From contig CANROE010000006.1 in NCBI GenBank assembly GCA_947632195.1, positions 1 through 64,000 of the forward strand: a stretch of 64,000 nt of DNA. Direction: 5' to 3'. This document shows positions 1 to 64,000 of the stretch, piece after piece. Origin of the DNA: an uncultured Clostridia bacterium. GTDB taxonomy: Bacteria > Bacillota > Clostridia > Christensenellales > Borkfalkiaceae. How positions within the stretch are numbered: position 1 is the stretch's first letter; every line of letters begins with the position of its first letter. Both the position numbers and the translations under genes were made by a program. The notes under the pieces were generated by a model. The model saw only the letters and a list, made by a program, of their open reading frames with translations, searched no databases and was not told the DNA's origin.

Positions 1-95
1 TGAGAACGGAGCGCGGCTTCCGCAAGTTTCTCTTTTGGGCTACCCCTGCGCTTCTGCTCGTGCAGACTATCGTCATCATCCTGTCCCTGCTGTAA
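1..95 (+). CDS. C-terminal end of an unknown membrane protein (partial)
   Basis: The frame is open from the left edge to a TAA at 93-95 and gives about 30 residues. A basic, Arg/Lys-rich stretch is followed by a hydrophobic helix of about 20 residues (LLLVQTIVIILSLL) that ends the protein. This suggests a tail-anchored or C-terminally membrane-embedded protein. Too little is present to assign a family. It lies 46 bases before the small gene at 142 on the same strand, so the two may be co-transcribed. Confidence 0.5.
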   Translation, partial: RTERGFRKFLFWATPALLLVQTIVIILSLL

Positions 96-141
96 CAACT
101 TAATAAATCTATAAGGAGGAAACAATATCGGTTAAACAATA

Positions 142-330
142 ATGGGAAGAAAGCGCAAAAACACCACGGGAATCCCCGACTATGAAATCGACTCGCTGGC
201 GCGAGCATTACTGCCTGCAATCCAAAAGTTATTTGAAACGGAAGAAGGAAAGAGAGATTTTGAAGCATGGCAAGCCGAGCGGCGGGAAAAACAACTGAAT
301 AATAAAAAATCGAAGAATATATCCCATTGA
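142..330 (+). CDS. small conserved hypothetical protein, 62 aa
   Basis: This is a basic/acidic soluble protein of 62 residues. It has a Lys/Arg-rich start, then IPDYEIDSLARALLPAIQ and an acidic EEGKRDFEAW helix. From memory, small proteins with this IPDYEI.SLAR.LLP.IQ pattern are common near recombinase or mobilisation genes of integrated elements in Clostridia. That association is recalled, not shown here. A strong purine-rich site (AAGGAGGA, 113-120) lies about 21 bases before the ATG, unusually far. An in-frame TAA at 133-135 rules out a longer N-terminus. A terminator follows at 403. Confidence 0.6.
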   Translation: MGRKRKNTTGIPDYEIDSLARALLPAIQKLFETEEGKRDFEAWQAERREKQLNNKKSKNISH

Positions 331-402
331 AACAACATAGGGATCCGCCGAGATTATGGCGGCAAGGGTTATCGTTTATAAATCCCGAATGACAAAAACG
401 AT

Positions 403-437
403 GCGGCGGACAAAGATACTTTGTCCGCCGCTATTTT
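403..437 (+). terminator. intrinsic terminator
   Basis: A perfect 13-bp stem (GCGGCGGACAAAG, 403-415, pairing with 419-431) has a 3-nt loop and is followed by TATTTTTATTT. It closes the transcription unit that ends with the 62-aa gene. Confidence 0.8.
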
Positions 438-510
438 TATTTCTTGAAGAAAATGATAAATCCGAACCCGTCGCCAACAGGCACTACAAGGTTCGGATTA
501 TTATCATTTG

Positions 511-745
511 GTACACCAAGTCCCCGCATGCCCGTTTGGGCATGCGGGGACTTGCATAATGGCGACAGGAGGAGAACCGTATGTTCGCCCCGTGCGCAGT
601 TCTGTTTCTCTAAGCGCGGCACAAGCGGGCTTTGCCCGCGAAGTACTCCAGTCGGACACACCAAGTGCCGCGAACAGCCAATGCTGTTCGCGGCACTTGC
701 TATTATCGCGCAGAAGGAGAACCGCAGGTTCGCCCCTCGTCGCCG
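511..745. repeat. two copies of a structured intergenic module with variable hairpin stems
   Basis: Two similar blocks lie about 145 bp apart. Each has ACACCAAGT leading into a perfect 16-bp stem (518-533 with 538-553; 663-678 with 683-698), then GC..TAT.GCG..AG and AGGAGAACCG.A.GTTCGCCC. The outer stem bases (AAGT...ACTT) and the downstream tail are conserved between copies. The inner stem bases differ completely yet pair perfectly in both. A further small hairpin (GCGGGC-TTT-GCCCGC) lies between them. Open frames across this block on both strands look like by-products of the repeat. Apart from the terminator at 403, these modules and the repeat at 851, nothing else was recognised in 331-949. 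Confidence 0.6.
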
Positions 746-850
746 CACGCCCGCGTTTCACGCTTTTCTTGCGAAAAGCTCCGTTTGCGTGCGGCGGCTC
801 CTCTTCCCGAAAAATCTTGCTCCGCAATCTTTTTCGGGAGTCCTAATTTT

Positions 851-898
851 GTGAGATTTCTCCACTTCGCTCGCATTGCTCGCTGCGGTCGAAATGAC
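851..898. repeat. dispersed GTCAT-type intergenic repeat
   Basis: This begins GTGAGATTTCTC, then CACTTCGCTCGC..., and ends GGTCGAAATGAC. The same sequence type recurs at 10605-10648, 17577-17619 and 52983-53093. Read on the other strand it is the GTCATTTCGA..CG..GCG..GAGAAATCTCAC repeat seen in intergenic regions of many bacteria. A further inverted repeat (CCCGAAAAA...TTTTTCGGG, about 806-838) lies immediately to its left. Confidence 0.6.
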
Positions 899-949
899 AA
901 TAGAGAGAATGCGGGAGCAAAATAAAATTATTTGGGACGACAAGAAGAT

Positions 950-1168
950 TTACTTTTGCTTTTTTATCACATATTCATGAGAAAAACCGCAGTTGCGGCA
1001 ATGGAATTGAGCTTTTTTCTTGCCCAAAACTCCCGCGACAAGACCGACAGGACCCAATAAAATTCCTCCCACAAGCGCCTTGCCTCCGCTAAAACCCATG
1101 TTCCCCTCGTCTACCTTGATCCAGCCGTCCTTTTCTCCGCACATCGGGCAATTATCGGGAGCCTCCAT
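950..1168 (-). CDS. small zinc-ribbon protein with glycine-rich hydrophobic segment
   Basis: The protein has 72 residues. An N-terminal CPMC pair and a C-terminal CRNC pair make a split four-cysteine zinc ribbon. Between them is a Gly-rich hydrophobic segment (GGKALVGGILLGPVGLVAGVLG), which could insert in a membrane or form a glycine-zipper. The start ATG lies 1 base after the stop of the upstream DUF2089 gene, and its GGAGG site lies inside that gene's end, so translation is probably coupled. The function is unknown. The shared zinc-ribbon theme with its partner suggests joint action. Confidence 0.7.
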   Translation of the reverse strand: MEAPDNCPMCGEKDGWIKVDEGNMGFSGGKALVGGILLGPVGLVAGVLGKKKAQFHCRNCGFSHEYVIKKQK

Positions 1169-1169
1169 C

Positions 1170-1922
1170 TTAGTCCTCCGTCATATATTCTGCATTCACG
1201 GTTATAAAGCCGCCATTCCCTTGGCTTTTATGGTTCGTGACGATCCCCGCCCATGCGAGAATACCCGAAAAATATGTGGAACGGCGCAATACCGTGTCGC
1301 CTACTTTTGCCCCGAAAAATTCGGTGGAAATAAACGCGTCGATCGTTGTCGGCGGCAACTCTTTGCTCCCTACCCTTGCGCCGCTTTGCGCTGCGGCGTC
1401 GCCACGATACATCATGCCGCCGAGCGATCTCGCTTTTTTCACGATCGCGTCAAACACTTTCCACTCCAAAACCACGCCACGCAGTCCTTGCGATTCAAAA
1501 CCATTTTGCGATGAGGAAAGCCAAAATGGAACGGGTTCGCCCTTCAAAACGGGCATGTAAGACTTGCCGCCACATTCAACGATCTTTTCTTTTAGCCGTC
1601 TTACGACTTTGCTGTCCTCTTTCCCGCTCGAAAAATTTTCGATCACATTGTTGTTCATACTATTTCCCTCCAATTTTTGATTGATTAACATTAACGTGTT
1701 TTTTATCCCGCTATAAGATTCGTTCCGAAGCAACTGCATTTTAGAAAGGTTTCCTTCCGTGCGCAAAAACATTTTGACGAATTCCCATTCCTTCGGGTTC
1801 AATTCGGAAGTTTGTTCTGCGACAAAATTCCCTTGAATTTTGATCCCGCATTTCGCGCAGGATAACTCGGAAATATGCAGCTCGTTTCCGCAGGCGGGAC
1901 AGATTTTAAGTACCGCGCTCAT
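1170..1922 (-). CDS. DUF2089-type zinc-ribbon/HTH-like protein with extra C-terminal domain
   Basis: The protein has 250 residues. The N-terminal part (about 5-85) has CPACG...CAKC followed by ..NPKEWEFVKMFLRTEGNLSKMQ, the layout of DUF2089: a zinc ribbon plus a helical, helix-turn-helix-like part. The remaining ~150 residues are soluble, unlike a plain DUF2089 protein, and were not recognised. GTG at 1931 is possible but overlaps the ribosome site GGAGGTG. ATG at 1922 has that site 8 bases upstream and is preferred. It is first in an operon with the 72-aa zinc ribbon. A transcriptional role is inferred from the DUF2089 part only. Confidence 0.7.
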   Translation of the reverse strand: MSAVLKICPACGNELHISELSCAKCGIKIQGNFVAEQTSELNPKEWEFVKMFLRTEGNLSKMQLLRNESYSGIKNTLMLINQKLEGNSMNNNVIENFSSGKEDSKVVRRLKEKIVECGGKSYMPVLKGEPVPFWLSSSQNGFESQGLRGVVLEWKVFDAIVKKARSLGGMMYRGDAAAQSGARVGSKELPPTTIDAFISTEFFGAKVGDTVLRRSTYFSGILAWAGIVTNHKSQGNGGFITVNAEYMTED

Positions 1923-1945
1923 TTGTAGCACCTCCGTTTTTCTTT

Positions 1946-1974
1946 ATGATAACATATGAGAAAAGAATTGTCAA
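1946..1974 (-). promoter_or_regulatory. sigma-A promoter of the DUF2089 operon
   Basis: On the minus strand TTGACA (1974-1969), a 17-bp spacer and TATCAT (1951-1946) lie 24 bp before the start codon. Confidence 0.75.
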
Positions 1975-2095
1975 CAGTTTTTCGCACAATTTTTTACTTA
2001 TGTGTAAAAAAATTTCAATCATAAATCAAAAGTGATGAGATTCGTTTCTTCTGATATGTGAGTCGGAACACAATAGACGCAGTTTTGATTCGGCG

Positions 2096-2123
2096 CACGA
2101 AAAAAGGAACGGCGGGCCGTTCC
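2096..2123 (-). terminator. intrinsic terminator after the aquaporin gene
   Basis: On the minus strand GGAACGG-CCCG-CCGTTCC (2123-2106) is followed by six T residues. Confidence 0.75.
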
Positions 2124-2153
2124 TCTTTCCTTAAATTAAAATCAAAAATTCTC

Positions 2154-2876
2154 TTATTCCTTTTCCGCAGGCTGTTCTGCCTTCTCCTGTTTCTTTCCTT
2201 CGAGGAAGTTATACAGCACCGCCGCAAGCACCGCGCCCAAAATGGGACCGACGATGAAGATCCAGATCTGCGAGATCGCCGTAAAGTCGCCGCCGATCAT
2301 CTGCAAAATTGCGGGGCCGATGGAGCGGGCGGGGTTGACGGACGTGCCCGTAAGACGGATGCCGAGCAGGTGCACAAGGGTGAGCGCAAGTCCGATGACA
2401 ACGCCCGTGACCGCCTTGTTCTCCGTTTTGCTCGTGACGCCCAAAATGGCGAGCACAAAGGCGAACGTCAAAACGATCTCCACAATGAGCCCGACAAACA
2501 GCGCACCCGTGCTGCCGTAAGCGTTTGTGAGCGTCGTCTGCACGGCGTTCCCGCCGAGATTTTTAAAGCTGCCGAAGAAGAGTCCGACGACCGCCGCGCC
2601 CGCAAGCGCGCCGAGGATCTGGCTGAGCACATAGCCGGCATAGTCTTTTGCGGTCATCTTGCCGCTCACGAGCATCGCGGTGGACACGGCGGGGTTGATG
2701 TGGCAGCCCGAGATGTTCCCGATGGAATACGCCATGGCGACGATGACGAGCCCGAACGCAAGCGCGGTGGCGACAATGCCGTCGTTGCCCGTGCAACCCG
2801 TGGCGACCGCCACGCCGCAACCGAATACGACGAGCACAAAGGTGCCGATAAACTCGGCAATACATTTTTTCAACAT
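2154..2876 (-). CDS. aqpZ: aquaporin (MIP family water channel)
   Basis: The 240-residue protein has six predicted membrane helices and both half-helix signatures: GCHINPAVS in the first half and GTSVNPARS in the second. The FGCG motif in helix 1 and the short loops resemble AqpZ-type water channels rather than longer glycerol facilitators, but substrate is not proven. The tail is charged (EGKKQEKAEQPAEKE). A strong ribosome site (AAAGGAGG) precedes the ATG. It is monocistronic with its own terminator at 2096-2123. It acts in the cytoplasmic membrane, passing water or small neutral solutes. Confidence 0.9.
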   Translation of the reverse strand: MLKKCIAEFIGTFVLVVFGCGVAVATGCTGNDGIVATALAFGLVIVAMAYSIGNISGCHINPAVSTAMLVSGKMTAKDYAGYVLSQILGALAGAAVVGLFFGSFKNLGGNAVQTTLTNAYGSTGALFVGLIVEIVLTFAFVLAILGVTSKTENKAVTGVVIGLALTLVHLLGIRLTGTSVNPARSIGPAILQMIGGDFTAISQIWIFIVGPILGAVLAAVLYNFLEGKKQEKAEQPAEKE

Positions 2877-2991
2877 AAAAAAGCCTCCTTTTTATCTTTC
2901 CGCATTGTAGCACTTTTCTGTCCGTCTGTCAAACCCACAACCCCGTTTTTGAGGCGTGCGGCGGAAAGTTCGGAAAAATTTTTTCCTTATA

Positions 2992-3020
2992 TTGACTTAT
3001 TTCCCGTTTTATGGTACACT
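2992..3020 (+). promoter_or_regulatory. sigma-A promoter of the SecB-like gene
   Basis: TTGACT (2992-2997), a 17-bp spacer and TACACT (3015-3020) lie 43 bp before the ATG at 3064. Confidence 0.7.
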
Positions 3021-3063
3021 ATTTGTGGTATAAAAGAAAAAAATAAAAAGCGAGGTTACTGCC

Positions 3064-3513
3064 ATGATCCAATATTCCCTCAAAGCGCTTTCTGCGGACG
3101 AACTCTCCTTTAAAGTCAATCCCATGAAAGCGGCGCCCGACACCAAGTTCGAGATCAAGCCCTTCTTCTCCCGCCAGATCCGGCAGGCGAACGAAAATCC
3201 CAAGATCAATATCGTCATTCTCGAATGCAAGATCGAGAGCACCGAAGAATCTCCCAAACCCTTCAATCTTCTTACACGGTTTGTCGGCGTATTCGAGGTG
3301 AACAACATGAACACAGACGAGGACAGACGCATTTTCGCGATCAATGCGACGGAGACGATGTTCCCCTATCTCCGCGCGGCGGTGACCAACCTCACGGCGG
3401 ACGCGCTCATCAATCCGCTCACCCTTCCCGTCGTGCCCGGCGCGACCCTCTTCCCCGACGATCGCGGCCCCAACCAATACACCCTCAACTTCGACCCGAC
3501 GGTGCTCAACTGA
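3064..3513 (+). CDS. SecB-like protein-export chaperone family protein
   Basis: The protein has 149 residues, the usual SecB size. The C-terminal half has the family pattern FPYLRAAVTNLTADALINPLTLPVV, corresponding to the SecB helix that carries FPY.R..., and the N-terminal part is mostly beta. SecB holds secretory proteins unfolded for SecA in proteobacteria. Monoderm SecB-like proteins are sporadic and some act with toxin-antitoxin modules, but no such partner is adjacent here. It is monocistronic between its own promoter and terminator. The family assignment rests on pattern and length; the biological role is open. Confidence 0.75.
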   Translation: MIQYSLKALSADELSFKVNPMKAAPDTKFEIKPFFSRQIRQANENPKINIVILECKIESTEESPKPFNLLTRFVGVFEVNNMNTDEDRRIFAINATETMFPYLRAAVTNLTADALINPLTLPVVPGATLFPDDRGPNQYTLNFDPTVLN

Positions 3514-3557
3514 CCCGCCCAAACGGCCGCGTGCGGCCTTAAATGATATCATCGCCC

Positions 3558-3591
3558 AAAAGGCGGTCCGCTCTATGCGGACCGCCTTTTT
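3558..3591 (+). terminator. intrinsic terminator
   Basis: A perfect stem AAAAGGCGGTCCGC (3558-3571) pairs with 3577-3590 and runs into TTTTT. It is directly upstream of the IS30 element. Confidence 0.85.
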
Positions 3592-3600
3592 CACGCCGCG

Positions 3601-4685
3601 GTGAATTATACTATCAAGTGCAACGGGGAGATAAAAGAAAGTAGTTCAAACGGAAGTCTGTGTTATAATAGAGTTGCAAAATCAAACCACAACACAGGAG
3701 ATCCGAATGAACTATCACCATCTTACCATAGAAGAGCGCGCTTGTGTACGAAAATACTATAATGAAGGGGTAAGTTTTCGCAAAATTGCAGAATTATTGG
3801 GGCGAAGTCCGAGTACGATCTCCCGTGAGATTGGCAGGAACTATACTCATCGGTATGAATATAACACCTATTATCCCCACACGGCACAGAAGAAGTATAT
3901 GTTCCGCAGAACGTTTTGCCACCGAGGAATGTTTTGGAAAAAGGAAGTCACGGATTATATCACGGAGAAGTTATCCTTGACGTGGTCACCCGAACAAATC
4001 TCAAAAACCCCGTGTGAGTTAAAGATGCCTTCTTTTAAGACGATCTACCGTTGGCTCTATGAGGGATATGTGGCGAAGGGAGATGTGAAGAAACTGCGAA
4101 GGAAGGGAAAGACGAGGAAACGACTCGGGAACGGCGGAAGGTTTACGACGGGGAAGAGCATACGGAAAAGAGATAAGAGTGTATACACACGAAAAGAGTT
4201 CGGACATTGGGAAGCGGATACGGTGGTGAGCGGGCAAGGGAAGAGCAAAGCATGTTTTGCAACGCTTGCAGAGAGAAAAACGAGGTTTTACATTGTAATT
4301 AAGATTCCGAACAGAAACGGGGAAACGATGGCGAAGGCAGTGATTACCGCACTATCCCAACTTCCCCAAGGGGCAATAAAGACGATTACTTGTGACCGAG
4401 GGAGCGAGTTTTCCCATTGGAGAGAGATAGAAGAGGCATTGCATTGTTCCGTCTACTTTGCCGATCCTTATTGTGCATGGCAGAAGGGAACAAATGAAAA
4501 CCTAAATGGATTGCTACGGGAATTCTATCCCAAAGGACGGGATCTTTCTCGTGTGAGCGACAAAACCCTAAAAAAGAATCTGGCGTTTCTCAACGCCAGA
4601 CCCAAAAAAATTCTTTTCTTCCAAACTCCACAGAGTTTGTTTGAACAAAATCTCAAATTCTGTTGCACTTAGTTTGACAATTCAC
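3601..4685 (+). mobile_element. IS30-family insertion sequence, about 1.09 kb, intact
   Basis: The element is bounded by 24-bp imperfect inverted repeats: left 3601-3624 (GTGAATTATACT...GTGCAAC) and right 4662-4685, with 18 of 24 positions matching. A single transposase gene fills the interior. GCCGC occurs just outside each end (3595-3599 and 4687-4691) and may be a short target duplication, but one base on each side is unexplained and IS30 elements usually make 2-3 bp duplications. Insertion separated the SecB-like unit from the glycosyltransferase operon without breaking a recognisable gene. Confidence 0.85.
3707..4672 (+). CDS. IS30-family transposase
   Basis: The protein has 321 residues. 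The N-terminal HTH_38 region (LTIEERACVRKYYNEG, then SFRKIAELLGRSPSTISREI) should bind the element ends. The DDE catalytic residues are visible: Asp in HWEADTV, Asp in TCDRGSEF, and Glu in GTNENLNGLLREF. The C-terminus ends with the usual RPKK..FFQTPQSLF pattern. ATG at 3707 has a CAGGAG site 8 bases upstream and is preferred over an in-frame TTG at 3674. A TATAAT at 3664-3669 probably serves as the -10. The frame is uninterrupted, so the element may still be active. Confidence 0.92.
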   Translation: MNYHHLTIEERACVRKYYNEGVSFRKIAELLGRSPSTISREIGRNYTHRYEYNTYYPHTAQKKYMFRRTFCHRGMFWKKEVTDYITEKLSLTWSPEQISKTPCELKMPSFKTIYRWLYEGYVAKGDVKKLRRKGKTRKRLGNGGRFTTGKSIRKRDKSVYTRKEFGHWEADTVVSGQGKSKACFATLAERKTRFYIVIKIPNRNGETMAKAVITALSQLPQGAIKTITCDRGSEFSHWREIEEALHCSVYFADPYCAWQKGTNENLNGLLREFYPKGRDLSRVSDKTLKKNLAFLNARPKKILFFQTPQSLFEQNLKFCCT

Positions 4686-4729
4686 TGCCGCAAATCTCCC
4701 TCTTTTTTACAAATTTTTCATTAAATTTG

Positions 4730-4758
4730 TTGACAGGCTCTGTATGATATGCTATAAT
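4730..4758 (+). promoter_or_regulatory. consensus sigma-A promoter of the glycosyltransferase operon
   Basis: TTGACA (4730-4735), a 17-bp spacer and TATAAT (4753-4758). A 60-base AT-rich leader with two ATGACAA direct repeats separates it from the ATG at 4828. Confidence 0.85.
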
Positions 4759-4827
4759 TTCTGCATCATATAAAATTATGACAATTAAATATTTTATCAT
4801 GACAAATAGTGACAAAATGAGGTGCGT

Positions 4828-5964
4828 ATGAAGATCGTGATCGTCTGCGATGTTTTAGGCAAGCCGAACAACGGCACAACGCTTGCGGCATATAATCTGA
4901 TCGGTTTTCTAAAAGAGCGGGGCCATGATGTAACCGTCGTCTGTGCGGATCAGGATAAAAAAGGCGCAGAGGGCTTTGCCGTGGTCCCCGTGAAAAACCT
5001 CGGGCCTTTGAATTTGCTGTTGAAAGCGAACAACGTTTCCCTTGCAAAGGCGGACAAGCGGGTAGTTTCGCGCGCCATAGAGGGCGCGGACGCGGTACAC
5101 GTTTTAATGCCCTTCCCCCTCGGGATCGCCGCCGCGAAACTTGCGAAAAAGGAGGGGATTGCCGTGACCGCGAGTTTCCATGCGCAGGCGGAGAACGTCA
5201 CCGCGCACATCGCCTGTATGAACAACCGCCTTGCCAACCACATCACCTACCTGTGTTTTTATCATCTGCTTTATAAGCGGGTAGATACCGTCCACTATCC
5301 CACGCAGTTCATACGGGAACTCTTTGAAAGACAGGTAAAGCGAAAACTCCCCTGCCGCGTGATCTCCAACGGCGTGAACGATGTTTTTTTTGCCCCTACG
5401 GAGCGGGAACACCCAAACGAAAAATTCACGATCTTCTGCGTGGGCAGGTTCAGCAAGGAAAAGGCGCAGCATACGCTCATCAAAGCAGTTGCAAAATGCG
5501 GACTCAAAGACAACGTGAAACTTTGTTTTGCGGGGTGCGGCCCCAAAGAGAAAAAACTCAAACGGCTTGCCGCGCGGACGGGTGTGGACGCCGATTTTAA
5601 GTTCTACCCGCGAGACGAACTCCCCGCCGCCCTGCACGGCGCCGATCTGTACGTTCACACGGCGGTTGTGGAGATTGAAGCGATCTCCTGCCTCGAAGCG
5701 ATCGCCGCAGGACTTGTTCCCGTCATCTGCAACTCCAAGCGGAGCGCGACCAAAAATTTTGCTCTCGACGAGCATTGCCTCTTCAAGGCGGGCGATGCGC
5801 GCGATCTCGCGGAAAAAATCGCCTACTTTTACCGCTCCCCCGAAAAGGTCGCGGCGTACAGAAAAAAGTACGGCGATTTTCGGGAGCAGTTCCGCCAAGA
5901 GGAGCAGATGCGGAAAATGGAGCAGATGCTCAAAGACGCCGCCGCAGCGAAAAAAACCAAATGA
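4828..5964 (+). CDS. GT4-family glycosyltransferase (GT-B fold)
   Basis: The protein has 378 residues from the ATG at 4828; the site GAGGTG lies just before it. The N-terminal Rossmann half starts KIVIVCDVLGKPNNGTTLAAYNL. The C-terminal nucleotide-sugar half starts at VGRFSKEKAQHTLIKA. The acidic motif of the family reads EIEAISCLEAIAAG near residue 285. HAQAENVTAHI resembles diacylglycerol glucosyltransferases of Bacillota. The stop overlaps the start of a PlsC-like acyltransferase (ATGA), so the pair probably makes or remodels a membrane glycolipid, such as a lipoteichoic-acid anchor. The sugar and acceptor are not determinable from sequence alone. Confidence 0.82.
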   Translation: MKIVIVCDVLGKPNNGTTLAAYNLIGFLKERGHDVTVVCADQDKKGAEGFAVVPVKNLGPLNLLLKANNVSLAKADKRVVSRAIEGADAVHVLMPFPLGIAAAKLAKKEGIAVTASFHAQAENVTAHIACMNNRLANHITYLCFYHLLYKRVDTVHYPTQFIRELFERQVKRKLPCRVISNGVNDVFFAPTEREHPNEKFTIFCVGRFSKEKAQHTLIKAVAKCGLKDNVKLCFAGCGPKEKKLKRLAARTGVDADFKFYPRDELPAALHGADLYVHTAVVEIEAISCLEAIAAGLVPVICNSKRSATKNFALDEHCLFKAGDARDLAEKIAYFYRSPEKVAAYRKKYGDFREQFRQEEQMRKMEQMLKDAAAAKKTK

Positions 5965-6737
5965 AAGAGAAAATTTACTATTACGCGGACCCGCTGAAAG
6001 ACGATTTCGCGGGAACGAATATCAAAAAAAAGCCCCTTCCGCAGAATTATGAGTATCTCCCGAAAAACAAACTACGCGCCGTTCTTGCGTGGATCTTGCA
6101 CCACTTGATCGCCACTCCCGTGTGTTTTCTCTATCTCAAAATTTTTTACGGGCAAAAAATCGTGGGGCGGAAAAAGCTCCGCCCCTACCGCAAAGAGGGA
6201 TATTTTTTGTACGGAAATCACACGCGCGCGGCGGGCGACGCCTTTACACCCTCAATGGCGGCTTTCCCCAAAAAGCCATATGTCATTGTGGACGCCGACG
6301 CCGTTTCCATTCCCTTTTTGAAACGCGCCGTAGAAGATCTGGGCGGAATGCCCGTTCCCGACAGCCCCGCGCTGGCAAAAAAGTTCCTTGAAGTGGTTGA
6401 AACGCGGGCAAGGCTCGGAAATGTGATCGCCATTTATCCCGAGGCGCACATCTGGCCCCTCTATACGGGAATACGGCCCTTTTCCGCCGTCTCCTTTACC
6501 TACCCCGTAGCAGCGGAAAAGCCCGTATTCGCCTTTACTGCCACCTACCGTAAGCGCAAGCCGTTCGGCGGCGTGAAAGCGACGGTATACATCGACGGGC
6601 CGTTCTTCCCCGACGGGGACCTCCCCAAGCGGGAGCGGAAGTTCGAGCTGAGGGACCGTGTGTACACCGCGATGAAGGAACGGAGCAGACTTTCCACCTA
6701 TTCCCCCAACCGCTTTGTCGAAAAACAGGACCGATAA
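5961..6737 (+). CDS. lysophospholipid acyltransferase-like protein (PlsC family)
   Basis: The protein has 258 residues. The start ATG overlaps the glycosyltransferase stop (ATGA), showing translational coupling. An N-terminal membrane segment (LAWILHHLIATPVCFLYLKIF) precedes the catalytic block GNHTRAAGDAF. That block has five residues between His and Asp, where the usual motif has four; this NHT...GDAF form recurs, from memory, in Clostridia. Block III reads IYPEAHIWP. It should transfer an acyl chain to a lysolipid or related acceptor on the inner membrane face. Pairing with a GT4 enzyme suggests glycolipid synthesis. Confidence 0.8.
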   Translation: MKEKIYYYADPLKDDFAGTNIKKKPLPQNYEYLPKNKLRAVLAWILHHLIATPVCFLYLKIFYGQKIVGRKKLRPYRKEGYFLYGNHTRAAGDAFTPSMAAFPKKPYVIVDADAVSIPFLKRAVEDLGGMPVPDSPALAKKFLEVVETRARLGNVIAIYPEAHIWPLYTGIRPFSAVSFTYPVAAEKPVFAFTATYRKRKPFGGVKATVYIDGPFFPDGDLPKRERKFELRDRVYTAMKERSRLSTYSPNRFVEKQDR

Positions 6738-6768
6738 CCGCGAAAAAGCGCATACCGCCGCTTTTTAG

Positions 6769-6793
6769 AGCGTGCGAACACACGCTTTTTTCG
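6769..6793 (+). terminator. intrinsic terminator of the glycolipid operon
   Basis: AGCGTG (6769-6774), the 6-nt loop CGAACA and CACGCT (6781-6786) run into a T tract. A second weaker hairpin (AAAAAGCG...CGCTTTTT) lies just upstream. Confidence 0.7.
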
Positions 6794-6817
6794 TACAAAA
6801 ACGGAATATTATCTTCC

Positions 6818-7224
6818 GGCACATGGACTTCGATCAATATGGCTAATATTTATATGGATGTTATGAACGAATTTGGATATTCAAACAATATCTTAAGAGA
6901 TATGCGTGGCTAGTATTAATTTGGTCTTTCGAATCTCAAGTTAAGGCTGAAATAGATGCCGGCTATCCCACCATGTGGAATACTGCGCGAGGGCAATACG
7001 GTTCACATTCGATGGTGGTAAAAGGGTATCAACAGTTTTACAAGGACCATAAAGTTTGGTTCATAAAATGGAGAGAGTATAAAAATTTAATGATCCTAAA
7101 CGATAATTGGAAAACACCAGTAGCTGGGGATCGATATTTTGATTTGGACGCTTATGGATGGAATTTGGGAGGTGAAGGATTTGGGACTTTCTTAAAAGTT
7201 AGAGATTATTCTTTTTGGGGGTAA
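6818..7224 (+). pseudogene. decayed C39/papain-like cysteine peptidase fragment
   Basis: The last 83 codons (6973-7224) read GSHSMVVKGYQ..., then LMILNDNW and YFDLDAYGWNLGG, the His/Asn end of Peptidase_C39_2-like proteins. Upstream, the same frame continues without a start (FESQVKAEIDAGYPTMWNT). A second frame carries GTWTSINMANIYMDVMNEFGYSN from about 6818 and stops at a TAG at 6911. The two halves join only through a frameshift. The part that would hold the catalytic Cys is missing. Base composition is distinctly AT-rich compared with neighbours, suggesting an acquired and degraded gene. Confidence 0.6.
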
Positions 7225-7227
7225 GTA

Positions 7228-7701
7228 ATGAGGAAGACTTTGTTGTTGCCTATCATTTCCATGATATTGTTAATACCTTGCATGTGTACATCTTGCAAGC
7301 CAAAGTCGGAGCAAATGTACGGTGTTGGTGATGTTTGGTCTGATGATAGTGTAAGTATTCAACTAAATTCTTTGGAGTACACAGTTAACCAGATTGAGTC
7401 GACCGTTACTCTTGAATTGACTTTCACTATAGATACAACAAGCGAATATCGAATAAATAAAGACGGTATCTATGTATATCTCTCCGCAGAAAAAAAGATT
7501 TATACCACAATAGAAAAAAATGAAGATGTGAACGGATTTGACATTTTAGATAATCCAATTACTGAAAGAGAACAATATACATTCTTCTTTGTTATTTCGC
7601 TTGATGATTTTATAGATGAAGACGGGGAAATAATTACTGGCTCATGGCGGGTTCACTGTTTTATTAGTCCAGCGACTTTCGATTTTACTATTAAAATTTA
7701 A
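7228..7701 (+). CDS. putative lipoprotein, 157 aa
   Basis: A signal peptide (MRKTLLLPIISMILLIPCMCTSC) ends with a Cys suited to lipidation (CTSC, around residue 23; Cys18 is an alternative). The mature part is beta-rich, acidic and of unknown fold, with regular ...TLELTFTI..., ...YVYLSAEK... strands that resemble an Ig-like domain. The start lies 3 bases after the stop of the peptidase remnant, with GGGGGTAAGTA as ribosome site. AT-rich composition marks it as part of the same acquired islet. Function unknown; it should sit on the outer face of the membrane. Confidence 0.7.
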   Translation: MRKTLLLPIISMILLIPCMCTSCKPKSEQMYGVGDVWSDDSVSIQLNSLEYTVNQIESTVTLELTFTIDTTSEYRINKDGIYVYLSAEKKIYTTIEKNEDVNGFDILDNPITEREQYTFFFVISLDDFIDEDGEIITGSWRVHCFISPATFDFTIKI

Positions 7702-7719
7702 TTAGCTCTATCTTCACTG

Positions 7720-7765
7720 GGATAGGAGAGTAAATTTTTCACTCTCCTATCCTTTCCTTTTTCTA
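7720..7765 (+). terminator. intrinsic terminator
   Basis: A perfect 12-bp stem GGATAGGAGAGT (7720-7731) pairs with 7741-7752, followed by TTTCCTTTTTCT. Confidence 0.85.
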
Positions 7766-7888
7766 TTTATAAAGTTTCTATTTGCGGCGAATTGATACGG
7801 ACGGGTTGCGCTCGCCCTCTACATCAATGCTATGAATAGCCGCCACTGATTCTGAAATGGTGGGCAGCGCGACAGATAACAAACAAAT

Positions 7889-7915
7889 AGCGGGGAACAC
7901 GTTCCCCGCTGTTTT
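7889..7915 (-). terminator. intrinsic terminator (convergent region)
   Basis: A 10-bp stem AGCGGGGAAC (7889-7898) and GTTCCCCGCT (7901-7910). The plus-strand side is followed by GTTTTT. It lies just after the hydrolase stop, so it probably serves as its terminator, though the T run is better on the plus strand. Confidence 0.55.
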
Positions 7916-7930
7916 TCGTTCTTGTTTGTT

Positions 7931-8830
7931 TTATACCTTTTCGTCAAACACTTTGTCGAAGAAGGAGAGGACGGTCCCCCACTTCTCCTCTCTGCCGTCG
8001 CGCTCGTTCAAGAATTCGTGGCGGGACTTTTCAAAGAGCACCATGCGCAAATTCTTCATGCCCTGCTCGCGGTAGTACGCCGCGAGTTTTTTTACGCCCT
8101 TCCCCATGTCTCCCACGGGGTCGTCCGCACCCGAGATGAGGAGCACGGGCAGCTCTTTGGGGAGCCCCATCGCATACTTCTTTGTGTACAGCCCGCGCAG
8201 ACCCTTGAAAAAGTCCTTGTAAAAGCGGTTGGAACAGGTAAACCCCGAGAGCGGATCCTGTCCGTAAGCGAGGTTGTTGGCAAGATCGGTGCTCAGCCAC
8301 TGCCCGTTGTCAAACTTTTTGGCGTATGCGCCGAAGGAGAGTTTCTCGATGAGTTTGGAAGGTTTCTTCGCGCCGAAAATGCAACCCATTCCCGCAACAA
8401 AGGATCCGAGATACACTTCAAAGTCCTTTTTGTAATTGCTCCCGCCGATGACGATACCGTCCAGCTTGTCGCCGTATTTGCCGAGATAGGCCTGCGCGAC
8501 AAAGGAGCCGTAGGAGAATCCGAACAAAAAGTAGGGCAGTCCCGCATATTTGCGGCGATAAAAATCGGTGAGCGCCGCCTCGTCTTTGAGCGTGTCGGCA
8601 AACATATTTCCCTTACAGTAGCCGAGGGTGTCGCGGTCGGTAAGGCCATGCCCGCGATGGTCGTCGGCAATGACGAGATACCCATGCTCATTCAAAAAAC
8701 GCGCGAACGCGTCGTAACGGGCGGCGTGCTCCGCCATTCCGTGGACGATCTGCACCATGCCCTTCGGTTCTTTTACCGCCAGCCACTCGTACACATGGAT
8801 GTTTTTTCCGTCAAAACTTGTAAATTCCAT
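7931..8830 (-). CDS. alpha/beta hydrolase, lysophospholipase / monoacylglycerol lipase type
   Basis: The protein has 299 residues and no signal peptide. The oxyanion region reads VHGMAEHAARYD. The nucleophile elbow is GFSYGSF (Ser about residue 109), the acid is in SGADDPVG, and the catalytic His is in SRHEFLNE. This is the Serine aminopeptidase S33/Hydrolase_4 layout used by lysophospholipases and monoglyceride lipases. A GAGGTG site lies close to the ATG. It is monocistronic with its own promoter. The substrate is inferred as an acylglycerol or lysolipid ester. Confidence 0.85.
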   Translation of the reverse strand: MEFTSFDGKNIHVYEWLAVKEPKGMVQIVHGMAEHAARYDAFARFLNEHGYLVIADDHRGHGLTDRDTLGYCKGNMFADTLKDEAALTDFYRRKYAGLPYFLFGFSYGSFVAQAYLGKYGDKLDGIVIGGSNYKKDFEVYLGSFVAGMGCIFGAKKPSKLIEKLSFGAYAKKFDNGQWLSTDLANNLAYGQDPLSGFTCSNRFYKDFFKGLRGLYTKKYAMGLPKELPVLLISGADDPVGDMGKGVKKLAAYYREQGMKNLRMVLFEKSRHEFLNERDGREEKWGTVLSFFDKVFDEKV

Positions 8831-8867
8831 AGACGCACCTCTTTTTTCCTCTCTATTTTACCGCTCT

Positions 8868-8896
8868 ATTATACCGCCGCGCGCGGGAAATATCAA
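8868..8896 (-). promoter_or_regulatory. sigma-A promoter of the hydrolase gene
   Basis: On the minus strand TTGATA (8896-8891), a 17-bp spacer and TATAAT (8873-8868). Confidence 0.8.
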
Positions 8897-8966
8897 GTGT
8901 TTTCCGCATATTTCCCGCCGAGGAGATCTTTGCCGCATTTACCGGAAAGTCACCTGTATCTTTTTC

Positions 8967-8996
8967 TTGATTCCCAATAGGCGCGTCTGCTACAAT
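8967..8996 (+). promoter_or_regulatory. sigma-A promoter of the NlpC/P60 gene
   Basis: TTGATT (8967-8972), an 18-bp spacer and TACAAT (8991-8996). The upstream in-frame ATG at 8995 lies inside this -10, which fixes the true start at 9028. Confidence 0.7.
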
Positions 8997-9027
8997 GTCT
9001 CCGAGAACAATATATGGGGGTAACAAA

Positions 9028-9915
9028 ATGCGAAACGGTTGCAAAATTGCTGCGCTTGCGGGGGCGATGCTCCTTGCCTTCCCCTTCGGCGCGTGCGGAG
9101 AAAAACAAGAAGTCTCAGCCCCTCTCCCGCCCGAAACGGAGGCGGAGCTGCCGCAGGAGCGCGAGGAAACCACTCCCCTGCCGCAGGAGCCCGAATCACC
9201 CGAAGTTAAATCGCCCGAAATCGAATCACCCAATAACGAACCGCCCGAAGTTGAATCGTCCGAGATTGAACCGAAAGAGGCAAAAACGGCATACATACGG
9301 GTGCTTGTTGACGGTTTGAACGTGCGCTCCGGCGCGGGGACGGGATACGGGGCGTTTGCGCAGGCGGAGAAAGGGACGCTCCTCCTGTATGCGGGGAAGA
9401 GCGGGAATTGGTACGAGACCGTCTATCTCGGCAAAAGGGCGTATGTGAGCGCGGAAAGCCGCTATACGGAACTCTTAAAACTTGCAACGGGCAGCGAAAA
9501 TACCGAAAAAATCATTGCGGAGGGAGCGGCGCTGCTCGGCACGCCCTATGTGTACGGCGCGGTGCGTCTGCACGACGGCAAGGGAAATTTGTTGAAAAGT
9601 TTCACGGCTGCGGAGTTTGACTGCTCGTCTCTCATGCAATACATCTTTTACAAGGGCGCGGGAATTTTGCTCGACGTCAACACCCGCACGCAGATCAAAC
9701 AGGGCGAAAAGGTGGCTTGGGAGGACATCGCGCGGGGAGATCTTCTCTTTTTCACCAACGCCTCCCGCCAAAACAGGACGGGGATCGAGCGTGTGGGACA
9801 TGTAGCGCTCTACCTCGGCGGGAACTACATTCTGCACACTGCCTCCGACTTTGCCAAGATCGAACAGATCACGCCGCTACGCAAGAGCTACTTTATAGAG
9901 GCGAGAAGAATTTAA
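9028..9915 (+). CDS. SH3b-NlpC/P60 cell-wall peptidase lipoprotein
   Basis: The protein has 295 residues. A signal peptide ends in FPFGAC and is followed by a Pro/Glu-rich linker with SPEVESPEIE-type repeats (about 30-85). An SH3b domain starts at VLVDGLNVRSGAGTGYG. The NlpC/P60 domain has the catalytic Cys in FDCSSL, His in GHVALYLG and a further polar residue in YILHT. An insert of about 20 residues (VRLHDGKGNLLKSFTAA) separates TPYVYGA from the Cys. It should cleave peptidoglycan stem peptides outside the membrane. The ribosome site GGGGGTAA precedes the chosen ATG. Confidence 0.88.
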   Translation: MRNGCKIAALAGAMLLAFPFGACGEKQEVSAPLPPETEAELPQEREETTPLPQEPESPEVKSPEIESPNNEPPEVESSEIEPKEAKTAYIRVLVDGLNVRSGAGTGYGAFAQAEKGTLLLYAGKSGNWYETVYLGKRAYVSAESRYTELLKLATGSENTEKIIAEGAALLGTPYVYGAVRLHDGKGNLLKSFTAAEFDCSSLMQYIFYKGAGILLDVNTRTQIKQGEKVAWEDIARGDLLFFTNASRQNRTGIERVGHVALYLGGNYILHTASDFAKIEQITPLRKSYFIEARRI

Positions 9916-9930
9916 AAGGCCTGCGGGCAG

Positions 9931-9959
9931 AAAAAAAGGCGGGAACGACCCGCCTTTTT
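9931..9959. terminator. bidirectional intrinsic terminator
   Basis: AAAGGCGGG (9935-9943), the loop AACGA and CCCGCCTTT. T runs occur on both strands, serving the NlpC/P60 gene and the convergent FmdB-like gene. Confidence 0.85.
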
Positions 9960-9971
9960 CGCATACAAAAT

Positions 9972-10169
9972 TTATCGGCAGCCGCTGCAATGCTTGCAGT
10001 CGCCGCTGCAATGTTTGGGCGGTTTGCCGGTGGAGGAGTACATCTCCCCCGACCATTCCCGCTCCGCTTTTCCGCCGCAAGCGGGGCAGAACGCCTCTTC
10101 GTCATAGCGCTTGACAAGTTCTTCAAATTTCTTTCCGCAGCGCGGGCAAGTGTAACTTAAAATGGGCAT
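9972..10169 (-). CDS. FmdB-like zinc-ribbon protein
   Basis: The protein has 65 residues. It begins MPILSYTCPRCGKKFEELVK and has a second pair CPACG, the FmdB-family zinc ribbon (CxxC_CxxC_SSSS). A tail follows with four further cysteines (HCSGDCKHCSGCR), which could bind an extra metal. The family is small and its function is not established. It has its own promoter and shares a terminator with the facing NlpC/P60 gene. AGAGGAAAG precedes the ATG. Confidence 0.82.
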   Translation of the reverse strand: MPILSYTCPRCGKKFEELVKRYDEEAFCPACGGKAEREWSGEMYSSTGKPPKHCSGDCKHCSGCR

Positions 10170-10189
10170 GATCTTTCCTCTGCGTCATT

Positions 10190-10218
10190 ATTATAATCCC
10201 CCGCCCTGCCGTTTGCAA
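10190..10218 (-). promoter_or_regulatory. sigma-A promoter of the FmdB-like gene
   Basis: On the minus strand TTGCAA (10218-10213), a 17-bp spacer and TATAAT (10195-10190). Confidence 0.75.
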
Positions 10219-10292
10219 GCATTTTTGCAAAAAAATGAGGAGTGAGGAATGCCGCGATTTGTGGTTCTTCCTCAGGAAGGGGAGAGGGGTTT

Positions 10293-10443
10293 ATTCTAAT
10301 TACGTCATGTTGAGCATAGCCGAAACATCTCCTTGTTACAATGCGGACACCCTTCGACATTGCTACTTCGTCGCTACGCTCCTCGTGCCGCCCTTCGACA
10401 AAATAGAACGTGCGGGCGGGGCAGGGTGACGTGATTTAAGAAC
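10293..10443. repeat. MITE-like element, copy 1 (151 bp)
   Basis: The ends are inverted repeats: left ATTCTAATTACGTCA (10293-10307) and right TGACGTGATTTAAGAAC (10427-10443). The interior shares CTCCTTGTT, CATGCGGACAC-like and CTTCGACA blocks with copy 2 at 37019-37114, which lies in the opposite orientation. This copy carries about 55 extra bases in the middle. No protein is encoded. Apart from this and the repeat at 10605, nothing else was recognised in 10219-10700. Confidence 0.6.
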
Positions 10444-10604
10444 GGTTTCAAAGATTTCTAAATCATTTGCGCGTTGGAAAATCGCCATTTTCCATAAGCG
10501 CCCACAATTTGCCGCATTCTTACGGCTTAGTGTCCGATGAAACGAACGAGAGGACAAGCAAGTTAAGGCGCAAGCGCAAGTTTCCTCGCACAATTATTTT
10601 CGAT

Positions 10605-10648
10605 GTGAGATTTCTCGACTCCGTGCTTCGCGCTCCGCTCGAAATGAC
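10605..10648. repeat. dispersed GTCAT-type intergenic repeat
   Basis: GTGAGATTTCTCGACT... to ...CTCGAAATGAC, closely similar to 851-898. Confidence 0.6.
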
Positions 10649-10700
10649 AATTAGAGCGATTTGCGCATAGCACAAGGAAAAGAATTGTGCGAAACTAAAA

Positions 10701-12146
10701 TCAGATTACGCATGCCCCATCCGTAAACGACTTGAACAGGCCCTCCACATTCGCGCCCGCCTTGTGGAAACAGGAGATGAGCTCCTCGGGCGAAGCGATC
10801 CTGCCCGTGAATCCGGAAACATAATTTTTCAGCCCCGTGAAGAACTTTCTGTCCCCCACCGTTGCGCGCACGCGGTCAAACAGGATCACGCCCTTGTCGT
10901 ACGCGATATTCCGGTATTCGTATTCCCCCGTGTACGCCGTCAGTGGGCGGTTCATGGTGGTATCCGCCTCGCCCGCGATTTGGCTGCGGTAGGAGAAGAA
11001 GGCGCGGTATCCGCTCTCGGAGCGTTTCATCGCCCCCTCGTAGGTATCGCCGTATTCGGGAAACGCCCCCAAAAAGAGCGCCGCCGAATATTCCGCCAGC
11101 CCTTCGTCCTGCCAGGCGTTTTCAAATTGATTGCTCCCCACCATGCCGTACCACCATTGGTGGGCGGTCTCGTGTGCGACAACTGCGGGAACATCCGCGC
11201 GCTGCAACGAAGAAGAGATCATCGCAAGCCCCGAATATTCCATTCCGCCGTAGGGAAAATCCGTCTCCGCCACGACATAGCGGGGATAGCCGTAATCACC
11301 GAAAGTGCGCGAAAAATAGGTCAGCGCGTCGGTGGCCGCCTTCAAAGTCGTTGCGGGCGCGGGATCGGAGATATACCAATATTCAACGGGGATCTCCCCC
11401 GCCTCCGCCGTCATGCAGTTCAGATCTTTCCCGAACACGAGCGCCACATCCCGCACTCCTTCGGCCGTCACGGAGACCGTCTGCTTTCCGCCCGACGTCT
11501 GCGACGACCCGACGCCGTTGTACGCCACATGGTATTCTGCGGGAAGGGTGAGAGAGAGGGAATAATCCGCACAGTCCGCCACAAACGGGTCGCCGTTGCT
11601 CGAATAGACGTATTCGCGGAACGCCTGCCCGTCGTGACTGCAAAGCACGGGATAAAAATGAGAGAGATTGACGTTTTTGCGCCCCACGCCGAGACGGTGA
11701 TCCACGTTTGCAAGCGTCGTGGTAAACGAGACGGAGAGCGTTACGCTGTCCCCGGGATAGAGCGGCTCGCTCAAAAAGACGGAGAGAATGTTTTCGTCCT
11801 CGCCGCACACCTCGAAACGCTCCGCGCCGCCGACGGCGGAGACCTCGATCCCGCCGTAACTTTCGCCGCCGTAATAGGCCGAAGAACGGTATAATTCGGA
11901 TACGGGCCTGTACTTCGCGCCCTCACGGTAAGCGTTTGCCCACAACTCGAAGGAGAGCTTATCCAGCGTGTTTTCCGTGGAATTGGGCACGGAGACCTCC
12001 ATTTCGGCTACGAGCTTGCTCTCTTCGGGAAAATACTCCCCGCAGATGTTGTAGCGAACGGCACGCTCTTTCGCGCCGCAGGCGGTAAGCCCCAACATCG
12101 AGCCGAAAAGAGCCGCGCCGACCGCCAAGCAAAGAAATTTGCGCAT
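10701..12146 (-). CDS. M1-family zinc metallopeptidase lipoprotein
   Basis: The protein has 481 residues. A signal peptide ends in LGLTAC, a lipobox. The zinc motif HETAHQWWYG (about residue 330) is followed by the third ligand Glu in NAWQDEGLAEY. GGMEYSGL sits where M1 enzymes have GAMEN. The N-terminal half is the usual beta domain. It should trim N-terminal residues from peptides outside the membrane. GGGAGG precedes the ATG at 12146; the frame stays open upstream to 12473, but that extension is basic, repeat-like and lacks a ribosome site, so it was not used. No clear terminator was seen after the stop. Confidence 0.87.
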   Translation of the reverse strand: MRKFLCLAVGAALFGSMLGLTACGAKERAVRYNICGEYFPEESKLVAEMEVSVPNSTENTLDKLSFELWANAYREGAKYRPVSELYRSSAYYGGESYGGIEVSAVGGAERFEVCGEDENILSVFLSEPLYPGDSVTLSVSFTTTLANVDHRLGVGRKNVNLSHFYPVLCSHDGQAFREYVYSSNGDPFVADCADYSLSLTLPAEYHVAYNGVGSSQTSGGKQTVSVTAEGVRDVALVFGKDLNCMTAEAGEIPVEYWYISDPAPATTLKAATDALTYFSRTFGDYGYPRYVVAETDFPYGGMEYSGLAMISSSLQRADVPAVVAHETAHQWWYGMVGSNQFENAWQDEGLAEYSAALFLGAFPEYGDTYEGAMKRSESGYRAFFSYRSQIAGEADTTMNRPLTAYTGEYEYRNIAYDKGVILFDRVRATVGDRKFFTGLKNYVSGFTGRIASPEELISCFHKAGANVEGLFKSFTDGACVI

Positions 12147-12212
12147 AAAAACCTCCCGGGGAAACCCCTCTCGGTAGTGTATGTGCGCCCTTCTCCGAAT
12201 AGAACGAAGACA

Positions 12213-12259
12213 AAGCAAAAGCCGCCGCGCGCTTTCGGGAACGAAAGCGCGCGGCGGCT
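12213..12259 (-). terminator. strong intrinsic terminator after the purine permease
   Basis: A perfect 18-bp stem AGCCGCCGCGCGCTTTCG (12220-12237) and 12242-12259 has a 4-nt loop. On the minus strand it is followed by TTTGCTTTG. Confidence 0.8.
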
Positions 12260-12274
12260 CAAAATTCCAAACAG

Positions 12275-13768
12275 TTACGTTAAAAGAAACATTGCAAGGA
12301 AGAGCGCACAGATGATCCAGGTAGTGACGCCGATCTCTTTTACCTTGCCCGTGCACACTTTGACGAGCACATAGGCGATGATGCCCATGCCGATCCCCTT
12401 TTCGATGGAATAGCCGAGGAGCATGACGATGAAGGTAATGAATGCGACGACCGCCTCCAAAGGATCCGCCCAATCGATGTCCTTGATCGTCTCCATCATA
12501 AGCACACCCACCCAGATGAGTGCGGGCGCTACGGCGCTTCTCGGAATGAGTTGCGCAATGGGCGAGAGGAACATGGCAATGATGAACAGAATTGCCGCAG
12601 TGAGCGCGGTGAAACCCGTCTTTCCTCCCTCCGCGACCCCCGAGGAGGACTCCACAAAGGTCGTGACCGTGGTCGTACCCGCCATGGAGCCGACGCAGGT
12701 AGCAAGCGCGTCACAGAACATCATGCGTTTCATGCGGATGGGCGTCCCATTTTCGTCCAAGAGGTTGCCCCGCTTGCAGGTCCCGTACAAGGTGCCGATG
12801 GTGTTGAACATGTCGATCATGCAGAGGGAGAGCGCGGAGGTGAGCAGAACGACCACGGCGGTCGCAGCGCCTCCCTCGATCCCGCTGAAATCAAAGCCCG
12901 CCGTGAACACCTTTCCGACCGCCTCGCTCCCCCAGCTCTTGAATGCCGCAAAGGGGCTCACAAAAGTGATGGAGGAAAAGTACGCCTCCGCGCCCGCCGA
13001 GCCGCACCCGTAGGCAATGCCCGCGAGAACATAAAAGAGGCCGGCGGAGCCGAGGATCCCCCAAAGAATGGAGCCCTTGACATTTTTATGCGACATGATC
13101 GCGATCGCGATCACCCCCACAAGGGCGACGATGGCGGGGAGCATGCCCGTAACCCCGTCTTTGGCGTCCCACGCCATAAAGCTGTTCCCCGCGTTCGGCA
13201 TGACGCTCAGCGAGAAGAACTTCACGAGGGTGGAGCCGTCCGCGACGATGACCTTCGCCTGTTGCATGCCGATGAAGGCGATGAAAAAGCCGATACCGAT
13301 GGGGATCGCCTTTCTGACCGCCTGCGGAATGGCCTCAAAGATCTTTTGTCTGAGTCCCGTCGCCGTCAGAATGAGGAAGATCACCCCGTCGATGAGGGTA
13401 AACAGCATACAGTTGGCATAAGTGAGCCCCGAATATCTCAGAAGCAGGGTGTAGATGACGAAGGCGCCTACGCCGATCCCGGGAGCCTGTGCGAGCGGCA
13501 TTTTGGCAAGCAACGCCATGAGAAGAGTTCCCGCGATCGCACCGATCGCCGTGGCGATGTACGCCGCCCCGAAAGAAAGCCCTACCCATTCCTCGGAGCA
13601 CACATTTGCGTTCACCATGAGGATATAGACCATGGACATGAAGGTGGTAAAGCCCGCGATCATCTCCATGCGGAAGGTAGAGCCCATGCGCGAGATCCCG
13701 AAAAATCCGTCCAATTTGCCGAGCAGGCCTCGGCGGGCGCTCTTTTCGGGTGTTTGCCGATTTTCCAT
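12275..13768 (-). CDS. NCS2/AzgA-type purine (guanine/hypoxanthine) permease
   Basis: The protein has 497 residues and 12-14 membrane helices. It starts LDGFFGISRMGSTFRMEMIAGFTTFMSMVYIL, the opening of AzgA/PbuG-type transporters. The family motifs AQAPGIGVGAF, AIPIGIGFFIAF, MFNTIGTLYG and ESSSGVAEGGKTGFTAL are all present. Such proteins import guanine, hypoxanthine or adenine with protons. ATG at 13768 with AGGAAG upstream is preferred over an in-frame start 14 codons earlier. No purine riboswitch was recognised in the short leader. It is transcribed alone. Confidence 0.9.
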   Translation of the reverse strand: MENRQTPEKSARRGLLGKLDGFFGISRMGSTFRMEMIAGFTTFMSMVYILMVNANVCSEEWVGLSFGAAYIATAIGAIAGTLLMALLAKMPLAQAPGIGVGAFVIYTLLLRYSGLTYANCMLFTLIDGVIFLILTATGLRQKIFEAIPQAVRKAIPIGIGFFIAFIGMQQAKVIVADGSTLVKFFSLSVMPNAGNSFMAWDAKDGVTGMLPAIVALVGVIAIAIMSHKNVKGSILWGILGSAGLFYVLAGIAYGCGSAGAEAYFSSITFVSPFAAFKSWGSEAVGKVFTAGFDFSGIEGGAATAVVVLLTSALSLCMIDMFNTIGTLYGTCKRGNLLDENGTPIRMKRMMFCDALATCVGSMAGTTTVTTFVESSSGVAEGGKTGFTALTAAILFIIAMFLSPIAQLIPRSAVAPALIWVGVLMMETIKDIDWADPLEAVVAFITFIVMLLGYSIEKGIGMGIIAYVLVKVCTGKVKEIGVTTWIICALFLAMFLLT

Positions 13769-13800
13769 AAAGTACTTCCTTTTTTGAAAAGTTTTAAGTG

Positions 13801-13829
13801 ATTTTATCACATTTTTGGTAAAAATGCAA
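13801..13829 (-). promoter_or_regulatory. sigma-A promoter of the purine permease
   Basis: On the minus strand TTGCAT (13829-13824), a 17-bp spacer and TAAAAT (13806-13801). Confidence 0.7.
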
Positions 13830-13929
13830 GATTTTTGACGAGAAAATCAGAAAAAAATCACACCAAATGAAAAAAATCTTCATTCAGCGAAAAATTTTTT
13901 GATTTTACTATCTTTTTTTGCTTTCCCCC

Positions 13930-13957
13930 TTGATTTTTTTTTGAAATGCTGTATAAT
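13930..13957 (+). promoter_or_regulatory. sigma-A promoter of the EF-G-like gene
   Basis: TTGATT (13930-13935), a 16-bp spacer and TATAAT (13952-13957). Confidence 0.75.
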
Positions 13958-14024
13958 GGAAAAGGTGGGCTTTTGTTCATAGAGGACAGATTCTGCCCGC
14001 AATTCACATTCCAAGGGGAAAATT

Positions 14025-16085
14025 ATGAGTATTTCCGCAACAAATATCCGCAACATCGCCATCGTCGGACACGGCGGCGAAGGAAAAACGACGCTTATGG
14101 AAGCGATCCTTCTGAACGGCGGCGTGATCGAACGCATGGGCAAGACGGACAACGGCACGACCGTCTCCGATTTCGACGAACAGGAGATCGCCAGAAAAAC
14201 TTCCATTTCTCTCGCCGTCGCCAACCTCACCTGGAAGGACGTCAAGATCAATCTGCTCGACGTTCCCGGGTTCTACGATTTCGAGGGTGAATTCATCGCC
14301 GCCATGCGCGCGGCGGGCGCAGCGCTCGTCGTGGTGGGCCCCGGCGGATCGGTGACGGTCGGGACGGAGAAAGCGCTCGACCAATGCCTCAAACTCAAAA
14401 AGCCCTCCATCGTCTTTGTCAACGGCATGGACAAGGAAAACGCGGACTACGCGGGGACGGTGCGCGCCCTGCAAGAACGCTATAAGGGCAAGATCGCCCC
14501 TGTCCAGATCCCGATCATGGACGGCAACAAGATGACGGGCTATATCAACGTCATCACGGGCGACGCGTACAAATTCGGCGCGAGCGGCGTGGAAAAGATC
14601 GACGTGCCCGCCGCCTATTCGTCCGCGCTCGAAGAGATGCAGGGCGTTTTGCAGGAATCTGCCGCCGAAAACGACGAAGAGCTCCTCGAAAAGTATTTCG
14701 AGGCGGGCGCTCTCACACCCGAAGAGACCGCACTCGGGCTCCGCAAGGGCATTCATTCCATCAGCGTGATCCCCGTTCTCGCGGGCAGCGCGCTGCTCAA
14801 CAAGGGCGTGATCAACCTCATGAACGCGCTCGTGGAATATCTGCCGCAGGCAGCCGAACGCGCGGGGCTCCCCGCCACCGACCTCAAAACGAAGGAGCAG
14901 ATCTCCGTGGATTGCGACGCGGGCGCTCCCCTCGCGGCGCAGGTGTTCAAAACCGCCGTGGACCCCTTCGTGGGCAAACTCAACTATCTCCGCGTCTGCC
15001 GAGGCGTCCTGCGCTCGGGCATGACCGTCTATAACCCCAATACCGACACCGAGGAGCGTATCAACGCGATCTATCTTCTCGTCGGCAAAAAGCAGATCCC
15101 CGTGACCGAGCTTACCGCAGGCGACATCGGCGCGGTGAACAAGCTCAGCAATACGGGCACGGGCGACACGTTGTGCGATCCTGCCGCTCCCGTACAGTTT
15201 GAGCCCATCCACTTCCCCGAGCCCGTGCTCTCCATGGCCGTCAACGCCACGGTGCGCGGCACCGAGGACAAAGTGTTCGGAGGGCTCTACCGCCTTGCCG
15301 AAGAGGACAAGAGTTTCCAGGTGCGCAAGAATACCGAGACGGGCGAGACCCTCGCCTGCGGACAGGGCGAAGTGCAGCTTGAAATCATCAAGCGGAGACT
15401 GAAAAGCAAATTCGGCGCGGACGCGGAATTCTCCACTCCCACCGTTGCCTACCGCGAGGCGATCACGGGAAAGGCGGAGGCCGAAGGCAAACACAAGAAA
15501 CAGACGGGCGGCGCGGGACAGTTCGGCGTCGTGAATATCCGGTTCGAGCCGGGCGCAGAGGACGGCGTGTTCGAGTTCGTGGACGCAGTCGTCGGCGGCA
15601 CGGTCCCCAAACAGTTCATTCCCGCCGTGGAAAAGGGACTGCGCGAAGCCATCCAGAAAGGCGTGCTCGCGGGCTATCCCATGGTCAACCTGAAAGCGAC
15701 GCTGTTCGACGGCAAATATCACCCTGTGGACAGTAAGGAGGTTGCGTTCGTCTCTGCGGCAAAACTTGCATATGACGACGGTATCCGCCGCGCAAGACCC
15801 GTCATTCTCGAACCCGTCTGCTCCATGAAGATCACCGTTCCCGAACAGTACGTCGGCGACATCATGGGCGATCTCAACAAGCGTCGCGGCCGCATCATCG
15901 GCATGGACACCGTAGAGGGATTGCAGGTGATTACGGCGGAGGCGCCCGAGGGCGAGATCCTCACTTATGCGACAAGCCTGCGTTCCATGACGCAGGGCAG
16001 AGGCAGATTCTCGCAGGAATTTGCCCGCTACGAACAGGCGCCCGACACAGTCATCCAGGCTGTCATCAAGGCGCAGCAAGGTTAA
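14025..16085 (+). CDS. EF-G-like translational GTPase (paralogue, not the main EF-G)
   Basis: The protein has 686 residues with the five-domain EF-G layout. G1 is GHGGEGKTT, G3 is DVPGFYDF. G4 reads NGMDKEN, with Gly where NKxD has Lys. Domain IV (KKQTGGAGQFGVVNIRFEP) and domain V (ICSMKITVPEQYVGDIMGDLNKRRGRI-like) are intact. The GHGGEGKTT form is typical of the EF-G-like translocation factors found beside a housekeeping FusA. The weakened G4 may lower guanine specificity. It should act on the ribosome, but its role is uncertain. The site AAGGGGAAAAT precedes the ATG. Confidence 0.85.
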   Translation: MSISATNIRNIAIVGHGGEGKTTLMEAILLNGGVIERMGKTDNGTTVSDFDEQEIARKTSISLAVANLTWKDVKINLLDVPGFYDFEGEFIAAMRAAGAALVVVGPGGSVTVGTEKALDQCLKLKKPSIVFVNGMDKENADYAGTVRALQERYKGKIAPVQIPIMDGNKMTGYINVITGDAYKFGASGVEKIDVPAAYSSALEEMQGVLQESAAENDEELLEKYFEAGALTPEETALGLRKGIHSISVIPVLAGSALLNKGVINLMNALVEYLPQAAERAGLPATDLKTKEQISVDCDAGAPLAAQVFKTAVDPFVGKLNYLRVCRGVLRSGMTVYNPNTDTEERINAIYLLVGKKQIPVTELTAGDIGAVNKLSNTGTGDTLCDPAAPVQFEPIHFPEPVLSMAVNATVRGTEDKVFGGLYRLAEEDKSFQVRKNTETGETLACGQGEVQLEIIKRRLKSKFGADAEFSTPTVAYREAITGKAEAEGKHKKQTGGAGQFGVVNIRFEPGAEDGVFEFVDAVVGGTVPKQFIPAVEKGLREAIQKGVLAGYPMVNLKATLFDGKYHPVDSKEVAFVSAAKLAYDDGIRRARPVILEPVCSMKITVPEQYVGDIMGDLNKRRGRIIGMDTVEGLQVITAEAPEGEILTYATSLRSMTQGRGRFSQEFARYEQAPDTVIQAVIKAQQG

Positions 16086-16099
16086 ATTACGGTAAGCAT

Positions 16100-16137
16100 G
16101 CCGCCCCCGAACCAACCGTTCGGGGGCGGCTGTCTTT
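16100..16137 (+). terminator. intrinsic terminator
   Basis: GCCGCCCCCGAAC (16100-16112), a 5-nt loop and 16118-16130, followed by TGTCTTTTTC. Confidence 0.85.
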
Positions 16138-16167
16138 TTCTTCCAACGAAAAAAAGAGAAAAACCGC

Positions 16168-16196
16168 TTTACAAATCGCGAGATTTGTTGTATGCT
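16168..16196 (+). promoter_or_regulatory. promoter with internal palindrome before the DUF697 gene
   Basis: TTTACA (16168-16173), a 17-bp spacer and TATGCT (16191-16196). The spacer contains the palindrome ACAAATC-GCGA-GATTTGT (16171-16188), placed where a repressor would block polymerase. The operator role is inferred. Confidence 0.5.
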
Positions 16197-16215
16197 TTTT
16201 ACAGGAGGTTTTGCT

Positions 16216-17265
16216 ATGGGCAAGAACACCGAAAAAGGGCTCACCGTTTATGAGAAAAAGGCGGGCGACAGCACGCAGACAGACGGAAAGCTCACCATCT
16301 ATGAGTACGAGCAAAAATACACCAAACGGCAAAACGTACGCGGAGCAAAATTCCTGCTCCGTTTGGTCGCCGCGCTGATCGGCGTGTTCCTCTTTGCCGT
16401 GCTCGCCCTCATCTCCCTCGACGTCTATAAAATCAACGAATATGTGGGCTACGGTGTTGCCGCCGTATGTCTGATCCTGTACATATTCATTTTTATCGTC
16501 CCGCTGTGCAAGATCATGAAGTCCGATTACTTCATCACCAACGTCAACGCGTTCACGGCGCGGGAGGCGCAGCGGCACAACAAAAAGCTCCGCCATGACA
16601 TCGCGGAAAAGATCATCGATCTCACAGCGCGCGTCGAGGGCGTGGGCTGGTACGATTCGCAAGTGGTCGGAAAGCTCGCGATCGCCTCCAAGACGGGCGA
16701 CGAAGAGGGGCTCAGAAAATGTCTTACGGAGCTCTATTCGGGCTCGGTTAAGAAGTCCGCCAAAGATCTCATCTTCAAGAGTTCTTTGAAGAGCGCCACC
16801 TACTCCATGGTATCGCAGGCGGCAAAAGTGGACGCCGCGCTCATCGTGGTCGTCAATCTGCAACTCATCAAAGATCTCATCTTTCTCTACGGGTTCCGCC
16901 CCTCGGACGCAAAACTCGTAAAGATCTTCGGGCGAGTGCTCACGAATTCGCTCACGGCATACGGGCTCGGCAGCATGAACGTGGGCAACACCGTGGTAAA
17001 GACGATGGGCGATGTAGTGCGGGACATCCCGATTTTGGGTTCCGCCATTGCCACCCTTGTAGACAGCTCCGTGCAGGGGCTCGTGAACGGCACGCTCACT
17101 ACCGTTATCGGCTATCAAACCATCAAATATCTCACAAAGGAATATAAACTGCAAGACATTTTGGACGGCGTGGACGTGAGCGAGACGCCCGTGGAGCTCC
17201 AAGAGGCTTGCACGGAGCTCGAAACCCAGCTCAAAAAGAAAAAGAAATTCGCGCCCGCCGTTTAA
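16216..17265 (+). CDS. DUF697 (YcjF-like) membrane protein
   Basis: The protein has 349 residues. A charged N-terminus (about 50) is followed by two membrane helices (LLRLVAALIGVFLFAVLALI and YGVAAVCLILYIFIFIVPL). The C-terminal half carries the DUF697 pattern VDAALIVVVNLQLIKDLIFLYGFRPSDAKL and a Gly-rich hydrophobic stretch. DUF697 usually accompanies dynamin-like or Era-like GTPase domains; none is fused or adjacent here. ATG at 16216 follows CAGGAGGTTTTGCT and is preferred over one eight codons upstream. Function unknown. Confidence 0.75.
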   Translation: MGKNTEKGLTVYEKKAGDSTQTDGKLTIYEYEQKYTKRQNVRGAKFLLRLVAALIGVFLFAVLALISLDVYKINEYVGYGVAAVCLILYIFIFIVPLCKIMKSDYFITNVNAFTAREAQRHNKKLRHDIAEKIIDLTARVEGVGWYDSQVVGKLAIASKTGDEEGLRKCLTELYSGSVKKSAKDLIFKSSLKSATYSMVSQAAKVDAALIVVVNLQLIKDLIFLYGFRPSDAKLVKIFGRVLTNSLTAYGLGSMNVGNTVVKTMGDVVRDIPILGSAIATLVDSSVQGLVNGTLTTVIGYQTIKYLTKEYKLQDILDGVDVSETPVELQEACTELETQLKKKKKFAPAV

Positions 17266-17288
17266 GGGAGCGTTGCAAAAAAGAGCGG

Positions 17289-17327
17289 AACGCCGCCCGC
17301 AGACATCGGTCTGCGGGCGGCGTTTTT
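17289..17327. terminator. bidirectional intrinsic terminator
   Basis: A perfect 16-bp stem AACGCCGCCCGCAGAC (17289-17304) and 17309-17324 has the loop ATCG. It lies between the convergent DUF697 and HTH genes. Confidence 0.85.
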
Positions 17328-17334
17328 AACCGTC

Positions 17335-17580
17335 TTATTTTTTCCCGATTTCGAGAATATCGTCTGCCGATACGCCGATAAAATTACACAGCTTAGACAG
17401 ATTGGCAAGCGTAGGCTGCGAACGTCCCGAACAATATTGGGAAACGGAGGAGGAGTCTATGCCCAACGCTCTTGCAATGTCTATCTTCCTTTTCCCGCAG
17501 TGTTCGATCTCAAATTTAATGTTTTCCGAAATTTTTTCATCCAAACTTTTTTCCATATGAATCAGCATTTCAAATGTCAT
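17335..17580 (-). CDS. Xre-family helix-turn-helix regulator
   Basis: The protein has 81 residues, or 73 if it starts at the internal ATG at 17556. The HTH reads KRKIDIARALGIDSSSVSQYCSGRSQPTLANLSKLCNFIGVSADDIL, a complete Cro/C1 fold. The 5' end abuts a dispersed repeat (17577-17619), and the first ATG overlaps that repeat's edge. No good ribosome site is visible for any start, so a repeat insertion may have altered the original upstream region. Targets are unknown. Confidence 0.7.
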   Translation of the reverse strand: MTFEMLIHMEKSLDEKISENIKFEIEHCGKRKIDIARALGIDSSSVSQYCSGRSQPTLANLSKLCNFIGVSADDILEIGKK

Positions 17581-17619
17581 GTCGAGCCGCCGAGGAACGA
17601 GGTGTGTCGAGACATCTCT
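17577..17619. repeat. dispersed GTCAT-type intergenic repeat
   Basis: GTCATGTCGAGCCGCCGAGG... to GTCGAGACATCTC, same family as 851-898. It lies at the 5' edge of the HTH gene. Confidence 0.5.
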
Positions 17620-17680
17620 ACCTTATTTTAATAACGTGAGCTCCCTACGCGCGTCATTGCATGGGTGTGGGAACCCTAAT

Positions 17681-20083
17681 TTACCGAAGTTCGGCGTTCA
17701 AATGATGTGCCAAGTTGCCGACGATCTTGTGGAAGAAACCGTCGACCGTTTCGGGCGTGAGCGCTTTTTCCGCCTTCTCGTCCGCCTCGAAGGTGAGGCG
17801 GAACGCCATGCTCTTTTTCTCCTGTCCGAGCTGTTTACTGCGGTAGACGTCGAACAGCTCCGCCTGTTTCACCGCCTTGCAGGCGTGAAGGATACAATTT
17901 TGCACGTCGGCGCAAGTCACTTTCTCCTCCACCACCACCGCAAGGTCGCGCTGTACGCGCTCGAACTTCGGCAGCTGATGATAGGTGATCTCCTTTGCAA
18001 ACCGCTTGGAGATCGCCGCATAATCGAGCTCGCCGAGATACACTTTTTTCTCCAATGCCAACCCGTTTGCGATTTCGGGGTGCAATTCGCCCAAGACACC
18101 CACTTCTTTCTCCCCCATCTTCACCGTTGCCGTAACGCCGGGGTGCAGATAGGGACGCTCCCCTTTCACAAAGGACAGTTTTACATCGAACGCCTCCGCA
18201 AGCGCCTCTACCGCGCCTTTGAGGTCGAAAAAGTCTCCCTCGCCCCAAAGTCCGAACACAAGGTGCTTGCGCTCTTCGGGCAGCGTTTTGAGGGGCAATT
18301 CTTCCCCTAAATACACATTCGCCAGCTCGAATAGCCTTCCTTCGTAGTTGTTGCGGCGGACGTTGCGCACCACGTTTTGCAACATGCTCGGCATGAGGAA
18401 GGTGCGCATGATCGACAGATCCTCGCCGATGGGATTGAGAATTCTGATGGCTTTCCGCTCGGGCGCGTCTTCGGGCAGGCGGAAAAGATCGAAGTCCTTG
18501 GGCGAATAGAAGGAATAGTTGCACGCCTCGAAAAAGCCCTCCTTTTCCAGCGTGCGCTTTGCCTTGCACTCCTGTTCCTGCGCGGGCGTCCTGCCGCCGT
18601 GGGTGACGGTGGCATGTTCGAGGAAGGTGGGCGTAATATGGTCGTAGCCGTACATGCGAATGACCTCCTCGGCAAGATCGGGATAGCCGTCCACGTCCTC
18701 CCGCCAGAGCGGAACGGTCGCGGAAAACGCCTCTCCCCTCTCCTCGATCCCGAAGGAGAGCCGCTCCAAAATGCCGTTCACTTCCTCCCTGGGAACATGG
18801 ATGCCGAGCACTTTGTCGATGGCGGCGTAGGAAGTGCGAATGACTTTTTCGTCCGCCGACACGCCGAGGACGTCCATGCCGTAATCGGTGGGGACGCCGC
18901 ACCCGAGCTCTTCCACAAGATGGAGCGCGCGCGCCATGCCGGTCGCGGGCGTATAGAGCGGGTCCACTCCCTTCTCGAAACGGGCGGAGGAATCGCTCCT
19001 CTGCCCGAGCGCGCGGGAAGTTTTCCGCACGCTGTCGCGCGCAAAGCTCGCCGCCTCGAAGAACACTTCGCAGGTGTCCTCCTTGATCTCGCTGTTCAAG
19101 CCTCCCATCACGCCCGCAAGCGCAACGGGGCGCTCACCGTCGCAGATGAGAAGATTCTCGGGGTTCAAGGAAAATTCCTTCTCGTCGAGGGTGACGATCT
19201 TCTCCCCCTCTGCGGCGCGGCGGACGACGATTTTATCCCCGCGCAGGAATTTGCGGTCGAACGCGTGCATGGGCTGCCCCATTTCGAGCAACACATAGTT
19301 GGTGACGTCCACGACGTTGTTCACCGAGCGCAGCCCCATGAGGGCGAGACGGCGGCGCAGCCAGCGGGGGCTCTTACCGATCTTCACGTCTTTGACATAG
19401 TGGCCGATATAGCGCGGGCAGAGCTTGGGCTCTTTGACCTCCACGCCGACTTTCACCTCCGTTTTTGCGCAACCGTATGCGATTTCGGGCGCTTTCAGAG
19501 GCAATTTGCAGACGGCGGCGACCTCGCGCGCGAGCCCGAAAATACTCTGGCAGTCGGGACGGTTCGCCGTCACCGCGATGTCGAAAATATAGTCGTCGAT
19601 GCCGACGACGGGACGGATGTCCATGCCGAGCGGCGTACCTTGATCGAGAATGAGAATGCCGTTGACCTCGGCTCCCTCGTAAAAATCGTCGGAAATGCCG
19701 AGTTCCTCGCCCGAGCAGAACATTCCCTCGCTCGTAACTCCGCGCAGTTTGCCCGTCTTGATCTTCTGTACGCCTCCCTCGTGTTTGACGGTGGCGCCGT
19801 CCAAGGCAACGGGCACGACCGCGCCCTCGAACACGTTGGTCGCGGCGGTGACGATCTGCTTTGCGCCCTTCTCGCCGCAATCCACTTGACAGATGGTGAG
19901 CCTGTCCGCGTCGGGGTGCTTTTCGCACTTTACGATCTTACCCGTGTACACCCCTTCTACGTCCTTGCCGAGGTAGGTGAGCTCCTCCACTTCAAAGCCG
20001 CAGGAGAAGAGTTTTGCCTGCAATTCCTCCGCAGAGAGACCGACATTGACATATTCTTTTAACCAGCTGTAAGGCAATAACAT
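17681..20083 (-). CDS. pheT: phenylalanine-tRNA ligase beta subunit
   Basis: The protein has 800 residues, standard bacterial length. It has an N-terminal tRNA-binding OB fold (GVYTGKIVKCEKHPDADRL), the B3/B4 editing region, the B5 domain, the catalytic-like core (RNNYEGRLFELANVYLG) and a C-terminal FDX-ACB anticodon-binding domain (KFERVQRDLAVVVEE). With PheS it forms the alpha2-beta2 enzyme that charges tRNA-Phe; this subunit carries the editing site. It starts 12 bases after pheS with a strong GAGGAGGAG site and is under the pheS T-box. Confidence 0.96.
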   Translation of the reverse strand: MLLPYSWLKEYVNVGLSAEELQAKLFSCGFEVEELTYLGKDVEGVYTGKIVKCEKHPDADRLTICQVDCGEKGAKQIVTAATNVFEGAVVPVALDGATVKHEGGVQKIKTGKLRGVTSEGMFCSGEELGISDDFYEGAEVNGILILDQGTPLGMDIRPVVGIDDYIFDIAVTANRPDCQSIFGLAREVAAVCKLPLKAPEIAYGCAKTEVKVGVEVKEPKLCPRYIGHYVKDVKIGKSPRWLRRRLALMGLRSVNNVVDVTNYVLLEMGQPMHAFDRKFLRGDKIVVRRAAEGEKIVTLDEKEFSLNPENLLICDGERPVALAGVMGGLNSEIKEDTCEVFFEAASFARDSVRKTSRALGQRSDSSARFEKGVDPLYTPATGMARALHLVEELGCGVPTDYGMDVLGVSADEKVIRTSYAAIDKVLGIHVPREEVNGILERLSFGIEERGEAFSATVPLWREDVDGYPDLAEEVIRMYGYDHITPTFLEHATVTHGGRTPAQEQECKAKRTLEKEGFFEACNYSFYSPKDFDLFRLPEDAPERKAIRILNPIGEDLSIMRTFLMPSMLQNVVRNVRRNNYEGRLFELANVYLGEELPLKTLPEERKHLVFGLWGEGDFFDLKGAVEALAEAFDVKLSFVKGERPYLHPGVTATVKMGEKEVGVLGELHPEIANGLALEKKVYLGELDYAAISKRFAKEITYHQLPKFERVQRDLAVVVEEKVTCADVQNCILHACKAVKQAELFDVYRSKQLGQEKKSMAFRLTFEADEKAEKALTPETVDGFFHKIVGNLAHHLNAELR

Positions 20084-20095
20084 GTTTTCTCCTCC

Positions 20096-21115
20096 TCAGT
20101 CCTTGAATTGTTCGAGGAAACGGGTGTCGTTTTCCGTCAAAAGTTTGATGTTGTTGATACCGTATTTAAGCATGGCGATACGTTCGATCCCCATACCGAA
20201 GGCAAAGCCCGAATATTCGTCGGGGTCAACCCCGCAGTTTTCGAGCACCCGCCTGTTCACCATGCCCGCGCCGAGCACTTCGATCCAGCCCGTCCCCTTG
20301 CAGAGAGAACAGCCCTTGCCGCCGCAGGCGGCACAGCTCACGTCCACCTCCACCGAGGGTTCGGTGAACGGGAAATAGCTCGGACGCAGCCGCGTTTTGC
20401 TCGTCTCCGAGAACATCTTTTTCGCGAACTCGTCGAGCATGCCTTGAAGATCGCACAGCGTAATGCCTTTATCGACGACCAGCCCTTCCATCTGATGGAA
20501 CATGGGGGAATGGGTGGCGTCGTCGTCCGAACGGAATACTCTGCCGGGCGAAAGGATCTTGATGGGCGGCTTTTTCTGCTCCATCACGCGGATCTGCCCT
20601 GCGCTCGTCTGCGTGCGCAGAAGAAATTCGTCCGTGAGATAAAAGGTATCCTGCATATCCCGCGCGGGATGATCGGCAGGCGTGTTGAGCGCGGTAAAGT
20701 TGTAATAATCGTTCTCGATCTCGGGGCCTTCAAACACCTCGAACCCCATTCCGGAAAACAGATCGATGAGCTTGTCCTTCACCCGCGTTACGGGGTGCAG
20801 CGCGCCCGCTTTTGTGTGACGTCCCGGCATGGTGACGTCGATATCTTCGCCCGCGAGCTTCTTTTCGAGCTCCTTTTGTTTGATCTTCTCTTCAAGCGCG
20901 GCAAACTTTTCTTCGAGCGCCTCTCTGAGCGCGTTCACCTTCTTTCCGAACGCGGGGCGGGCTTCGGCGGCGATCTCCTTCATCCCTTTGAGCAGCGCCG
21001 TCACTTTCCCCGTGCGCCCAAGGAATTTCATCTTGACCTCGTAGAGCGCGCGGCTGTCCTGTGCGGCCTCCGCCTCTTCCGTCGCCTCTTGCAATAATTC
21101 CAAGTCCTGTTCCAT
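20096..21115 (-). CDS. pheS: phenylalanine-tRNA ligase alpha subunit
   Basis: The protein has 339 residues. The N-terminal coiled coil (about 1-90) binds tRNA. The class II motifs follow: motif 1 near [16 protein letters not shown], motif 2 [27 protein letters not shown], motif 3 [15 protein letters not shown] Cys-rich loop [12 protein letters not shown] lies before the conserved [12 protein letters not shown]. It carries the active site for Phe activation. It is first in the pheST operon behind a Phe T-box. Confidence 0.96.
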
Positions 21116-21130
21116 TCATTTACCTCTTTC

Positions 21131-21379
21131 AAAAACACGCCCTGTCAACCTTTTTCGGTTGACAGGGCGTGAAAATTTACGCGGTACCACCTGTCTTTGC
21201 GCGCTGCACTTGCGCGCCTCTTTGCCCTTGACGCGGGATACGGCTCTCCTTAAAGTTCTGTTCGGGAGAACGGCTCGCGGGGGAATACCGCCGCCCTTTC
21301 TTTGAAAAGCCTTCCAGCCTCGGGCTCTTCTCTCTGAAAAGAAAGTGTGGGCAGCGTCTCTTCCGCTTCTGACGCCTTT
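21131..21379 (-). ncRNA. T-box riboswitch (tRNA-Phe) with terminator
   Basis: On the minus strand the conserved T-box AGGTGGTACCGCG (21192-21180) pairs with the tRNA acceptor end. The terminator CACGCCCTGTCAACC (21136-21150 with 21157-21171) is followed by a T run. The specifier candidate is TTC (21285-21283), a Phe codon in the GGTATTCCCC loop of stem I. Uncharged tRNA-Phe should favour the antiterminator and allow pheST transcription. A consensus promoter sits just upstream. Confidence 0.93.
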
Positions 21380-21385
21380 GCGGAT

Positions 21386-21414
21386 ATTATAAGCGACTTT
21401 TTCTTCAAAGTCAA
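21386..21414 (-). promoter_or_regulatory. sigma-A promoter of the T-box/pheST operon
   Basis: On the minus strand TTGACT (21414-21409), a 17-bp spacer and TATAAT (21391-21386). Confidence 0.88.
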
Positions 21415-21428
21415 ACGATTTTCACAGC

Positions 21429-22415
21429 TTATTCCATTCTGATACGGCGCAGAAGAGGAGCGCTGCCGACCGCCCTGCCCCCGCCGAGCACGACGGACAT
21501 CTGCGGATCGCCCGAGATGTGCGCCTCCATTTGCATTTTTTCCGCGACATAGTCGGCAAGCCCCGCAAGGGACGCAACGCCCCCCGACAGGTACAAACCG
21601 TTTTTGCCAACGGCCGCAGACGCCTCTGCGGGCAGCTTTTTCAGCACCATTTCGGCATATTCGATGATCTTGTCGATGTAGATCCGCACGGGGAACCCGA
21701 TGTCCGACGAGGAGACGGAGACGGAACGCGGCTTGCCCGTCGTGATGTCCCGCCCGTTGATGATGGTGGACTGGTTGTCGTCCTCGATGAGGCTCCCCAC
21801 CGTGTTTTTGAGTTTTTCGCTCGTAAGCGATCCGATCTTCAAATTGAATTTGTCGGCGATATGGTCGATGATGTGGATGTCCATATTGTTGCCACCGACG
21901 TTCATCGAGATCCCCGCGATGATCCCGTCGAGGGAGAAAGCGGCGATCGACGTCACCCCTGCGCCGATGTCGATGGCGAACACGGGATTGCTCTCGCTCA
22001 GGGGAACATCCTGCCCGAGCGCGCTCAAAAACGGGCTCTCGGCAAAGTTCACGCGGGAGATCCCCGCCGTCTTTGCGACACGGTAGATCTTTTCGCGGGA
22101 TTCGGCGCGGAACCCGCAGGGCACGCAGAAGAGCGCCTCGATGGAAAGCGCCCTGCCCGCCGCCTTCCTCAAAAAATATTCGAGAAGGGCAGCCGCGAGT
22201 TTTTCCGAGACGATCTCCCCCTCATACACGGGGAAACATACGTCCGTCTGGTCGGCAGTCTTGCCCAAAAGCCGTTTGGCGTCGTTGCCGTATGCGCGGA
22301 TCTCGCCCGTATCTTTTTGCACGGTGACGCAGGTCGCCTCGGCAAGCACGATGCCGCTGCCGAGACGGTAAATTTTGGTGACCGAAGTCCCGAAATCGAT
22401 CGCAAGTTTTAACAT
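21429..22415 (-). CDS. mreB: MreB-like actin-family cell-shape protein
   Basis: The protein has 328 residues. The phosphate-1 loop is DFGTSVTKIY, phosphate-2 is AIDIGAGVTSIAAFS and the adenosine motif is YLSGGVASLAGL. MreB normally polymerises under the membrane to guide wall synthesis. This copy diverges from typical MreB around the membrane-binding and polymer contacts, so a paralogue or an ancestral Hsp70/actin relative is possible. Its ATG overlaps the maf stop by 7 bases, in the ppx-maf-mreB operon. mreC and mreD are not adjacent; the gene is followed directly by the pheST promoter. Confidence 0.8.
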   Translation of the reverse strand: MLKLAIDFGTSVTKIYRLGSGIVLAEATCVTVQKDTGEIRAYGNDAKRLLGKTADQTDVCFPVYEGEIVSEKLAAALLEYFLRKAAGRALSIEALFCVPCGFRAESREKIYRVAKTAGISRVNFAESPFLSALGQDVPLSESNPVFAIDIGAGVTSIAAFSLDGIIAGISMNVGGNNMDIHIIDHIADKFNLKIGSLTSEKLKNTVGSLIEDDNQSTIINGRDITTGKPRSVSVSSSDIGFPVRIYIDKIIEYAEMVLKKLPAEASAAVGKNGLYLSGGVASLAGLADYVAEKMQMEAHISGDPQMSVVLGGGRAVGSAPLLRRIRME

Positions 22416-22960
22416 AGATGTACTTCCTTCAAAAACGTTTCCACAGTCTCCAACGGGAGACCGATGACATTTGTATAACTTCCCCTGTAACCGGATACGA
22501 GCCCGCCGTCCTGTATACCGTAGGCGCCCGCCTTGTCAAGAGGCGAACCGCCCGCAACATATTCTTCGATGAATCCCTCGCGCAAGGGGAAGAAGGTGAC
22601 CTTCGTCTCCACCGCTTCCCGTAAAAAAACGCCCCGTCCGACCAGGCAAACCCCCGTATAGACGGAGTGCGTTTTCCCGCTCAGAAGCCGCAACATGCGC
22701 TTTGCGTCCGCCCCGTCTTTGGGTTTGCCCAAAATTTCGCCGCCGATCGAGACGACGGTGTCCGCGCCGAGCACATACGCCTCCGGAAACCGCGCCGAGA
22801 CCTCCTCCGCCTTGCCCTGTGCAAAGCGCAGCGCCGTCTCCCGCGCCGGAAACCCTTCGGCGAGCTCCTCGAAACGAGAGGGAACGATCTCAAACGGAAT
22901 ATGAAATTGCGCGAGCAGCTCCCTTCTTCTCGGGGAATTGCTCGCAAGAATGAGTTGCAT
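22409..22960 (-). CDS. maf: Maf-family nucleoside triphosphate pyrophosphatase
   Basis: The protein has 183 residues. It opens LILASNSPRRRELL with the Maf phosphate loop. ADTVVSIGGEILGKPKD carries the catalytic Asp. Conserved TGVCLV and AGAYGIQDGG follow. The family hydrolyses dTTP/UTP or modified nucleotides to monophosphates in the cytoplasm and is often linked to rod-shape genes. It overlaps ppx at its start and mreB at its end, so the three are translationally coupled. Confidence 0.93.
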   Translation of the reverse strand: MQLILASNSPRRRELLAQFHIPFEIVPSRFEELAEGFPARETALRFAQGKAEEVSARFPEAYVLGADTVVSIGGEILGKPKDGADAKRMLRLLSGKTHSVYTGVCLVGRGVFLREAVETKVTFFPLREGFIEEYVAGGSPLDKAGAYGIQDGGLVSGYRGSYTNVIGLPLETVETFLKEVHLC

Positions 22961-24474
22961 TATAAAATTTCCAGATTTTTCTTGAACGTGCGCTTGAATT
23001 CGGGATTTGCCTTCGCCGCCTGCGCAAGTTCGAGCGCCGCGTCGCCCGCAAGCTCCGTTTTCATGATGACGGAATCGCCCAAAACGTCGCAGTTGACCCC
23101 CGTCACCATGCCGAGCCCGCTGCGGTCGAGGCTTTCGGCAATGCGGAGAAGAACTCCCAATTTGCGGACAATATCCATGTCCTCTTCGGAGACAATATCT
23201 TTATAGCGCGCCCAATCGGAGGGAAGAAGGTCCTCCTTCCTGTGGCAACCCGCCACAAAGGCGGCGAGCACGATCTCGCGGTGGGTGACCCCGTAGATCG
23301 CGGAATTCAGGATCATATAGCGGCTGTGCTTTTGGTTGTTGTAATAGCGCACGCAAAGCCCGCAGTCGTGCAGGCTCGCCGCGACTTTCAGTACTTTCAG
23401 ATAGACGCGCGGGAACTTGTGCAGAACGCGCAGCTGCTTGAAAAGCTGAATGGCAAGATGCACCACATGCTCCACATGCTTTTCATCGCAGTGATAGTAC
23501 TTGACGAGCGTGTTGAGGGAATATCCGAGCACGTCCGACAAGGGCCGTTCCTCCGTGATGGGGACAGCCTGGTTGAACATGATCCCCTCGCGCAGCCCGC
23601 AACCGCTGATCTGGAAGGATTCGATGTGCAGATAATCGGTAAACGCCTTGATGATGGCGAGCGCGGCGGGCATAATGTCCGCACGGGCGGGAGAAAGCCC
23701 GCGGATCCGCTTGCGCTTTTCCACGTCCAGAACGCGCACCATTTCGTAAACGGAACGGAAATCTTCCACCGCAAAGGTATAGTTGTGCACCACATTGAGC
23801 GGATATTTGCGCACCATGCGGTTCATCTTGTAAAGATTGCGGAAAGAGCCGCCGACGCCGATCATCTGCACGTCGGGATCGACTTCGGAGAGCCACTCGA
23901 TCTTTTTGAATTGCTCGGTGAAAAATTCTTCGATCTTGGCGGTCTGTTCCTCGGGGGAAACACCCTCCTCGGCGAAGAGATCGGTGAGCGTCACCGCGCC
24001 GAAGGGAAGGGTGACGTGCTGCAAAATGCAGCGGCGGTTGTAATAGACGATCTTGGAGCTGCCGCCGCCAATCTCCAAAATAATGCCCTTGGGCACGTCC
24101 ATAGAGTTGATGACCCCGCGATAGACGAGCGTCGCCTCTTCCTCTTCGGAGAGGACCGTCATTCTGAGCCCGCAGGTCGCCTGGATCTCATCGAGGAAGG
24201 AGCGCTGGTTTTTTGCACGGCGGACCGCCGCCGTCGCGACTGCGATAATGCGCTCCACCCCCGACGCCTCGCAAAGGCGCTTGAACATTTTTAACGTTTT
24301 GATCGTTTCGGCTACGCGCTGCGGCTTTAAAAAGCCGTCCCTGTCCATATCTTGCCCTAAACGGACGCTCTCTTTGAGCTCGTCCTCGACCATGAAATAC
24401 CCCTCCGCGAAGAGGTTTACGATGACAAGACGCGCGGAGTTGGAACCTAAATCAATGATCCCTATTTTAGCCAT
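22960..24474 (-). CDS. Ppx/GppA exopolyphosphatase-family protein with HD domain
   Basis: The protein has 504 residues. The N-terminal half is the Ppx/GppA actin-like fold (MAKIGIIDLGSNSARLVIVN, ILEIGGGSSKIVYYN, GVGGSFRNLYKM). The C-terminal half holds an HD-like part (VAASLHDCG, then NSAIYGVTHREIVLAAFVAGCHRKE). It should hydrolyse polyphosphate or (p)ppGpp. ATG at 24474 has GAGGACG upstream and is preferred over TTG at 24489. First gene of the ppx-maf-mreB operon. Confidence 0.9.
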   Translation of the reverse strand: MAKIGIIDLGSNSARLVIVNLFAEGYFMVEDELKESVRLGQDMDRDGFLKPQRVAETIKTLKMFKRLCEASGVERIIAVATAAVRRAKNQRSFLDEIQATCGLRMTVLSEEEEATLVYRGVINSMDVPKGIILEIGGGSSKIVYYNRRCILQHVTLPFGAVTLTDLFAEEGVSPEEQTAKIEEFFTEQFKKIEWLSEVDPDVQMIGVGGSFRNLYKMNRMVRKYPLNVVHNYTFAVEDFRSVYEMVRVLDVEKRKRIRGLSPARADIMPAALAIIKAFTDYLHIESFQISGCGLREGIMFNQAVPITEERPLSDVLGYSLNTLVKYYHCDEKHVEHVVHLAIQLFKQLRVLHKFPRVYLKVLKVAASLHDCGLCVRYYNNQKHSRYMILNSAIYGVTHREIVLAAFVAGCHRKEDLLPSDWARYKDIVSEEDMDIVRKLGVLLRIAESLDRSGLGMVTGVNCDVLGDSVIMKTELAGDAALELAQAAKANPEFKRTFKKNLEIL

Positions 24475-24564
24475 TCTTTTCGTCCTCAAACTTACCGAAA
24501 AATTTTCTTAGGACCCTTTTAAGAGCAAACACGCAACATTCCGCCCATAATACTCTATGTTACT

Positions 24565-24593
24565 ATTCTAACACAGGAAACAAAGTTTGTCCA
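24565..24593 (-). promoter_or_regulatory. promoter of the ppx-maf-mreB operon
   Basis: On the minus strand TGGACA (24593-24588), a 17-bp spacer and TAGAAT (24570-24565). Confidence 0.6.
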
Positions 24594-24630
24594 TACCCTT
24601 TTGGAAAATTTTTTTCTTTTTTTAAAATTT

Positions 24631-25017
24631 TTAAAATATTTTCCGTCTCTTTTTTTCGCCGCGCAGCGCGGCGGAAAAGGGAAAAACGGAGAGCAGAACG
24701 AGAAAGAGCCCGAAACTCTTTCTCAGAAGTCCGGCGGGCAGGAAGAGCGCAAATGCCCCGCCCAGCGCCGAGAAGAGGAGGGCGGGCAGGACGAGCTGCC
24801 AAAGCCCCTTTTTTTCGAGCAATCCGTTGCGCGCGTGCACCGAGAGCGCGAGAAAGGACATCGGCAGAAAGGACAGAAGATTGACTCCCTGCGCGACCCC
24901 CTGCGGCACGCCGAGAAAGAGGGTCAACAGAGGAATGAGCAGCGTCCCCCCGCCCATGCCCATTCCGCCGAGGACGCCCCCCGCGATCCCGCAGAGCAGA
25001 TACAAGTAGAAGGACAT
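24631..25017 (-). CDS. TauE/SafE (TSUP) exporter, second half-size protein
   Basis: The protein has 128 residues and about four membrane helices. It begins MSFYLYLLCGIAGGVLGGMGMGGGTLLIPLL, the half-repeat signature of TauE/SafE. Its ATG shares one base with the stop of the preceding half (TGATG). The family moves sulfite, sulfoacetate or related organosulfur anions across the membrane. Each half here equals one internal repeat of the usual ~250-residue protein, so the two probably assemble as a heterodimer. The same frame stays open further upstream, but that part only shadows the first gene. Confidence 0.85.
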   Translation of the reverse strand: MSFYLYLLCGIAGGVLGGMGMGGGTLLIPLLTLFLGVPQGVAQGVNLLSFLPMSFLALSVHARNGLLEKKGLWQLVLPALLFSALGGAFALFLPAGLLRKSFGLFLVLLSVFPFSAALRGEKKRRKIF

Positions 25018-25373
25018 CAGACGAGCATCCTCCAACCCGCCAGCAGCATGAGGACGCCGAAGGCGAGCGTAACGGCGCGCACGGGCAGGACGTTCAACAG
25101 CTTTGCGCCGAGCAGTCCGCCCGCCGCAACGCCGATCGCGACGGGCACAAGCGTCCCGGGCGGGACGAATCCCCCCGCAAGATAGACGAGACCGCTCACC
25201 GCCGAGGCGGGAAGAATGACGGCGATCGCCGTGGCGTGCGCGTTGCGCGCGGGGAGCCCGCCCGCGCGCAGAAGGGGCACGGCGAGCATTCCGCCGCCGC
25301 CCCCCAAAAGCCCGTTGACCGCGCCGATCAGCGCTCCGCCCAAAAACCGCACGCCGAGTTTTGTCCCTTTCAT
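25017..25373 (-). CDS. TauE/SafE (TSUP) exporter, first half-size protein
   Basis: The protein has 118 residues and about four membrane helices. It carries GGALIGAVNGLLGGGGGMLAVPLL, the first-half TSUP signature, and NAHATAIAVILPASAVSG. The ribosome site GAGGAGAAAAGGG precedes the ATG. It overlaps the second half by one base. The substrate is inferred only from the family. No clear consensus promoter was seen in the region shared with the divergent gene at 25573. Confidence 0.85.
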   Translation of the reverse strand: MKGTKLGVRFLGGALIGAVNGLLGGGGGMLAVPLLRAGGLPARNAHATAIAVILPASAVSGLVYLAGGFVPPGTLVPVAIGVAAGGLLGAKLLNVLPVRAVTLAFGVLMLLAGWRMLV

Positions 25374-25458
25374 GCCCTTTTCTCCTCTTTTCTTTCCTAT
25401 TAGAATGCGACATTTCTAAATTTTTTCTCTTTTTTTGCGCGATTGCCCGCATAATTGC

Positions 25459-25487
25459 TTGCTTTGCAGAGAGTTTTAGGCTAAAAT
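25459..25487 (+). promoter_or_regulatory. promoter of the 1209-aa surface protein
   Basis: TTGCTT (25459-25464), a 17-bp spacer and TAAAAT (25482-25487), 85 bp before the ATG. Confidence 0.6.
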
Positions 25488-25572
25488 AGAGAAGGTATTT
25501 TGCGAAAAATCGATTGCGGGCGCGTGCGCGACGTTTATTCGTTCTGCGCCCAAATAAAACAAAAGGTGTTAT

Positions 25573-28500
25573 ATGGCAAAGATCTTTGAAAACAAAAAGT
25601 GGAAGAAAAAAACTCTGACGGCGCTCTCCGTCGCTCTTGCGGCCTCCCTCTCGTTCGGGGTGCTCGCAGCATGCGCGACGACGCCCGAAGAGCCCGAGGA
25701 GGAAAGTAAAGTCGCCCCCACCGATACGCAGGTGATCAAAAACGGCAACTTTGAATTCTATTCGGACAAGCTCGTCGATCCCGACGACAACGGCAAGCCT
25801 CTCGGCAAGTACAACATCATCTCTTCCCCCGACAGCTGGTCGTTCACCTCGGGGTCCCCTTCTTCAAATACGAAGTCGGGCGTTATCGATGCCGAAGATT
25901 GGAATTACTTCACCAAGACCGGCGGCTACAACTTCAAAACCTTTACGAAGGGCGAGGGCGACGACGCCGAGGAGGTCACGACCTTTGAAACGATCGCCGA
26001 GGCCTACACGAATTGGGAAGCGGCGAATGTCTCCGCATATGACCGCCTCAAATTCCTCGACATTTTCTCCGAAGAGATCGACGACCTCGATAAGAACTCC
26101 GACGAGGCAAAGCTGTTCGCAAAGTACAGCTACTCCGTCGACTTCGAGGACGTGGAAAAGATCAACGACGAGGTCAAACTCGGCACGAGCGGAAATGTGT
26201 TTGAATTGCACGAAGGCGCGACCAAGGACGACGAAAACAACACGAGCGTGCTCATGATCCACAACGAGCGCACCGCAGACGACGGCGTGCGCGGCACGGC
26301 GCAGTACTACACTTCGAGCACCACGATCACCCTCTCTGCGGGCACCGCAGCGGAAGTCTCCGTTTGGGTGCGTACGGACGCCCTCTACCACTACAAAGAT
26401 ACCGAGCTCACCCAGCGCGGCGGCGCCTACATCGGCGTGACCAACACCGTGGGCGGGACCACCCTCGACCAGATGCAGATCTACAACATCCACACGGACG
26501 GGCAGTGGCAGCAATACACGCTCTATGTGCGCGCAAGCACCTTTGCGTCGAGCACCTTCCGTATCGTGCTCGGTCTCGGGCAGGGTTCCTCGGACGATAA
26601 GTATTACGCCGTGGACGGCTATGCGTTCTTCGACGACGTCAACTGCAAGATCGTCTCCGCAGCGGACTACGACAAGGCGATCCGCACGGACGACGGCGAG
26701 GGCGCTCTCAAAGACGGCGTGCTCGAATGCTCCGTCGATTCCCTCAAAGCCGAAAAACAATTCGATTCCGACGTCTATCCTTACGCGACCTATAAGACCT
26801 TTGCGCTCGACCTCTACGCGCCGAACGACGACAACGCCGAGACCGTAGCGGAATTGCTCAAAGGCGCTGTCACCGATCTCACCGCAGAGACTTCCGGCAG
26901 CAACACCTATACCTCCGCAAAGATTGACTCTTCCCTCGGCAAGAGCGCGGATAACGTGGCGGGGCTCACGACTTTGAGCGCCATCAAAGATACTGCCAAC
27001 AAATATCTCAAAAACATCTATACAAACGACTTCGAGAATAAGTTCCCCTTCGGCGGGGACGATCCGCAGGTCGTCCTGCTCATGTCAGCAAACGGCGCCG
27101 CCTACACCGCAAAGCTCCAAGCGGCAGCAGGCGCGGAAAACAGCCTCTTCACCCTTGCTCCCGACACCCGTCTGCTCATCTCTTTCTTTGTAAAAACGAG
27201 CAAGATCCAGAGCGGTTTGACGGGCGCGAGCGCCTCTGTTGTGGACGGCGAGAATAAGACGACGATCACCGCGTTCGACAGCACCACCCTTGCGGCGGTT
27301 GACATCGATTCCAAGAGCAGCGACGACGCGCTGAAAGACATCTACAAAGGTTGGGCGCAGTGCTTCTTCTTCATCGAGAACGCGACCGACTACGAAAAGA
27401 CGTTCAGCATCGAACTTTCCTACGGCCCCACCACCATCGTCGGCACCAATAAGTTCAGCTACGGCGAAGGCTACGCGGCGTTCACCAACTTTGAAGTCAA
27501 GACGCTCACCAAGACCGAATACGGCTACGTCTCCACGGGCGACCGTGCGAAGAAAGTCTCTCTCACGGGCGAAGTGGAAGAGACCCGCAAGTTCGACTCC
27601 GTGTCCGCAACGGCGGAAGAGGACCTCAAAGTCGGTCCCGCCCTTCCCGCCAACTATCGCGGCGCGCTCGGCGGCAGCGACTTCGTGCAGCAGAACGAGC
27701 CGAACATCCCCAATGTCAAACCCGAAAACGTGTACGCGGGACTTTTGAGCTCCAAGTACGCCGAAGATTACTACCGTGGCAACGAGGCATGGAAAACCGC
27801 CCTCGGCGACGCGGCGGGCAACCCCGTAAACGCGAACGAATGGTGGACCAACCTGTTCGGCAGCTCCCGCCAGCCTCTCGCGATCATCAACGGACAAAGA
27901 GCGGCCTACGGCTATTACGCCGAGACCGAGACGGTGTCCGCCTCCTCCTACCGCAGGATCTCCATGCGCGTGAAGGCCTCCAAAGACGCGATCGCGAACA
28001 TCTATCTCATTGATACGACTGCGGAAAAGACGGGAACCTTGCTCCGCCCCGACCTCCCCACCTATACCTATTGGTACGATGAGGACGGCAACATCGTGAA
28101 CATGGATCCTTCTTCGGACGACTACGCAACGAACGGGAAGATCCTCTTCACCCTGCAACCCAACGGTCTGTATCAGAATGCGCAGAACACAGGCGACGAG
28201 AAATTCTATGCGAACTTCCTCAGCCTCGAATCGGACAGCGACGGCAACCTCGTAACAAAGGACGGCGCGATCGCCTTCTACTTCAACAAATCCGACAGAC
28301 GTTATTACGCCTACCGTCAGGAGAATGCAAACGGGAACGGCTATACCTACAACACCGTTGTCAACCAGCTCCCCGCAGAAAATTACCGCTACACCTTCTT
28401 CGACGCGAGCAAGATCCCCGAAGCGCACATGGAGATCAAGGGCACGGGCGAATGGACGACCGTAAACTTCTATATCCATACGGGCAGCGACGCCAAAACT

Positions 28501-29202
28501 TACCGCCTCGAAGTTTGGAGCGGCGACCGGAAAGGAACGGTCACGAACGGCGCAGGCAGCTATGTGTTCTTCGATAACTATTCCTCGACGGATGTGTCCT
28601 CCAACTTCGAGACCCTCCGCAACGAATCGGTACAGGCGATCAAAGACGAGATCAATGCGAACAAGGAACCCGGGCAAGAGGGCTATCTCGGCAGGGACGA
28701 CAATCTCCCCAACGACTACGCAGGCTATTACACCTTCACCCTCTTCGACTCCGACACCTATCTCCGCTACGACGAGACGACGGATACGGAAGAGCTCGGC
28801 AACCCCTACTACTCCTACGATCAGTCCTCTTACACCGAGCAGCTCGTATGGTTGCTCCATGACGAAGAGGCGCGGGAAGGCCAGGCGGAACGCCACTCCT
28901 TCTACCTCGATTTCTCCGCAACGGACGTGACGGTGGAACGGCAATATCCTTCGCAGGAAGACGATACGGACACCGACGACGATCATACCCATGATGACGA
29001 GAACGCGGACGATCCCATGAACATCTGGCTCCTCATCGCCTCGGGAAGTCTTGCCATCGTACTCATCTTTGCGATCGCGGCAGTCATTGTCCGCCGTGCG
29101 CTCAAAAACAGAAGCAAGCGCACCAGGATCAAGGCGCCCAAGGATAAGCGCGTAAAACCCTCGAAAGCCAAAAAGTCCGAGGATGACGACAAGGCCGAAT
29201 AA
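25573..29202 (+). CDS. large surface protein with lipobox-like N-terminus and C-terminal membrane anchor
   Basis: The protein has 1209 residues. The signal sequence ends FGVLAAC, a good lipobox. A C-terminal helix (WLLIASGSLAIVLIFAIAAVIV, about 1135-1160) is followed by a Lys/Arg-rich tail, so it may be anchored at both ends. The ectodomain starts with a NGNFEF motif typical of carbohydrate-binding-module-like jelly rolls. It then has several beta-rich segments (LMIHNERTADDGVRGTAQY..., VLLMSANGAAYTAKLQ..., RISMRVKASKDAIANIYL), each like a CBM repeat. An acidic/His stretch (DTDTDDDHTHDDENAD) precedes the anchor. Function unknown; glycan or substrate binding is plausible. Monocistronic. Confidence 0.75.
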   Translation: MAKIFENKKWKKKTLTALSVALAASLSFGVLAACATTPEEPEEESKVAPTDTQVIKNGNFEFYSDKLVDPDDNGKPLGKYNIISSPDSWSFTSGSPSSNTKSGVIDAEDWNYFTKTGGYNFKTFTKGEGDDAEEVTTFETIAEAYTNWEAANVSAYDRLKFLDIFSEEIDDLDKNSDEAKLFAKYSYSVDFEDVEKINDEVKLGTSGNVFELHEGATKDDENNTSVLMIHNERTADDGVRGTAQYYTSSTTITLSAGTAAEVSVWVRTDALYHYKDTELTQRGGAYIGVTNTVGGTTLDQMQIYNIHTDGQWQQYTLYVRASTFASSTFRIVLGLGQGSSDDKYYAVDGYAFFDDVNCKIVSAADYDKAIRTDDGEGALKDGVLECSVDSLKAEKQFDSDVYPYATYKTFALDLYAPNDDNAETVAELLKGAVTDLTAETSGSNTYTSAKIDSSLGKSADNVAGLTTLSAIKDTANKYLKNIYTNDFENKFPFGGDDPQVVLLMSANGAAYTAKLQAAAGAENSLFTLAPDTRLLISFFVKTSKIQSGLTGASASVVDGENKTTITAFDSTTLAAVDIDSKSSDDALKDIYKGWAQCFFFIENATDYEKTFSIELSYGPTTIVGTNKFSYGEGYAAFTNFEVKTLTKTEYGYVSTGDRAKKVSLTGEVEETRKFDSVSATAEEDLKVGPALPANYRGALGGSDFVQQNEPNIPNVKPENVYAGLLSSKYAEDYYRGNEAWKTALGDAAGNPVNANEWWTNLFGSSRQPLAIINGQRAAYGYYAETETVSASSYRRISMRVKASKDAIANIYLIDTTAEKTGTLLRPDLPTYTYWYDEDGNIVNMDPSSDDYATNGKILFTLQPNGLYQNAQNTGDEKFYANFLSLESDSDGNLVTKDGAIAFYFNKSDRRYYAYRQENANGNGYTYNTVVNQLPAENYRYTFFDASKIPEAHMEIKGTGEWTTVNFYIHTGSDAKTYRLEVWSGDRKGTVTNGAGSYVFFDNYSSTDVSSNFETLRNESVQAIKDEINANKEPGQEGYLGRDDNLPNDYAGYYTFTLFDSDTYLRYDETTDTEELGNPYYSYDQSSYTEQLVWLLHDEEAREGQAERHSFYLDFSATDVTVERQYPSQEDDTDTDDDHTHDDENADDPMNIWLLIASGSLAIVLIFAIAAVIVRRALKNRSKRTRIKAPKDKRVKPSKAKKSEDDDKAE

Positions 29203-29219
29203 AAAATATGCGCAAATAT

Positions 29220-29252
29220 AAAAAACCCCGACGAAATTGTCGGGGTTTTTCT
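29220..29252 (+). terminator. intrinsic terminator
   Basis: AAAAACCCCGAC (29220-29231), a 6-nt loop and GTCGGGGTTTTT (29238-29249). Confidence 0.9.
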
Positions 29253-29279
29253 TGCTAAAAACAAAATTTTGTGATATAC
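29251..29279 (+). promoter_or_regulatory. promoter of the pnuC leader
   Basis: TTGCTA (29251-29256), a 17-bp spacer and TATACT (29274-29279), placing the start of transcription about 125 bases before the pnuC ATG. Confidence 0.65.
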
Positions 29280-29285
29280 TGATCG

Positions 29286-29400
29286 TAGAACTTGATTGTG
29301 CCACCGGGCACGGAGAATGTGAAAAGCATTCCGTATTTGCGTTGATAGGTCATTGACTTCGGTCTCAGGTAAACGCAGAGCGGAATGCTTTTTCCGAAAG
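29286..29400 (+). ncRNA. structured 5' leader of pnuC, candidate riboswitch
   Basis: Three nested elements are visible: a hairpin GTGCC-ACC-GGGCAC (about 29309-29322); a long-range stem AAAAGCATTCCG with CGGAATGCTTTT; and, inside it, TTGCGTT...AACGCA closing a small GAC-TTCG-GTC hairpin. The outer 3' arm ends in a T run, so the long stem could act as a terminator or attenuator. No known riboswitch class was recognised; this reading comes from sequence complementarity alone. Confidence 0.45.
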
Positions 29401-29409
29401 GAGAAGAGA

Positions 29410-30117
29410 ATGGAAGCGATCAAAAATTTCTTTCGCGGCGTACGCCCCGTAGAATACGCGCTGTTTGCATGTTCCGTTGCGGCGATCGTTCTCTCCTTCT
29501 TCCTCACGGGAAACACCGATTATCTGCAACTTTCCGCCTCGCTCATCGGCGCACTCTCCCTCATTCTCATGGCGAAGGGAAATGTCGCGGGACAGATCCT
29601 GAGCGTCATTTTTGCCATATTCTACGCGATCATCTCCTACTTTTGCGGCTACTACGGGGAGATCATCACCTATCTGTGCATGTCCGCTCCCGTAGCGATG
29701 CTCGCCGTCATCTCGTGGCTGAGAAATCCTTTCAGAGGGAAAAAGACGGAGGTGCAGATCAGCCGTCTCAAACTGCGGGAATATCCCATCATCCTTGCCG
29801 TCTCGCTCGCCGTTTCCGTCGCCTTCTTCTTTATTTTACGCGCGCTCAACACACCGAACCTTTGGTGGAGCACTGTCTCCGTCCTCACAAGCTGCACGGC
29901 AATGCTTTTGAGCGTGCGCAGAAGTCCCCTCTACGCCTTTGCCTATTGTATCAACGACGTCGTTCTGATCGTCCTCTGGGCGCTGATGTCTTATACGGAT
30001 AAAAGTTATCTCGCGATGGTCGTATGCTTTGCCGTATTTCTCGCAAACGACATCTACGGCTTGATCAACTGGTTCCGCCTGCGCAGAGAACAGCAGAAGA
30101 TCTTAGAGGCCGCCTGA
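29410..30117 (+). CDS. pnuC: PnuC-family nicotinamide riboside/NMN-type transporter
   Basis: The protein has 235 residues and seven or so membrane helices. It has the PnuC pattern with SLIGALSLILMAKGNVAGQILSVIFAIFYAIISY and the C-terminal YCINDVVLIVLWAL...FLANDIYGLINW, where Asn/Trp side chains line the substrate path. The family imports vitamin B3 ribosides by facilitated diffusion, with trapping by phosphorylation. ATG at 29410 follows AAAGGAGAAGAG and is preferred over an in-frame start 19 codons earlier. A structured leader precedes it. No nadR-like kinase is adjacent. Confidence 0.88.
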   Translation: MEAIKNFFRGVRPVEYALFACSVAAIVLSFFLTGNTDYLQLSASLIGALSLILMAKGNVAGQILSVIFAIFYAIISYFCGYYGEIITYLCMSAPVAMLAVISWLRNPFRGKKTEVQISRLKLREYPIILAVSLAVSVAFFFILRALNTPNLWWSTVSVLTSCTAMLLSVRRSPLYAFAYCINDVVLIVLWALMSYTDKSYLAMVVCFAVFLANDIYGLINWFRLRREQQKILEAA

Positions 30118-30127
30118 ACGGACGATA

Positions 30128-30163
30128 CAAGGCGCGCCGCAGCGAAAGCTGCGGCGCGCCTTG
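30128..30163. terminator. hairpin between convergent genes
   Basis: CAAGGCGCGCCGCAGC (30128-30143), a GAAA tetraloop and 30148-30163. A very stable 16-bp stem without a clear T run. Confidence 0.6.
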
Positions 30164-30165
30164 CA

Positions 30166-31470
30166 TTATTTGACTTTTCTCAGCCCTTTTGGCAGATGAT
30201 TTTTGACGGTACCTTTCACACATTTCCCGAGCCCGAGCGGGAATTCCTCCACGCAAACGGCGCACCAGCCGTCCGAAAGGTCGGTTGCGAGCGTTTCGCC
30301 GCGCAGATAGCGCTCGCTCTCCTCGCGGGAAAGCGTTTGCTTGCGCCTTGCGTCTCCCCCGAACGCCATCGCAAAGGCGTGCGCGGGTTTGAACAGCTTG
30401 CCGTCCCACTCGCCGAGTTCCACCCCCAGCCGCAACAGCCGCAAGCCCGTGAGATCGGGCGTCCCTGCGGGAACAAGATACATTCTCCCGTCCGCAAGCG
30501 TGGTGATCTCCCCGCGCGGACAGACGTCGAAAAAGTCCGCCGCAAAAGCGGCAAACGCCCTGTTTGCCGCAGCGTTTCTCCGCACAGGATAGGGCTTTGT
30601 GTTAGCGGGAGAAGGACAAGTATTTTGGCCGTTTTTCCTTTCAAGCAGGGCGCAGAAGTGCCCTTCGCCGCGAAAATGGTGCGGATAGAGTTTGCTCTGC
30701 CGCAAAAGCACAAAGTCGGGGTGACGGCGCAAAAATTCTTCGATCTGCCACTCGTCCTCCTCTTCGGCGAACGTGCAGGTGGAATAGAGGAGCCGCCCAC
30801 CCTCCGCAAGCATCTTCGCCGCCTCGCCGAGAATGGCGCTCTGGCGCAGGGCGCAGCGGGCGACGTTCTCTTCGCTCCACTCTGGAATGGCGTTCGGCTC
30901 TTTTTTGAACATTCCCTCCCCCGAACAGGGCGCGTCCACCAAGATGAGATCGAAGTAGGAAGGAAACAGAGCGGCGAGCTTTTCGGGCGGCGCACTCGTG
31001 ACCGCGCAGTTCGTGACGCCCATGCGCTCCACGTTTTGGGAGAGCGTTCTTGCCCGCGCGGGGTCGATCTCGTTGGCGACGAGGATCCCCTCCCCCTTCA
31101 TCTGCGCGGCGATGTGGGTCGTCTTTCCGCCCGGCGCGGCGCACAAGTCCAGAACGCGGGCCTTGGGAAGAGCTGCCGCCGTCTCCCCCACCGTCATCGC
31201 GGAGGGCTCCTGCAAATAGTACAGCCCCGCAAAATGATAGGGATCCGCCCCCGCTTTTTCCTCTGTGAGATACATGCAGGCGGGATCGCCGCAGCAGGGT
31301 CCGTCCAAAGGGAAGGGCGCGCGCCGTACAAATTCATCGGGAGAGATTTTCAGCGTGTTGACCCTGAGGCCCTTTTGAGGCGGCCTTTCATAAGATGCCA
31401 AAAAGGCGGGGAAATCGTTTCCCAGCCTTTCTTTCATTCTTTTCAGAAATGTTTCCGGTAAATTCGGCAT
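30166..31470 (-). CDS. RsmF/NOL1-NOP2-sun family rRNA m5C methyltransferase
   Basis: The protein has 434 residues. The SAM site reads VLDLCAAPGGKTTHIA. Motif IV is VDAPCSGEGMFKKEP and motif VI is YSTCTFAEEEDEWQI; both contain the paired catalytic cysteines. A C-terminal extension of about 150 residues with VPAGTPDLTGLRLLRLGVELGEW resembles the RsmF/YebU RNA-binding domains. It should methylate a cytosine of 16S rRNA. ATG at 31470 with AAGGGAAG upstream is chosen over longer readings that run into the exonuclease gene. It lies 10 bases after that gene and is probably co-transcribed with serS. Confidence 0.88.
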   Translation of the reverse strand: MPNLPETFLKRMKERLGNDFPAFLASYERPPQKGLRVNTLKISPDEFVRRAPFPLDGPCCGDPACMYLTEEKAGADPYHFAGLYYLQEPSAMTVGETAAALPKARVLDLCAAPGGKTTHIAAQMKGEGILVANEIDPARARTLSQNVERMGVTNCAVTSAPPEKLAALFPSYFDLILVDAPCSGEGMFKKEPNAIPEWSEENVARCALRQSAILGEAAKMLAEGGRLLYSTCTFAEEEDEWQIEEFLRRHPDFVLLRQSKLYPHHFRGEGHFCALLERKNGQNTCPSPANTKPYPVRRNAAANRAFAAFAADFFDVCPRGEITTLADGRMYLVPAGTPDLTGLRLLRLGVELGEWDGKLFKPAHAFAMAFGGDARRKQTLSREESERYLRGETLATDLSDGWCAVCVEEFPLGLGKCVKGTVKNHLPKGLRKVK

Positions 31471-31480
31471 TTTACTTCCC

Positions 31481-32437
31481 TTAAACCGTTTCGAGCGCCT
31501 GTTCCAGCTGTTCGAGCGGTATGAACGCCGCCCCCGCCGTGATGGCGTTGCGGCAACGGGCGCCGCCGTCGTCGCGGGCGATGTACACATTGCACTCGGT
31601 GGGGTGGGAGGTGTACTGTCCGCCCGAATTGAAAATGGCCTCCACAAGTTTGCGGGAGACGGGCACGTCGTCCTCGATATCCCGCGAAAAGCAGAATATC
31701 TTTCCTTCGAGAGAGCCCCCCTTCTTGCGGCGGTGCATGTGCTTGTTCACATAGCGGTAGAACTCCTCATGCGCCTTGATGTGCTTTTCCTTCTCTTCTT
31801 CCCGCTCGGCATAATAGGCTCTGAGCCCCACCGAAGTGGGAGATTGGATCTTATACCCCGCGATCCTGCCCGCACGCACCGAATATTTTTCGGCAAGACC
31901 CTTGACGTCGGTGCCTTCGCGCGCGCAGAGCCGCTCGCACACCCGCATGGTCGCGTACGCGTCGTCTACGGCACGGTGGGGAGTGAATTCCACGCCCAGC
32001 TCCTCCGCCATCGCCTGCAAACCGTATTGCCGCGTGAACTCCTTTTGCGCGTTCATAAAGAAGAACTGCGTATCGTGGAAGGAAAAGCGGAAGGACGGGA
32101 GCTTGTAACGTTTCGTCTCCAAATTGAGATAGTTGACGTCGTTGATGGTGGCATGTCCGCAAACGATGCTCTCCTTATCTTCAAGCAGCGCCCTGATACG
32201 CGGATATTCCGCAGGGAAAGTGGGATACTTCTTAAAATCTTCGTACTCATAAGGGAGGACGAGCCCCTCGCCCCCCTTGCGGTCTGTAAGGTGAAACTTC
32301 CCGCGCGGGTTGAGAAGGATATCTTCCCGCGCGAGCACTTGAAATTTGTCGTCGGTGAGCACATAGCCGAACGCGCACATTTTTGCGACGTTCTTATATA
32401 CACACGCACATTCGATGTCGAAAAACAGATACTTCAT
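31481..32437 (-). CDS. DnaQ-like 3'-5' exonuclease with C-terminal BRCT-like domain
   Basis: The protein has 318 residues. The DEDDh residues are visible: Asp/Glu in FFDIECA, Asp in HATINDVNYL, and His/Asp in HRAVDDAYAT. A linker with a Glu/Lys-rich helix (about 205-235) leads to a BRCT-like end, LEGKIFCFSRDIEDDV...LVEAIFNSGGQYTSHPTECNVYIA. The BRCT-like part may bring the nuclease to DNA. It lies between serS and the methyltransferase in one minus-strand run; role in proofreading or RNA/DNA trimming is not fixed. Confidence 0.82.
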   Translation of the reverse strand: MKYLFFDIECACVYKNVAKMCAFGYVLTDDKFQVLAREDILLNPRGKFHLTDRKGGEGLVLPYEYEDFKKYPTFPAEYPRIRALLEDKESIVCGHATINDVNYLNLETKRYKLPSFRFSFHDTQFFFMNAQKEFTRQYGLQAMAEELGVEFTPHRAVDDAYATMRVCERLCAREGTDVKGLAEKYSVRAGRIAGYKIQSPTSVGLRAYYAEREEEKEKHIKAHEEFYRYVNKHMHRRKKGGSLEGKIFCFSRDIEDDVPVSRKLVEAIFNSGGQYTSHPTECNVYIARDDGGARCRNAITAGAAFIPLEQLEQALETV

Positions 32438-32455
32438 GAAAAATAACGGCGTACT

Positions 32456-33739
32456 TTATTTCACGCTGATCTCTTTTGTGCCGCCCATGTACGGCCAAAG
32501 GACTTCGGGGATCTCCACACTGCCGTCGGCGCGGAGATGGTTTTCAAGAAAGGCGATGAGCATACGCGGCGGTGCGACAACGGTGTTGTTGAGGGTGTGC
32601 GCATATTCGCTCCCCTTCTCCGTTTTATAGCGGATCCCGAGGCGCCGCGCCTGCGCGTCCGTCAAGTTGGAACAGGAGCCCACCTCGAAATATTTCTTTT
32701 GGCGGGGAGACCACGCCTCTACGTCGCAGCTGCGGAATTTGAGGTCGGCAAGATCGCCCGAGCAGCATTCGAGCTGTCGGACGGGAATGCCCATGGAGAC
32801 GAACAGCTCCACCGTGTAGTTCCACATCTTTTCGTACCACATGCAGCTGTCCTCGGGCTTGCAGATGACGATCATCTCCTGTTTCTCGAACTGATGAATG
32901 CGGTAAATACCCCTCTCCTCAATGCCGTGCGCGCCCTTCTCCTTGCGGAAACAGGGGGAATAGCTCGTAAGCGTCAAAGGCAGCTTGCTCTCGTCGAGGG
33001 TCTGTCCCATGAAACGGCCGATCATGGAGTGCTCGCTCGTGCCGATGAGATAGAGATCTTCTCCCTCGATCTTGTACATCATGCCGTCCATTTCCTCAAA
33101 GCTCATCACGCCCGTGACGACGGAGGAACGGATCATAAACGGCGGGATACAGTAGGTGAATCCCTTGCCGATCATAAAGTCGCGCGCATAGCTCAGAATG
33201 GCGGAATGCAGCCGCGCCACGTCCCCCGTGAGATAGTAAAAGCCCTGCCCGCTCGTGCGGCGTGCGCTATCGATGTCGATGCCGTCGAGCTTTTCCAAAA
33301 TGTCGAGATGATAGGGAACCTCGAAATCGGGAACTTTCGGCTCCAAAAAGCGCTTGCGTTCCACGTTCTCCGAATCGTCTTTGCCGATGGGCGTGTCGGG
33401 CGAGATGATGTTGGGAATGCTCATCATCACCTTTTTGAGTTGTTCGGAAACTTCGGGTTCCTCCTTTTCGATCTCGGCAAGGCGGGCTGCGTTTGCGCTC
33501 ACCTGCGCCTTGACGGCCTCCGCCTCCGCCGTCTTTTTCTCCCGCATGAGCTGACCTATCTGCTTGCTCAGCGTGTTGCGGGAAGCGCGGAGGAGATCCC
33601 CTTCCTGTTGCAGCGCACGTTTCTTTTGGTCGAGCATGATCGCCTCGTCGACGAGGGGGAGTTTTTTATCCTGGAATTTCTTTTTGATATTTTCCCGCAC
33701 CAGATCGGGATCGTTGCGAATGAGAGCAATGTCTATCAT
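32456..33739 (-). CDS. serS: serine-tRNA ligase
   Basis: The protein has 427 residues, standard length. The N-terminal coiled-coil arm (about 25-105) reaches for the long variable arm of tRNA-Ser. Class II motif 2 reads SPCFRKEKGAHGIEERGIYRIHQFEKQEM and motif 3 is NNTVVAPPRMLIAFLENH. It charges tRNA-Ser and tRNA-Sec. It has a consensus promoter; no Ser T-box was recognised in the roughly 25-nt leader. The exonuclease gene follows 18 bases downstream. Confidence 0.96.
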   Translation of the reverse strand: MIDIALIRNDPDLVRENIKKKFQDKKLPLVDEAIMLDQKKRALQQEGDLLRASRNTLSKQIGQLMREKKTAEAEAVKAQVSANAARLAEIEKEEPEVSEQLKKVMMSIPNIISPDTPIGKDDSENVERKRFLEPKVPDFEVPYHLDILEKLDGIDIDSARRTSGQGFYYLTGDVARLHSAILSYARDFMIGKGFTYCIPPFMIRSSVVTGVMSFEEMDGMMYKIEGEDLYLIGTSEHSMIGRFMGQTLDESKLPLTLTSYSPCFRKEKGAHGIEERGIYRIHQFEKQEMIVICKPEDSCMWYEKMWNYTVELFVSMGIPVRQLECCSGDLADLKFRSCDVEAWSPRQKKYFEVGSCSNLTDAQARRLGIRYKTEKGSEYAHTLNNTVVAPPRMLIAFLENHLRADGSVEIPEVLWPYMGGTKEISVK

Positions 33740-33769
33740 AAAATATACCTCTTTTTACGTTCGCATTTT

Positions 33770-33798
33770 ATTATACATCATTTTGATCCCGATTGCAA
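33770..33798 (-). promoter_or_regulatory. sigma-A promoter of serS
   Basis: On the minus strand TTGCAA (33798-33793), a 17-bp spacer and TATAAT (33775-33770). Confidence 0.8.
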
Positions 33799-33822
33799 GG
33801 AAATTCAAACATTTCTTTCCTG

Positions 33823-33851
33823 TTGACATTTTGCGCGCGCGCGTGTATAAT
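33823..33851 (+). promoter_or_regulatory. consensus sigma-A promoter of the P-type ATPase
   Basis: TTGACA (33823-33828), a 17-bp spacer and TATAAT (33846-33851), back to back with the serS promoter. The spacer contains an alternating GC run. Confidence 0.88.
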
Positions 33852-33894
33852 AGAGGAAAAGCGACAAACGTGTTCGCGTTTTTCAGAGGTGACT

Positions 33895-36666
33895 ATGAAA
33901 ACACCGTCCGACGAACCCTTGAACGGGAGCTCCGGCCAAACGAAAAAACAGACCGTGACAAAACCTTCCGCAAATAAGAAGCCTGCGGAAACAACGAAAA
34001 AAGTTCCCAAAGCGCCGCAAAACGCCGCCGAAGAGGAGACCGCCCTGGCCGCGCAAGAGACGGCGGAAAACGCGGAGCTCCCCGAGCTCACCGAGACCCC
34101 CGCGCCTTCTGCGCCATCCGTATCGTCCGTGCCGTCCGCACCTTCCGCGTCCCCCGTCTCCCGCGCCCGCTCTTTTTTCGCGCGCATTCTCGACAGAAAC
34201 GGCTCGGAGGACGCCAAATCCAAAAAAGAGCACAAAAAGCTCATGCGCAAGTTCCGCCGTTCCAAAGATGTCCCCACGGGCGCGGAGGTGGAGCGGTTCT
34301 CCCCGCCCGTCGAAAAGGGGCTCACGGAAGAGCAGGTGCAACTGCGCAACAGCCAATTCCTCTTTAACGACGTCAACAAAAAATATTCCAAGTCGTACGC
34401 CGCGATCTTCATCGGCAACCTGTGCACCGTGTTCAACTTTTTGTGCGTGGCTGTGGCTGTGGCGCTCGCGATCGCGGGAGCGGACCTCCCGCAGTTTCTC
34501 TTCGTCGTCATCTTTACGGCCAACCTCGTGATCGGCATTGCGCAGGAGATCCTCGCAAAGCGGCAGATCGATAAACTCGCCGTACTCATATCCGCCACCG
34601 CAAAAGTGGTGCGGGACGGCGTAAAAAAAGAGATCCCCATGAAAGAGATCGTCCTCGACGACGTGCTCCTGCTCGAAACGGGACAGCAAGTCCCCGCAGA
34701 CTGCATTCTCGCCGAGGGGAACGTGGAACTCAACGAGAGCCTCTTGACGGGCGAATCCGCCGCCGTGAAAAAGCAGATCGGCGACACGCTGTATGCGGGT
34801 TCCTTCGTTTCGAGCGGGAGTTGCTATGTCCGCACCGACAAAGTGGGCAGAAATACCTACCTCAACCAGCTCACTTCTCGCGCGAAAAAGTATAAACGCC
34901 CCAAGTCGGAGATCATGAACTCCATCCGCCTCTTCATCCGCGTGATCGGCGTGATGATCCCCGTCGTCGCCGCCCTCATGCTCTGGACGAGCCTGAGAAG
35001 TTATGGCGTGCCCTATTCCGAGCTCGATTGGGAGAGCATTTCCAATTCCATTCAATACACGGGCGCCGTCATCATCGGCATGATCCCCTCGGGACTTCTC
35101 CTCCTCACCTCGCTTGCGATGGCGGTGGGCGTGAGGCGGCTTGCCAAGAAACAGACCCTCGTGCAGGATATGAACTCCCTCGAAATGCTCGCCCGCGTCA
35201 ACGTCCTGTGTCTCGACAAGACGGGCACCATCACGGACGGCAGAATGACGGTGAGCGACTGCATGATCATTGCAAACTACACCGAGCACTCGATGGAAGA
35301 GATCATGGGCAGCATGCTCACCGCCCTCGACGACAACAACCAGACTTCAATCGCCCTTCAAGACAGGTTCGGGCACTCCAACTCCATGCAGGCGACTGCG
35401 CTCATCCCCTTTTCGAGCAAGCGTAAACTTTCGGCGGTGACGTTCGGCGACGAAGGGACCTTCGTGTTCGGCGCGCCCGAATTTGTGCTCCGTCCCATGT
35501 CTCCCCGTATCGAGCGGATCGTCAAACAATATGCGCAGATGGGGCTGAGAGTGCTCCTCCTCGCCTATTCGCAGGGGAAGATCGTCGGCGACCGCCTGCC
35601 GGGGCCCTTCCGCCCCATGGCGCTCATCACCCTTGCCGACAACGTCCGTCCCGAGGCGGTGGAGACCATCAAGTCGTTCAAGGAAAACGATGTGGACATC
35701 CGCATCATCTCGGGCGACAACCCCGTCACCGTGTCCGAAGTGGCGCGGCGCGTGGGCGTGGCAAACGCAAACAAGTATATCTCTCTCGACGGGCTCACCG
35801 ACATCGAGGTGGAGAACGTCGCCAATGAATACACCGTGTTCGGACGGGTGACGCCCGAACAGAAGGCGATTCTGGTGCGCACCATCAAGCGGGCGGGCAA
35901 CACCGTTGCAATGACGGGGGACGGCGTAAACGACATTCTCGCCTTAAAGGAGGCGGACTGCGCGATCTCGGTCGCCTCGGGCAGCGAGGCGGCGCGAAAC
36001 GTCTCTCACCTCGTGCTCATGAACAACAACTTCACGAATTTGAACGCCGTCGTCAACGAGGGGCGGCGGGTCATCAACAACATCAAAAACAGCGCGTCCC
36101 TCTACATTATGAAGACGCTGTTCGTCACCCTGCTCGCCGTCATCTGCGTCATCATGCAGGAACAGTACTTCTTCCTGCCGAGCCATCTGCTCCTCTTTGA
36201 ATTCTTCGTTGCGGCGGTCCCCTCCTTCATCATCTCGTTGCAGCCGAACAACAGCCGCGTGAAAGGAAAATTTATCCTATACGTCCTCTCGCGAAGTATT
36301 CCCGGGGCGCTGACGCTCATCATGTGCGTGCTCGCCGTCTACTTCGGCAAGACGTATATCAACGGCTACGGGTTCAAGACGAACTTCCAGCCCATGCTGA
36401 TTTTAGCGGTCACCTTCGGCGGGATCGTCATGCTCTACCGCGTCTTAAAGCCGCTCAACGTCATCCGTTCCGTCCTCTACGGCGGATGTCTTGCAGTGTG
36501 TATCATCGTGCTCAGCGTGCCTCTTTTGAGCGAGATCGTCTACAAGGGATGGTCCGAAGTGGAGTTCAATCTGCCGCAGATCTTATACATTCTCGTCGTG
36601 ATCCTCGCCGCCTTCCCCATCTCGGGCTGGCTCACTGCGGCTTGCGATTTGATGAATAGCGATTAG
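33895..36666 (+). CDS. cation-transporting P-type ATPase, CtpE-like
   Basis: The protein has 923 residues. About 120 Ala/Pro/Thr/Glu-rich, likely disordered residues precede the pump. The actuator loop is LLTGESAAVKK, the phosphorylation site is CLDKTGTITDG and the hinge is MTGDGVNDILALKEADCAISV. Ten or so membrane helices are expected. The long C-terminal membrane part (EFFVAAVPSFIISLQPNNSRV) resembles CtpE-type pumps, linked to calcium in actinobacteria. The cation is not determinable here. Monocistronic; CAGAGGTG precedes the ATG. The disordered N-terminus is unusual for the family. Confidence 0.88.
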   Translation: MKTPSDEPLNGSSGQTKKQTVTKPSANKKPAETTKKVPKAPQNAAEEETALAAQETAENAELPELTETPAPSAPSVSSVPSAPSASPVSRARSFFARILDRNGSEDAKSKKEHKKLMRKFRRSKDVPTGAEVERFSPPVEKGLTEEQVQLRNSQFLFNDVNKKYSKSYAAIFIGNLCTVFNFLCVAVAVALAIAGADLPQFLFVVIFTANLVIGIAQEILAKRQIDKLAVLISATAKVVRDGVKKEIPMKEIVLDDVLLLETGQQVPADCILAEGNVELNESLLTGESAAVKKQIGDTLYAGSFVSSGSCYVRTDKVGRNTYLNQLTSRAKKYKRPKSEIMNSIRLFIRVIGVMIPVVAALMLWTSLRSYGVPYSELDWESISNSIQYTGAVIIGMIPSGLLLLTSLAMAVGVRRLAKKQTLVQDMNSLEMLARVNVLCLDKTGTITDGRMTVSDCMIIANYTEHSMEEIMGSMLTALDDNNQTSIALQDRFGHSNSMQATALIPFSSKRKLSAVTFGDEGTFVFGAPEFVLRPMSPRIERIVKQYAQMGLRVLLLAYSQGKIVGDRLPGPFRPMALITLADNVRPEAVETIKSFKENDVDIRIISGDNPVTVSEVARRVGVANANKYISLDGLTDIEVENVANEYTVFGRVTPEQKAILVRTIKRAGNTVAMTGDGVNDILALKEADCAISVASGSEAARNVSHLVLMNNNFTNLNAVVNEGRRVINNIKNSASLYIMKTLFVTLLAVICVIMQEQYFFLPSHLLLFEFFVAAVPSFIISLQPNNSRVKGKFILYVLSRSIPGALTLIMCVLAVYFGKTYINGYGFKTNFQPMLILAVTFGGIVMLYRVLKPLNVIRSVLYGGCLAVCIIVLSVPLLSEIVYKGWSEVEFNLPQILYILVVILAAFPISGWLTAACDLMNSD

Positions 36667-36668
36667 TT

Positions 36669-36701
36669 CACGAAATTTTGTCGTTCCGACAAAATTTCGT
36701 G
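36669..36701 (+). terminator. hairpin after the P-type ATPase
   Basis: A perfect 15-bp stem CACGAAATTTTGTCG (36669-36683) and 36687-36701 with loop TTC. The T run is weak, so termination is probable, not certain. Confidence 0.55.
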
Positions 36702-36798
36702 AGGGGTTAGTTTCGCTCTTTCATTGAAACAATTCGCCCGCCCGCAAGTTTCTTCGTAAAAACAAAAAGGCAAAAGTAATTGCCAAATTGAGTGCGCT

Positions 36799-37008
36799 TA
36801 TGGAAAAGCGTGGTTTTCCAACGCGCAGTATTTTGGAACACGCCCTTGGCGCCCCTTGTAGGGGAGCTGGCGAGGCGCCAGCCGAGACTGAGGGGTTTTC
36901 GAGAACCCTTTCGGCACTGCGTGCCACTTTCCCTAAAAGGGACAGCAAGGAGCCCCACCTGTCTCGCTTTGCTCGCCACCTGCCCCCACATGTGGGGGCA
37001 GGTCATAT
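36799..37008. repeat. REP-like cluster of short palindromes
   Basis: Palindromes lie in a row: GCTGGCG-AGG-CGCCAGC (about 36870-36888), CCCTTTTAGGG-type and CGGCACTGCGTGCC-type hairpins, and a 24-bp palindrome CCTGCCCCCACA/TGTGGGGGCAGG (36979-37002). The CCTTGGCGCCCCTTGTAGGGG...GACTGAGGGG layout recalls the widespread GGCTCCC...CCTCAGTC repeats of Clostridia genomes (recalled, not searched). Apart from this and the elements listed next to it, 36702-37190 holds no gene. Confidence 0.5.
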
Positions 37009-37018
37009 GCGCAACACC

Positions 37019-37114
37019 ATTCCTAAATCACGTCACCCAAAGCTTGTCGAAGAGTGTCCGCATGATAAACAAGGACATTCCTCGACTACGCTCGGAATGA
37101 CGTAATTAAGAATG
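37019..37114. repeat. MITE-like element, copy 2 (96 bp)
   Basis: Ends ATTCCTAAATCACGTCA (37019-37035) and TGACGTAATTAAGAATG (37098-37114) form an imperfect terminal inverted repeat. The interior contains the GTCAT..CGAGC pattern and shares blocks with copy 1 (10293-10443) in opposite orientation. Both copies are flanked by TAA. Confidence 0.6.
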
Positions 37115-37190
37115 CCCCTCTTATATACCCCTGCCCTCGGGCAAAAAAACCATACACTTATAACGAAGGGAAAAAGAAAGGAAAACATAT

Positions 37191-39638
37191 ATGTCGGTGT
37201 TTTTATTGATCATAGCGAGTTTACTTCCGATGGCCGCATGCGTCGGATTTTATCTGCTCGAAAAAAAGACTCCCTTCGGTAAGTTGCGCTATTTCGTCCG
37301 CCAGATCATCATCGGCATTGTGTTCGGCGGGATCACGGTCATGGCGACGGAGGTATTCAGTACCAACATCGGCACCGCGCTCATCAACGCGCGCGACGCG
37401 GCTCCGCTCACGGCGGGATTGTTCCTCGGCGGCCCTGCGGGGATCATTGCGGGCGTCATCGGCGGCGCGGAACGGGCGCTTTGCGTCCTTTGGAACGCAA
37501 GCGCTGCCTACACCGTGATCGCATGCTCCGTCTCCACCGCGCTTGCGGGCGTGTTCGGCTTTTTGTGCAGAAAGTTCCTGTTCGGGAACAAAGCCCCCTC
37601 GTGGTCGTATACCCTCCTTATCGCGCTCACTACGGAAGTCCTGCACATGCTGCTCATCTTCCTCACCAACATGACGGACATCCAAAAGGCGTTCTCCGTG
37701 GTGGAACAGGCGTCCATCCCGATGATCCTCGTGAACACCCTCTCCGTGACCGTCTCCGCCATGATCGTCTCCCTCCTCGACGGGAAAAAGCTCTTCTCCT
37801 TCGGAAAACGGACGATCGCACAGATCTTTGTGACCATTCTCTTCCTCTGCGTCGCCGTGGCATTTGCGGCAACGAGTATCTTCACCTACTTCTTACAGGG
37901 CAACATCGTAAAATCAGACACCAAGCGCACCCTCTCCATGGTCACGCGGGACGTCACCGAGGACATCCGCGAGGCCTCCGATTTGAAACTTTTGGAAAAT
38001 GCGCGGAGCGCAGCCGAAGAGCTCACAAAGGACCGCCATCAAAGCGGGGCCGATTTCTCCTTCCTCGACGCCTACGGGGATGAGATCAACATCGTGAACG
38101 AGAACGGCATTATCGTACAATCCACAAAGGAGGAGTTCATCGGCTTTGACATGCATTCCGACGGGGACGGTGGGGAGCAGTCGGCAGAATTTTTGTGCCT
38201 TTTGGGGAATACCGAGGAATATGTGCAGCCCTACGGCCCTATCTCCATAGACGCGAACATCTTCATGAAATATGCGGGCAAAAAACTTTCCCCCGGCGAA
38301 TGTGAATTCTTGCCGAACGGCGGCTTTGTGCAGGTCGGGCTCAATTCGGAGAGCTACTATCGAGCGCTCGAAGAGCGCGTGAAGATCGCGGCGGAGAACA
38401 GACACCTCGGGCGGGAGGGGTTCGTGCTCATCTTCGATGAAACGTTCAAACTCATCAGCGCGCCCGAAGGACACAGGGAAGATACCTTTTCCCACCTCGG
38501 CGCAGAGGGCTACCGCTTTGACGAGGGCGAGCCCTTCCTCACCGAAGTTTCGGGCATAAAAAGTTACTGCCAATACAGCCATACCGAGGGCTATTATATC
38601 ATCGCGGTCTACCCCGAGCGGGATGCGGCGCTCACCCGCAACATTTCGGTATATGTGCTCCTCTTTGTGGAGATCATCGTCTTTTCCGCCCTATTTGTCT
38701 TTATCTACCTGCTCATCAACAGGCGCATCGTCGGCAACATCGACAAGGTAAACAGCTCCCTCGCGCAGATCACGGAGGGCAACCTCGACGTTGCGGTGGA
38801 CGTGCGCGACGGCTTGGAATTTTCCCACCTTTCGGACGATATCAACGCCACCGTCGCCACCTTGAAACATTACATAGAGGCGGAGGCGAAACGGCTCGAC
38901 AAGGAGCTCGAATTCGCACAGCGCATTCAGCTCTCCGCCCTGCCCTCTGTGTTCCCGCCCTATCCCGACCACAGCGAGTTCGATATCTTCGCCTCCATGG
39001 ACGCAGCAAAGGAAGTGGGCGGCGACTTCTACGACTTCTACTTTGCGGGCCCCAACAAATTCGTGTTTATGATCGCGGACGTCTCGGGCAAGGGGATCCC
39101 CGCCGCCATGTTCATGATGACCGCAAAGGCCCACCTGCGCAACATGACCGAGAGCGGCATGGACATTGCAGAAGTCTTTACCCGTGTCAACCGCCGTCTC
39201 TGCGAGAGCAACGCGGCGGACATGTTCGTCACGGCGTGGATGGGCGCCATCGACCTCTCAACGGGCATGCTCTCCTTCGTGAACGCGGGGCACAACCCGC
39301 CCCTCATCAAGCACAAGGACGGTACGTTTGAATATCTGCGCACGAAGGTGAACTTCATTCTCGCGGGCATGGACATGACCCGCTACAAGAAACAGGAATT
39401 GCAGCTTGCGCCCGGGGACGAGATCTTCCTCTACACCGACGGCGTGACGGAGGCCACCGACCCGCAGGTGGAACTCTTCGGCGAGGAGCGCCTCCAAAGT
39501 TGCCTCAACGAGGCGCACGCGCCGAACCCCACCGCCCTCTGTAAGCGGGTGAAGAAGGCGGTGGACGCCTTTGCCGACAGCGCGCCGCAATTCGACGACA
39601 TCACGATGGTCGCAGTCCGTTTCAACCACCTTGCTTGA
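37191..39638 (+). CDS. membrane SpoIIE-type PP2C phosphatase with LytS-like and sensor domains
   Basis: The protein has 815 residues. About six N-terminal helices (to ~190) resemble the 5TMR_LYT sensor (TAGLFLGGPAGIIAGVIGGAER). A second anchor (~210-235) leads to an extracellular Cache-like domain (~240-475), a membrane helix (VLLFVEIIVFSALFVFIYLLI), a HAMP linker (SLAQITEGNLDVAVDVRDGLEF) and a SpoIIE PP2C domain with metal-binding SMDAAKEVGGDFYDFYF and ISDVSGKG-like motif IADVSGKGIPAAMFM. It should dephosphorylate a STAS antagonist in response to an outside signal. The likely target is the STAS protein at 47771. AAAGGAAAAC precedes the ATG. Confidence 0.88.
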   Translation: MSVFLLIIASLLPMAACVGFYLLEKKTPFGKLRYFVRQIIIGIVFGGITVMATEVFSTNIGTALINARDAAPLTAGLFLGGPAGIIAGVIGGAERALCVLWNASAAYTVIACSVSTALAGVFGFLCRKFLFGNKAPSWSYTLLIALTTEVLHMLLIFLTNMTDIQKAFSVVEQASIPMILVNTLSVTVSAMIVSLLDGKKLFSFGKRTIAQIFVTILFLCVAVAFAATSIFTYFLQGNIVKSDTKRTLSMVTRDVTEDIREASDLKLLENARSAAEELTKDRHQSGADFSFLDAYGDEINIVNENGIIVQSTKEEFIGFDMHSDGDGGEQSAEFLCLLGNTEEYVQPYGPISIDANIFMKYAGKKLSPGECEFLPNGGFVQVGLNSESYYRALEERVKIAAENRHLGREGFVLIFDETFKLISAPEGHREDTFSHLGAEGYRFDEGEPFLTEVSGIKSYCQYSHTEGYYIIAVYPERDAALTRNISVYVLLFVEIIVFSALFVFIYLLINRRIVGNIDKVNSSLAQITEGNLDVAVDVRDGLEFSHLSDDINATVATLKHYIEAEAKRLDKELEFAQRIQLSALPSVFPPYPDHSEFDIFASMDAAKEVGGDFYDFYFAGPNKFVFMIADVSGKGIPAAMFMMTAKAHLRNMTESGMDIAEVFTRVNRRLCESNAADMFVTAWMGAIDLSTGMLSFVNAGHNPPLIKHKDGTFEYLRTKVNFILAGMDMTRYKKQELQLAPGDEIFLYTDGVTEATDPQVELFGEERLQSCLNEAHAPNPTALCKRVKKAVDAFADSAPQFDDITMVAVRFNHLA

Positions 39639-39649
39639 AAAAACGATGA

Positions 39650-39682
39650 AAAGCGCCCGCGCGGGACCCGCGCGGGCGCTTT
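39650..39682. terminator. hairpin between the phosphatase and peptide P1 genes
   Basis: AAAGCGCCCGCGCG (39650-39663) pairs with 39669-39682. A very stable stem between convergent genes. Confidence 0.7.
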
Positions 39683-39708
39683 GATCGGCTTTCGCCTTTG
39701 ATACATTT

Positions 39709-40014
39709 TTATAGACTTTTCACTGCGCAGCGGCATTGGCAGCGGTAACAGTAATACCCGCAGCCCGAAACGTCGATGCCGAGGCGGTCTCCCTTTAAAC
39801 AGAGCGCGCAGACGAGGTTCCCCGCAAGCTGCTCCGTGCCGCCGCCGACCATATCGAGATCGTCGTCGGAAAGTTCCCCCGTACCGTTCCAGCGGTCGAA
39901 ATAGATTTGTGCGTCCTCCTCGGACAGCTCTATCCGCTGCTGCCGCGCAAGTTCCACCAACTCCCGCGCAGAATGGGCCTGCTTGGAAAGTTCAATTAAA
40001 TCGAATGGCGTCAT
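39709..40014 (-). CDS. peptide P1: Nif11-like leader with seven-cysteine core
   Basis: The protein has 101 residues. Residues 1-59 form a Nif11-like leader (SARELVELARQQRIELSEED, then ELSDDDLDMVGGG) that ends in the Gly-Gly processing site. The core (60-101) has seven Cys at about 69, 72, 85, 89, 92, 94 and 96, with CALC, SGCGYYC and CYRCQCRC motifs. The leader aligns with that of P2 at 41846. It should be a secreted or modified peptide processed by the C39 exporter at 44612. It has its own promoter and an AGGTGAGG site. The Cys could form disulfides, thioethers or bind metal. Confidence 0.78.
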   Translation of the reverse strand: MTPFDLIELSKQAHSARELVELARQQRIELSEEDAQIYFDRWNGTGELSDDDLDMVGGGTEQLAGNLVCALCLKGDRLGIDVSGCGYYCYRCQCRCAVKSL

Positions 40015-40043
40015 ATCCTCACCTTCTCGTATTCTCCGCCTTT

Positions 40044-40073
40044 ATTGTACCATATCCCTATGCGAAAAGGCAA
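40044..40073 (-). promoter_or_regulatory. promoter of peptide P1
   Basis: On the minus strand TTGCCT (40073-40068), an 18-bp spacer and TACAAT (40049-40044). It is divergent from the response-regulator promoter. Confidence 0.65.
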
Positions 40074-40111
40074 TCGCATAGAGGAAATTGTCCGCAAATG
40101 GGGCGCATTTG

Positions 40112-40140
40112 TTGCTTTTTTTCGCAAAATATGTTATAAT
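40112..40140 (+). promoter_or_regulatory. promoter of the response regulator
   Basis: TTGCTT (40112-40117), a 17-bp spacer and TATAAT (40135-40140). Confidence 0.75.
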
Positions 40141-40183
40141 CAGCCTATTCTATCGCAGCGGCGCAGCCGCGCTTTAAAGTGCC

Positions 40184-40834
40184 ATGGACCTTTCCCGTAA
40201 AATTCTCATGTTAGACGACGCAAGCGTAACAGCTCCGCTCTGCTCTTATTTGGGGCAGCAGGGGTTCGTTTGCCGTACGGCGGAGACTTTTGCGGAGGGA
40301 CGCGCCCTTCTCTTTGAGGAAAAGTTCGACATGATCGTTTCCGAACTTGCCCTCCCCGACGGAACGGCGGACGAGCTGTTCGGAAGAGAGCTTCCCATCG
40401 TCATCTATTCCGCAACTACGGACGACGACGCGGTGCTCCGCTTTCTCGCGCTCGGCGCGGCCGATTACATCTTCAAGCCGTGCTCCCCGCGCGTGCTGGC
40501 GGCGCGGATCGCATTGCGGTTGCCGCAGCGCAACAATACCGTAACTTGCAGCGGGCTTTCTCTGAATATGAGCTTGCGCACGGCGTATTATGGCGGCCGG
40601 CCCGTAAAACTCACCTCGTCCGAATTCAACATTCTGCGCTTTCTGATGGCGCACCCCGGGAAATTTTTCCCCGCAGACGTCATTTACGAAAGGGTGTGGA
40701 ACGCTTCCAGCATGCAGACAAGCGTTGTGCGCTTTCACATCTCCAACCTGAAAAAGACGCTGTTCGCCGTTACGGGGAAGAATTTGATCCTCTCCGAATT
40801 CGGCCTCGGTTACGCCTTCGCCTCCGAAGAATGA
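40184..40834 (+). CDS. OmpR-family response regulator with Glu at the phosphorylation site
   Basis: The protein has 216 residues. The receiver starts KILMLDDASVT (acid pair Asp11/12) and has conserved IYSA and FKP. The position of the phospho-accepting Asp holds Glu54 (FDMIVSELALPDG, where the family has ..LDLMLPDG). The C-terminal winged helix is complete (KLTSSEFNILRFLMAHPGK...VVRFHISNLKKTLF). Glu often mimics phosphorylation, so constitutive activity is possible. No histidine kinase is adjacent. The start has no good ribosome site. It diverges from peptide P1, a plausible target. Confidence 0.82.
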   Translation: MDLSRKILMLDDASVTAPLCSYLGQQGFVCRTAETFAEGRALLFEEKFDMIVSELALPDGTADELFGRELPIVIYSATTDDDAVLRFLALGAADYIFKPCSPRVLAARIALRLPQRNNTVTCSGLSLNMSLRTAYYGGRPVKLTSSEFNILRFLMAHPGKFFPADVIYERVWNASSMQTSVVRFHISNLKKTLFAVTGKNLILSEFGLGYAFASEE

Positions 40835-40839
40835 CGATC

Positions 40840-40864
40840 GTCCGGCTTTGCCGGACTTTTTTTA
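40840..40864 (+). terminator. intrinsic terminator
   Basis: GTCCGGC-TTT-GCCGGAC (40840-40856) is followed by seven T residues. Confidence 0.88.
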
Positions 40865-40895
40865 TCGCAGCGGTTTTACACAGCTTTGTACAGCT

Positions 40896-41456
40896 TTACA
40901 GCGTGAGCCCCGTCAATTTCTCGATCGCCGCTTTATCCCAAAAGTTGTTTTCCCAATAGAAATAGGCGTCCTTCCTCTTTTTGAAAATGCGGAAGGGCAT
41001 ATCGGTATTGTCATAGATGTGACAGATATCGCATACTTCCAAAAGGGATGGGATCAACCCGAGCGCGCGGGCATATCGCTCCCTGATCTTCTCTGCGGGG
41101 ACGTCGTGCCCGCCCGAGGCGAACCGCCTCATCACACGGTGGATGTTGATGTTGACGTCCGACGTCAGCACATAGATACAGCGGATAAAATATCCCGCCT
41201 CTTTCGCCCGCCGCAAGAGATTGATGTTGCGGTCGGTGGACATCACCGTCTCGAAGGTAAAGTTCTTGCCGAGGGAGAGCACATACTCCCGCATTTCCTC
41301 CGCAAGGACGGCCGCCTCCATGTCGGTGCAGTCGGTCGCGCGTTTGATGTCGTCCGCGTTGATGTAGGGCTGGATGATCTTCGCCATTTTCGTGACGGTG
41401 CTCTTTCCGCTCCCGTTCGGCCCCGCAAAGACGATGATCTCAGGTTTCATCTCCAT
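40896..41456 (-). CDS. zeta-toxin-like P-loop kinase
   Basis: The protein has 186 residues. The Walker A is FAGPNGSGKST near the N-terminus. INADDIKRA and FETVMSTDRNINLLRRAKEAGYFIRCIYV follow, the zeta-toxin/AAA_33 layout. Zeta toxins phosphorylate UDP-GlcNAc; other members act on other small substrates. ATG at 41456 follows GGGAGGCG and overlaps the end of the upstream 94-aa gene by 17 bases. Two-gene order and coupling fit a toxin-antitoxin pair, but toxicity is not shown and the family also has non-toxic members. Confidence 0.78.
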   Translation of the reverse strand: MEMKPEIIVFAGPNGSGKSTVTKMAKIIQPYINADDIKRATDCTDMEAAVLAEEMREYVLSLGKNFTFETVMSTDRNINLLRRAKEAGYFIRCIYVLTSDVNINIHRVMRRFASGGHDVPAEKIRERYARALGLIPSLLEVCDICHIYDNTDMPFRIFKKRKDAYFYWENNFWDKAAIEKLTGLTL

Positions 41457-41724
41457 AAACGCGCCTCCCGTCCGGGTATTCGATGTAGGACGATTTCCGC
41501 TCATGGTCGTAGCCCGTGATGGGCAAACCCTGTTCTTTGCTCTTCCTGTTTTCCTGCTCGATCGCCTCTTTGAAACGCTTTACGAGTTCATCGTCGTCGA
41601 CGCCGCAAGTCGAATCGAGTTCGTTAGGCTTTTTGGGATCGTTATCCTGCGCTTTCAGCGCCTCATGAAATCCCTTTAAAATATTCTTTTTCGCTTCTTC
41701 GCCGTTCGGGCCTTTCCGCTCCAT
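41440..41724 (-). CDS. small hydrophilic partner of the zeta-like protein, possible antitoxin
   Basis: The protein has 94 residues, is highly charged and has no membrane segment. The middle carries DDDELVKRFKEAIEQENRKSKEQGLPI, and the end is YIEYPDGRRVYGDET. It lies directly upstream of the zeta-like kinase with a 17-base overlap and a ribosome site GAGGAGAAGGAG. Epsilon antitoxins are small helical proteins, so a similar role is possible. No clear family was recognised. Confidence 0.6.
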   Translation of the reverse strand: MERKGPNGEEAKKNILKGFHEALKAQDNDPKKPNELDSTCGVDDDELVKRFKEAIEQENRKSKEQGLPITGYDHERKSSYIEYPDGRRVYGDET

Positions 41725-41737
41725 CTCTCCTTCTCCT

Positions 41738-41776
41738 CAAAAAAATCACCGGCGGCCGCAAAGGGACTGCCGGTGA
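41738..41776 (-). terminator. intrinsic terminator of the P3-P2 peptide operon
   Basis: On the minus strand TCACCGGC (41776-41769), a 15-nt loop and GCCGGTGA (41753-41746), then a T7 run. It separates the peptide operon from the zeta-like pair. Confidence 0.8.
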
Positions 41777-41845
41777 CTGCTGCTGTCGGGTCAACGCCAA
41801 AACGGCATAGCCGTGCCGTATCCTTCGCTCCCCAAACAGCGCCCG

Positions 41846-42061
41846 TCAAAACGTCTTTTTAAAGGGCAGCTGCATAGAGCCGGAATATTTGATCCCGCCG
41901 GAGACCATGTCCATATCCTCATCCGCGATCTCACTTGTAAGGCGGGTGAAAAGCGCACCGGCTTCCTCGGCGCTCATTTGCACGCCGTTTTCACGGGCAA
42001 GTGCGGCGAGTTCTTCCGCCGACTTTGCCGTGCGGAACTTTGCCAACATCTTTTCGTCCAT
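41846..42061 (-). CDS. peptide P2: Nif11-like leader with short core
   Basis: The protein has 71 residues. The leader (MLAKFRTAKSAEELAALAR, then EIADEDMDMVSGG) aligns with P1 through A.SA.EL..LAR and DMV.GG. The core after Gly-Gly is only 15 residues (IKYSGSMQLPFKKTF), basic and Cys-free. It lies 24 bases after P3 with a strong AAGGAGG site and is in the same transcript. It should be cleaved and exported by the adjacent C39 transporter. The short, unmodified-looking core suggests a linear signalling or antimicrobial peptide. Confidence 0.75.
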   Translation of the reverse strand: MDEKMLAKFRTAKSAEELAALARENGVQMSAEEAGALFTRLTSEIADEDMDMVSGGIKYSGSMQLPFKKTF

Positions 42062-42085
42062 TCGTCCGCCCTCCTTCGGCCGGGT

Positions 42086-42295
42086 TTAAAACTTCTGGGT
42101 AGGCTTATAGGGCTGCGCGGGTGCGGGCGTTCCCACCTTCCCCATCGAGGGCATCTCGCTCTGCTGGTATTTCTTTCCCAACGACACAGCGCCGTCTGCT
42201 TTTCCGAGCTTGGAAAAATCCGTGCCGCCGGCCACTCCGTCGAGTTCTTCGTCTTTGAGTTCTTCGATCTCATTCTTATTTTCTTTGTTTTCCAT
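42086..42295 (-). CDS. peptide P3: double-glycine leader peptide
   Basis: The protein has 69 residues. A short acidic leader (NEIEELKDEELDGVAGG) ends in Gly-Gly. The ~45-residue core is Lys/Gly/Pro-rich with GKVGTPAPAQPYKP near the end and has no Cys. This leader lacks the Nif11 helix, so P3 is a different precursor type that still fits C39 processing. ATG at 42295 follows GGGAG; a longer reading from 42337 has no ribosome site. First gene after a consensus promoter. Confidence 0.7.
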   Translation of the reverse strand: MENKENKNEIEELKDEELDGVAGGTDFSKLGKADGAVSLGKKYQQSEMPSMGKVGTPAPAQPYKPTQKF

Positions 42296-42354
42296 TCTTG
42301 TGATCTCCCGAATTAAAGTTTTCGATATTCCGCCCAAGCGGTTTTTGTACTTTC

Positions 42355-42383
42355 ATTATAGCATGCTTCTTTGCAAAATGCAA
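42355..42383 (-). promoter_or_regulatory. strong promoter of the P3-P2 peptide operon
   Basis: On the minus strand TTGCAT (42383-42378), a 17-bp spacer and TATAAT (42360-42355). The leader contains a small CCGCTT-GGGCGG hairpin. Confidence 0.85.
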
Positions 42384-42416
42384 TAGCTTGAAACGCATTC
42401 AAACAAATTCTAACAA

Positions 42417-44600
42417 TTAGCCTTCGAGACGCTGGCGGGCGACAAGCTCGGCGAATTTGCCGTTTTTTGCGATAAGCTCGTCATAGGTGCCGTCCTCGGC
42501 GATCTTCCCGTTTTCGAGATAGATGATCCTGTCGCACTGCTTGATGGTGGAGAGGCGGTGCGCAATGACGATGCGGGTGCATTTGAGATGGTCCAAGGAA
42601 TCCGAGACCTTTTTCTGGGTCAGATTGTCGAGCGCGCTCGTCGCCTCGTCGAACATGAGGATCTTGGGTTTCGGGGCGATGGCGCGCGCGATCATGAGCC
42701 GTTGGCGCTGTCCTCCCGAGACGCCGCCGCTGCCCTCCGAAATGAGGGTCTGCATGCCCATCGGCATTTTACGGATGTCGTCGGCAATGCCCGCAAGTTC
42801 CGCAGCCTCCCACGCGTCGTCGAGGGTAAGCCAGGGCGCGGAAATGGTGATGTTGGAATAGATGTCCCCCTGGAACAATTTGCCATCCTGCATGACCGTG
42901 CCGATCCTGCGGCGCAGCGATTTTAAGTCGATGCCCGCGATGTCCTTTCCGTCGTAATACACGGCGCCCTTCTGGGGCGTTTCAAACCCGAGCATGATCC
43001 GCATGAGGGTGGACTTTCCGCACCCCGTTGCGCCGACGAAGGCGACGTACTGCCCCGGGCGGATTTTGAGGGAGAGATTGTCCAAAACATTGGGCATGTT
43101 ATCACTGTAACGGAAGGTGATATTGTTGAGTTCGATCCCGCCAGAAAGCCTTGTCACCACTTGCTTGCCTTCCGAAACTTCGGGCACCGTTTCCAGAATA
43201 GGCTTTACCATGTGCAGGATGGGTTTGATGTTCGCGACCGTCAGGGTGATCCCCGCAAGGGACACAAAGGCGCCGGACACCATGCCGTAAGCCGTGTTAA
43301 ACGCGTAAAAATCGGCAACGGAGACTTTGCTCAGCGCCGCCATAAAGTATATGGCGAAATTGCCCGCAAGCGTGATAATCAGCGTAATGACGTTCCCGTA
43401 AGTCAGAACATCGGGCTCGTCGAAATAGATCTTGATGAATTCCGCGTAATGTTTGCCCCACCGCGAGAAGGCGCGCTTTTCCGCGCCCGTCAGTTTGATC
43501 TTCTGCACGCCCGAGATGAGCGCATAGCTCATTCCGCTCTCTTTCGCCTCCAACTCCATCTGTTTTTTGGAGACTTTTGCGCGCACCACGGTGGAGATCA
43601 CCGCAAAAAGCAGCATCACCACGATCACCGCAACGGCGGGGATCACCAGCGCGGGCGCAAACACGAAGATCTGCGACAGATAGATGAGGGAGAAGAGGGA
43701 GGTTAGACCGGTGGAAAGAAAGACTTCCACCAGCATGGCACAGAGGGTATTGAGAAACTCTGCGCGCGTGGAGAGCTCGCCCGCGCTGTAATTTTTGAAA
43801 AAGTCGGCGGGAAGAGACATCAGCCGCGCCATGGTCGCGGCCTGTACGGTCACGTTCAGCTTGGTGGAGATGCGCGCGATCAAGAGTGATTTCACCGCTT
43901 CGATCAAAAGAGACGAGAGCGTTACGCACACCATGAACACCGCAATGGAGACAAGCAGCGTGATGTCTCCGCTTTCGATGACGGCTCCGAACAACAGTTG
44001 GTTGAGTTTCGGCATGAGCAGCCCCACCAACGTGACGACCAGCGCCGCAACCGCCGTTAAAATGTAGTCCGCAGGGGAGAGGATCCCCGCAATGTATTTC
44101 AGAAGTGCGCCCGTTTTGAGCTTTTTCAGCGGGAAAGGCTTATAAAAGGCGATCGCCTCACCCTCAAAAAGCGCCTCGTTCCTGCGGGTGACCTTCACCC
44201 GTTTGCCCTTCTCGGTATCGAAATAGGAATACCCCGAAAGACCGGACGGAAGGAGCGCAATAAGGGTGCCGTCCGACTTTTTTACGCCGAGCATGGCGCC
44301 CACTGCGTCCTTATGCCACCTCTTTTCGAGCTGTACCGAGCGCCGCATGATCCCGTACGGACGCATGAGATATTCGAGCCGTTCGTTCATATCCTTGACC
44401 GAATCGGGGACATCCTGCATCTTTGCATGATAGTAGCCCAGGATCTCGGCGATGGCGTTCTTTGCCTTGCCCTTTTCGTCTGCGAGCATGGCGGAGATGT
44501 TCTTCCCCGTGATGGCGTCCGAAATTTCCACGAACGTCTCTTCAAAAGTTTCCTGGTCGCGTTGTTTCCGCTCTTTGATTTGTTCGTCAAACCAACCCAT
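42417..44600 (-). CDS. NHLM-type peptide exporter, ABC transporter without peptidase
   Basis: The protein has 727 residues. An N-terminal cytoplasmic region of about 165 residues, helical and without a C39 Cys, precedes six membrane helices (PADYILTAVAALVVTLVGLLMP onward). The ATPase has Walker A VGATGCGKST, signature GGVSGGQRQRL, Walker B ILMFDEATSALD and the H-loop IAHRL. This matches the second ABC of NHLM microcin-type systems. With the C39 ABC it probably forms a heterodimeric exporter. It starts 11 bases after that gene. Confidence 0.85.
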   Translation of the reverse strand: MGWFDEQIKERKQRDQETFEETFVEISDAITGKNISAMLADEKGKAKNAIAEILGYYHAKMQDVPDSVKDMNERLEYLMRPYGIMRRSVQLEKRWHKDAVGAMLGVKKSDGTLIALLPSGLSGYSYFDTEKGKRVKVTRRNEALFEGEAIAFYKPFPLKKLKTGALLKYIAGILSPADYILTAVAALVVTLVGLLMPKLNQLLFGAVIESGDITLLVSIAVFMVCVTLSSLLIEAVKSLLIARISTKLNVTVQAATMARLMSLPADFFKNYSAGELSTRAEFLNTLCAMLVEVFLSTGLTSLFSLIYLSQIFVFAPALVIPAVAVIVVMLLFAVISTVVRAKVSKKQMELEAKESGMSYALISGVQKIKLTGAEKRAFSRWGKHYAEFIKIYFDEPDVLTYGNVITLIITLAGNFAIYFMAALSKVSVADFYAFNTAYGMVSGAFVSLAGITLTVANIKPILHMVKPILETVPEVSEGKQVVTRLSGGIELNNITFRYSDNMPNVLDNLSLKIRPGQYVAFVGATGCGKSTLMRIMLGFETPQKGAVYYDGKDIAGIDLKSLRRRIGTVMQDGKLFQGDIYSNITISAPWLTLDDAWEAAELAGIADDIRKMPMGMQTLISEGSGGVSGGQRQRLMIARAIAPKPKILMFDEATSALDNLTQKKVSDSLDHLKCTRIVIAHRLSTIKQCDRIIYLENGKIAEDGTYDELIAKNGKFAELVARQRLEG

Positions 44601-44611
44601 GTCCGTCCCTC

Positions 44612-46795
44612 CTACTCATTGGAGACGAGCTGCGTATAGAAGCCGCCCTTTGCATACAGTTCGTCGTGCGTGCCGCGCTCCACGACCTTGCCTTGGTCGA
44701 GAACGATGATCTCGTCGCAATCGCGGATCGTCGAAAGCCTGTGCGCCACAACGATACAGGTGATCCCTCTGTTTTTGATCGATTTCACGACCTCGTATTC
44801 CGTCTTGGCGTCGAGCGCGCTCGTCGCCTCGTCCAGAATGATGACCGTCGGGTCCTGCGCAAGCACGCGGGCGATCTCCATTCTCTGTCGCTGCCCGCCC
44901 GAAAAGTCCTTGCCGCCCTCGGTGATGACGTAGCTGTAACCACCGTCGCGCTGCATGATGTCCTCGTGCAGTTGCGCGTCTTTGGCGGCGAGAATCATTT
45001 CAAAGTCCTCGATGGAGCTGTCCCACATCTTGATGTTGTTGCGGATACTGTCCTCGAAAAGAATGATGTCCTGGTCGACAACGGCAAGCGAGCCCGTAAA
45101 CACGCCGCGATCGATCTGCTTGATGGGCTTGCCGTCGAATAAAATTTCGCCGCTCCACGGTTGATACAACCCAGAAATCAGCTTGGTGAGCGTAGATTTT
45201 CCGCAGCCCGACCCGCCGACAAACGCCACACGGGAGCCCGGTTTGAGCGTCATGCTGAAATCTTCGATGAGCGGCGCGGCAAGGCGGGAATAGCCGAACG
45301 TAACGTTCTTCAACTCCACGAGGCCGGAGAGCTTATCGTATTCTTTCAGCTCTCCGCCCGCCTCGCTGTTTTCGCAGTTCACGTCGGTGGGATACTCCAT
45401 CACGTCCTCTACCCGCTCCATCTCCGTGCGCATTTCCTGAATGGTCTGGCCTGCGGAAATGAGCGTCATCGCGGGCGCGGTGAAGGAGGCGAGGAACCCC
45501 TGGAACGCCATCACCATACCTACGGTAAACTCCCCTTGCATCGTGAGCCAGACGCCGAGAATGAGAACGGCGACGTTCGCCAGCGAGGTGACAAGGGTGG
45601 GAATGAGCCCGAGATATTGGTTCAATCTTTCGTATCTCGTTTCCTGCGTGTTGACGCTCGCCTGGTAGCCCGCCCATTTCGCGAAATAGCCGTTTTCGGC
45701 GCCGCTTGCCTTGATCGTCTCGATCATTTCGATCCCCGCAACGGTAGCGCCCGCAAGTTTGCCTGCGTCGCGCATTTGCACGCGGGTGATGTTCACCCGC
45801 TTTTTGGAAATAATGCGGGACATAAACAGGTTGATGACGATGGACGCAAGGCCGACGAGCGCCAAGATCCAGCTGTATTGCACCATGATGACGAGATAAA
45901 AGACCATCATCGCCGTATTCAGCACCAGCGGCGCCAGGGTATTTACGAGCGTATTGGCAATTTCGCCGTTCGCTTTCTGGCGGAGCTGGATGTCCCCCGC
46001 CATCCGCTGGGAGAAAAATTCCATCGGCATGCGCAGCACTTTCCACAAAAAGGTGGAGTCTCCGACGGAGGTGAATTTCGCCTCGATCCTCCACATGGTG
46101 CGCGCTTCGATGAACGCGACGACGATCTGGACGACGGAGACGGCCGCAAGCAGGCCGAAGAACGGATAGAACCATTCGGGATTCTCCTGCGTCAGCAATT
46201 TATCGAGCAACACATGCGAAAACACGGGCTGGATCACGCCGAGCAAGGAGATGAGGACGGTCGTCAAAACGACGAACACCACCGCAATGCCCGCGCCGAC
46301 GAGCCTCTTTTTCGCAAACGCAAGCATGCTCTTGGGCTTTCCGCCAGGCACGAAGTTCTCCGTCGGCTCGAACATCAGGCAGATCCCCGTAAAGCTCTTG
46401 TCAAAGGTCTCCATGGAGACGGTGTAATTGCCCTTCGCGGGGTCGTTGAGCACCGCTTTCTTCCCCTTGAATCCGCACAAAACGACAAAATGGTTGAAAT
46501 TCCAATGGATGATACAGGGGAATTTCCCCGCCGTTTTGAGCTGTTCGGGCTCGTACTTATATCCCTTAGCCGAGAGCCCGTAATTGCGGGCGGCTTTCAG
46601 CAGATTGCGCGCGTTGGAGCCGTCGCGGGAAACGCCGCAGTCGGCGCGCACCTGTTCGAGCGGGATCCACTTGCCATAGTAGGCAAGGATCATCGTGAGC
46701 GCTGCGGCGCCGCATTCGAGCGTCTCCATCTGCATGGCAACGGGCACTTTTGCCGCCCCTTTGGTGAGCGGTTTGTTCTGTTTCTTTTTCGACAT
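44612..46795 (-). CDS. NHLM-type peptide exporter, C39 peptidase-ABC transporter
   Basis: The protein has 727 residues. The N-terminal C39 peptidase has catalytic Cys28 (METLECGAAALTM), His in WNFNHFVVL and Asp in LNDPAKGNYT. It should cut after Gly-Gly leaders. Six membrane helices follow, then an ATPase with Walker A VGGSGCGKST, signature FSGGQRQRM and Walker B ILDEATSALD. The three Gly-Gly peptides nearby are its likely substrates. GAGGTGCG precedes the start, and it is coupled to the HlyD-like gene by a 9-base gap. Confidence 0.9.
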   Translation of the reverse strand: MSKKKQNKPLTKGAAKVPVAMQMETLECGAAALTMILAYYGKWIPLEQVRADCGVSRDGSNARNLLKAARNYGLSAKGYKYEPEQLKTAGKFPCIIHWNFNHFVVLCGFKGKKAVLNDPAKGNYTVSMETFDKSFTGICLMFEPTENFVPGGKPKSMLAFAKKRLVGAGIAVVFVVLTTVLISLLGVIQPVFSHVLLDKLLTQENPEWFYPFFGLLAAVSVVQIVVAFIEARTMWRIEAKFTSVGDSTFLWKVLRMPMEFFSQRMAGDIQLRQKANGEIANTLVNTLAPLVLNTAMMVFYLVIMVQYSWILALVGLASIVINLFMSRIISKKRVNITRVQMRDAGKLAGATVAGIEMIETIKASGAENGYFAKWAGYQASVNTQETRYERLNQYLGLIPTLVTSLANVAVLILGVWLTMQGEFTVGMVMAFQGFLASFTAPAMTLISAGQTIQEMRTEMERVEDVMEYPTDVNCENSEAGGELKEYDKLSGLVELKNVTFGYSRLAAPLIEDFSMTLKPGSRVAFVGGSGCGKSTLTKLISGLYQPWSGEILFDGKPIKQIDRGVFTGSLAVVDQDIILFEDSIRNNIKMWDSSIEDFEMILAAKDAQLHEDIMQRDGGYSYVITEGGKDFSGGQRQRMEIARVLAQDPTVIILDEATSALDAKTEYEVVKSIKNRGITCIVVAHRLSTIRDCDEIIVLDQGKVVERGTHDELYAKGGFYTQLVSNE

Positions 46796-46804
46796 AAGCG
46801 CACC

Positions 46805-47278
46805 TCAATGGAAGAGGAGAGAAATGGGAGAAATGCTGTCCGTTACGATCGACGCCTGATAGACGCCCGCAGGGAGCTCCGCATCCAGCGTGACCGCATA
46901 CACCCATTCCCCGAGTTGAAGGCCGCCCACATGCAGCGTGTAAGCCGTAAAGCTGTCATCCACCGCGACGGGCTCTCCCGAAACTGTTGACACGGTGTAT
47001 TCTTTGCTGCCCACCCGCACGGTGTTGCCTTCGGAAATGCCCGAAAATTCCGCCTCTTTGACATAGCAGACCGTTGTCCCGTCCTGCGCGACCGCAACTG
47101 CGGTGACTTTGCTCTCCACCTTTCCGACGACCGCCCATACGAAAAAGCCGGCAAGCAAGAGAAAAACCGCCGCCAGAATGATCCATATGCCGGGGTTTGT
47201 CACACGGATATAATCGCTCAGCTGTTCCGGAGACGACGCCCGCTCGATACTCTTTTTTCTGAAAATAGGATTGTCCAT
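46805..47278 (-). CDS. short HlyD/NHLM secretion-like membrane protein
   Basis: The protein has 157 residues. The N-terminus FRKKSIERASSPEQLSDYIRVTNPG matches the start of NHLM bacteriocin secretion proteins, followed by one membrane helix (IWIILAAVFLLLAGFFVWAVVG). The remaining ~100 residues are beta-rich, containing VESKVTAVAVAQDGTTVCYV and later strands, like a single lipoyl/barrel-sandwich part. The usual coiled-coil arm is absent. HlyD proteins normally run to several hundred residues, so this is a minimal form that suits a monoderm envelope. Confidence 0.75.
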   Translation of the reverse strand: MDNPIFRKKSIERASSPEQLSDYIRVTNPGIWIILAAVFLLLAGFFVWAVVGKVESKVTAVAVAQDGTTVCYVKEAEFSGISEGNTVRVGSKEYTVSTVSGEPVAVDDSFTAYTLHVGGLQLGEWVYAVTLDAELPAGVYQASIVTDSISPISLLFH

Positions 47279-47321
47279 GCCCTTCCTTCCTTTGCTCCGG
47301 TCATCTGTCCCGGGCCCGCTT

Positions 47322-47729
47322 TTAAAAATTCTTGACGATCTTTAAGATGTTCTGTCCGTCCCGATACTCATAGGACATTCGATCCATCGTCTTTTTCACC
47401 ATATAAATGCCCAATCCGCCGATCCCCCGCTCTTCCGCAGACAGCGAAATGTCGGGGTCCTTTTTCTGCAACGGATCGAACGGCACGCCGCGATCGAGAA
47501 AGGTGAGAACGGCGGCACGGGGTTCCTCCGTAAACTCCACGCGCACGGTCGCAAAGCCCGATCCCTCTCCGTAGGCATAGCGGGCGATGTTGCCGAACAA
47601 CTCGTCTATGGCAACGTCGATCTGCATTTGCACCTTAACGGGACACCCCGCCGCTTGCAGCTGTCCGTTTACGAATTCCGTGACTTCTTCGATGTTTTCC
47701 ACCGCTGCGCCGATCGTCAGTTCCTTCAT
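47322..47729 (-). CDS. RsbW-like anti-sigma/serine kinase (HATPase_c_2)
   Basis: The protein has 135 residues. The N box is IDELFGNIARYAY, G1 is LDRGVPFDP and G2 is GIGGLGIYMVKKTMD. These are the marks of RsbW/SpoIIAB-type kinases. It should phosphorylate the STAS protein encoded just upstream and hold a partner when the STAS is phosphorylated. No sigma-factor gene is in the window, so its regulated partner is unknown and may be elsewhere or may not be a sigma factor. Confidence 0.88.
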   Translation of the reverse strand: MKELTIGAAVENIEEVTEFVNGQLQAAGCPVKVQMQIDVAIDELFGNIARYAYGEGSGFATVRVEFTEEPRAAVLTFLDRGVPFDPLQKKDPDISLSAEERGIGGLGIYMVKKTMDRMSYEYRDGQNILKIVKNF

Positions 47730-47770
47730 GTTCTCCTCCGCTTTTCTTGCGGGAAAGCCGCTCCGTTTCT

Positions 47771-48067
47771 TTATTCCACCGTAAGGATCTCGGAAAAGCC
47801 CGTGATCTCAAACACTTCCATGATCGTCTCGTTGACGTGGCGGATCACCATGGAGCCCTGCTTGTTCATCACCTTCTGCGCCGCAAGCAACACACGCAGC
47901 CCTGCCGAAGAGAGATATTCAAGCTCCGAAAAATCGAACACGAGGGCGGTAACGCCGTCAATGCTCCGTTTGAGTTCTGCTTCGAGCTGGGGCGCCGTCG
48001 TCGTATCCAGGCGCCCCGAAACGGAGATTTCAAGTTCCGTCCCCTGCCCTTTCTTATCAATGGTCAT
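47771..48067 (-). CDS. STAS-domain anti-sigma factor antagonist (RsbV/SpoIIAA-like)
   Basis: The protein has 98 residues. VSGRLDTTTAPQLEAEL and the phosphorylation loop ELEYLSSAGLRVLL (Ser about residue 56-57) are typical. Unphosphorylated, it should bind the RsbW-like kinase and free that kinase's partner. The SpoIIE-type phosphatase at 37191 is the natural activator. First gene of the exporter operon, behind a consensus promoter. GGAGGAG lies before the ATG. Confidence 0.92.
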   Translation of the reverse strand: MTIDKKGQGTELEISVSGRLDTTTAPQLEAELKRSIDGVTALVFDFSELEYLSSAGLRVLLAAQKVMNKQGSMVIRHVNETIMEVFEITGFSEILTVE

Positions 48068-48104
48068 CGTGTTTCTCCTCCGAAAACATTCATTTTATTT
48101 TTTT

Positions 48105-48133
48105 ATTATAGCACACTTCGCCGCGCTTGTCAA
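48105..48133 (-). promoter_or_regulatory. consensus sigma-A promoter of the STAS-kinase-exporter operon
   Basis: On the minus strand TTGACA (48133-48128), a 17-bp spacer and TATAAT (48110-48105), located in the gap after the membrane-protein gene. It shows that STAS, kinase, HlyD-like and both ABC genes form one transcript. Confidence 0.9.
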
Positions 48134-48143
48134 ACGCACGCAT

Positions 48144-49376
48144 TTAAAAGAACAGATAGATCAAGACGATCACGACAATGACCAACAGATAGATGGCGGA
48201 AAAGACGGAATACTGCCGCCGCGACGTGGGCTTGCGGTCGTCGAATAAGAAGAGGAACGGAATGCACAGCGCGGCATAGTAGAACTTGCCGAGCCCCCAT
48301 TTCCCCGCGAAAGAGAAGGTGCCGAGAAGATAGTCGAGCGCGCATAAGAGCAGGAGACAGCCGCTCAAAAAGACAGCCGTCTCCAAGGCCCGTCTTTTTG
48401 CGGACCGTACGCTCTCAAACGACCGGGTAGAATAGGTCTTTTTCCTAAGAGCGAGCGTGTGCAGTCCTTTCTCCACCCGCAGCGTCCGCACGGGATAAAA
48501 GCGGTTGCACAGCAAGATACAGCCGATGAACAGGAACGGGGGCAGGTGCCTTGCAGGGAAAAGACACAAAACCAGAACTTCCGGCATGATAACGCCCGAG
48601 CGCGTAAGCCCGTTGACGATAAAGATGGCGAGAATGTAGGCGATGGGGATCGCGCCGAGGGAACGGAAGAGCGCAAGTTTTGTCCGCGTGTTCGCCCATT
48701 TGGGGCGGGTACAGAAGATGATACACATCAAGAGACAGAGCAGCTGGTCGAGAAAGAGGTTGAAGGAAGGCATGTTCTTCAACAGAACGATGATGATCTG
48801 GTCGGTCAGAAAGTCCTCCGCGATTTCCAGCAGCCCCGCCACGCTGTCCGCAGGCAGCAGCTGCCCCTCGGAGTTCACCGCCGCGATGAGTTTGTTGACG
48901 AGGTCGATGATCTCGGCATATCCCCCCATTGCCGTCTCGATAAAGGAAAACAACTGTATCACCAACAAAGTGACGAACCCGATGAGAATGGAATAGACGA
49001 CGAGCTCGGCGAAGAAGAGCAGAATGGACAAGATCGCGGTGCGCCGCGTGAATCGCCCGATCTCGGCGCGGTTGAGATTGAGCACGAAGGAAACCGTCGC
49101 CACGAAATAGAGCGGAACGACGAGAGCCCCCAGGTTGCGCATGATGTCGATCAGAACGCCGAATGCCCCCGGGATATGCAGGGCGGAAAATGCCGCCACC
49201 GCGCCCGCGACGTCGCCCGCCTCCATGGCGTTGAGGGCGTTCCCCGCCTGTTGGAGGGCGTTCAGAATGACGAAATAGGTCGCCAGCTGCGACAGGAAAA
49301 AGAAGATCATGGCAACATAGCGAAGGTAGACAAATCCTCTCCGCTTGCCATAGACGAACGTCTCGTAAATACTCAT
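48144..49376 (-). CDS. polytopic membrane protein of unknown function
   Basis: The protein has 410 residues and about nine hydrophobic segments (YVAMIFFFLSQLATYFVIL, LGALVVPLYFVATVSFVLNL, ILSILLFFAELVVYSILIGFVTLLVIQLF and others). A soluble stretch (about 170-205) lies between helices, and the last 100 residues carry a basic loop. No catalytic motif was recognised. It lies 76 bases before the STAS gene and 78 bases after the 1124-aa lipoprotein, so it probably belongs to that lipoprotein's transcript. Confidence 0.65.
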   Translation of the reverse strand: MSIYETFVYGKRRGFVYLRYVAMIFFFLSQLATYFVILNALQQAGNALNAMEAGDVAGAVAAFSALHIPGAFGVLIDIMRNLGALVVPLYFVATVSFVLNLNRAEIGRFTRRTAILSILLFFAELVVYSILIGFVTLLVIQLFSFIETAMGGYAEIIDLVNKLIAAVNSEGQLLPADSVAGLLEIAEDFLTDQIIIVLLKNMPSFNLFLDQLLCLLMCIIFCTRPKWANTRTKLALFRSLGAIPIAYILAIFIVNGLTRSGVIMPEVLVLCLFPARHLPPFLFIGCILLCNRFYPVRTLRVEKGLHTLALRKKTYSTRSFESVRSAKRRALETAVFLSGCLLLLCALDYLLGTFSFAGKWGLGKFYYAALCIPFLFLFDDRKPTSRRQYSVFSAIYLLVIVVIVLIYLFF

Positions 49377-49454
49377 CCTCTCTCCTCCCGTGTACTTCCG
49401 TACGGGCGGAACGCGTCCCGTCCCGCCCGCTTTGTTTGCGATGTGTTCCTCAAA

Positions 49455-52400
49455 TTACGATGCGTTCTGCAAAAACGCGCCTATCCGCTTTTGTACGTTC
49501 TCTTCGAGATTGCGGTAAAAGAATTGATAGTCATAATAGTGATAGATCCCCTCTTCAAAGATCCCGAGCGTATTATCGTACTCCTTCGGATCGATGTCGG
49601 GCACTTTGAGCGCGCCCCGCGTTTCGTCGATGTATGCGCCCGTGAGCCCCTCTTTCTCCTCGATGAAAGAGCCGTCCGCCTTGTAGAAACACGCGCCCTT
49701 GTTGAGGGACTTTTCGGCGGCCGCCCCGTCTGTTTCCCAATTCAAGGGGTTGATGCAGAGCGACTTTTTCCCCGTAGGAATGATGAGCGAATCTTTGACG
49801 GAGGGTGCCTCGCAGTTGAAGGAGACGATAATGCCGGTGTCCGTTTCGCCCGCCGCGAACTTTAAGCCCGCGCCGTCGAGCTCCTCCTGCGTAATGCTCC
49901 AACCGATCGCATAGCAGGCGACAAGGCGGTCTTTCAATGTACTGCCGTAAAACTCTTTCATGAGACGGAGACAGTGATCGGCGCCCTGCGAGAATCCCGC
50001 AAGGATGATGGGACGGCCTTCGTTCCAATTCCTGAGGTAATATTCAAAGGCGTTTTTGACGTCCGCATAGGCGTAGGTGAGGTAGCCCTCCCGCTCCGCC
50101 GAGCTCACTTCGGACGAATAGGTATAGAGCACCGCCTGGCGGTAGAAGGGAGCGAAGAAACGGGCGTTGTCGTCGTAAATGCCCTTCTCCATGTCGATCG
50201 CGCCGATGAAATTCTTCCGCGCGCTCGAACGGGTGAAATCGAGGATCTCCTGTCCCGCTCCCCCGTTGACGGCAGAGGGGGCGACAAAGAACACATCCGC
50301 CTCCTTGCCTTCAACGTCCGTCTCTTGGTACGCCCAATTGAAGAAATTGGCGTAATCGACGGCGGCGTTTTTATCCGATTTTTCAACCAGAATGCGCAGG
50401 TACTCGCCGCCCTCTTTGATTTGCAGACTGAGCCCGATCACCCATCTGCTACCGTCTGCTGTGACCGCCACGACCGTACTTTCGTCGAGCGTTTCCGTCT
50501 TTGTTACGGTAAAGGGCGCGATCGTTCCGTCCTCCGTAAAGTCGCCGAATGCAAACAGGTGTCCGAGCGCGTATTCGCCTTCTGCAGGGTTGTAGCAGAA
50601 GGCGTCGACGCCGTAACGGCTGTCCGCAGTGTGCAAGACTGTCCGCCAACCGTAGCGCACGGTCTCGGGGTCGGGGCGCCCGTTTTGCAGGGTAAACGCG
50701 AGGATGCCCACGTCTCCGTCGCCGATGTCGAAATAGTAAAGCAGTTCGCTCTCCGACAAAAATTCCCGTTTGTAGCAGATGGTGAGCCGATCGTGCTCGG
50801 TGCCGTCGGGCCACGTCCAGCCGCCGTCCTCGAACACATAGAACGTTCCTTTCCCCGTTTGAGCGCTGTCCTCCGCATACTTGCATTCGCCGTACCTGAT
50901 CCTCATGTCAATGAAGTAGAGAGAGAAATCGACGCACTCCGCATCGGGGGAATAAAATTCGATGTCCGTCACACGCATTTTATCTTCGCCGCTCACTTGG
51001 AGAAGGTCATAATAGATGATATAAGTTCCCCCATCGTTCATGGTATAGTTCAAATAGAAGTGCTCCTCCCCGTCCATCTCGTAGGGGATTGCGCTGTCGA
51101 CGTCAAAACGGAGATAGTCGCTCTCCGAGCTCTCCATATCCTCAAAATGATAGTAACAGACGGGGCCGCTGAGATCGAGCGCACCTAAGCCGAAGTAGCC
51201 CTCCTCGAAGTAGTGCCGCTTCCCCTCTTCGTGCGCTTCGTAATCGCCAACGGTGCGGGTCACGACATATTCGCCGTGCACGGTCACAAAGGTTTTCCCG
51301 TTTTGTTCGGTACATTCGATATGATAACTCTTCCCCTCCGCGTCCGTGAGAACGCTCTCTTCAAGGGAGAGGGTGAAACCGTCCTTTGTCACTGTTTCGC
51401 CTTCGGCGTTTTCAAAGGAAAGGGTCGCGGGATCCTCCGAGCGTTCGCTGTCTCCCGAGAAATAGGAGAGTTCGATCGCGGTGTCATAAGGATTGCCGCT
51501 CTCGTGCGTAAAGACGACTTCCCCTTTGAGGGTGACGATTTTCTCCACAGTAAAGATGAGTTTGACTTCGGGACCGCCGTATTGGAGCGTGACGTGCCAT
51601 GCGCCCTCGTCCGTTGTGACCGTGAAATCGCCGCTCGCGTTTTTGACGATGTCCGCGCCTTGGAAGAATTGCACCTCGCCGCTTTCCATTGGCCCGAACG
51701 CGAACATCGCGTCGAAAACGGGGTCGTCGCCCGACATGTGGTAGAACATCTCCGTCCCCCACTTTCCGTCCTTGGAATAGCGGAGTCCGTGCCACCCGGG
51801 AGCGGCGCTCTCCCAATCGACATTATCGCCGTCGCATTTGAAATAGACGCAAACGAGATCGTTGTCGTACTTCCAATACTCATAGATGAGAAAGTCGCCG
51901 TCCGCGTCCTCCACATGGATGAGATTTCCCGCAGGGCAAGCGAAATCGTGCATACTGCCGTCCGACCATTCCCAGTCCTGATATTCGTAGACGGAAAAGA
52001 CCTCGTCGCCCTCTTCAATGCCGAACCCGTCCGCCGCATAGACGACTTCCCCGTATTTCAAGAACATCTCGATCGTTTCAAACGTACGGGGCTGTGTTTT
52101 TTTGCAGTCGGGGACAAACCGCACGACGTCGCGGACGAGCAGCTTTTCCTCGCTGTTCCCGTTCGCCGGAATGAGGTAACAATAGAGCAGATAGTCGCCG
52201 TCCTTCGTCTCCTGCGTGAAGAATTGAAGGGGGCCGTACTGTTTATGGACGAACGCGTCGGTACCGCCGTCCGCCTCGGCATAGATGCAGAGCTCGCTCC
52301 CGTCCGAAAGGCGGATGGGCTCGCAGCGGAATCGCCATTGCTTGCCGCTGGCGTCGAGCTTTCCCGCGCCGTAGTGTCCCTCTTCGAGAAGAAAACGTTC

Positions 52401-52829
52401 CCCCTTTTTGTGCTCCTCGTACTCGGCAAAGCGCTTGTCGGAGACAAAATCGCCGTAAACGGTAACGCGGTCGTCTTTGGGATCTTTTGAATTCCAAACA
52501 AGATCGAGCGCATAGCTTTGCCCGTTCTCGTCGAGAAGGGAGTAGCTCTCCCCACTTTGAACGAGCGTAAATCCATCCGCCGTGACCGACCTTCCGACAG
52601 AATCGCGATAGGAAAGGGAGGCGGGGGCATTGAGCTCCCCTTCGTTCGGGGTGAAGGAGAGGGTAATATCGGTATCGTAATCGTATTCGCTGCGGCTTTC
52701 AAAGACGATCTCCCCGTCAACGGTGACCGTTTCGGTTTTGTTTTGGCCGCAAGCGGCAAAGAGCGCCCCGCAGAGGGACAGCACCAGACAAGCAACCGCC
52801 GCAGGGACAAGTTTCTTCCATTTTGTCAT
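49455..52829 (-). CDS. lipoprotein with tandem beta domains and DUF3089 hydrolase domain
   Basis: The protein has 1124 residues. The signal ends LCGALFAAC, a lipobox. Two ~390-residue blocks follow with the same order (GEIVFESRSEYDYDTDITLSF... / GEVVFTHESGNPYDTAIELSY..., each with PA.LS...V..DGFTL and a VHGEYV- or VYGDFV-type strand). The C-terminal ~280 residues are DUF3089, an alpha/beta hydrolase with nucleophile GFSQGAD and FVAPSAVNGG at its start. Natural substrate unknown. GGAG precedes the ATG, and the palindrome AACTCTG-TGA-CAGAGTT (52849-52865) lies in the leader. Confidence 0.8.
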   Translation of the reverse strand: MTKWKKLVPAAVACLVLSLCGALFAACGQNKTETVTVDGEIVFESRSEYDYDTDITLSFTPNEGELNAPASLSYRDSVGRSVTADGFTLVQSGESYSLLDENGQSYALDLVWNSKDPKDDRVTVYGDFVSDKRFAEYEEHKKGERFLLEEGHYGAGKLDASGKQWRFRCEPIRLSDGSELCIYAEADGGTDAFVHKQYGPLQFFTQETKDGDYLLYCYLIPANGNSEEKLLVRDVVRFVPDCKKTQPRTFETIEMFLKYGEVVYAADGFGIEEGDEVFSVYEYQDWEWSDGSMHDFACPAGNLIHVEDADGDFLIYEYWKYDNDLVCVYFKCDGDNVDWESAAPGWHGLRYSKDGKWGTEMFYHMSGDDPVFDAMFAFGPMESGEVQFFQGADIVKNASGDFTVTTDEGAWHVTLQYGGPEVKLIFTVEKIVTLKGEVVFTHESGNPYDTAIELSYFSGDSERSEDPATLSFENAEGETVTKDGFTLSLEESVLTDAEGKSYHIECTEQNGKTFVTVHGEYVVTRTVGDYEAHEEGKRHYFEEGYFGLGALDLSGPVCYYHFEDMESSESDYLRFDVDSAIPYEMDGEEHFYLNYTMNDGGTYIIYYDLLQVSGEDKMRVTDIEFYSPDAECVDFSLYFIDMRIRYGECKYAEDSAQTGKGTFYVFEDGGWTWPDGTEHDRLTICYKREFLSESELLYYFDIGDGDVGILAFTLQNGRPDPETVRYGWRTVLHTADSRYGVDAFCYNPAEGEYALGHLFAFGDFTEDGTIAPFTVTKTETLDESTVVAVTADGSRWVIGLSLQIKEGGEYLRILVEKSDKNAAVDYANFFNWAYQETDVEGKEADVFFVAPSAVNGGAGQEILDFTRSSARKNFIGAIDMEKGIYDDNARFFAPFYRQAVLYTYSSEVSSAEREGYLTYAYADVKNAFEYYLRNWNEGRPIILAGFSQGADHCLRLMKEFYGSTLKDRLVACYAIGWSITQEELDGAGLKFAAGETDTGIIVSFNCEAPSVKDSLIIPTGKKSLCINPLNWETDGAAAEKSLNKGACFYKADGSFIEEKEGLTGAYIDETRGALKVPDIDPKEYDNTLGIFEEGIYHYYDYQFFYRNLEENVQKRIGAFLQNAS

Positions 52830-52876
52830 TGTTTTTTCTCCGAAAACAAACTCTGTGACAGAGTTAAATTTATTTT

Positions 52877-52905
52877 ATTATATATAAAATTTCCAGATGA
52901 CGCAA
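52877..52905 (-). promoter_or_regulatory. promoter of the DUF3089 lipoprotein operon
   Basis: On the minus strand TTGCGT (52905-52900), a 17-bp spacer and TATAAT (52882-52877). A 17-bp palindrome at 52849-52865 sits just after the expected transcription start and is a candidate operator. Confidence 0.75.
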
Positions 52906-52982
52906 ATAAATTTCAGGGGCAGACAACACTTAAACAAATTCTAACAAAAAACTGCCCTTATGCGCTTATTTATAATTCGTTA

Positions 52983-53093
52983 AAGATGTCTCCACTTCGG
53001 ACAACATGACATTAAAACGTACTTGGACGTAGCAAGATTCCCTCGCAGACTTTCCATGTCGGACTTCGTTATAACAGTTCGGCTCGGAATGAC
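52983..53093. repeat. dispersed GTCAT-type intergenic repeat, longer copy
   Basis: GATGTCTCCACTTCGGAC... to ...GGCTCGGAATGAC, same family as 851-898 with a longer middle. Confidence 0.5.
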
Positions 53094-53297
53094 GCGCTTA
53101 CACGCAAGAAAATAGAGGCGCCGCAGCTGAGTGCGGCGCCAAAAATTTGCGATACTGTCAATTTCCGTGAAGTACTGATTGTGAAAAAAGTTGGCATCAC
53201 CCCTGATCGTGCCGACAAACTTCTCAATTCGGATTCGGTTTCCCCTCGCAAAAGCAACATTCAAGATATTTTGGCATATCATCGAGAGGCACTCTGA
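53070..53297 (+). pseudogene. possible coding remnant
   Basis: One plus-strand frame stays open to TGA at 53295-53297 and reads like protein near its end: NFREVLIVKKVGITPDRAD, KLLNSDSV, then NIQDILAYHREAL. It has no start codon with a ribosome site, and its upstream end runs into the dispersed repeat. A hairpin GGCGCCGCA...TGCGGCGCC (about 53117-53141) lies inside it. Family not recognised. Otherwise 52906-53457 holds only repeats and the terminator at 53358. Confidence 0.3.
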
Positions 53298-53357
53298 TTT
53301 TCCGATCGGTTTTTCGTTGCTACTCCTACAACACGAATCAGAGTTTGTTTCCAAGAG

Positions 53358-53387
53358 AAACGGGACATCCGTGAGAATGTCCCGTTT
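53358..53387 (-). terminator. hairpin terminator of the repeat-protein operon
   Basis: AAACGGGACAT (53358-53368) pairs with ATGTCCCGTTT (53377-53387). The following T run on the minus strand is short (TCTCTT). Confidence 0.6.
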
Positions 53388-53457
53388 GTCTCCGCATTGC
53401 ATCCCCCCAAACTCATACAGAATACCTGCAACGCACTTTTACCGATACCACTCTGAT

Positions 53458-55149
53458 TTATTTTTTCTTGGAAGACTGCGGACGAATGGTTGCCTTGTGC
53501 AAAGGTTTCAAGGGAAGATGTAGTTTGCTCGGCGAAATCTTCGCATTATCTACGACGATCACTTCCTGCGGGGAAACATCGGGCGTTATGTACAAAGCGA
53601 TCTCGCCCTTCTCCCACGTCTTTCCGTTCGGATCGAACCAATACACCTTTTTCCCGCGATGGCGGAACATCACGCCGACGACCTCGATGCCATCCTCGTC
53701 CTTTTCCTTTTCTTCATAGGACCGCACGTCGTCAAGTTCCTGCGTAGACAATTCCTCAACTTCCGTTTCCTCAACGGCGGGTTCCTCGGCTGTCTCTTCT
53801 TCGACGACAGGTTCTTCCGTTGCCTCAACGGCAGGTTCCTCGGCTGTCTCTTCTTCGACGACAGGTTCTTCCGTTTCCTCAACGGCGGGTTCTTCGGCCG
53901 TCTCTTCTTCGACGACAGGTTCTTCCGTTTCCTCAACGGCGGGTTCTTCGGCCGTCTCTTCTTCGACGACAGATTCTTCCGTTTCCTCGACGGCGGGTTC
54001 TTCGGCCGTCTTTTCTTCGACGACAGATTCTTCCGTTTCCTCGACGGCGGGTTCTTCGGCGGAGACTTCACCGTCTCCAGCGCCTTCGGGAACTGCCGCG
54101 ATGGCGGCTTCCTCCGAAGTATCCTGAGAGACGATTTGACGCGCGACGCCGTTGACCTTGATGAGACCTTTATCGATCAACGCCTCGGTTTCCTCGTAGG
54201 GAATGTGGATGTTCTCAGCCACATATTCTTCGTTCCGCTCCGCGCCGACGCGCTCCATGACCATCGCGATGAGGTCCTTAGCATAGCGCACACGTCTCTC
54301 ATTTTTTATGCGATACAGGCACGGCGTATCCGCATAACTCGTACTGTCCTCAACTGTTTCGATCTTATATTTTGTCCCTTCCAATTCGCTGTAATCAAGG
54401 GCAAAGTACACGCAGAGTGTCTTCCCTCGGAAGGAGAAACGCACGATGTTCTGTCTGCCGAAGTGATAGCTTTCGCGTTTCCAGCTCCTGCGCGATTTGA
54501 CCTTTTTATAGGAAAGCAGCTCGTTTTTGAGTTCGTTGTACCAGCTCTTCACCACGTCGTCCGACTGGATGAGTTTTGCCGTGAAACTCTTGTTGTAGCG
54601 CGTTACGCTCTCCATGAAGATCTCCGCGCCCTCCTCGGGTTCCTCGACGGGTTCTTCTGGGATAGGCTCGGGAACGGGCTCTTCGACAGGTTCCTCGACG
54701 GGTTCTTCGACAGGTTCCTCTGCGGGCGTAGGCTCGTTTTCCGGCTGCACGACGGAAACGGTGTAGAAGGTAGATTGTTCGCCCAACAAGATACCAACAC
54801 GGCTTTCGCCTTCCTTCGATAAATCGGGCGGAAGAATTTCGTAATCCACGGCGATTTTGTCCGCACCGTTTTTGTAATGGGCGACCACCACAAGTCCCTC
54901 GCATGTAAACTCATCACCCACCGTAAATTGCTGTTTTACGGCGTGCGTATCTACGGAAATGCCCGTGAGTTCATCCTCGCCTGCTTTCGTCGCCTTCTCC
55001 TTGTTGACACGGTGCATGATGATCGCAAAGACGATGACCATAAACACGATGAGAACGATTTGCGCCACAAGCAACCAAAACAGCCCTGTTTCGAGATCCC
55101 ACGGAAGTTCCCAGTTACCGATTCTGATCAAATTCAACAAATTCAACAT
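53458..55149 (-). CDS. membrane-anchored protein with Ig-like domain and Glu/Pro-rich tandem repeats
   Basis: The protein has 563 residues. One N-terminal membrane helix (22-45) is followed by a bacterial Ig-like domain (60-135, GISVDTHAVKQQFTVGDEFT), an EEPVEEP linker (140-172), and an alpha/beta region (173-345, with KSWYNELKNELLSYKK and RFSFRGKTLCVYFALDY). Five 18-residue repeats EEPAVEETEEPVVEEETA (about 365-464) and a basic C-terminal part (465-563) complete it. It starts 22 bases after the giant adhesin stop with GGGAG upstream, so the two are co-transcribed. Function unknown. Confidence 0.7.
   Translation of the reverse strand: MLNLLNLIRIGNWELPWDLETGLFWLLVAQIVLIVFMVIVFAIIMHRVNKEKATKAGEDELTGISVDTHAVKQQFTVGDEFTCEGLVVVAHYKNGADKIAVDYEILPPDLSKEGESRVGILLGEQSTFYTVSVVQPENEPTPAEEPVEEPVEEPVEEPVPEPIPEEPVEEPEEGAEIFMESVTRYNKSFTAKLIQSDDVVKSWYNELKNELLSYKKVKSRRSWKRESYHFGRQNIVRFSFRGKTLCVYFALDYSELEGTKYKIETVEDSTSYADTPCLYRIKNERRVRYAKDLIAMVMERVGAERNEEYVAENIHIPYEETEALIDKGLIKVNGVARQIVSQDTSEEAAIAAVPEGAGDGEVSAEEPAVEETEESVVEEKTAEEPAVEETEESVVEEETAEEPAVEETEEPVVEEETAEEPAVEETEEPVVEEETAEEPAVEATEEPVVEEETAEEPAVEETEVEELSTQELDDVRSYEEKEKDEDGIEVVGVMFRHRGKKVYWFDPNGKTWEKGEIALYITPDVSPQEVIVVDNAKISPSKLHLPLKPLHKATIRPQSSKKK
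53758..54057 (-). repeat. 54-bp in-frame tandem repeat, about 5.5 copies
   Basis: Each unit encodes EEPAVEETEE(P/S)VVEEETA. Units are nearly identical at the DNA level, so copy number could change by slippage. It lies wholly inside the 563-aa protein gene. Confidence 0.85.
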
Positions 55150-55171
55150 AGTATTACTCCCTAAATGTTTT

Positions 55172-58100
55172 TTATTGTTTGTTATTTTTGTCTTCGTCCG
55201 ATTTCTTTCTCCTGATGAAGATAAGAGCTCCTGTCAGGATCACGAATTGCGAGACGAAGAGAATCACATAAAGTGTCGCATCGATGACATGTTCTACCGG
55301 GAAATTATACGTTGCCGAAAGCCCCGTATAATTTCTTGTCTCGTCTACGGTCAACTTAATGAAGTACTCGCCCTCGGGCAATGCGGCAAGGTCCTCTATT
55401 TCTTGCGTGCATGCCTCGTCGTAATAGTACCTGACCTCGATATCTCCGAACTTTGCGCCGGGCAGATCGGGGTCCTTGGGGGGATCTCCCGCGCCCCAGC
55501 CGCCGAAGGAGAAATCGCCATACCATTCGTTTATCGCTTGCAATATGGTGTATGTGCCCGGAAGAACGGTGATATGGTAGTTCGGATCGACGTCCTCGCC
55601 GTATATGGCGTATTCACCCGCATCCGCACCTCCGGCCTTAGTGCCCACGATCTTGAGGTCGGCGAGCGTTTCTCCGGGCGCGAAACTTCCTCCCGTCTGC
55701 GTGAACGTGAAGTCTTTGTATCTCTCCCCATAGTAGCTTGTGAGGTCGTCCATGCGCACTTCTATCTCTCTCTGTGTGATCTCGTAGGTCGCTTCGGTAA
55801 AGCTCAAATCGTAGTTGGCGTTGTTGTATGAGCCGAGGATAGAGTAACTGCCCGCATTCTTGCCGTCCGCTTTCTTGAGCGTGATGTGGAGATCGTCTAC
55901 CGTGTCGTTGCGGTTTTCCCAATCCCAAGGCACATCGTATGCAAGGCATGCAAGTTCTTCACCGTAAATGCTCGTGCTGTTATGAACGTTGACGGTAAGC
56001 CGTCTTGGTACGATTTCCAGCCCTGTACGGAGGTCGGCGGGGAGAACGTAACAACCGTTATCCGCACCTACCGCAATGCCGTCTACATAGATGTAATAGT
56101 TTCCGACGTTAACGGGTCCCTCTGCGAGAGTCGCTCCTCCAAGGTCGGATACATGGAAGATGGGATCGCCCACATCGTCGCCTTCGCTTATGTTCGTAAA
56201 GAGCGGACGATTGCCGTAAGCGAAGCTGGTGTAAGCCGCCAAAACATTCCCGTTACCGTCTACACTCACGTCGGCACCTGCGGTAGCCCAATCGATGTCG
56301 AGCGTCTTGGGCGAAATCACGAGACGGTTTGCTCCGCTCTGCCCTATGAGCGTTCCGCTGTAATTCGGCAGGAACGAAACGTTGAACCCGCATTCCTCTT
56401 TTGTGAGGATCTTCAAGTCATAGGTGCCCGGCATGAGATATCCGCCCGTGGAAATCTTGGGATCGACCACTTCAAACCAGCAATTCATCGTAATGAGATT
56501 TGCAAGTTCTTCCCATGTGGCGCCGGGATAAACTTCGTCGAGTCCGACGATGCTGCGCACTCTTCTTTCGCTTCCGAATGCTCCTAAAATATTCTCGAAA
56601 ATGTACTCGGAAAGACGGGCCGTTAAAGCGAACTTCTCATCTTCCCCGTAGTTGCCGGTAAGCCCTGCGGAGTACTTGTACTCGCCGTAACCGATCTCGA
56701 GCGCAACGTCCCGATCGTTCAGGATAACCGTGACGTTTGTGCTGAACACGGTGAGCGTAGCGTAAGGCGCGCCGCCGTACTGTCCGTAGATCACGAAACT
56801 GTAGTTGGAATAGATGTCGTCGTCGTTCAAAATCCTTCCGTCCGCATCCACACCGCTACCTGCGCCGAATTTGATATAGTACCGTCCGATGGGCGGCAAA
56901 TCGCCGAGACCGTCGTACACGGCGCCACCGGCCTGTGCCTGCAAAACGAGTAGACTCTTTAAGAAACTCTCGATCACCGCTCTACCGAAGTCACTGTCCG
57001 CCTCACGCGACAGTATCTCTTCAAATTTCGCAACGTTGTCGAATGCGAGTGAGAGCACCGTCTTGAAATCTTCGCCGTAAACAATTCTCGCGTCCGCCAC
57101 GTTGACCGACACGACCATGCGGGTAATTTCAAATTCCCTGTCCGCGCCCGAGAACGAATAGTTTGCGCTGTCTGCACCGTTCAACGTTCCGCCGACTGTG
57201 ATCTTATACCTGCCGACGTTCCGCAATGCAAAATCGGTCGCCCCGACGATGGCATTCCATTCTCTCGTAGCGTTGTTGTATTGAGAAATTGTGTATCTTG
57301 CAAAGGAAACCTCATCGCCGCCGAGCACCGCCGTATGGAACACGCCGCTGAGCTTGGAACCGTTTTCCTCTTTGTAGAGAAGGGCGCCGTAATGAGACGT
57401 TGCGTCGTACTCTATATCGCCGAGATCCCAATCGAGCGCAATGTCCTTCTTGGCGACCTCATACAGTCCGTCTCGGGAAACCGACGCGTCGCCCGACGTT
57501 GCGGCGGAAAAGCACACATTCTTATCCGCAAGGCCGAGGGTGAGTTTAAGACTATAGCTTCCCACCTTGAGTTTGCCCGCCGTAGATATATCATCGTCAC
57601 CGAATACCACGGAAACGCCAAGTCCCCATGTTTTGAGCCAATCTTTCTGTTCTTCAAGTCCGGTGACTCCGCCGGGAACGCCTTGAATTTCGGTGACGAT
57701 CGCAAGGAATGCGTTCAAAAGCGCCTCACTGCTTACGGAGTCGCTGTCGCCGTATGTGGTGGAAATGGTGCCGTCCGTCGTAATGATGATATCTTTCGTG
57801 TCTATTACGACGTGAACGGTAAACTTCGCCGTCTCATAATTGGCAGAGGTGACTTCGACTTCGACATCAAACGTGCCCGAACCGGTGAAGTTCACACCGC
57901 TCCCCGTATACGCGAACGCAGAGGCGGCTGCGGCGGTGCGCACGGTGTATTTGATGGAAACTACATCTTCCTCGCGGAACAGCTCGAAGTCTTCCGTTGC
58001 CGTGATGCCGAACACAACGGCATGAGCAGGATCGTAGATGATATGGCCGCCATCCATACGACCGGGTACTTTCAGGTTAAAGTCCTTTCCGTTGATGGGT

Positions 58101-61100
58101 TCGTTTGTGTGGCCGTCATCGAATTCACCGCCCTCTTTGGCCCTCAAACTCGCACGCGAAACGTTAAATGTAAACGGCGTGCTAACTCTGCCGTCCCGGG
58201 AATCGGCGGGGGTGAAGAACTCCAAGTTGGGGTTGTTGAGCTCGACCGTTATCTTATATTCACCGACGGTCAAAGGAGCCGAAACGCCTCCGTCCTTGTC
58301 AAGATAGGCGAGCGTGAAGTCGGCGATCGCGCTCTTCCAGGCATCGCTCTCCGAACCGCCCCGGAGCGGTGTGATCGCAATGTACGGCTTGCAATCGAAA
58401 GCCTTGCCCGTATAAGTGGCCGACGGCGTATTCAGCTCCGCCAGAACGAGCGCACGCTTGATCTCGAACTGCGACGTCAGAGTGTATGTCCGTCCCCTCG
58501 CTTCATCGGGAAGCCCGTTTGCGCCGTAGGAGAATACGAAGTTCTTGCAAGCCTCCGTAAGCGTGACCGTGACGCCGTAGGAGCCGGCATTGATCGGAAG
58601 CCCTCTTGCTACTCCCGTGTAGGAAACGGTGTGTGCAACGGCATTGCTCGGGATCGCCAAGCCGTTGAGGGTCACGTCGTCGCTCAAATAGTAGAAATTG
58701 ATCGCGGCGTTCTGCCCTTCGCCCGTGTAGTAGTTGTCGCTTGTGCCGAGTTCCGCCTTGATCTGGGCGGGAAGAATGCGGAAGTTTACATCGAACTGAT
58801 CCGCATAGTTGCCGCCGCTTTTCGCCGTGACCCTCAAAATGTACTCGCCGGCATCCGTCGGGGTGGATGAGGTGACAGGGGTCCACGCACTGCCGTTTTT
58901 CGTCTTCCACGACAGGGTGTAATCGCTCGTTTGAATCGTAAACCCGGAAAGAGACGCGGGCGTGTACACGACCGAAGGCGTAAGGGAGACCTGCGAGCCG
59001 TTGTAATAGAACACGTTTACCCCCGCAAGGAAAGTGCCGAGATTCTCGATGGAGAACTCATTTTCCATCGTCCAGCTGTTCCCCGTGCCCCGCTTGCCGA
59101 GCGGCTTGGGTAGGATCTCAAACGTTGCATGATCCTGTCCCGTAATGGCGCCCTGTCCGATAACGGTAACGTTGGCCGTGCCCGCATTGATATTGTTGGC
59201 ATACATAAGGATGTACTGAGTCGGGGTGAGCTGAACGGGCTTCAGTCCTTCGGGCGCACGCTCGTCGTAGTCTACCCAGTCGTTCCCTTCCTGGTGCCGA
59301 TGGATGAGATAAACCTCCACATCCTTTTCGCCGAGCGTAATGGCGGAACCGGTATAATAGTAAGGCCCGCCCGTTACCACAAGCTTGAGACGCACCTCTG
59401 CGGATCCGATGTCGAGTTGCTCAATGGTAAACGACAATATCGATTGGTAGATGTAATTCCCGTTGTAACCGAACGAGTAGTCTCCTCCCGGGGTCAAAAC
59501 AACCGTAATGGTATAGATACCTGCGGCCGAGAATTTAATGTTTGCCTCGTCAAAGATGCTGCCGTTGTACTGAACGGAATAAGAGCTTATGGCATCGTCC
59601 GCGGTGTGGTTTTTATAGAGACCGTAGAGTTCGCTGTTCACCGTATCCGTAAAGAGGATGGAAATGAGGTCGAACATATTGTGCACCGCACCGTCGTACG
59701 CCATGGAAGTATACTCTTCCCACGCGTCTTGCGCTTTCACTTCGTCGCCCGCTTTGTAAAGTCCCACGCCCACGATTTGGGGTGTGACCGTAAAGGTGAA
59801 GTTCGCGTTGTCGACCTTGAAATTGTGGCCCAAGATCAGCATTCCCGAATAGGTATCGGTATGGTGGGGTTTCTCTGTGCCGCTGTAATTCACCGTATAG
59901 CCGTTATAGTCATCGTCCGATGCCTCGGGGACCACGCTCTCGTTGCCGTCGAGATTGTTGAAGGAGAAGTATTCATCGCTGCGCAGATTGAATTCTTTGC
60001 CGTTATACGTCCCCGAATTCTTGATTTGCTCGACGTGTACGCTTGCCTGCGCGATCGTATATTCCGCCGTCCAACTCGTTCCGTCCGTCACCGTACCGGC
60101 GGTGCTGTTTACGAGCTTAAAGAACGGTTGATCGTACCCGTCTCTCGCTTTCAGCGTGACCGTCACTTCGTACCTGCCGGCATTGGCAAAGTCCGTCGCC
60201 AAGACAAACGCGCTTTGGCTCAACGGCGAATATTTGTATTCTACAGTGTAGTCGTCGGAAGTGATGACAGTCGTCCCGAATACGGGCGATTGCTTCTGAT
60301 CTTTTGCGTTATAGATAAGCGAAAGAGTATCCAGCGTAACCGTCGTATTCATTTGCCCGATGACATAATCGAGGTCCTTGCTCAAAACATATGCAGAGGG
60401 AACGTAAGTATCGGGATCCGACGTGTTGTAACCTGCCGCATCGAAAATGAAGTTGCCGTTCTTATTGAGCGTTACGGTTACGGTGTAATTCCCCAAGGTG
60501 AGCGGGAAACTGCCGTCAAGTTCGCCCTTGCTGCCGTCTTTTATGTCGTAGGCGATCGTGTATTCCGAGGCACCCGGAAGGATCGTACCGTCCAGATTGG
60601 TAAAGACGATCTTATCCTTCAGGTTGTGTCCCTCGCCGTTATATGCCGCGGACGCATCGCTGAGCGAAACTTCGAGCCTTGCGGGAAGGATACGGTAGGA
60701 TACCGAAGCGGTTTTTACGTCTCCGGTTTCGTCTTTGAATACGTAGTTGCCGCTCTTTATGGTAACGGTGATGGTGTACGTACCCGCATTGGTGTAATTG
60801 CCATGGTCGGCTCCCGCCACTTTGTTATCGTTCTGATAAGTGGTAGCTCCTACCTCGTAGTCCTTACCGGACTCGGGCGAAACGCCGTTGGTCGAGAGCA
60901 AGAATACATCGGGTCGGACGGCCGTGCCTGTATAAATGTACTCCTTGGCACCGTTCAACTCCAACGTTAAAGTGGTGGGTGTGATGACAAATTTGATCTT
61001 GAACGACCCCGTGTAGTTGCCGTCGTTTGCCGTTACCAAAATTAAGTATATGCCTGCATTTTGGGGCACCCCTTCAAAAGACGTGCCGTCTTCGTTGAGG

Positions 61101-64000
61101 TACGAAATATGGTAGTCGGCGCTGCTTCCCGCTTCGCCCAAAATGAGCGCGTTGATTTGCCCATTTACGTCCTTCGGCGAATACTTGATCGTAAGATTGG
61201 GGTTGTACGGCAGGCCGTTATATTCGGCATTCTCTGCCCCCTCCGCCGTAATTTCGCCGTCGTTAGTTGTTCCGTCCCCTATCGACTTCTTCTCAATCGT
61301 GAAGTTCACCATCTTTGTTCCGGTGAAGTTGCCCACGCCGACAAGGACCGCCTCCGCTTTGTCCGAAGCGTTGACGTTGTTCATATAGCTTACGTTAAAG
61401 TCCTTTTCTTTGACGAGCGTATAGCTTGCTTTGCCTTTGATAAGCGTGCACGTCACGGTGACGTCCGGCGTAAGCGTCACGCCCGTATAGGTGCACCCGG
61501 CGATCGTGATATCGCTTTCTTCGATCTTTCTGATATCGAAGGGATCGATCGTGAAGGCAGACGTCGTTGTGTATGTATAACGCGTAGAGGTTCCTCTGCC
61601 GAAGGCAAAGTTGCCGCCATTTTTCAGCGTTACGGTTACGTTGTATCTTTGGGCGTCCTTGGGCTTTGCACCGTTTTCGAGATCGTATGTGATCTGATCG
61701 TCTGTGAAGCCGTTTGTGCTCCGGAGATGACTGAGAATGTCGGCACCATTCAACCCTCCGCTGACGGACGCAAAGGTGTCGTCAGTTATGTCGACGCCCT
61801 GCTCCTGGCCGTTGTAGGTTTTGTTTTTGAATTCGGTGATGGCGATAACGGCAGGATTGATGGTATAGGTGTACGTCATGACCCTATCGTTCAAGGGGTC
61901 GGTAGGTTTGGCGAACTTGAAGTTCTTGCCCTCGGCGAACTCGACCTTAACGGTGTAGGTGCCGGCGTTTCTGAATTCGTTGCCGTTCTCAAATGCTCCC
62001 TCGGCAAACGGCGTGTAACCATCGATATAGCTGATGGTGAGGGTGAATTCGTCGTTGCTCCAGACCCAATTGTTCCCTTGTGGGTTGAAGTGTCTGCTTT
62101 CGTCATCCCAGTTAACTGTCTTGGGCACGGGCGTATCCGCGCCCGCAACGAAGATGACGCCGCTGAGGTGCGAGTTGCCGTCGTAAGTGAACGATTCGGT
62201 TGCCGCCCTTGCCGTAATGCCAGCCGGGAGCACTTCTACCTCTAAGACGTAAATGCCCGTGTAGTTGCCATTTTCCTTTCCCTTTATGAGGATGGTATAG
62301 ATGCCCGCTTCTTTGATTTCGTCTGTGAAGGAAACCTCCTTTTTCTCTTCTCCGTTCAAATACGCTTTGAGGAAGGTATAATCGGAACCCTCCACAAGGG
62401 TGTTTGTCTTTGTCCCCGCCTCGTACGTCATGTTGACGACGATGGTTTGCGCATTGCCGTTGAAAACGTAGTACGTCACGGGCTTGCAGTAGATATCGTT
62501 GCCGTTCTTTTTGGTGTTATAATCTTGCTCCGTAGAAGATCCGAGCGACTTGGGGTTGATGGTAAAGGAAAGCTCCAGTGTGCCCACAAAGTTATGCATA
62601 CCGGTAACGGTCACACTGCACTTGCCCGCATTGGTATTGTCGATATAAGCGATCACATAATCTTCATTGGGGGTCAATGTATGGGTGTTTTTATCCGAGC
62701 CCGTGATCGTAAGCCCTTCGATCGGCTTGATCTGATCGCCCGTGTAAACAATGTCTGTTTCCTTTTCTCCGTCCAGCCCGACGATGACACTGTTGTTCTG
62801 TTTCTGTAAGCCGTAGATCGGAGAGTCGTCGCTCTTCGCCTTAAAGACGAGATCATCTTTCATAAGGAAGTGGTGATTGATATTGTACGACAAATCCCGG
62901 GTATAGACATAACTGTCTTCCGCCGTGCCGCTGAAGCAGAAGTTGCCGTGCTCCGTCAAAGCAATGCTTACGGTGTAGTATCCGGCGTTCGTAAACGCGT
63001 CCTCGTTGTTCACGTTCCAGCCGGTCTTCCAGCCGTTATACTTGTAAGTAAGCTCATACGCATCCGCCCCCGGAACGGCGGCGGTGTTCGAGGTAAAGCC
63101 CACGCCCGCCTTGTGCTCTTCGTTATCGAAGTTGATACTGGTGTTCATTGGGTCCTTGCTGTTCTCGCCCTCTGTAAGGAATGCGGTAACGGTTGCGGGC
63201 ACAATGGTAAAGGGGTGTCTATCGTCGTCTTGCTTCAACTTGAAGTTGCGCAGGCCGTTTCCGGTGAGGGTGACCGTCACCGTATACGCTCCCGCATTCT
63301 TGGGATATGCGTCGTCGCCCAATTTGTCGCCGCTGTAAGTGATGCTGTACTCGCCTTCTTTGGGCACGGCGTCGTTTCCGCGCTCACTGTTGGTAAACGT
63401 AACGTCCGGCTGTTGCCCGTTTCCGTTATAGGTCGATTTTTCTGCGACGCTTACGTCGATTTCCGCCGCCTCAATGGTAAAGGTAATGGTCGCGGTCGTG
63501 GCCGTGGAACTACCCGATTGGAACGCGAAGTTGCAGTAACTGCCTTGTCCAAGCGCGGTCTTTGTGAGCGCGATCGTCACGGTATACACGCCCGCATCCT
63601 TAGGAGCCGTCGCCTCGTTGTAGGTATAGGTTCCGCCCGTGAGCGAGTAATTGGTGATCGAATAGTCATCGTCATGAGGGATCACATAGCTTAGACTTGT
63701 ATTCGAGAACTCCAACACGGGCGACTGCGGGTCGCCGTTATAGGTGACTGTGGAAGTGGAATTGCTCGCCTTCACGGACACGATGGCGGGCAAAATGGTA
63801 TATGCGCCGTACACCGTTCTTACGTCCTTGGTTTCGCCCTCCGGCGCCTCATGCTTAAAGTCGCGGGCGACATCAGGGTCGTCTTCTACGAACACAAAGT
63901 CCGAACTCGTGGTAGATACCTTTATCTTGTATTTTTTTGCATATACGGGCTGGGAGGTCGTCCACTCGTCAGTTGCGCCCCGATATTCGGAACGCAGACT
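55172..64000 (-). CDS. giant MBG-like repeat adhesin, N-terminus beyond the right edge (partial)
   Basis: The frame is open from the right edge to a TAA at 55172, over 2,900 residues. The GTG at 63895 is not the start, because coding continues without a stop to base 64000. About 26 divergent beta repeats of 80-120 residues are seen. Roughly 18 use Y(N/T/D)G...F followed by NAGTYTVTVTL; the last eight use the YGE form (SIYGEELACLAY, SYYGERYKDFTF), the MBG-domain pattern. A C-terminal membrane helix (LYVILFVSQFVILTGALIFI) and basic tail replace an LPXTG anchor. Probably a surface adhesin; co-transcribed with the 563-aa protein. Confidence 0.85.
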   Translation of the reverse strand, partial: SLRSEYRGATDEWTTSQPVYAKKYKIKVSTTSSDFVFVEDDPDVARDFKHEAPEGETKDVRTVYGAYTILPAIVSVKASNSTSTVTYNGDPQSPVLEFSNTSLSYVIPHDDDYSITNYSLTGGTYTYNEATAPKDAGVYTVTIALTKTALGQGSYCNFAFQSGSSTATTATITFTIEAAEIDVSVAEKSTYNGNGQQPDVTFTNSERGNDAVPKEGEYSITYSGDKLGDDAYPKNAGAYTVTVTLTGNGLRNFKLKQDDDRHPFTIVPATVTAFLTEGENSKDPMNTSINFDNEEHKAGVGFTSNTAAVPGADAYELTYKYNGWKTGWNVNNEDAFTNAGYYTVSIALTEHGNFCFSGTAEDSYVYTRDLSYNINHHFLMKDDLVFKAKSDDSPIYGLQKQNNSVIVGLDGEKETDIVYTGDQIKPIEGLTITGSDKNTHTLTPNEDYVIAYIDNTNAGKCSVTVTGMHNFVGTLELSFTINPKSLGSSTEQDYNTKKNGNDIYCKPVTYYVFNGNAQTIVVNMTYEAGTKTNTLVEGSDYTFLKAYLNGEEKKEVSFTDEIKEAGIYTILIKGKENGNYTGIYVLEVEVLPAGITARAATESFTYDGNSHLSGVIFVAGADTPVPKTVNWDDESRHFNPQGNNWVWSNDEFTLTISYIDGYTPFAEGAFENGNEFRNAGTYTVKVEFAEGKNFKFAKPTDPLNDRVMTYTYTINPAVIAITEFKNKTYNGQEQGVDITDDTFASVSGGLNGADILSHLRSTNGFTDDQITYDLENGAKPKDAQRYNVTVTLKNGGNFAFGRGTSTRYTYTTTSAFTIDPFDIRKIEESDITIAGCTYTGVTLTPDVTVTCTLIKGKASYTLVKEKDFNVSYMNNVNASDKAEAVLVGVGNFTGTKMVNFTIEKKSIGDGTTNDGEITAEGAENAEYNGLPYNPNLTIKYSPKDVNGQINALILGEAGSSADYHISYLNEDGTSFEGVPQNAGIYLILVTANDGNYTGSFKIKFVITPTTLTLELNGAKEYIYTGTAVRPDVFLLSTNGVSPESGKDYEVGATTYQNDNKVAGADHGNYTNAGTYTITVTIKSGNYVFKDETGDVKTASVSYRILPARLEVSLSDASAAYNGEGHNLKDKIVFTNLDGTILPGASEYTIAYDIKDGSKGELDGSFPLTLGNYTVTVTLNKNGNFIFDAAGYNTSDPDTYVPSAYVLSKDLDYVIGQMNTTVTLDTLSLIYNAKDQKQSPVFGTTVITSDDYTVEYKYSPLSQSAFVLATDFANAGRYEVTVTLKARDGYDQPFFKLVNSTAGTVTDGTSWTAEYTIAQASVHVEQIKNSGTYNGKEFNLRSDEYFSFNNLDGNESVVPEASDDDYNGYTVNYSGTEKPHHTDTYSGMLILGHNFKVDNANFTFTVTPQIVGVGLYKAGDEVKAQDAWEEYTSMAYDGAVHNMFDLISILFTDTVNSELYGLYKNHTADDAISSYSVQYNGSIFDEANIKFSAAGIYTITVVLTPGGDYSFGYNGNYIYQSILSFTIEQLDIGSAEVRLKLVVTGGPYYYTGSAITLGEKDVEVYLIHRHQEGNDWVDYDERAPEGLKPVQLTPTQYILMYANNINAGTANVTVIGQGAITGQDHATFEILPKPLGKRGTGNSWTMENEFSIENLGTFLAGVNVFYYNGSQVSLTPSVVYTPASLSGFTIQTSDYTLSWKTKNGSAWTPVTSSTPTDAGEYILRVTAKSGGNYADQFDVNFRILPAQIKAELGTSDNYYTGEGQNAAINFYYLSDDVTLNGLAIPSNAVAHTVSYTGVARGLPINAGSYGVTVTLTEACKNFVFSYGANGLPDEARGRTYTLTSQFEIKRALVLAELNTPSATYTGKAFDCKPYIAITPLRGGSESDAWKSAIADFTLAYLDKDGGVSAPLTVGEYKITVELNNPNLEFFTPADSRDGRVSTPFTFNVSRASLRAKEGGEFDDGHTNEPINGKDFNLKVPGRMDGGHIIYDPAHAVVFGITATEDFELFREEDVVSIKYTVRTAAAASAFAYTGSGVNFTGSGTFDVEVEVTSANYETAKFTVHVVIDTKDIIITTDGTISTTYGDSDSVSSEALLNAFLAIVTEIQGVPGGVTGLEEQKDWLKTWGLGVSVVFGDDDISTAGKLKVGSYSLKLTLGLADKNVCFSAATSGDASVSRDGLYEVAKKDIALDWDLGDIEYDATSHYGALLYKEENGSKLSGVFHTAVLGGDEVSFARYTISQYNNATREWNAIVGATDFALRNVGRYKITVGGTLNGADSANYSFSGADREFEITRMVVSVNVADARIVYGEDFKTVLSLAFDNVAKFEEILSREADSDFGRAVIESFLKSLLVLQAQAGGAVYDGLGDLPPIGRYYIKFGAGSGVDADGRILNDDDIYSNYSFVIYGQYGGAPYATLTVFSTNVTVILNDRDVALEIGYGEYKYSAGLTGNYGEDEKFALTARLSEYIFENILGAFGSERRVRSIVGLDEVYPGATWEELANLITMNCWFEVVDPKISTGGYLMPGTYDLKILTKEECGFNVSFLPNYSGTLIGQSGANRLVISPKTLDIDWATAGADVSVDGNGNVLAAYTSFAYGNRPLFTNISEGDDVGDPIFHVSDLGGATLAEGPVNVGNYYIYVDGIAVGADNGCYVLPADLRTGLEIVPRRLTVNVHNSTSIYGEELACLAYDVPWDWENRNDTVDDLHITLKKADGKNAGSYSILGSYNNANYDLSFTEATYEITQREIEVRMDDLTSYYGERYKDFTFTQTGGSFAPGETLADLKIVGTKAGGADAGEYAIYGEDVDPNYHITVLPGTYTILQAINEWYGDFSFGGWGAGDPPKDPDLPGAKFGDIEVRYYYDEACTQEIEDLAALPEGEYFIKLTVDETRNYTGLSATYNFPVEHVIDATLYVILFVSQFVILTGALIFIRRKKSDEDKNNKQ

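Follow-up and report, generated by a model that had tools for sequence, protein, structure and literature searches.

Partner switching is textbook sigma-factor control, and its Bacillus forms, RsbU-RsbV-RsbW and SpoIIE-SpoIIAA-SpoIIAB, combine a phosphatase, a STAS protein and a HATPase kinase with conserved motifs. SiaA of Pseudomonas is a SpoIIE-type phosphatase. Mla is a lipid transporter, and we take 7ch8 to be a structure with the MlaB STAS subunit of this lipid ABC transporter. Two further systems tie partner-switch proteins to other processes. In the accessible part of the article on SiaABCD, a phospho-switched partner has a non-sigma client, SiaC activating a diguanylate cyclase (PMC8457831). 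Bordetella BtrU and BtrW, of the BtrU-BtrV-BtrW system, are described in the available portion of another article as acting on the type III secretion process (PMC8256260). NHLM/NHLP exporters with Nif11-type precursors were presented by Haft et al. 2010, and the words "sigma" and "STAS" are absent from the main text of that paper, as far as it was accessible (PMC2887384). Our literature search, which covered open-licence papers, returned no report in which partner switching was tied to NHLM exporters or to MATE-HATPase fusions.

The window analysed here is a 64,000-nucleotide stretch from an uncultured Clostridia bacterium. It contains genes for a STAS protein, an RsbW-like HATPase, a short HlyD and an NHLM ABC pair in one tight run on the minus strand (48067-42417), with Gly-Gly peptides downstream of the ABC pair and a membrane SpoIIE-type phosphatase at the locus end. 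Intergenic gaps are 41 bp (STAS-RsbW), 43 bp (RsbW-HlyD), 9 bp (HlyD-ABC1) and 11 bp (ABC1-ABC2). A sequence-only reading had placed the exporter, the STAS protein and the RsbW-like kinase behind a consensus promoter, and we recovered all of these parts at the positions it had given. It had also assigned them to one transcript. The tight spacing agrees with this, and none of the terminator-like sites on the minus strand from STAS to pepA exceeds 8 pairs, all of them falling inside the ABC genes; judged from gene spacing, the STAS-to-exporter genes are probably cotranscribed. A strong terminator-like hairpin of 15 pairs lies 3' of pepC (39650..39682, minus strand). Searching Rfam with positions 36000-54000 gave no match at gathering scores.

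The RsbV-like STAS protein (47771..48067, minus strand; 98 aa) carries a predicted phosphorylatable SSAG motif and scores above the cut-offs of PF01740 and TIGR00377 (72.2 bits versus 53.45 for the latter); SS precedes AGLR in 114 of 120 matches of its subfamily. The RsbW-like HATPase_c_2 kinase (47322..47729, minus strand; 135 aa) matches PF13581 (3.7e-22, 79.1 bits, cut-off 27.4), and the N-box Glu/Asn and the GGLG motif are retained in 51/51 stand-alone RsbW-type domains. The phosphatase (37191..39638, plus strand) joins a 5TM-LYT part and a HAMP domain to the SpoIIE domain. PF07228 (178.1 bits, cut-off 25) and PF07694 (75.1 bits) are both matched above cut-off, and HAMP (PF00672) reaches 22.4 bits, slightly below its cut-off of 25. 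The 5TM-5TMR_LYT and SpoIIE matches bear out the earlier assignment of a transmembrane SpoIIE phosphatase with a sensor domain. Together, these proteins bring the features by which partner switching is recognised: a HATPase_c_2 domain with N-box and GxG motifs, a STAS protein with its Ser and a SpoIIE-type phosphatase.

RsbW and SpoIIAA/RsbV-type proteins are the nearest solved relatives of the switch proteins, the kinase matching a single solved chain at 0.001 (6m36_A, RsbW). The locus differs from the Bacillus switches in that an exporter is linked, a sigma factor is not, and the RsbW and SpoIIAA equivalog cut-offs are missed (TIGR01924, 24.7 against 155.05 bits; NF003144, 27.9 against 145; TIGR02886, 49.5 against 114.75). 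It resembles SiaABCD in the possible use of a non-sigma client, which is a diguanylate cyclase in that system, and the SiaA equivalog is matched here at 62.8 against a cut-off of 700. It resembles BtrU-BtrV-BtrW in tying partner-switch proteins to secretion, with the difference that the latter concerns type III secretion in a Proteobacterium and the former a peptide ABC exporter. MlaB offers the likeness of a STAS-only protein that is part of an ABC transporter; 7ch8_K was matched by A2 at 2.8e-5, whereas the score with the NCBIfam mlaB model (19.7 bits) falls below its cut-off of 90. A search of viral contigs with the RsbW-like protein returned no relative.

The exporter consists of a C39 peptidase ABC protein (NHLM ABC1; 44612..46795, minus strand; TIGR03796, 950.1 bits, cut-off 853.3) and a second ABC protein (NHLM ABC2; 42417..44600, minus strand; TIGR03797, 723.3 bits, cut-off 709.4). 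Like the NHLM/NHLP systems with Nif11-type precursors, as far as their description was accessible (PMC2887384), it has a putative Nif11-like leader and Gly-Gly peptides nearby. It departs from them in its HlyD-like membrane protein (46805..47278, minus strand), which has 157 aa, aligns with positions 1-77 only of the 421-position model TIGR03794 and scores 29.4 bits, below the cut-off of 156.2 that defines NHLM HlyD. Among the over-long exporter ORFs examined, none was fused to STAS or HATPase; the additional length came from N-terminal domains of classical NHLM ABC2, from a low-complexity tail, or from extensions that were out of frame or due to the start codon.

Three Gly-Gly peptides had been reported from the letters alone, correctly, and only pepB resembles a library leader. 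pepA (42086..42295, minus strand) uses an ATG start within an 83 aa ORF and has homologues 3' of ABC2 in clade loci. pepB (41846..42061, minus strand) has a putative Nif11-like leader (TIGR03798, 28.6 bits, below the cut-off of 32.3). pepC (39709..40014, minus strand) combines a Nif11-like leader with a CxxC...CxxC core conserved in its clade homologues. Neither pepA nor pepC matched NCBIfam, and pepC had no match in Pfam either. The interval also holds genes absent from the earlier account: an orphan OmpR-type response regulator (40184..40834, plus strand; PF00072, PF00486) and a Zeta-toxin-like kinase (40896..41504, minus strand; PF06414, 43.8 bits, above cut-off) with a 94 aa partner (41440..41724, minus strand). 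The phospho-acceptor Asp of the regulator is replaced by Glu, which is found in 12/12 aligned clade rows (11 distinct records). The 94 aa protein matches no family and adjoins zeta in relatives too. Lying 5' of the STAS operon, a 410 aa multi-pass membrane protein (48144..49376, minus strand) has no Pfam match and, among the loci examined, occurs only in the nearest relatives (homologues in L039 and L049-L052). PHROGs returned no match for the 94 aa protein or for the 410 aa membrane protein.

From the parts, motifs and promoter of this locus and the recurrent linkage described below, the reading we prefer is a switch that works on transport and does not depend on a sigma factor. Specifically, we give about even chances to a partner-switching cassette, joined to an NHLM exporter with shortened HlyD, in which phospho-STAS gates a non-sigma client, most likely transport. 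By analogy with its family, the RsbW-like kinase would phosphorylate STAS at the SSAG serine, and the membrane phosphatase would strip this phosphate once a cue is sensed by the part of it that lies in the membrane or outside the cytoplasm. The phospho-state of STAS would then set the activity of the client, the identity of which is the least certain step; the exporter or a transporter in the locus is the likeliest candidate. The exporter would be strongly and constitutively transcribed, and we propose that its gating, through phospho-STAS, is post-translational. The cue may be extracellular, and peptide export may be the regulated process.

The STAS-to-exporter operon has a sigma-A promoter, TTGACA-17-TATAAT with extended -10 (48105..48133, minus strand), matching at 12/12 positions; it is the sole perfect one among 7 promoter-like sites, of which 6.1 would be expected by chance. 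The STAS operon promoter is likewise 12/12 in a total of 8 distinct clade loci (that of the window, L039 (= L052), L049, L050, L051, L053, L064 and L072); the three other loci tested gave 10/12 (L062), 9/12 (L063) and 10/12 (L078). With a perfect sigma-A promoter in 8 distinct loci, an alternative sigma factor is not needed for the STAS-exporter operon. A shared alternative promoter motif 5' of STAS was sought in other clades and rejected: enrichment was seen for A-rich stretches, for the ribosome site and for TGAATATGCA, which we interpret as the end of the coding sequence of the kinase gene upstream of STAS.

Classical partner switching is the strongest competing explanation, and we consider it possible if rather doubtful. 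The RsbW-like protein would serve as anti-sigma factor to a sigma factor whose gene lies elsewhere or, in relatives, to an exporter-side ECF factor, and the cue would control transcription of peptide or exporter genes. Its membership of the RsbW/SpoIIAB family and the solved relatives named above speak for this. So do the 11 Sigma70_r2 matches in the genome and the ECF genes present no more than about 10 kb away from many NHLM exporters (L031-L036, L038, L164, L166, L168, L174, L179, L183, L187); among ECF-neighbouring loci, L031, L057, L179 and L183 have the switch or its STAS. On the other side, neither the window locus nor G145 showed a sigma gene, none of the 11 matches lies within the window, and ECF genes lie near only 8/80 and 4/35 STAS loci. 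The operon promoter is perfect sigma-A, the short switch proteins fall below the equivalog cut-offs, and elsewhere in this genome STAS, HATPase and sigma matches form groups of their own, at C13 (repeated at C43) and C4. The earlier statement that a sigma factor is missing thus holds for the locus. Its suggestion that the kinase may act on a non-sigma partner gains indirect support from the sigma-A promoter, the few linked sigma genes and the MATE-HATPase fusions presented below.

Recurrence was examined in 80 STAS loci, the best 80 of 346 relatives, selected by closeness to the window's STAS. A same-strand exporter is present in 46/80, and in 36/52 where the downstream sequence extends for 9.5 kb or more. 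Of the 46 exporter-linked loci, a SpoIIE domain is encoded in 36 and an RsbW-type HATPase domain in 38. Gene order varies among clades, SpoIIE either separating STAS from RsbW or standing at the far end, yet linkage is kept. Such linkage in 46/80 of the nearest relatives, with the order reshuffled, shows that the arrangement is not a local accident. On the STAS tree, exporter-linkage is inherited, requiring 16 changes versus 34.6 with shuffled labels. One clade member (L062) retains STAS, RsbW, response regulator, pepC and SpoIIE, and its exporter is missing.

We also surveyed genome samples; the HMMs for HATPase and sigma were built iteratively and checked by Pfam and by shuffled controls (0/620 matches). 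In the order sample (248 genomes), the exporter occurs in 11 genomes, the STAS subfamily in 28 and both in 8 (P 1e-6, uncorrected for kinship); in the phylum sample (219 genomes) the numbers are 12, 5 and 4. The association extends over many Clostridia lineages and three further phylum-sample genomes, above chance. Among the 18 genomes listed for the window's family, 2 have the exporter, 3 the STAS and 2 both. STAS is present in all 8 order genomes with short-HlyD exporters and in 15/18 of order and class combined, the short and long classes being set by comparing HlyD lengths beside ABC1. In the class, where the 3/18 genomes without STAS are found, a short HlyD is no strict predictor of STAS. 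Genomes with long-HlyD exporters only have STAS in 5/13 cases. STAS lies within ~10 kb of 8/20 short-HlyD exporters and was not seen near the other 12/20, some of whose contigs end earlier. An RsbW-like kinase was not found in reach in 5 of 8 linked class and order loci (L175, L176, L179, L180, L183), and a HATPase match near the L034 exporter was rejected as a histidine kinase, not RsbW-type, by Pfam.

The pairing is thus recurrent but loose, and the looseness invites another explanation, that both cassettes, functionally uncoupled, gather in the same accessory islands, those devoted to specialised metabolism (NRPS, GH3, MATE, RiPP export). Independent occurrence in relatives had been named beforehand as evidence against a real system, and it was partly observed: 20 of the 28 STAS genomes in the order sample have no exporter, L062 lacks it, and a second, paralogous switch cassette of the same genome (contig C5) adjoins an NRPS-like gene, with no exporter or MATE gene. 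Presence is patchy (exporter or STAS in 0/9 other genomes of the genus), the same STAS subfamily also adjoins NRPS-like, GH3 and MATE genes, and close linkage is rare in unselected samples (within ~10 kb of an exporter at 3/41 of the STAS places listed in the order and 5/68 of those listed in the class). Hitchhiking nevertheless seems improbable to us, given an operon whose genes stand only 9-43 bp apart, linkage that outlasts reshuffling, the low number of changes on the STAS tree, and genomes such as G010, G079 and G123 in which exporter and STAS co-occur without linkage. That the switch feeds DNA-binding regulators and not the exporter is very unlikely, for although the Glu-bearing response regulator is retained next to pepC in the clade, even in exporter-less L062, and an Agr-like pair (LytTR-type regulator and GHKL-type kinase) lies immediately 5' of STAS in 11/80 loci, such regulators are clade-specific, most of the STAS loci with a linked exporter showed none of them, and we know of no contact of RsbW or STAS with them.

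Mostly degenerate RsbW-like domains fused to MATE transporters occur within the same STAS neighbourhoods and bear on the favoured action on transport. The fused HATPase_c_2 domain scores above the Pfam cut-off in L061, L229, L235 and L253, and both domains are borne at 14/14 MATE-HATPase places. In the order sample the fusion is present in 20/248 genomes, and the STAS subfamily occurs in 18 of these 20 (P 2e-18, without correction for kinship). The N-box Asn is lost in 22/31 fused domains, and the first two Gly of GGxG are mostly lost, as would be expected if the domain served for docking and not as a kinase. The fused domain could equally be an input, with the transporter as sensor. No such fusion was found in the window's genome, the three matches of which are RsbW-type or SpoIIE-linked, so the argument applies to it by kinship only. 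A wider version, in which a Clostridia partner-switch family left transcription and STAS became a phospho-switchable subunit of exporters and, through degenerate HATPase docking, also of MATE and perhaps other transporters, is offered tentatively, as a conjecture we would not bet on.

The arrangement occurs in many gut Clostridia, where the switch may control transport itself instead of gene expression. A recurrent sigma-less cassette with peptide exporters and transporter-HATPase fusions would extend partner switching to direct control of secretion, and the question of what sigma-less RsbW/STAS pairs act on becomes testable. If the proposal is true, export of specialised metabolites and peptides is gated by a SpoIIE-type sensor, with no sigma factor involved; this would offer a handle on the timing of peptide release by gut Clostridia, the peptides of which are largely unstudied.

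The window corresponds to contig C6 of a Clostridia genome of 1.78 Mb, a metagenome bin estimated to be 90% complete, and 'Lapin' metagenome bins make up the majority of its close named relatives. On the minus strand, genes encoding a STAS protein (47771-48067), an RsbW-like HATPase (47322-47729), a 157 aa HlyD-like protein (46805-47278), a C39-ABC (ABC1, 44612-46795) and a second ABC (ABC2, 42417-44600) follow in that order, with intergenic gaps of 41, 43, 9 and 11 bp. Two Gly-Gly peptides (pepA and pepB), a 94 aa protein and a Zeta-like kinase lie 3' of ABC2. An orphan response regulator is encoded on the plus strand (40184-40834); past it come the third Gly-Gly peptide, pepC (39709-40014, minus strand), and, on the plus strand, a membrane SpoIIE phosphatase (37191-39638) with a 5TM-LYT membrane domain and another ~300 residues ahead of HAMP. 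A 12/12 sigma-A promoter was found 5' of STAS, within the gap behind a 410 aa membrane protein. Between STAS and pepA, every minus-strand terminator-like site falls within the ABC genes and has at most 8 pairs, and the strongest such site (15 pairs) is located 3' of pepC. Each part of the layout described in the sequence-only reading (exporter, STAS, kinase, Gly-Gly peptides, far-end SpoIIE and promoter) is thus present.

The NHLM export cluster was described by three TIGRFAM families (Haft et al., PMC2887384), and the words 'sigma' and 'STAS' are absent from that article's main text. The window locus matches two of the three families, but its HlyD-like protein fails. Its switch proteins pass broad family models but do not reach the equivalog cut-offs for RsbW and SpoIIAA.

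Several neighbouring genes deserve mention. The phospho-acceptor Asp of the response regulator is replaced by Glu in 12/12 aligned clade rows (11 distinct records), the L090 outgroup keeping Asp, which suggests an activity independent of phosphorylation. Homologues of pepC retain the leader plus a CxxC...CxxC zinc-ribbon-like core beside phosphatase and regulator genes; pepC may serve as a signal and not as a variable bacteriocin. The Zeta-toxin-like kinase and its 94 aa partner (40896-41724) are also present in several exporter loci from other bins, fragmented in L057 and L058, and a 1124 aa DUF3089 protein (49455-52829) is conserved beside the locus in several clade members.

In order to evaluate linkage, genomes were scanned with a STAS alignment, which gave 346 relatives; the closest 80, a selected set in which many contigs end near the locus, were analyzed. 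A same-strand exporter was observed in 46/80 of these loci, and in 36 of the 52 loci for which 9.5 kb or more of downstream sequence was available. In Ruminococcus- and Ruminiclostridium-labelled bins (L073 and L057) the order is STAS-SpoIIE-RsbW-HlyD-ABC1-ABC2, in genome G029 it is STAS-GH3-MATE-SpoIIE-RsbW-HlyD-ABC1-ABC2-peptides-radical SAM, and in the window's clade SpoIIE stands at the far end. This reshuffling of gene order with linkage kept provides the strongest evidence for function. On a mostly unresolved STAS tree (121 rows, 98 columns; 18 rows unlabelled for too little flank; L052 and L070, the records of G145 and G029 among the 80, excluded), exporter linkage required 16 changes versus 34.6 with shuffled labels. 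At L031:11448-15506, the exporter is followed by six Nif11-leader-like peptides with Cys-containing cores, then by a radical SAM/SPASM gene.

Anchoring on the exporter instead, a STAS-subfamily match was detected within ~10 kb in 8/20 short-HlyD loci (P 5e-10, kinship ignored, in a rough model that assumes two STAS genes every 2.5 Mb); one further locus, L040, has RsbW, and some loci are cut by contig ends. Among long-HlyD loci (266-326 aa), only L032 has a nearby STAS (1/15), and a divergent one. Of the three switch genes, STAS occurs most often in this sample of 20 loci (STAS 8, RsbW-type kinase 4, SpoIIE 4); it would be the likeliest part to face the exporter, provided that one does. The HATPase of L034 was rejected as an RsbW-type kinase, being a histidine kinase. 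The STAS profile also matches a STAS chain of 7ch8, the Mla ABC complex.

STAS neighbourhoods also contain MATE transporters of 541-673 aa with a C-terminal HATPase_c_2 domain (31/43 MATE proteins >400 aa); those without it have 447-515 aa, plus one of 665 aa. Both domains exceed the Pfam cut-off in L061:10316-12073, L229:7531-9279, L235:11152-12915 and L253:10185-12038, and Pfam reported MatE alone in the L031 protein. The weakest members are supported by our own HMM, whose shuffled control gave 0/620 matches. The stand-alone RsbW profile alone recovers 29/31 fused domains, 16 of them only at E >0.01. At 1e-6 the fused-domain profile matches 34/248 order genomes, including plain RsbW and SpoIIE-linked domains. 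The fusion itself occurs in 20 order genomes, 11 from loci already analyzed and the others from a set of 14 additional places, each of which (14/14) carries both domains; no MATE was found among 12 more places checked from weaker matches. The STAS subfamily is present in 18 of these 20 genomes (exceptions G111 and G238). Kinase motifs are kept in 51/51 stand-alone RsbW-type domains and the N-box in 31/31 SpoIIE-fused ones. In MATE-fused domains the N-box Asn is kept in 9/31 only and the first two Gly of GGxG are mostly lost, the alignment of these divergent rows being uncertain. In STAS-bearing genomes, a transporter with such a degenerate kinase domain fits a docking site for STAS; alternatively, the fused domain could be an input, with the transporter as sensor. 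A weaker HATPase-like stretch, under the cut-off, is seen in an ABC ATPase of L081. In L094, L104, L106 and L125, HATPase-like stretches assigned by our own HMM or family clustering only are located at the N-terminus of SDF symporters and, as a weak match, at the C-terminus of an all-in-one amino-acid ABC transporter.

The MATE fusions bear on the client of the switch. The phospho-state of STAS would be set by kinase and phosphatase, and BtrU/V/W (PMC8256260) and SiaABCD (PMC8457831) are precedents for an output other than a sigma factor. A non-sigma, transport-linked client has about an even chance of being correct. That the client is a sigma factor appears possible but rather doubtful: many NHLM exporters have ECF genes nearby, whether or not the switch is there too, and other sigma factors are present elsewhere in the source genome, but the window locus contains no sigma factor gene, as the sequence-only reading had stated, and neither does that of G145. 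ECF genes are also few near STAS loci (8/80 of the closest 80 of 346; 4/35 order stretches). A 12/12 sigma-A promoter is present in 8 distinct loci of the window's clade, and none was found at the STAS starts scored outside it. Together, the lack of a local sigma gene, the few nearby ECF genes and the perfect promoter argue against a dedicated local sigma factor. Small ORFs carrying a 'NAAG' or 'HAAG' motif lie directly 5' of ECF sigma genes beside exporters in L033, L036 and L057.

Co-occurrence of exporter and switch was also assessed in whole genomes; here as throughout, all evidence is comparative, domain assignments in relatives being mostly from our own HMMs and many sampled genomes being metagenome bins. 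Within the window's family (18 genomes listed), the exporter is found in 2, the STAS subfamily in 3 and both in 2, and neither was detected in the 9 other same-genus genomes; G145, of a different genus, has the entire layout from SpoIIE through the 410 aa protein. Exporter and STAS coexist above chance in the order sample (248 genomes: exporter 11, STAS 28, both 8; hypergeometric P 1e-6, kinship ignored) and in the class sample (391 genomes: 26, 51 and 14; P 2e-7, kinship ignored); in the phylum sample (219 genomes) the counts are 12, 5 and 4. The exporter is absent from 20/28 STAS genomes of the order.

Physical linkage is rare in these unselected samples. Of the 41 STAS places listed for the order, only 3 (window, G145 and G029) lie within ~10 kb of an exporter, as do, by coordinates, 5 of 68 listed in the class (window, G461 twice, G334 and G600). 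No exporter was found in the 35 further order stretches fetched (the other listed places, C5 copy excepted), where we detected HATPase in 28, a SpoIIE domain in 19, MATE-HATPase fusions in 10 and an NRPS-like gene in 7. Fusions of STAS with an APH-type phosphotransferase were seen at L087:15770-16951, L099:10310-11494 and L227:11970-13637, the last also with HATPase_c_2. In the window's clade, L062:5141-9732 keeps STAS, RsbW, response regulator, pepC and SpoIIE together and lacks the exporter, pepA, pepB and the Zeta gene, perhaps a deletion leaving a working remnant. The source genome has a second switch copy on contig C5 (60000-79000; L043), with STAS 78% and RsbW 65% identical to those of the window; it is accompanied by a 1362 aa condensation-adenylation-carrier-reductase protein and SpoIIE, with no exporter. 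The switch recurs with such a protein in L077, L093 and L097, and in L083 with an exporter behind. In view of the rare linkage, L062 and the C5 copy, the switch thus accompanies specialised-metabolite and transport genes in general, the NHLM exporter being one partner that it often has.
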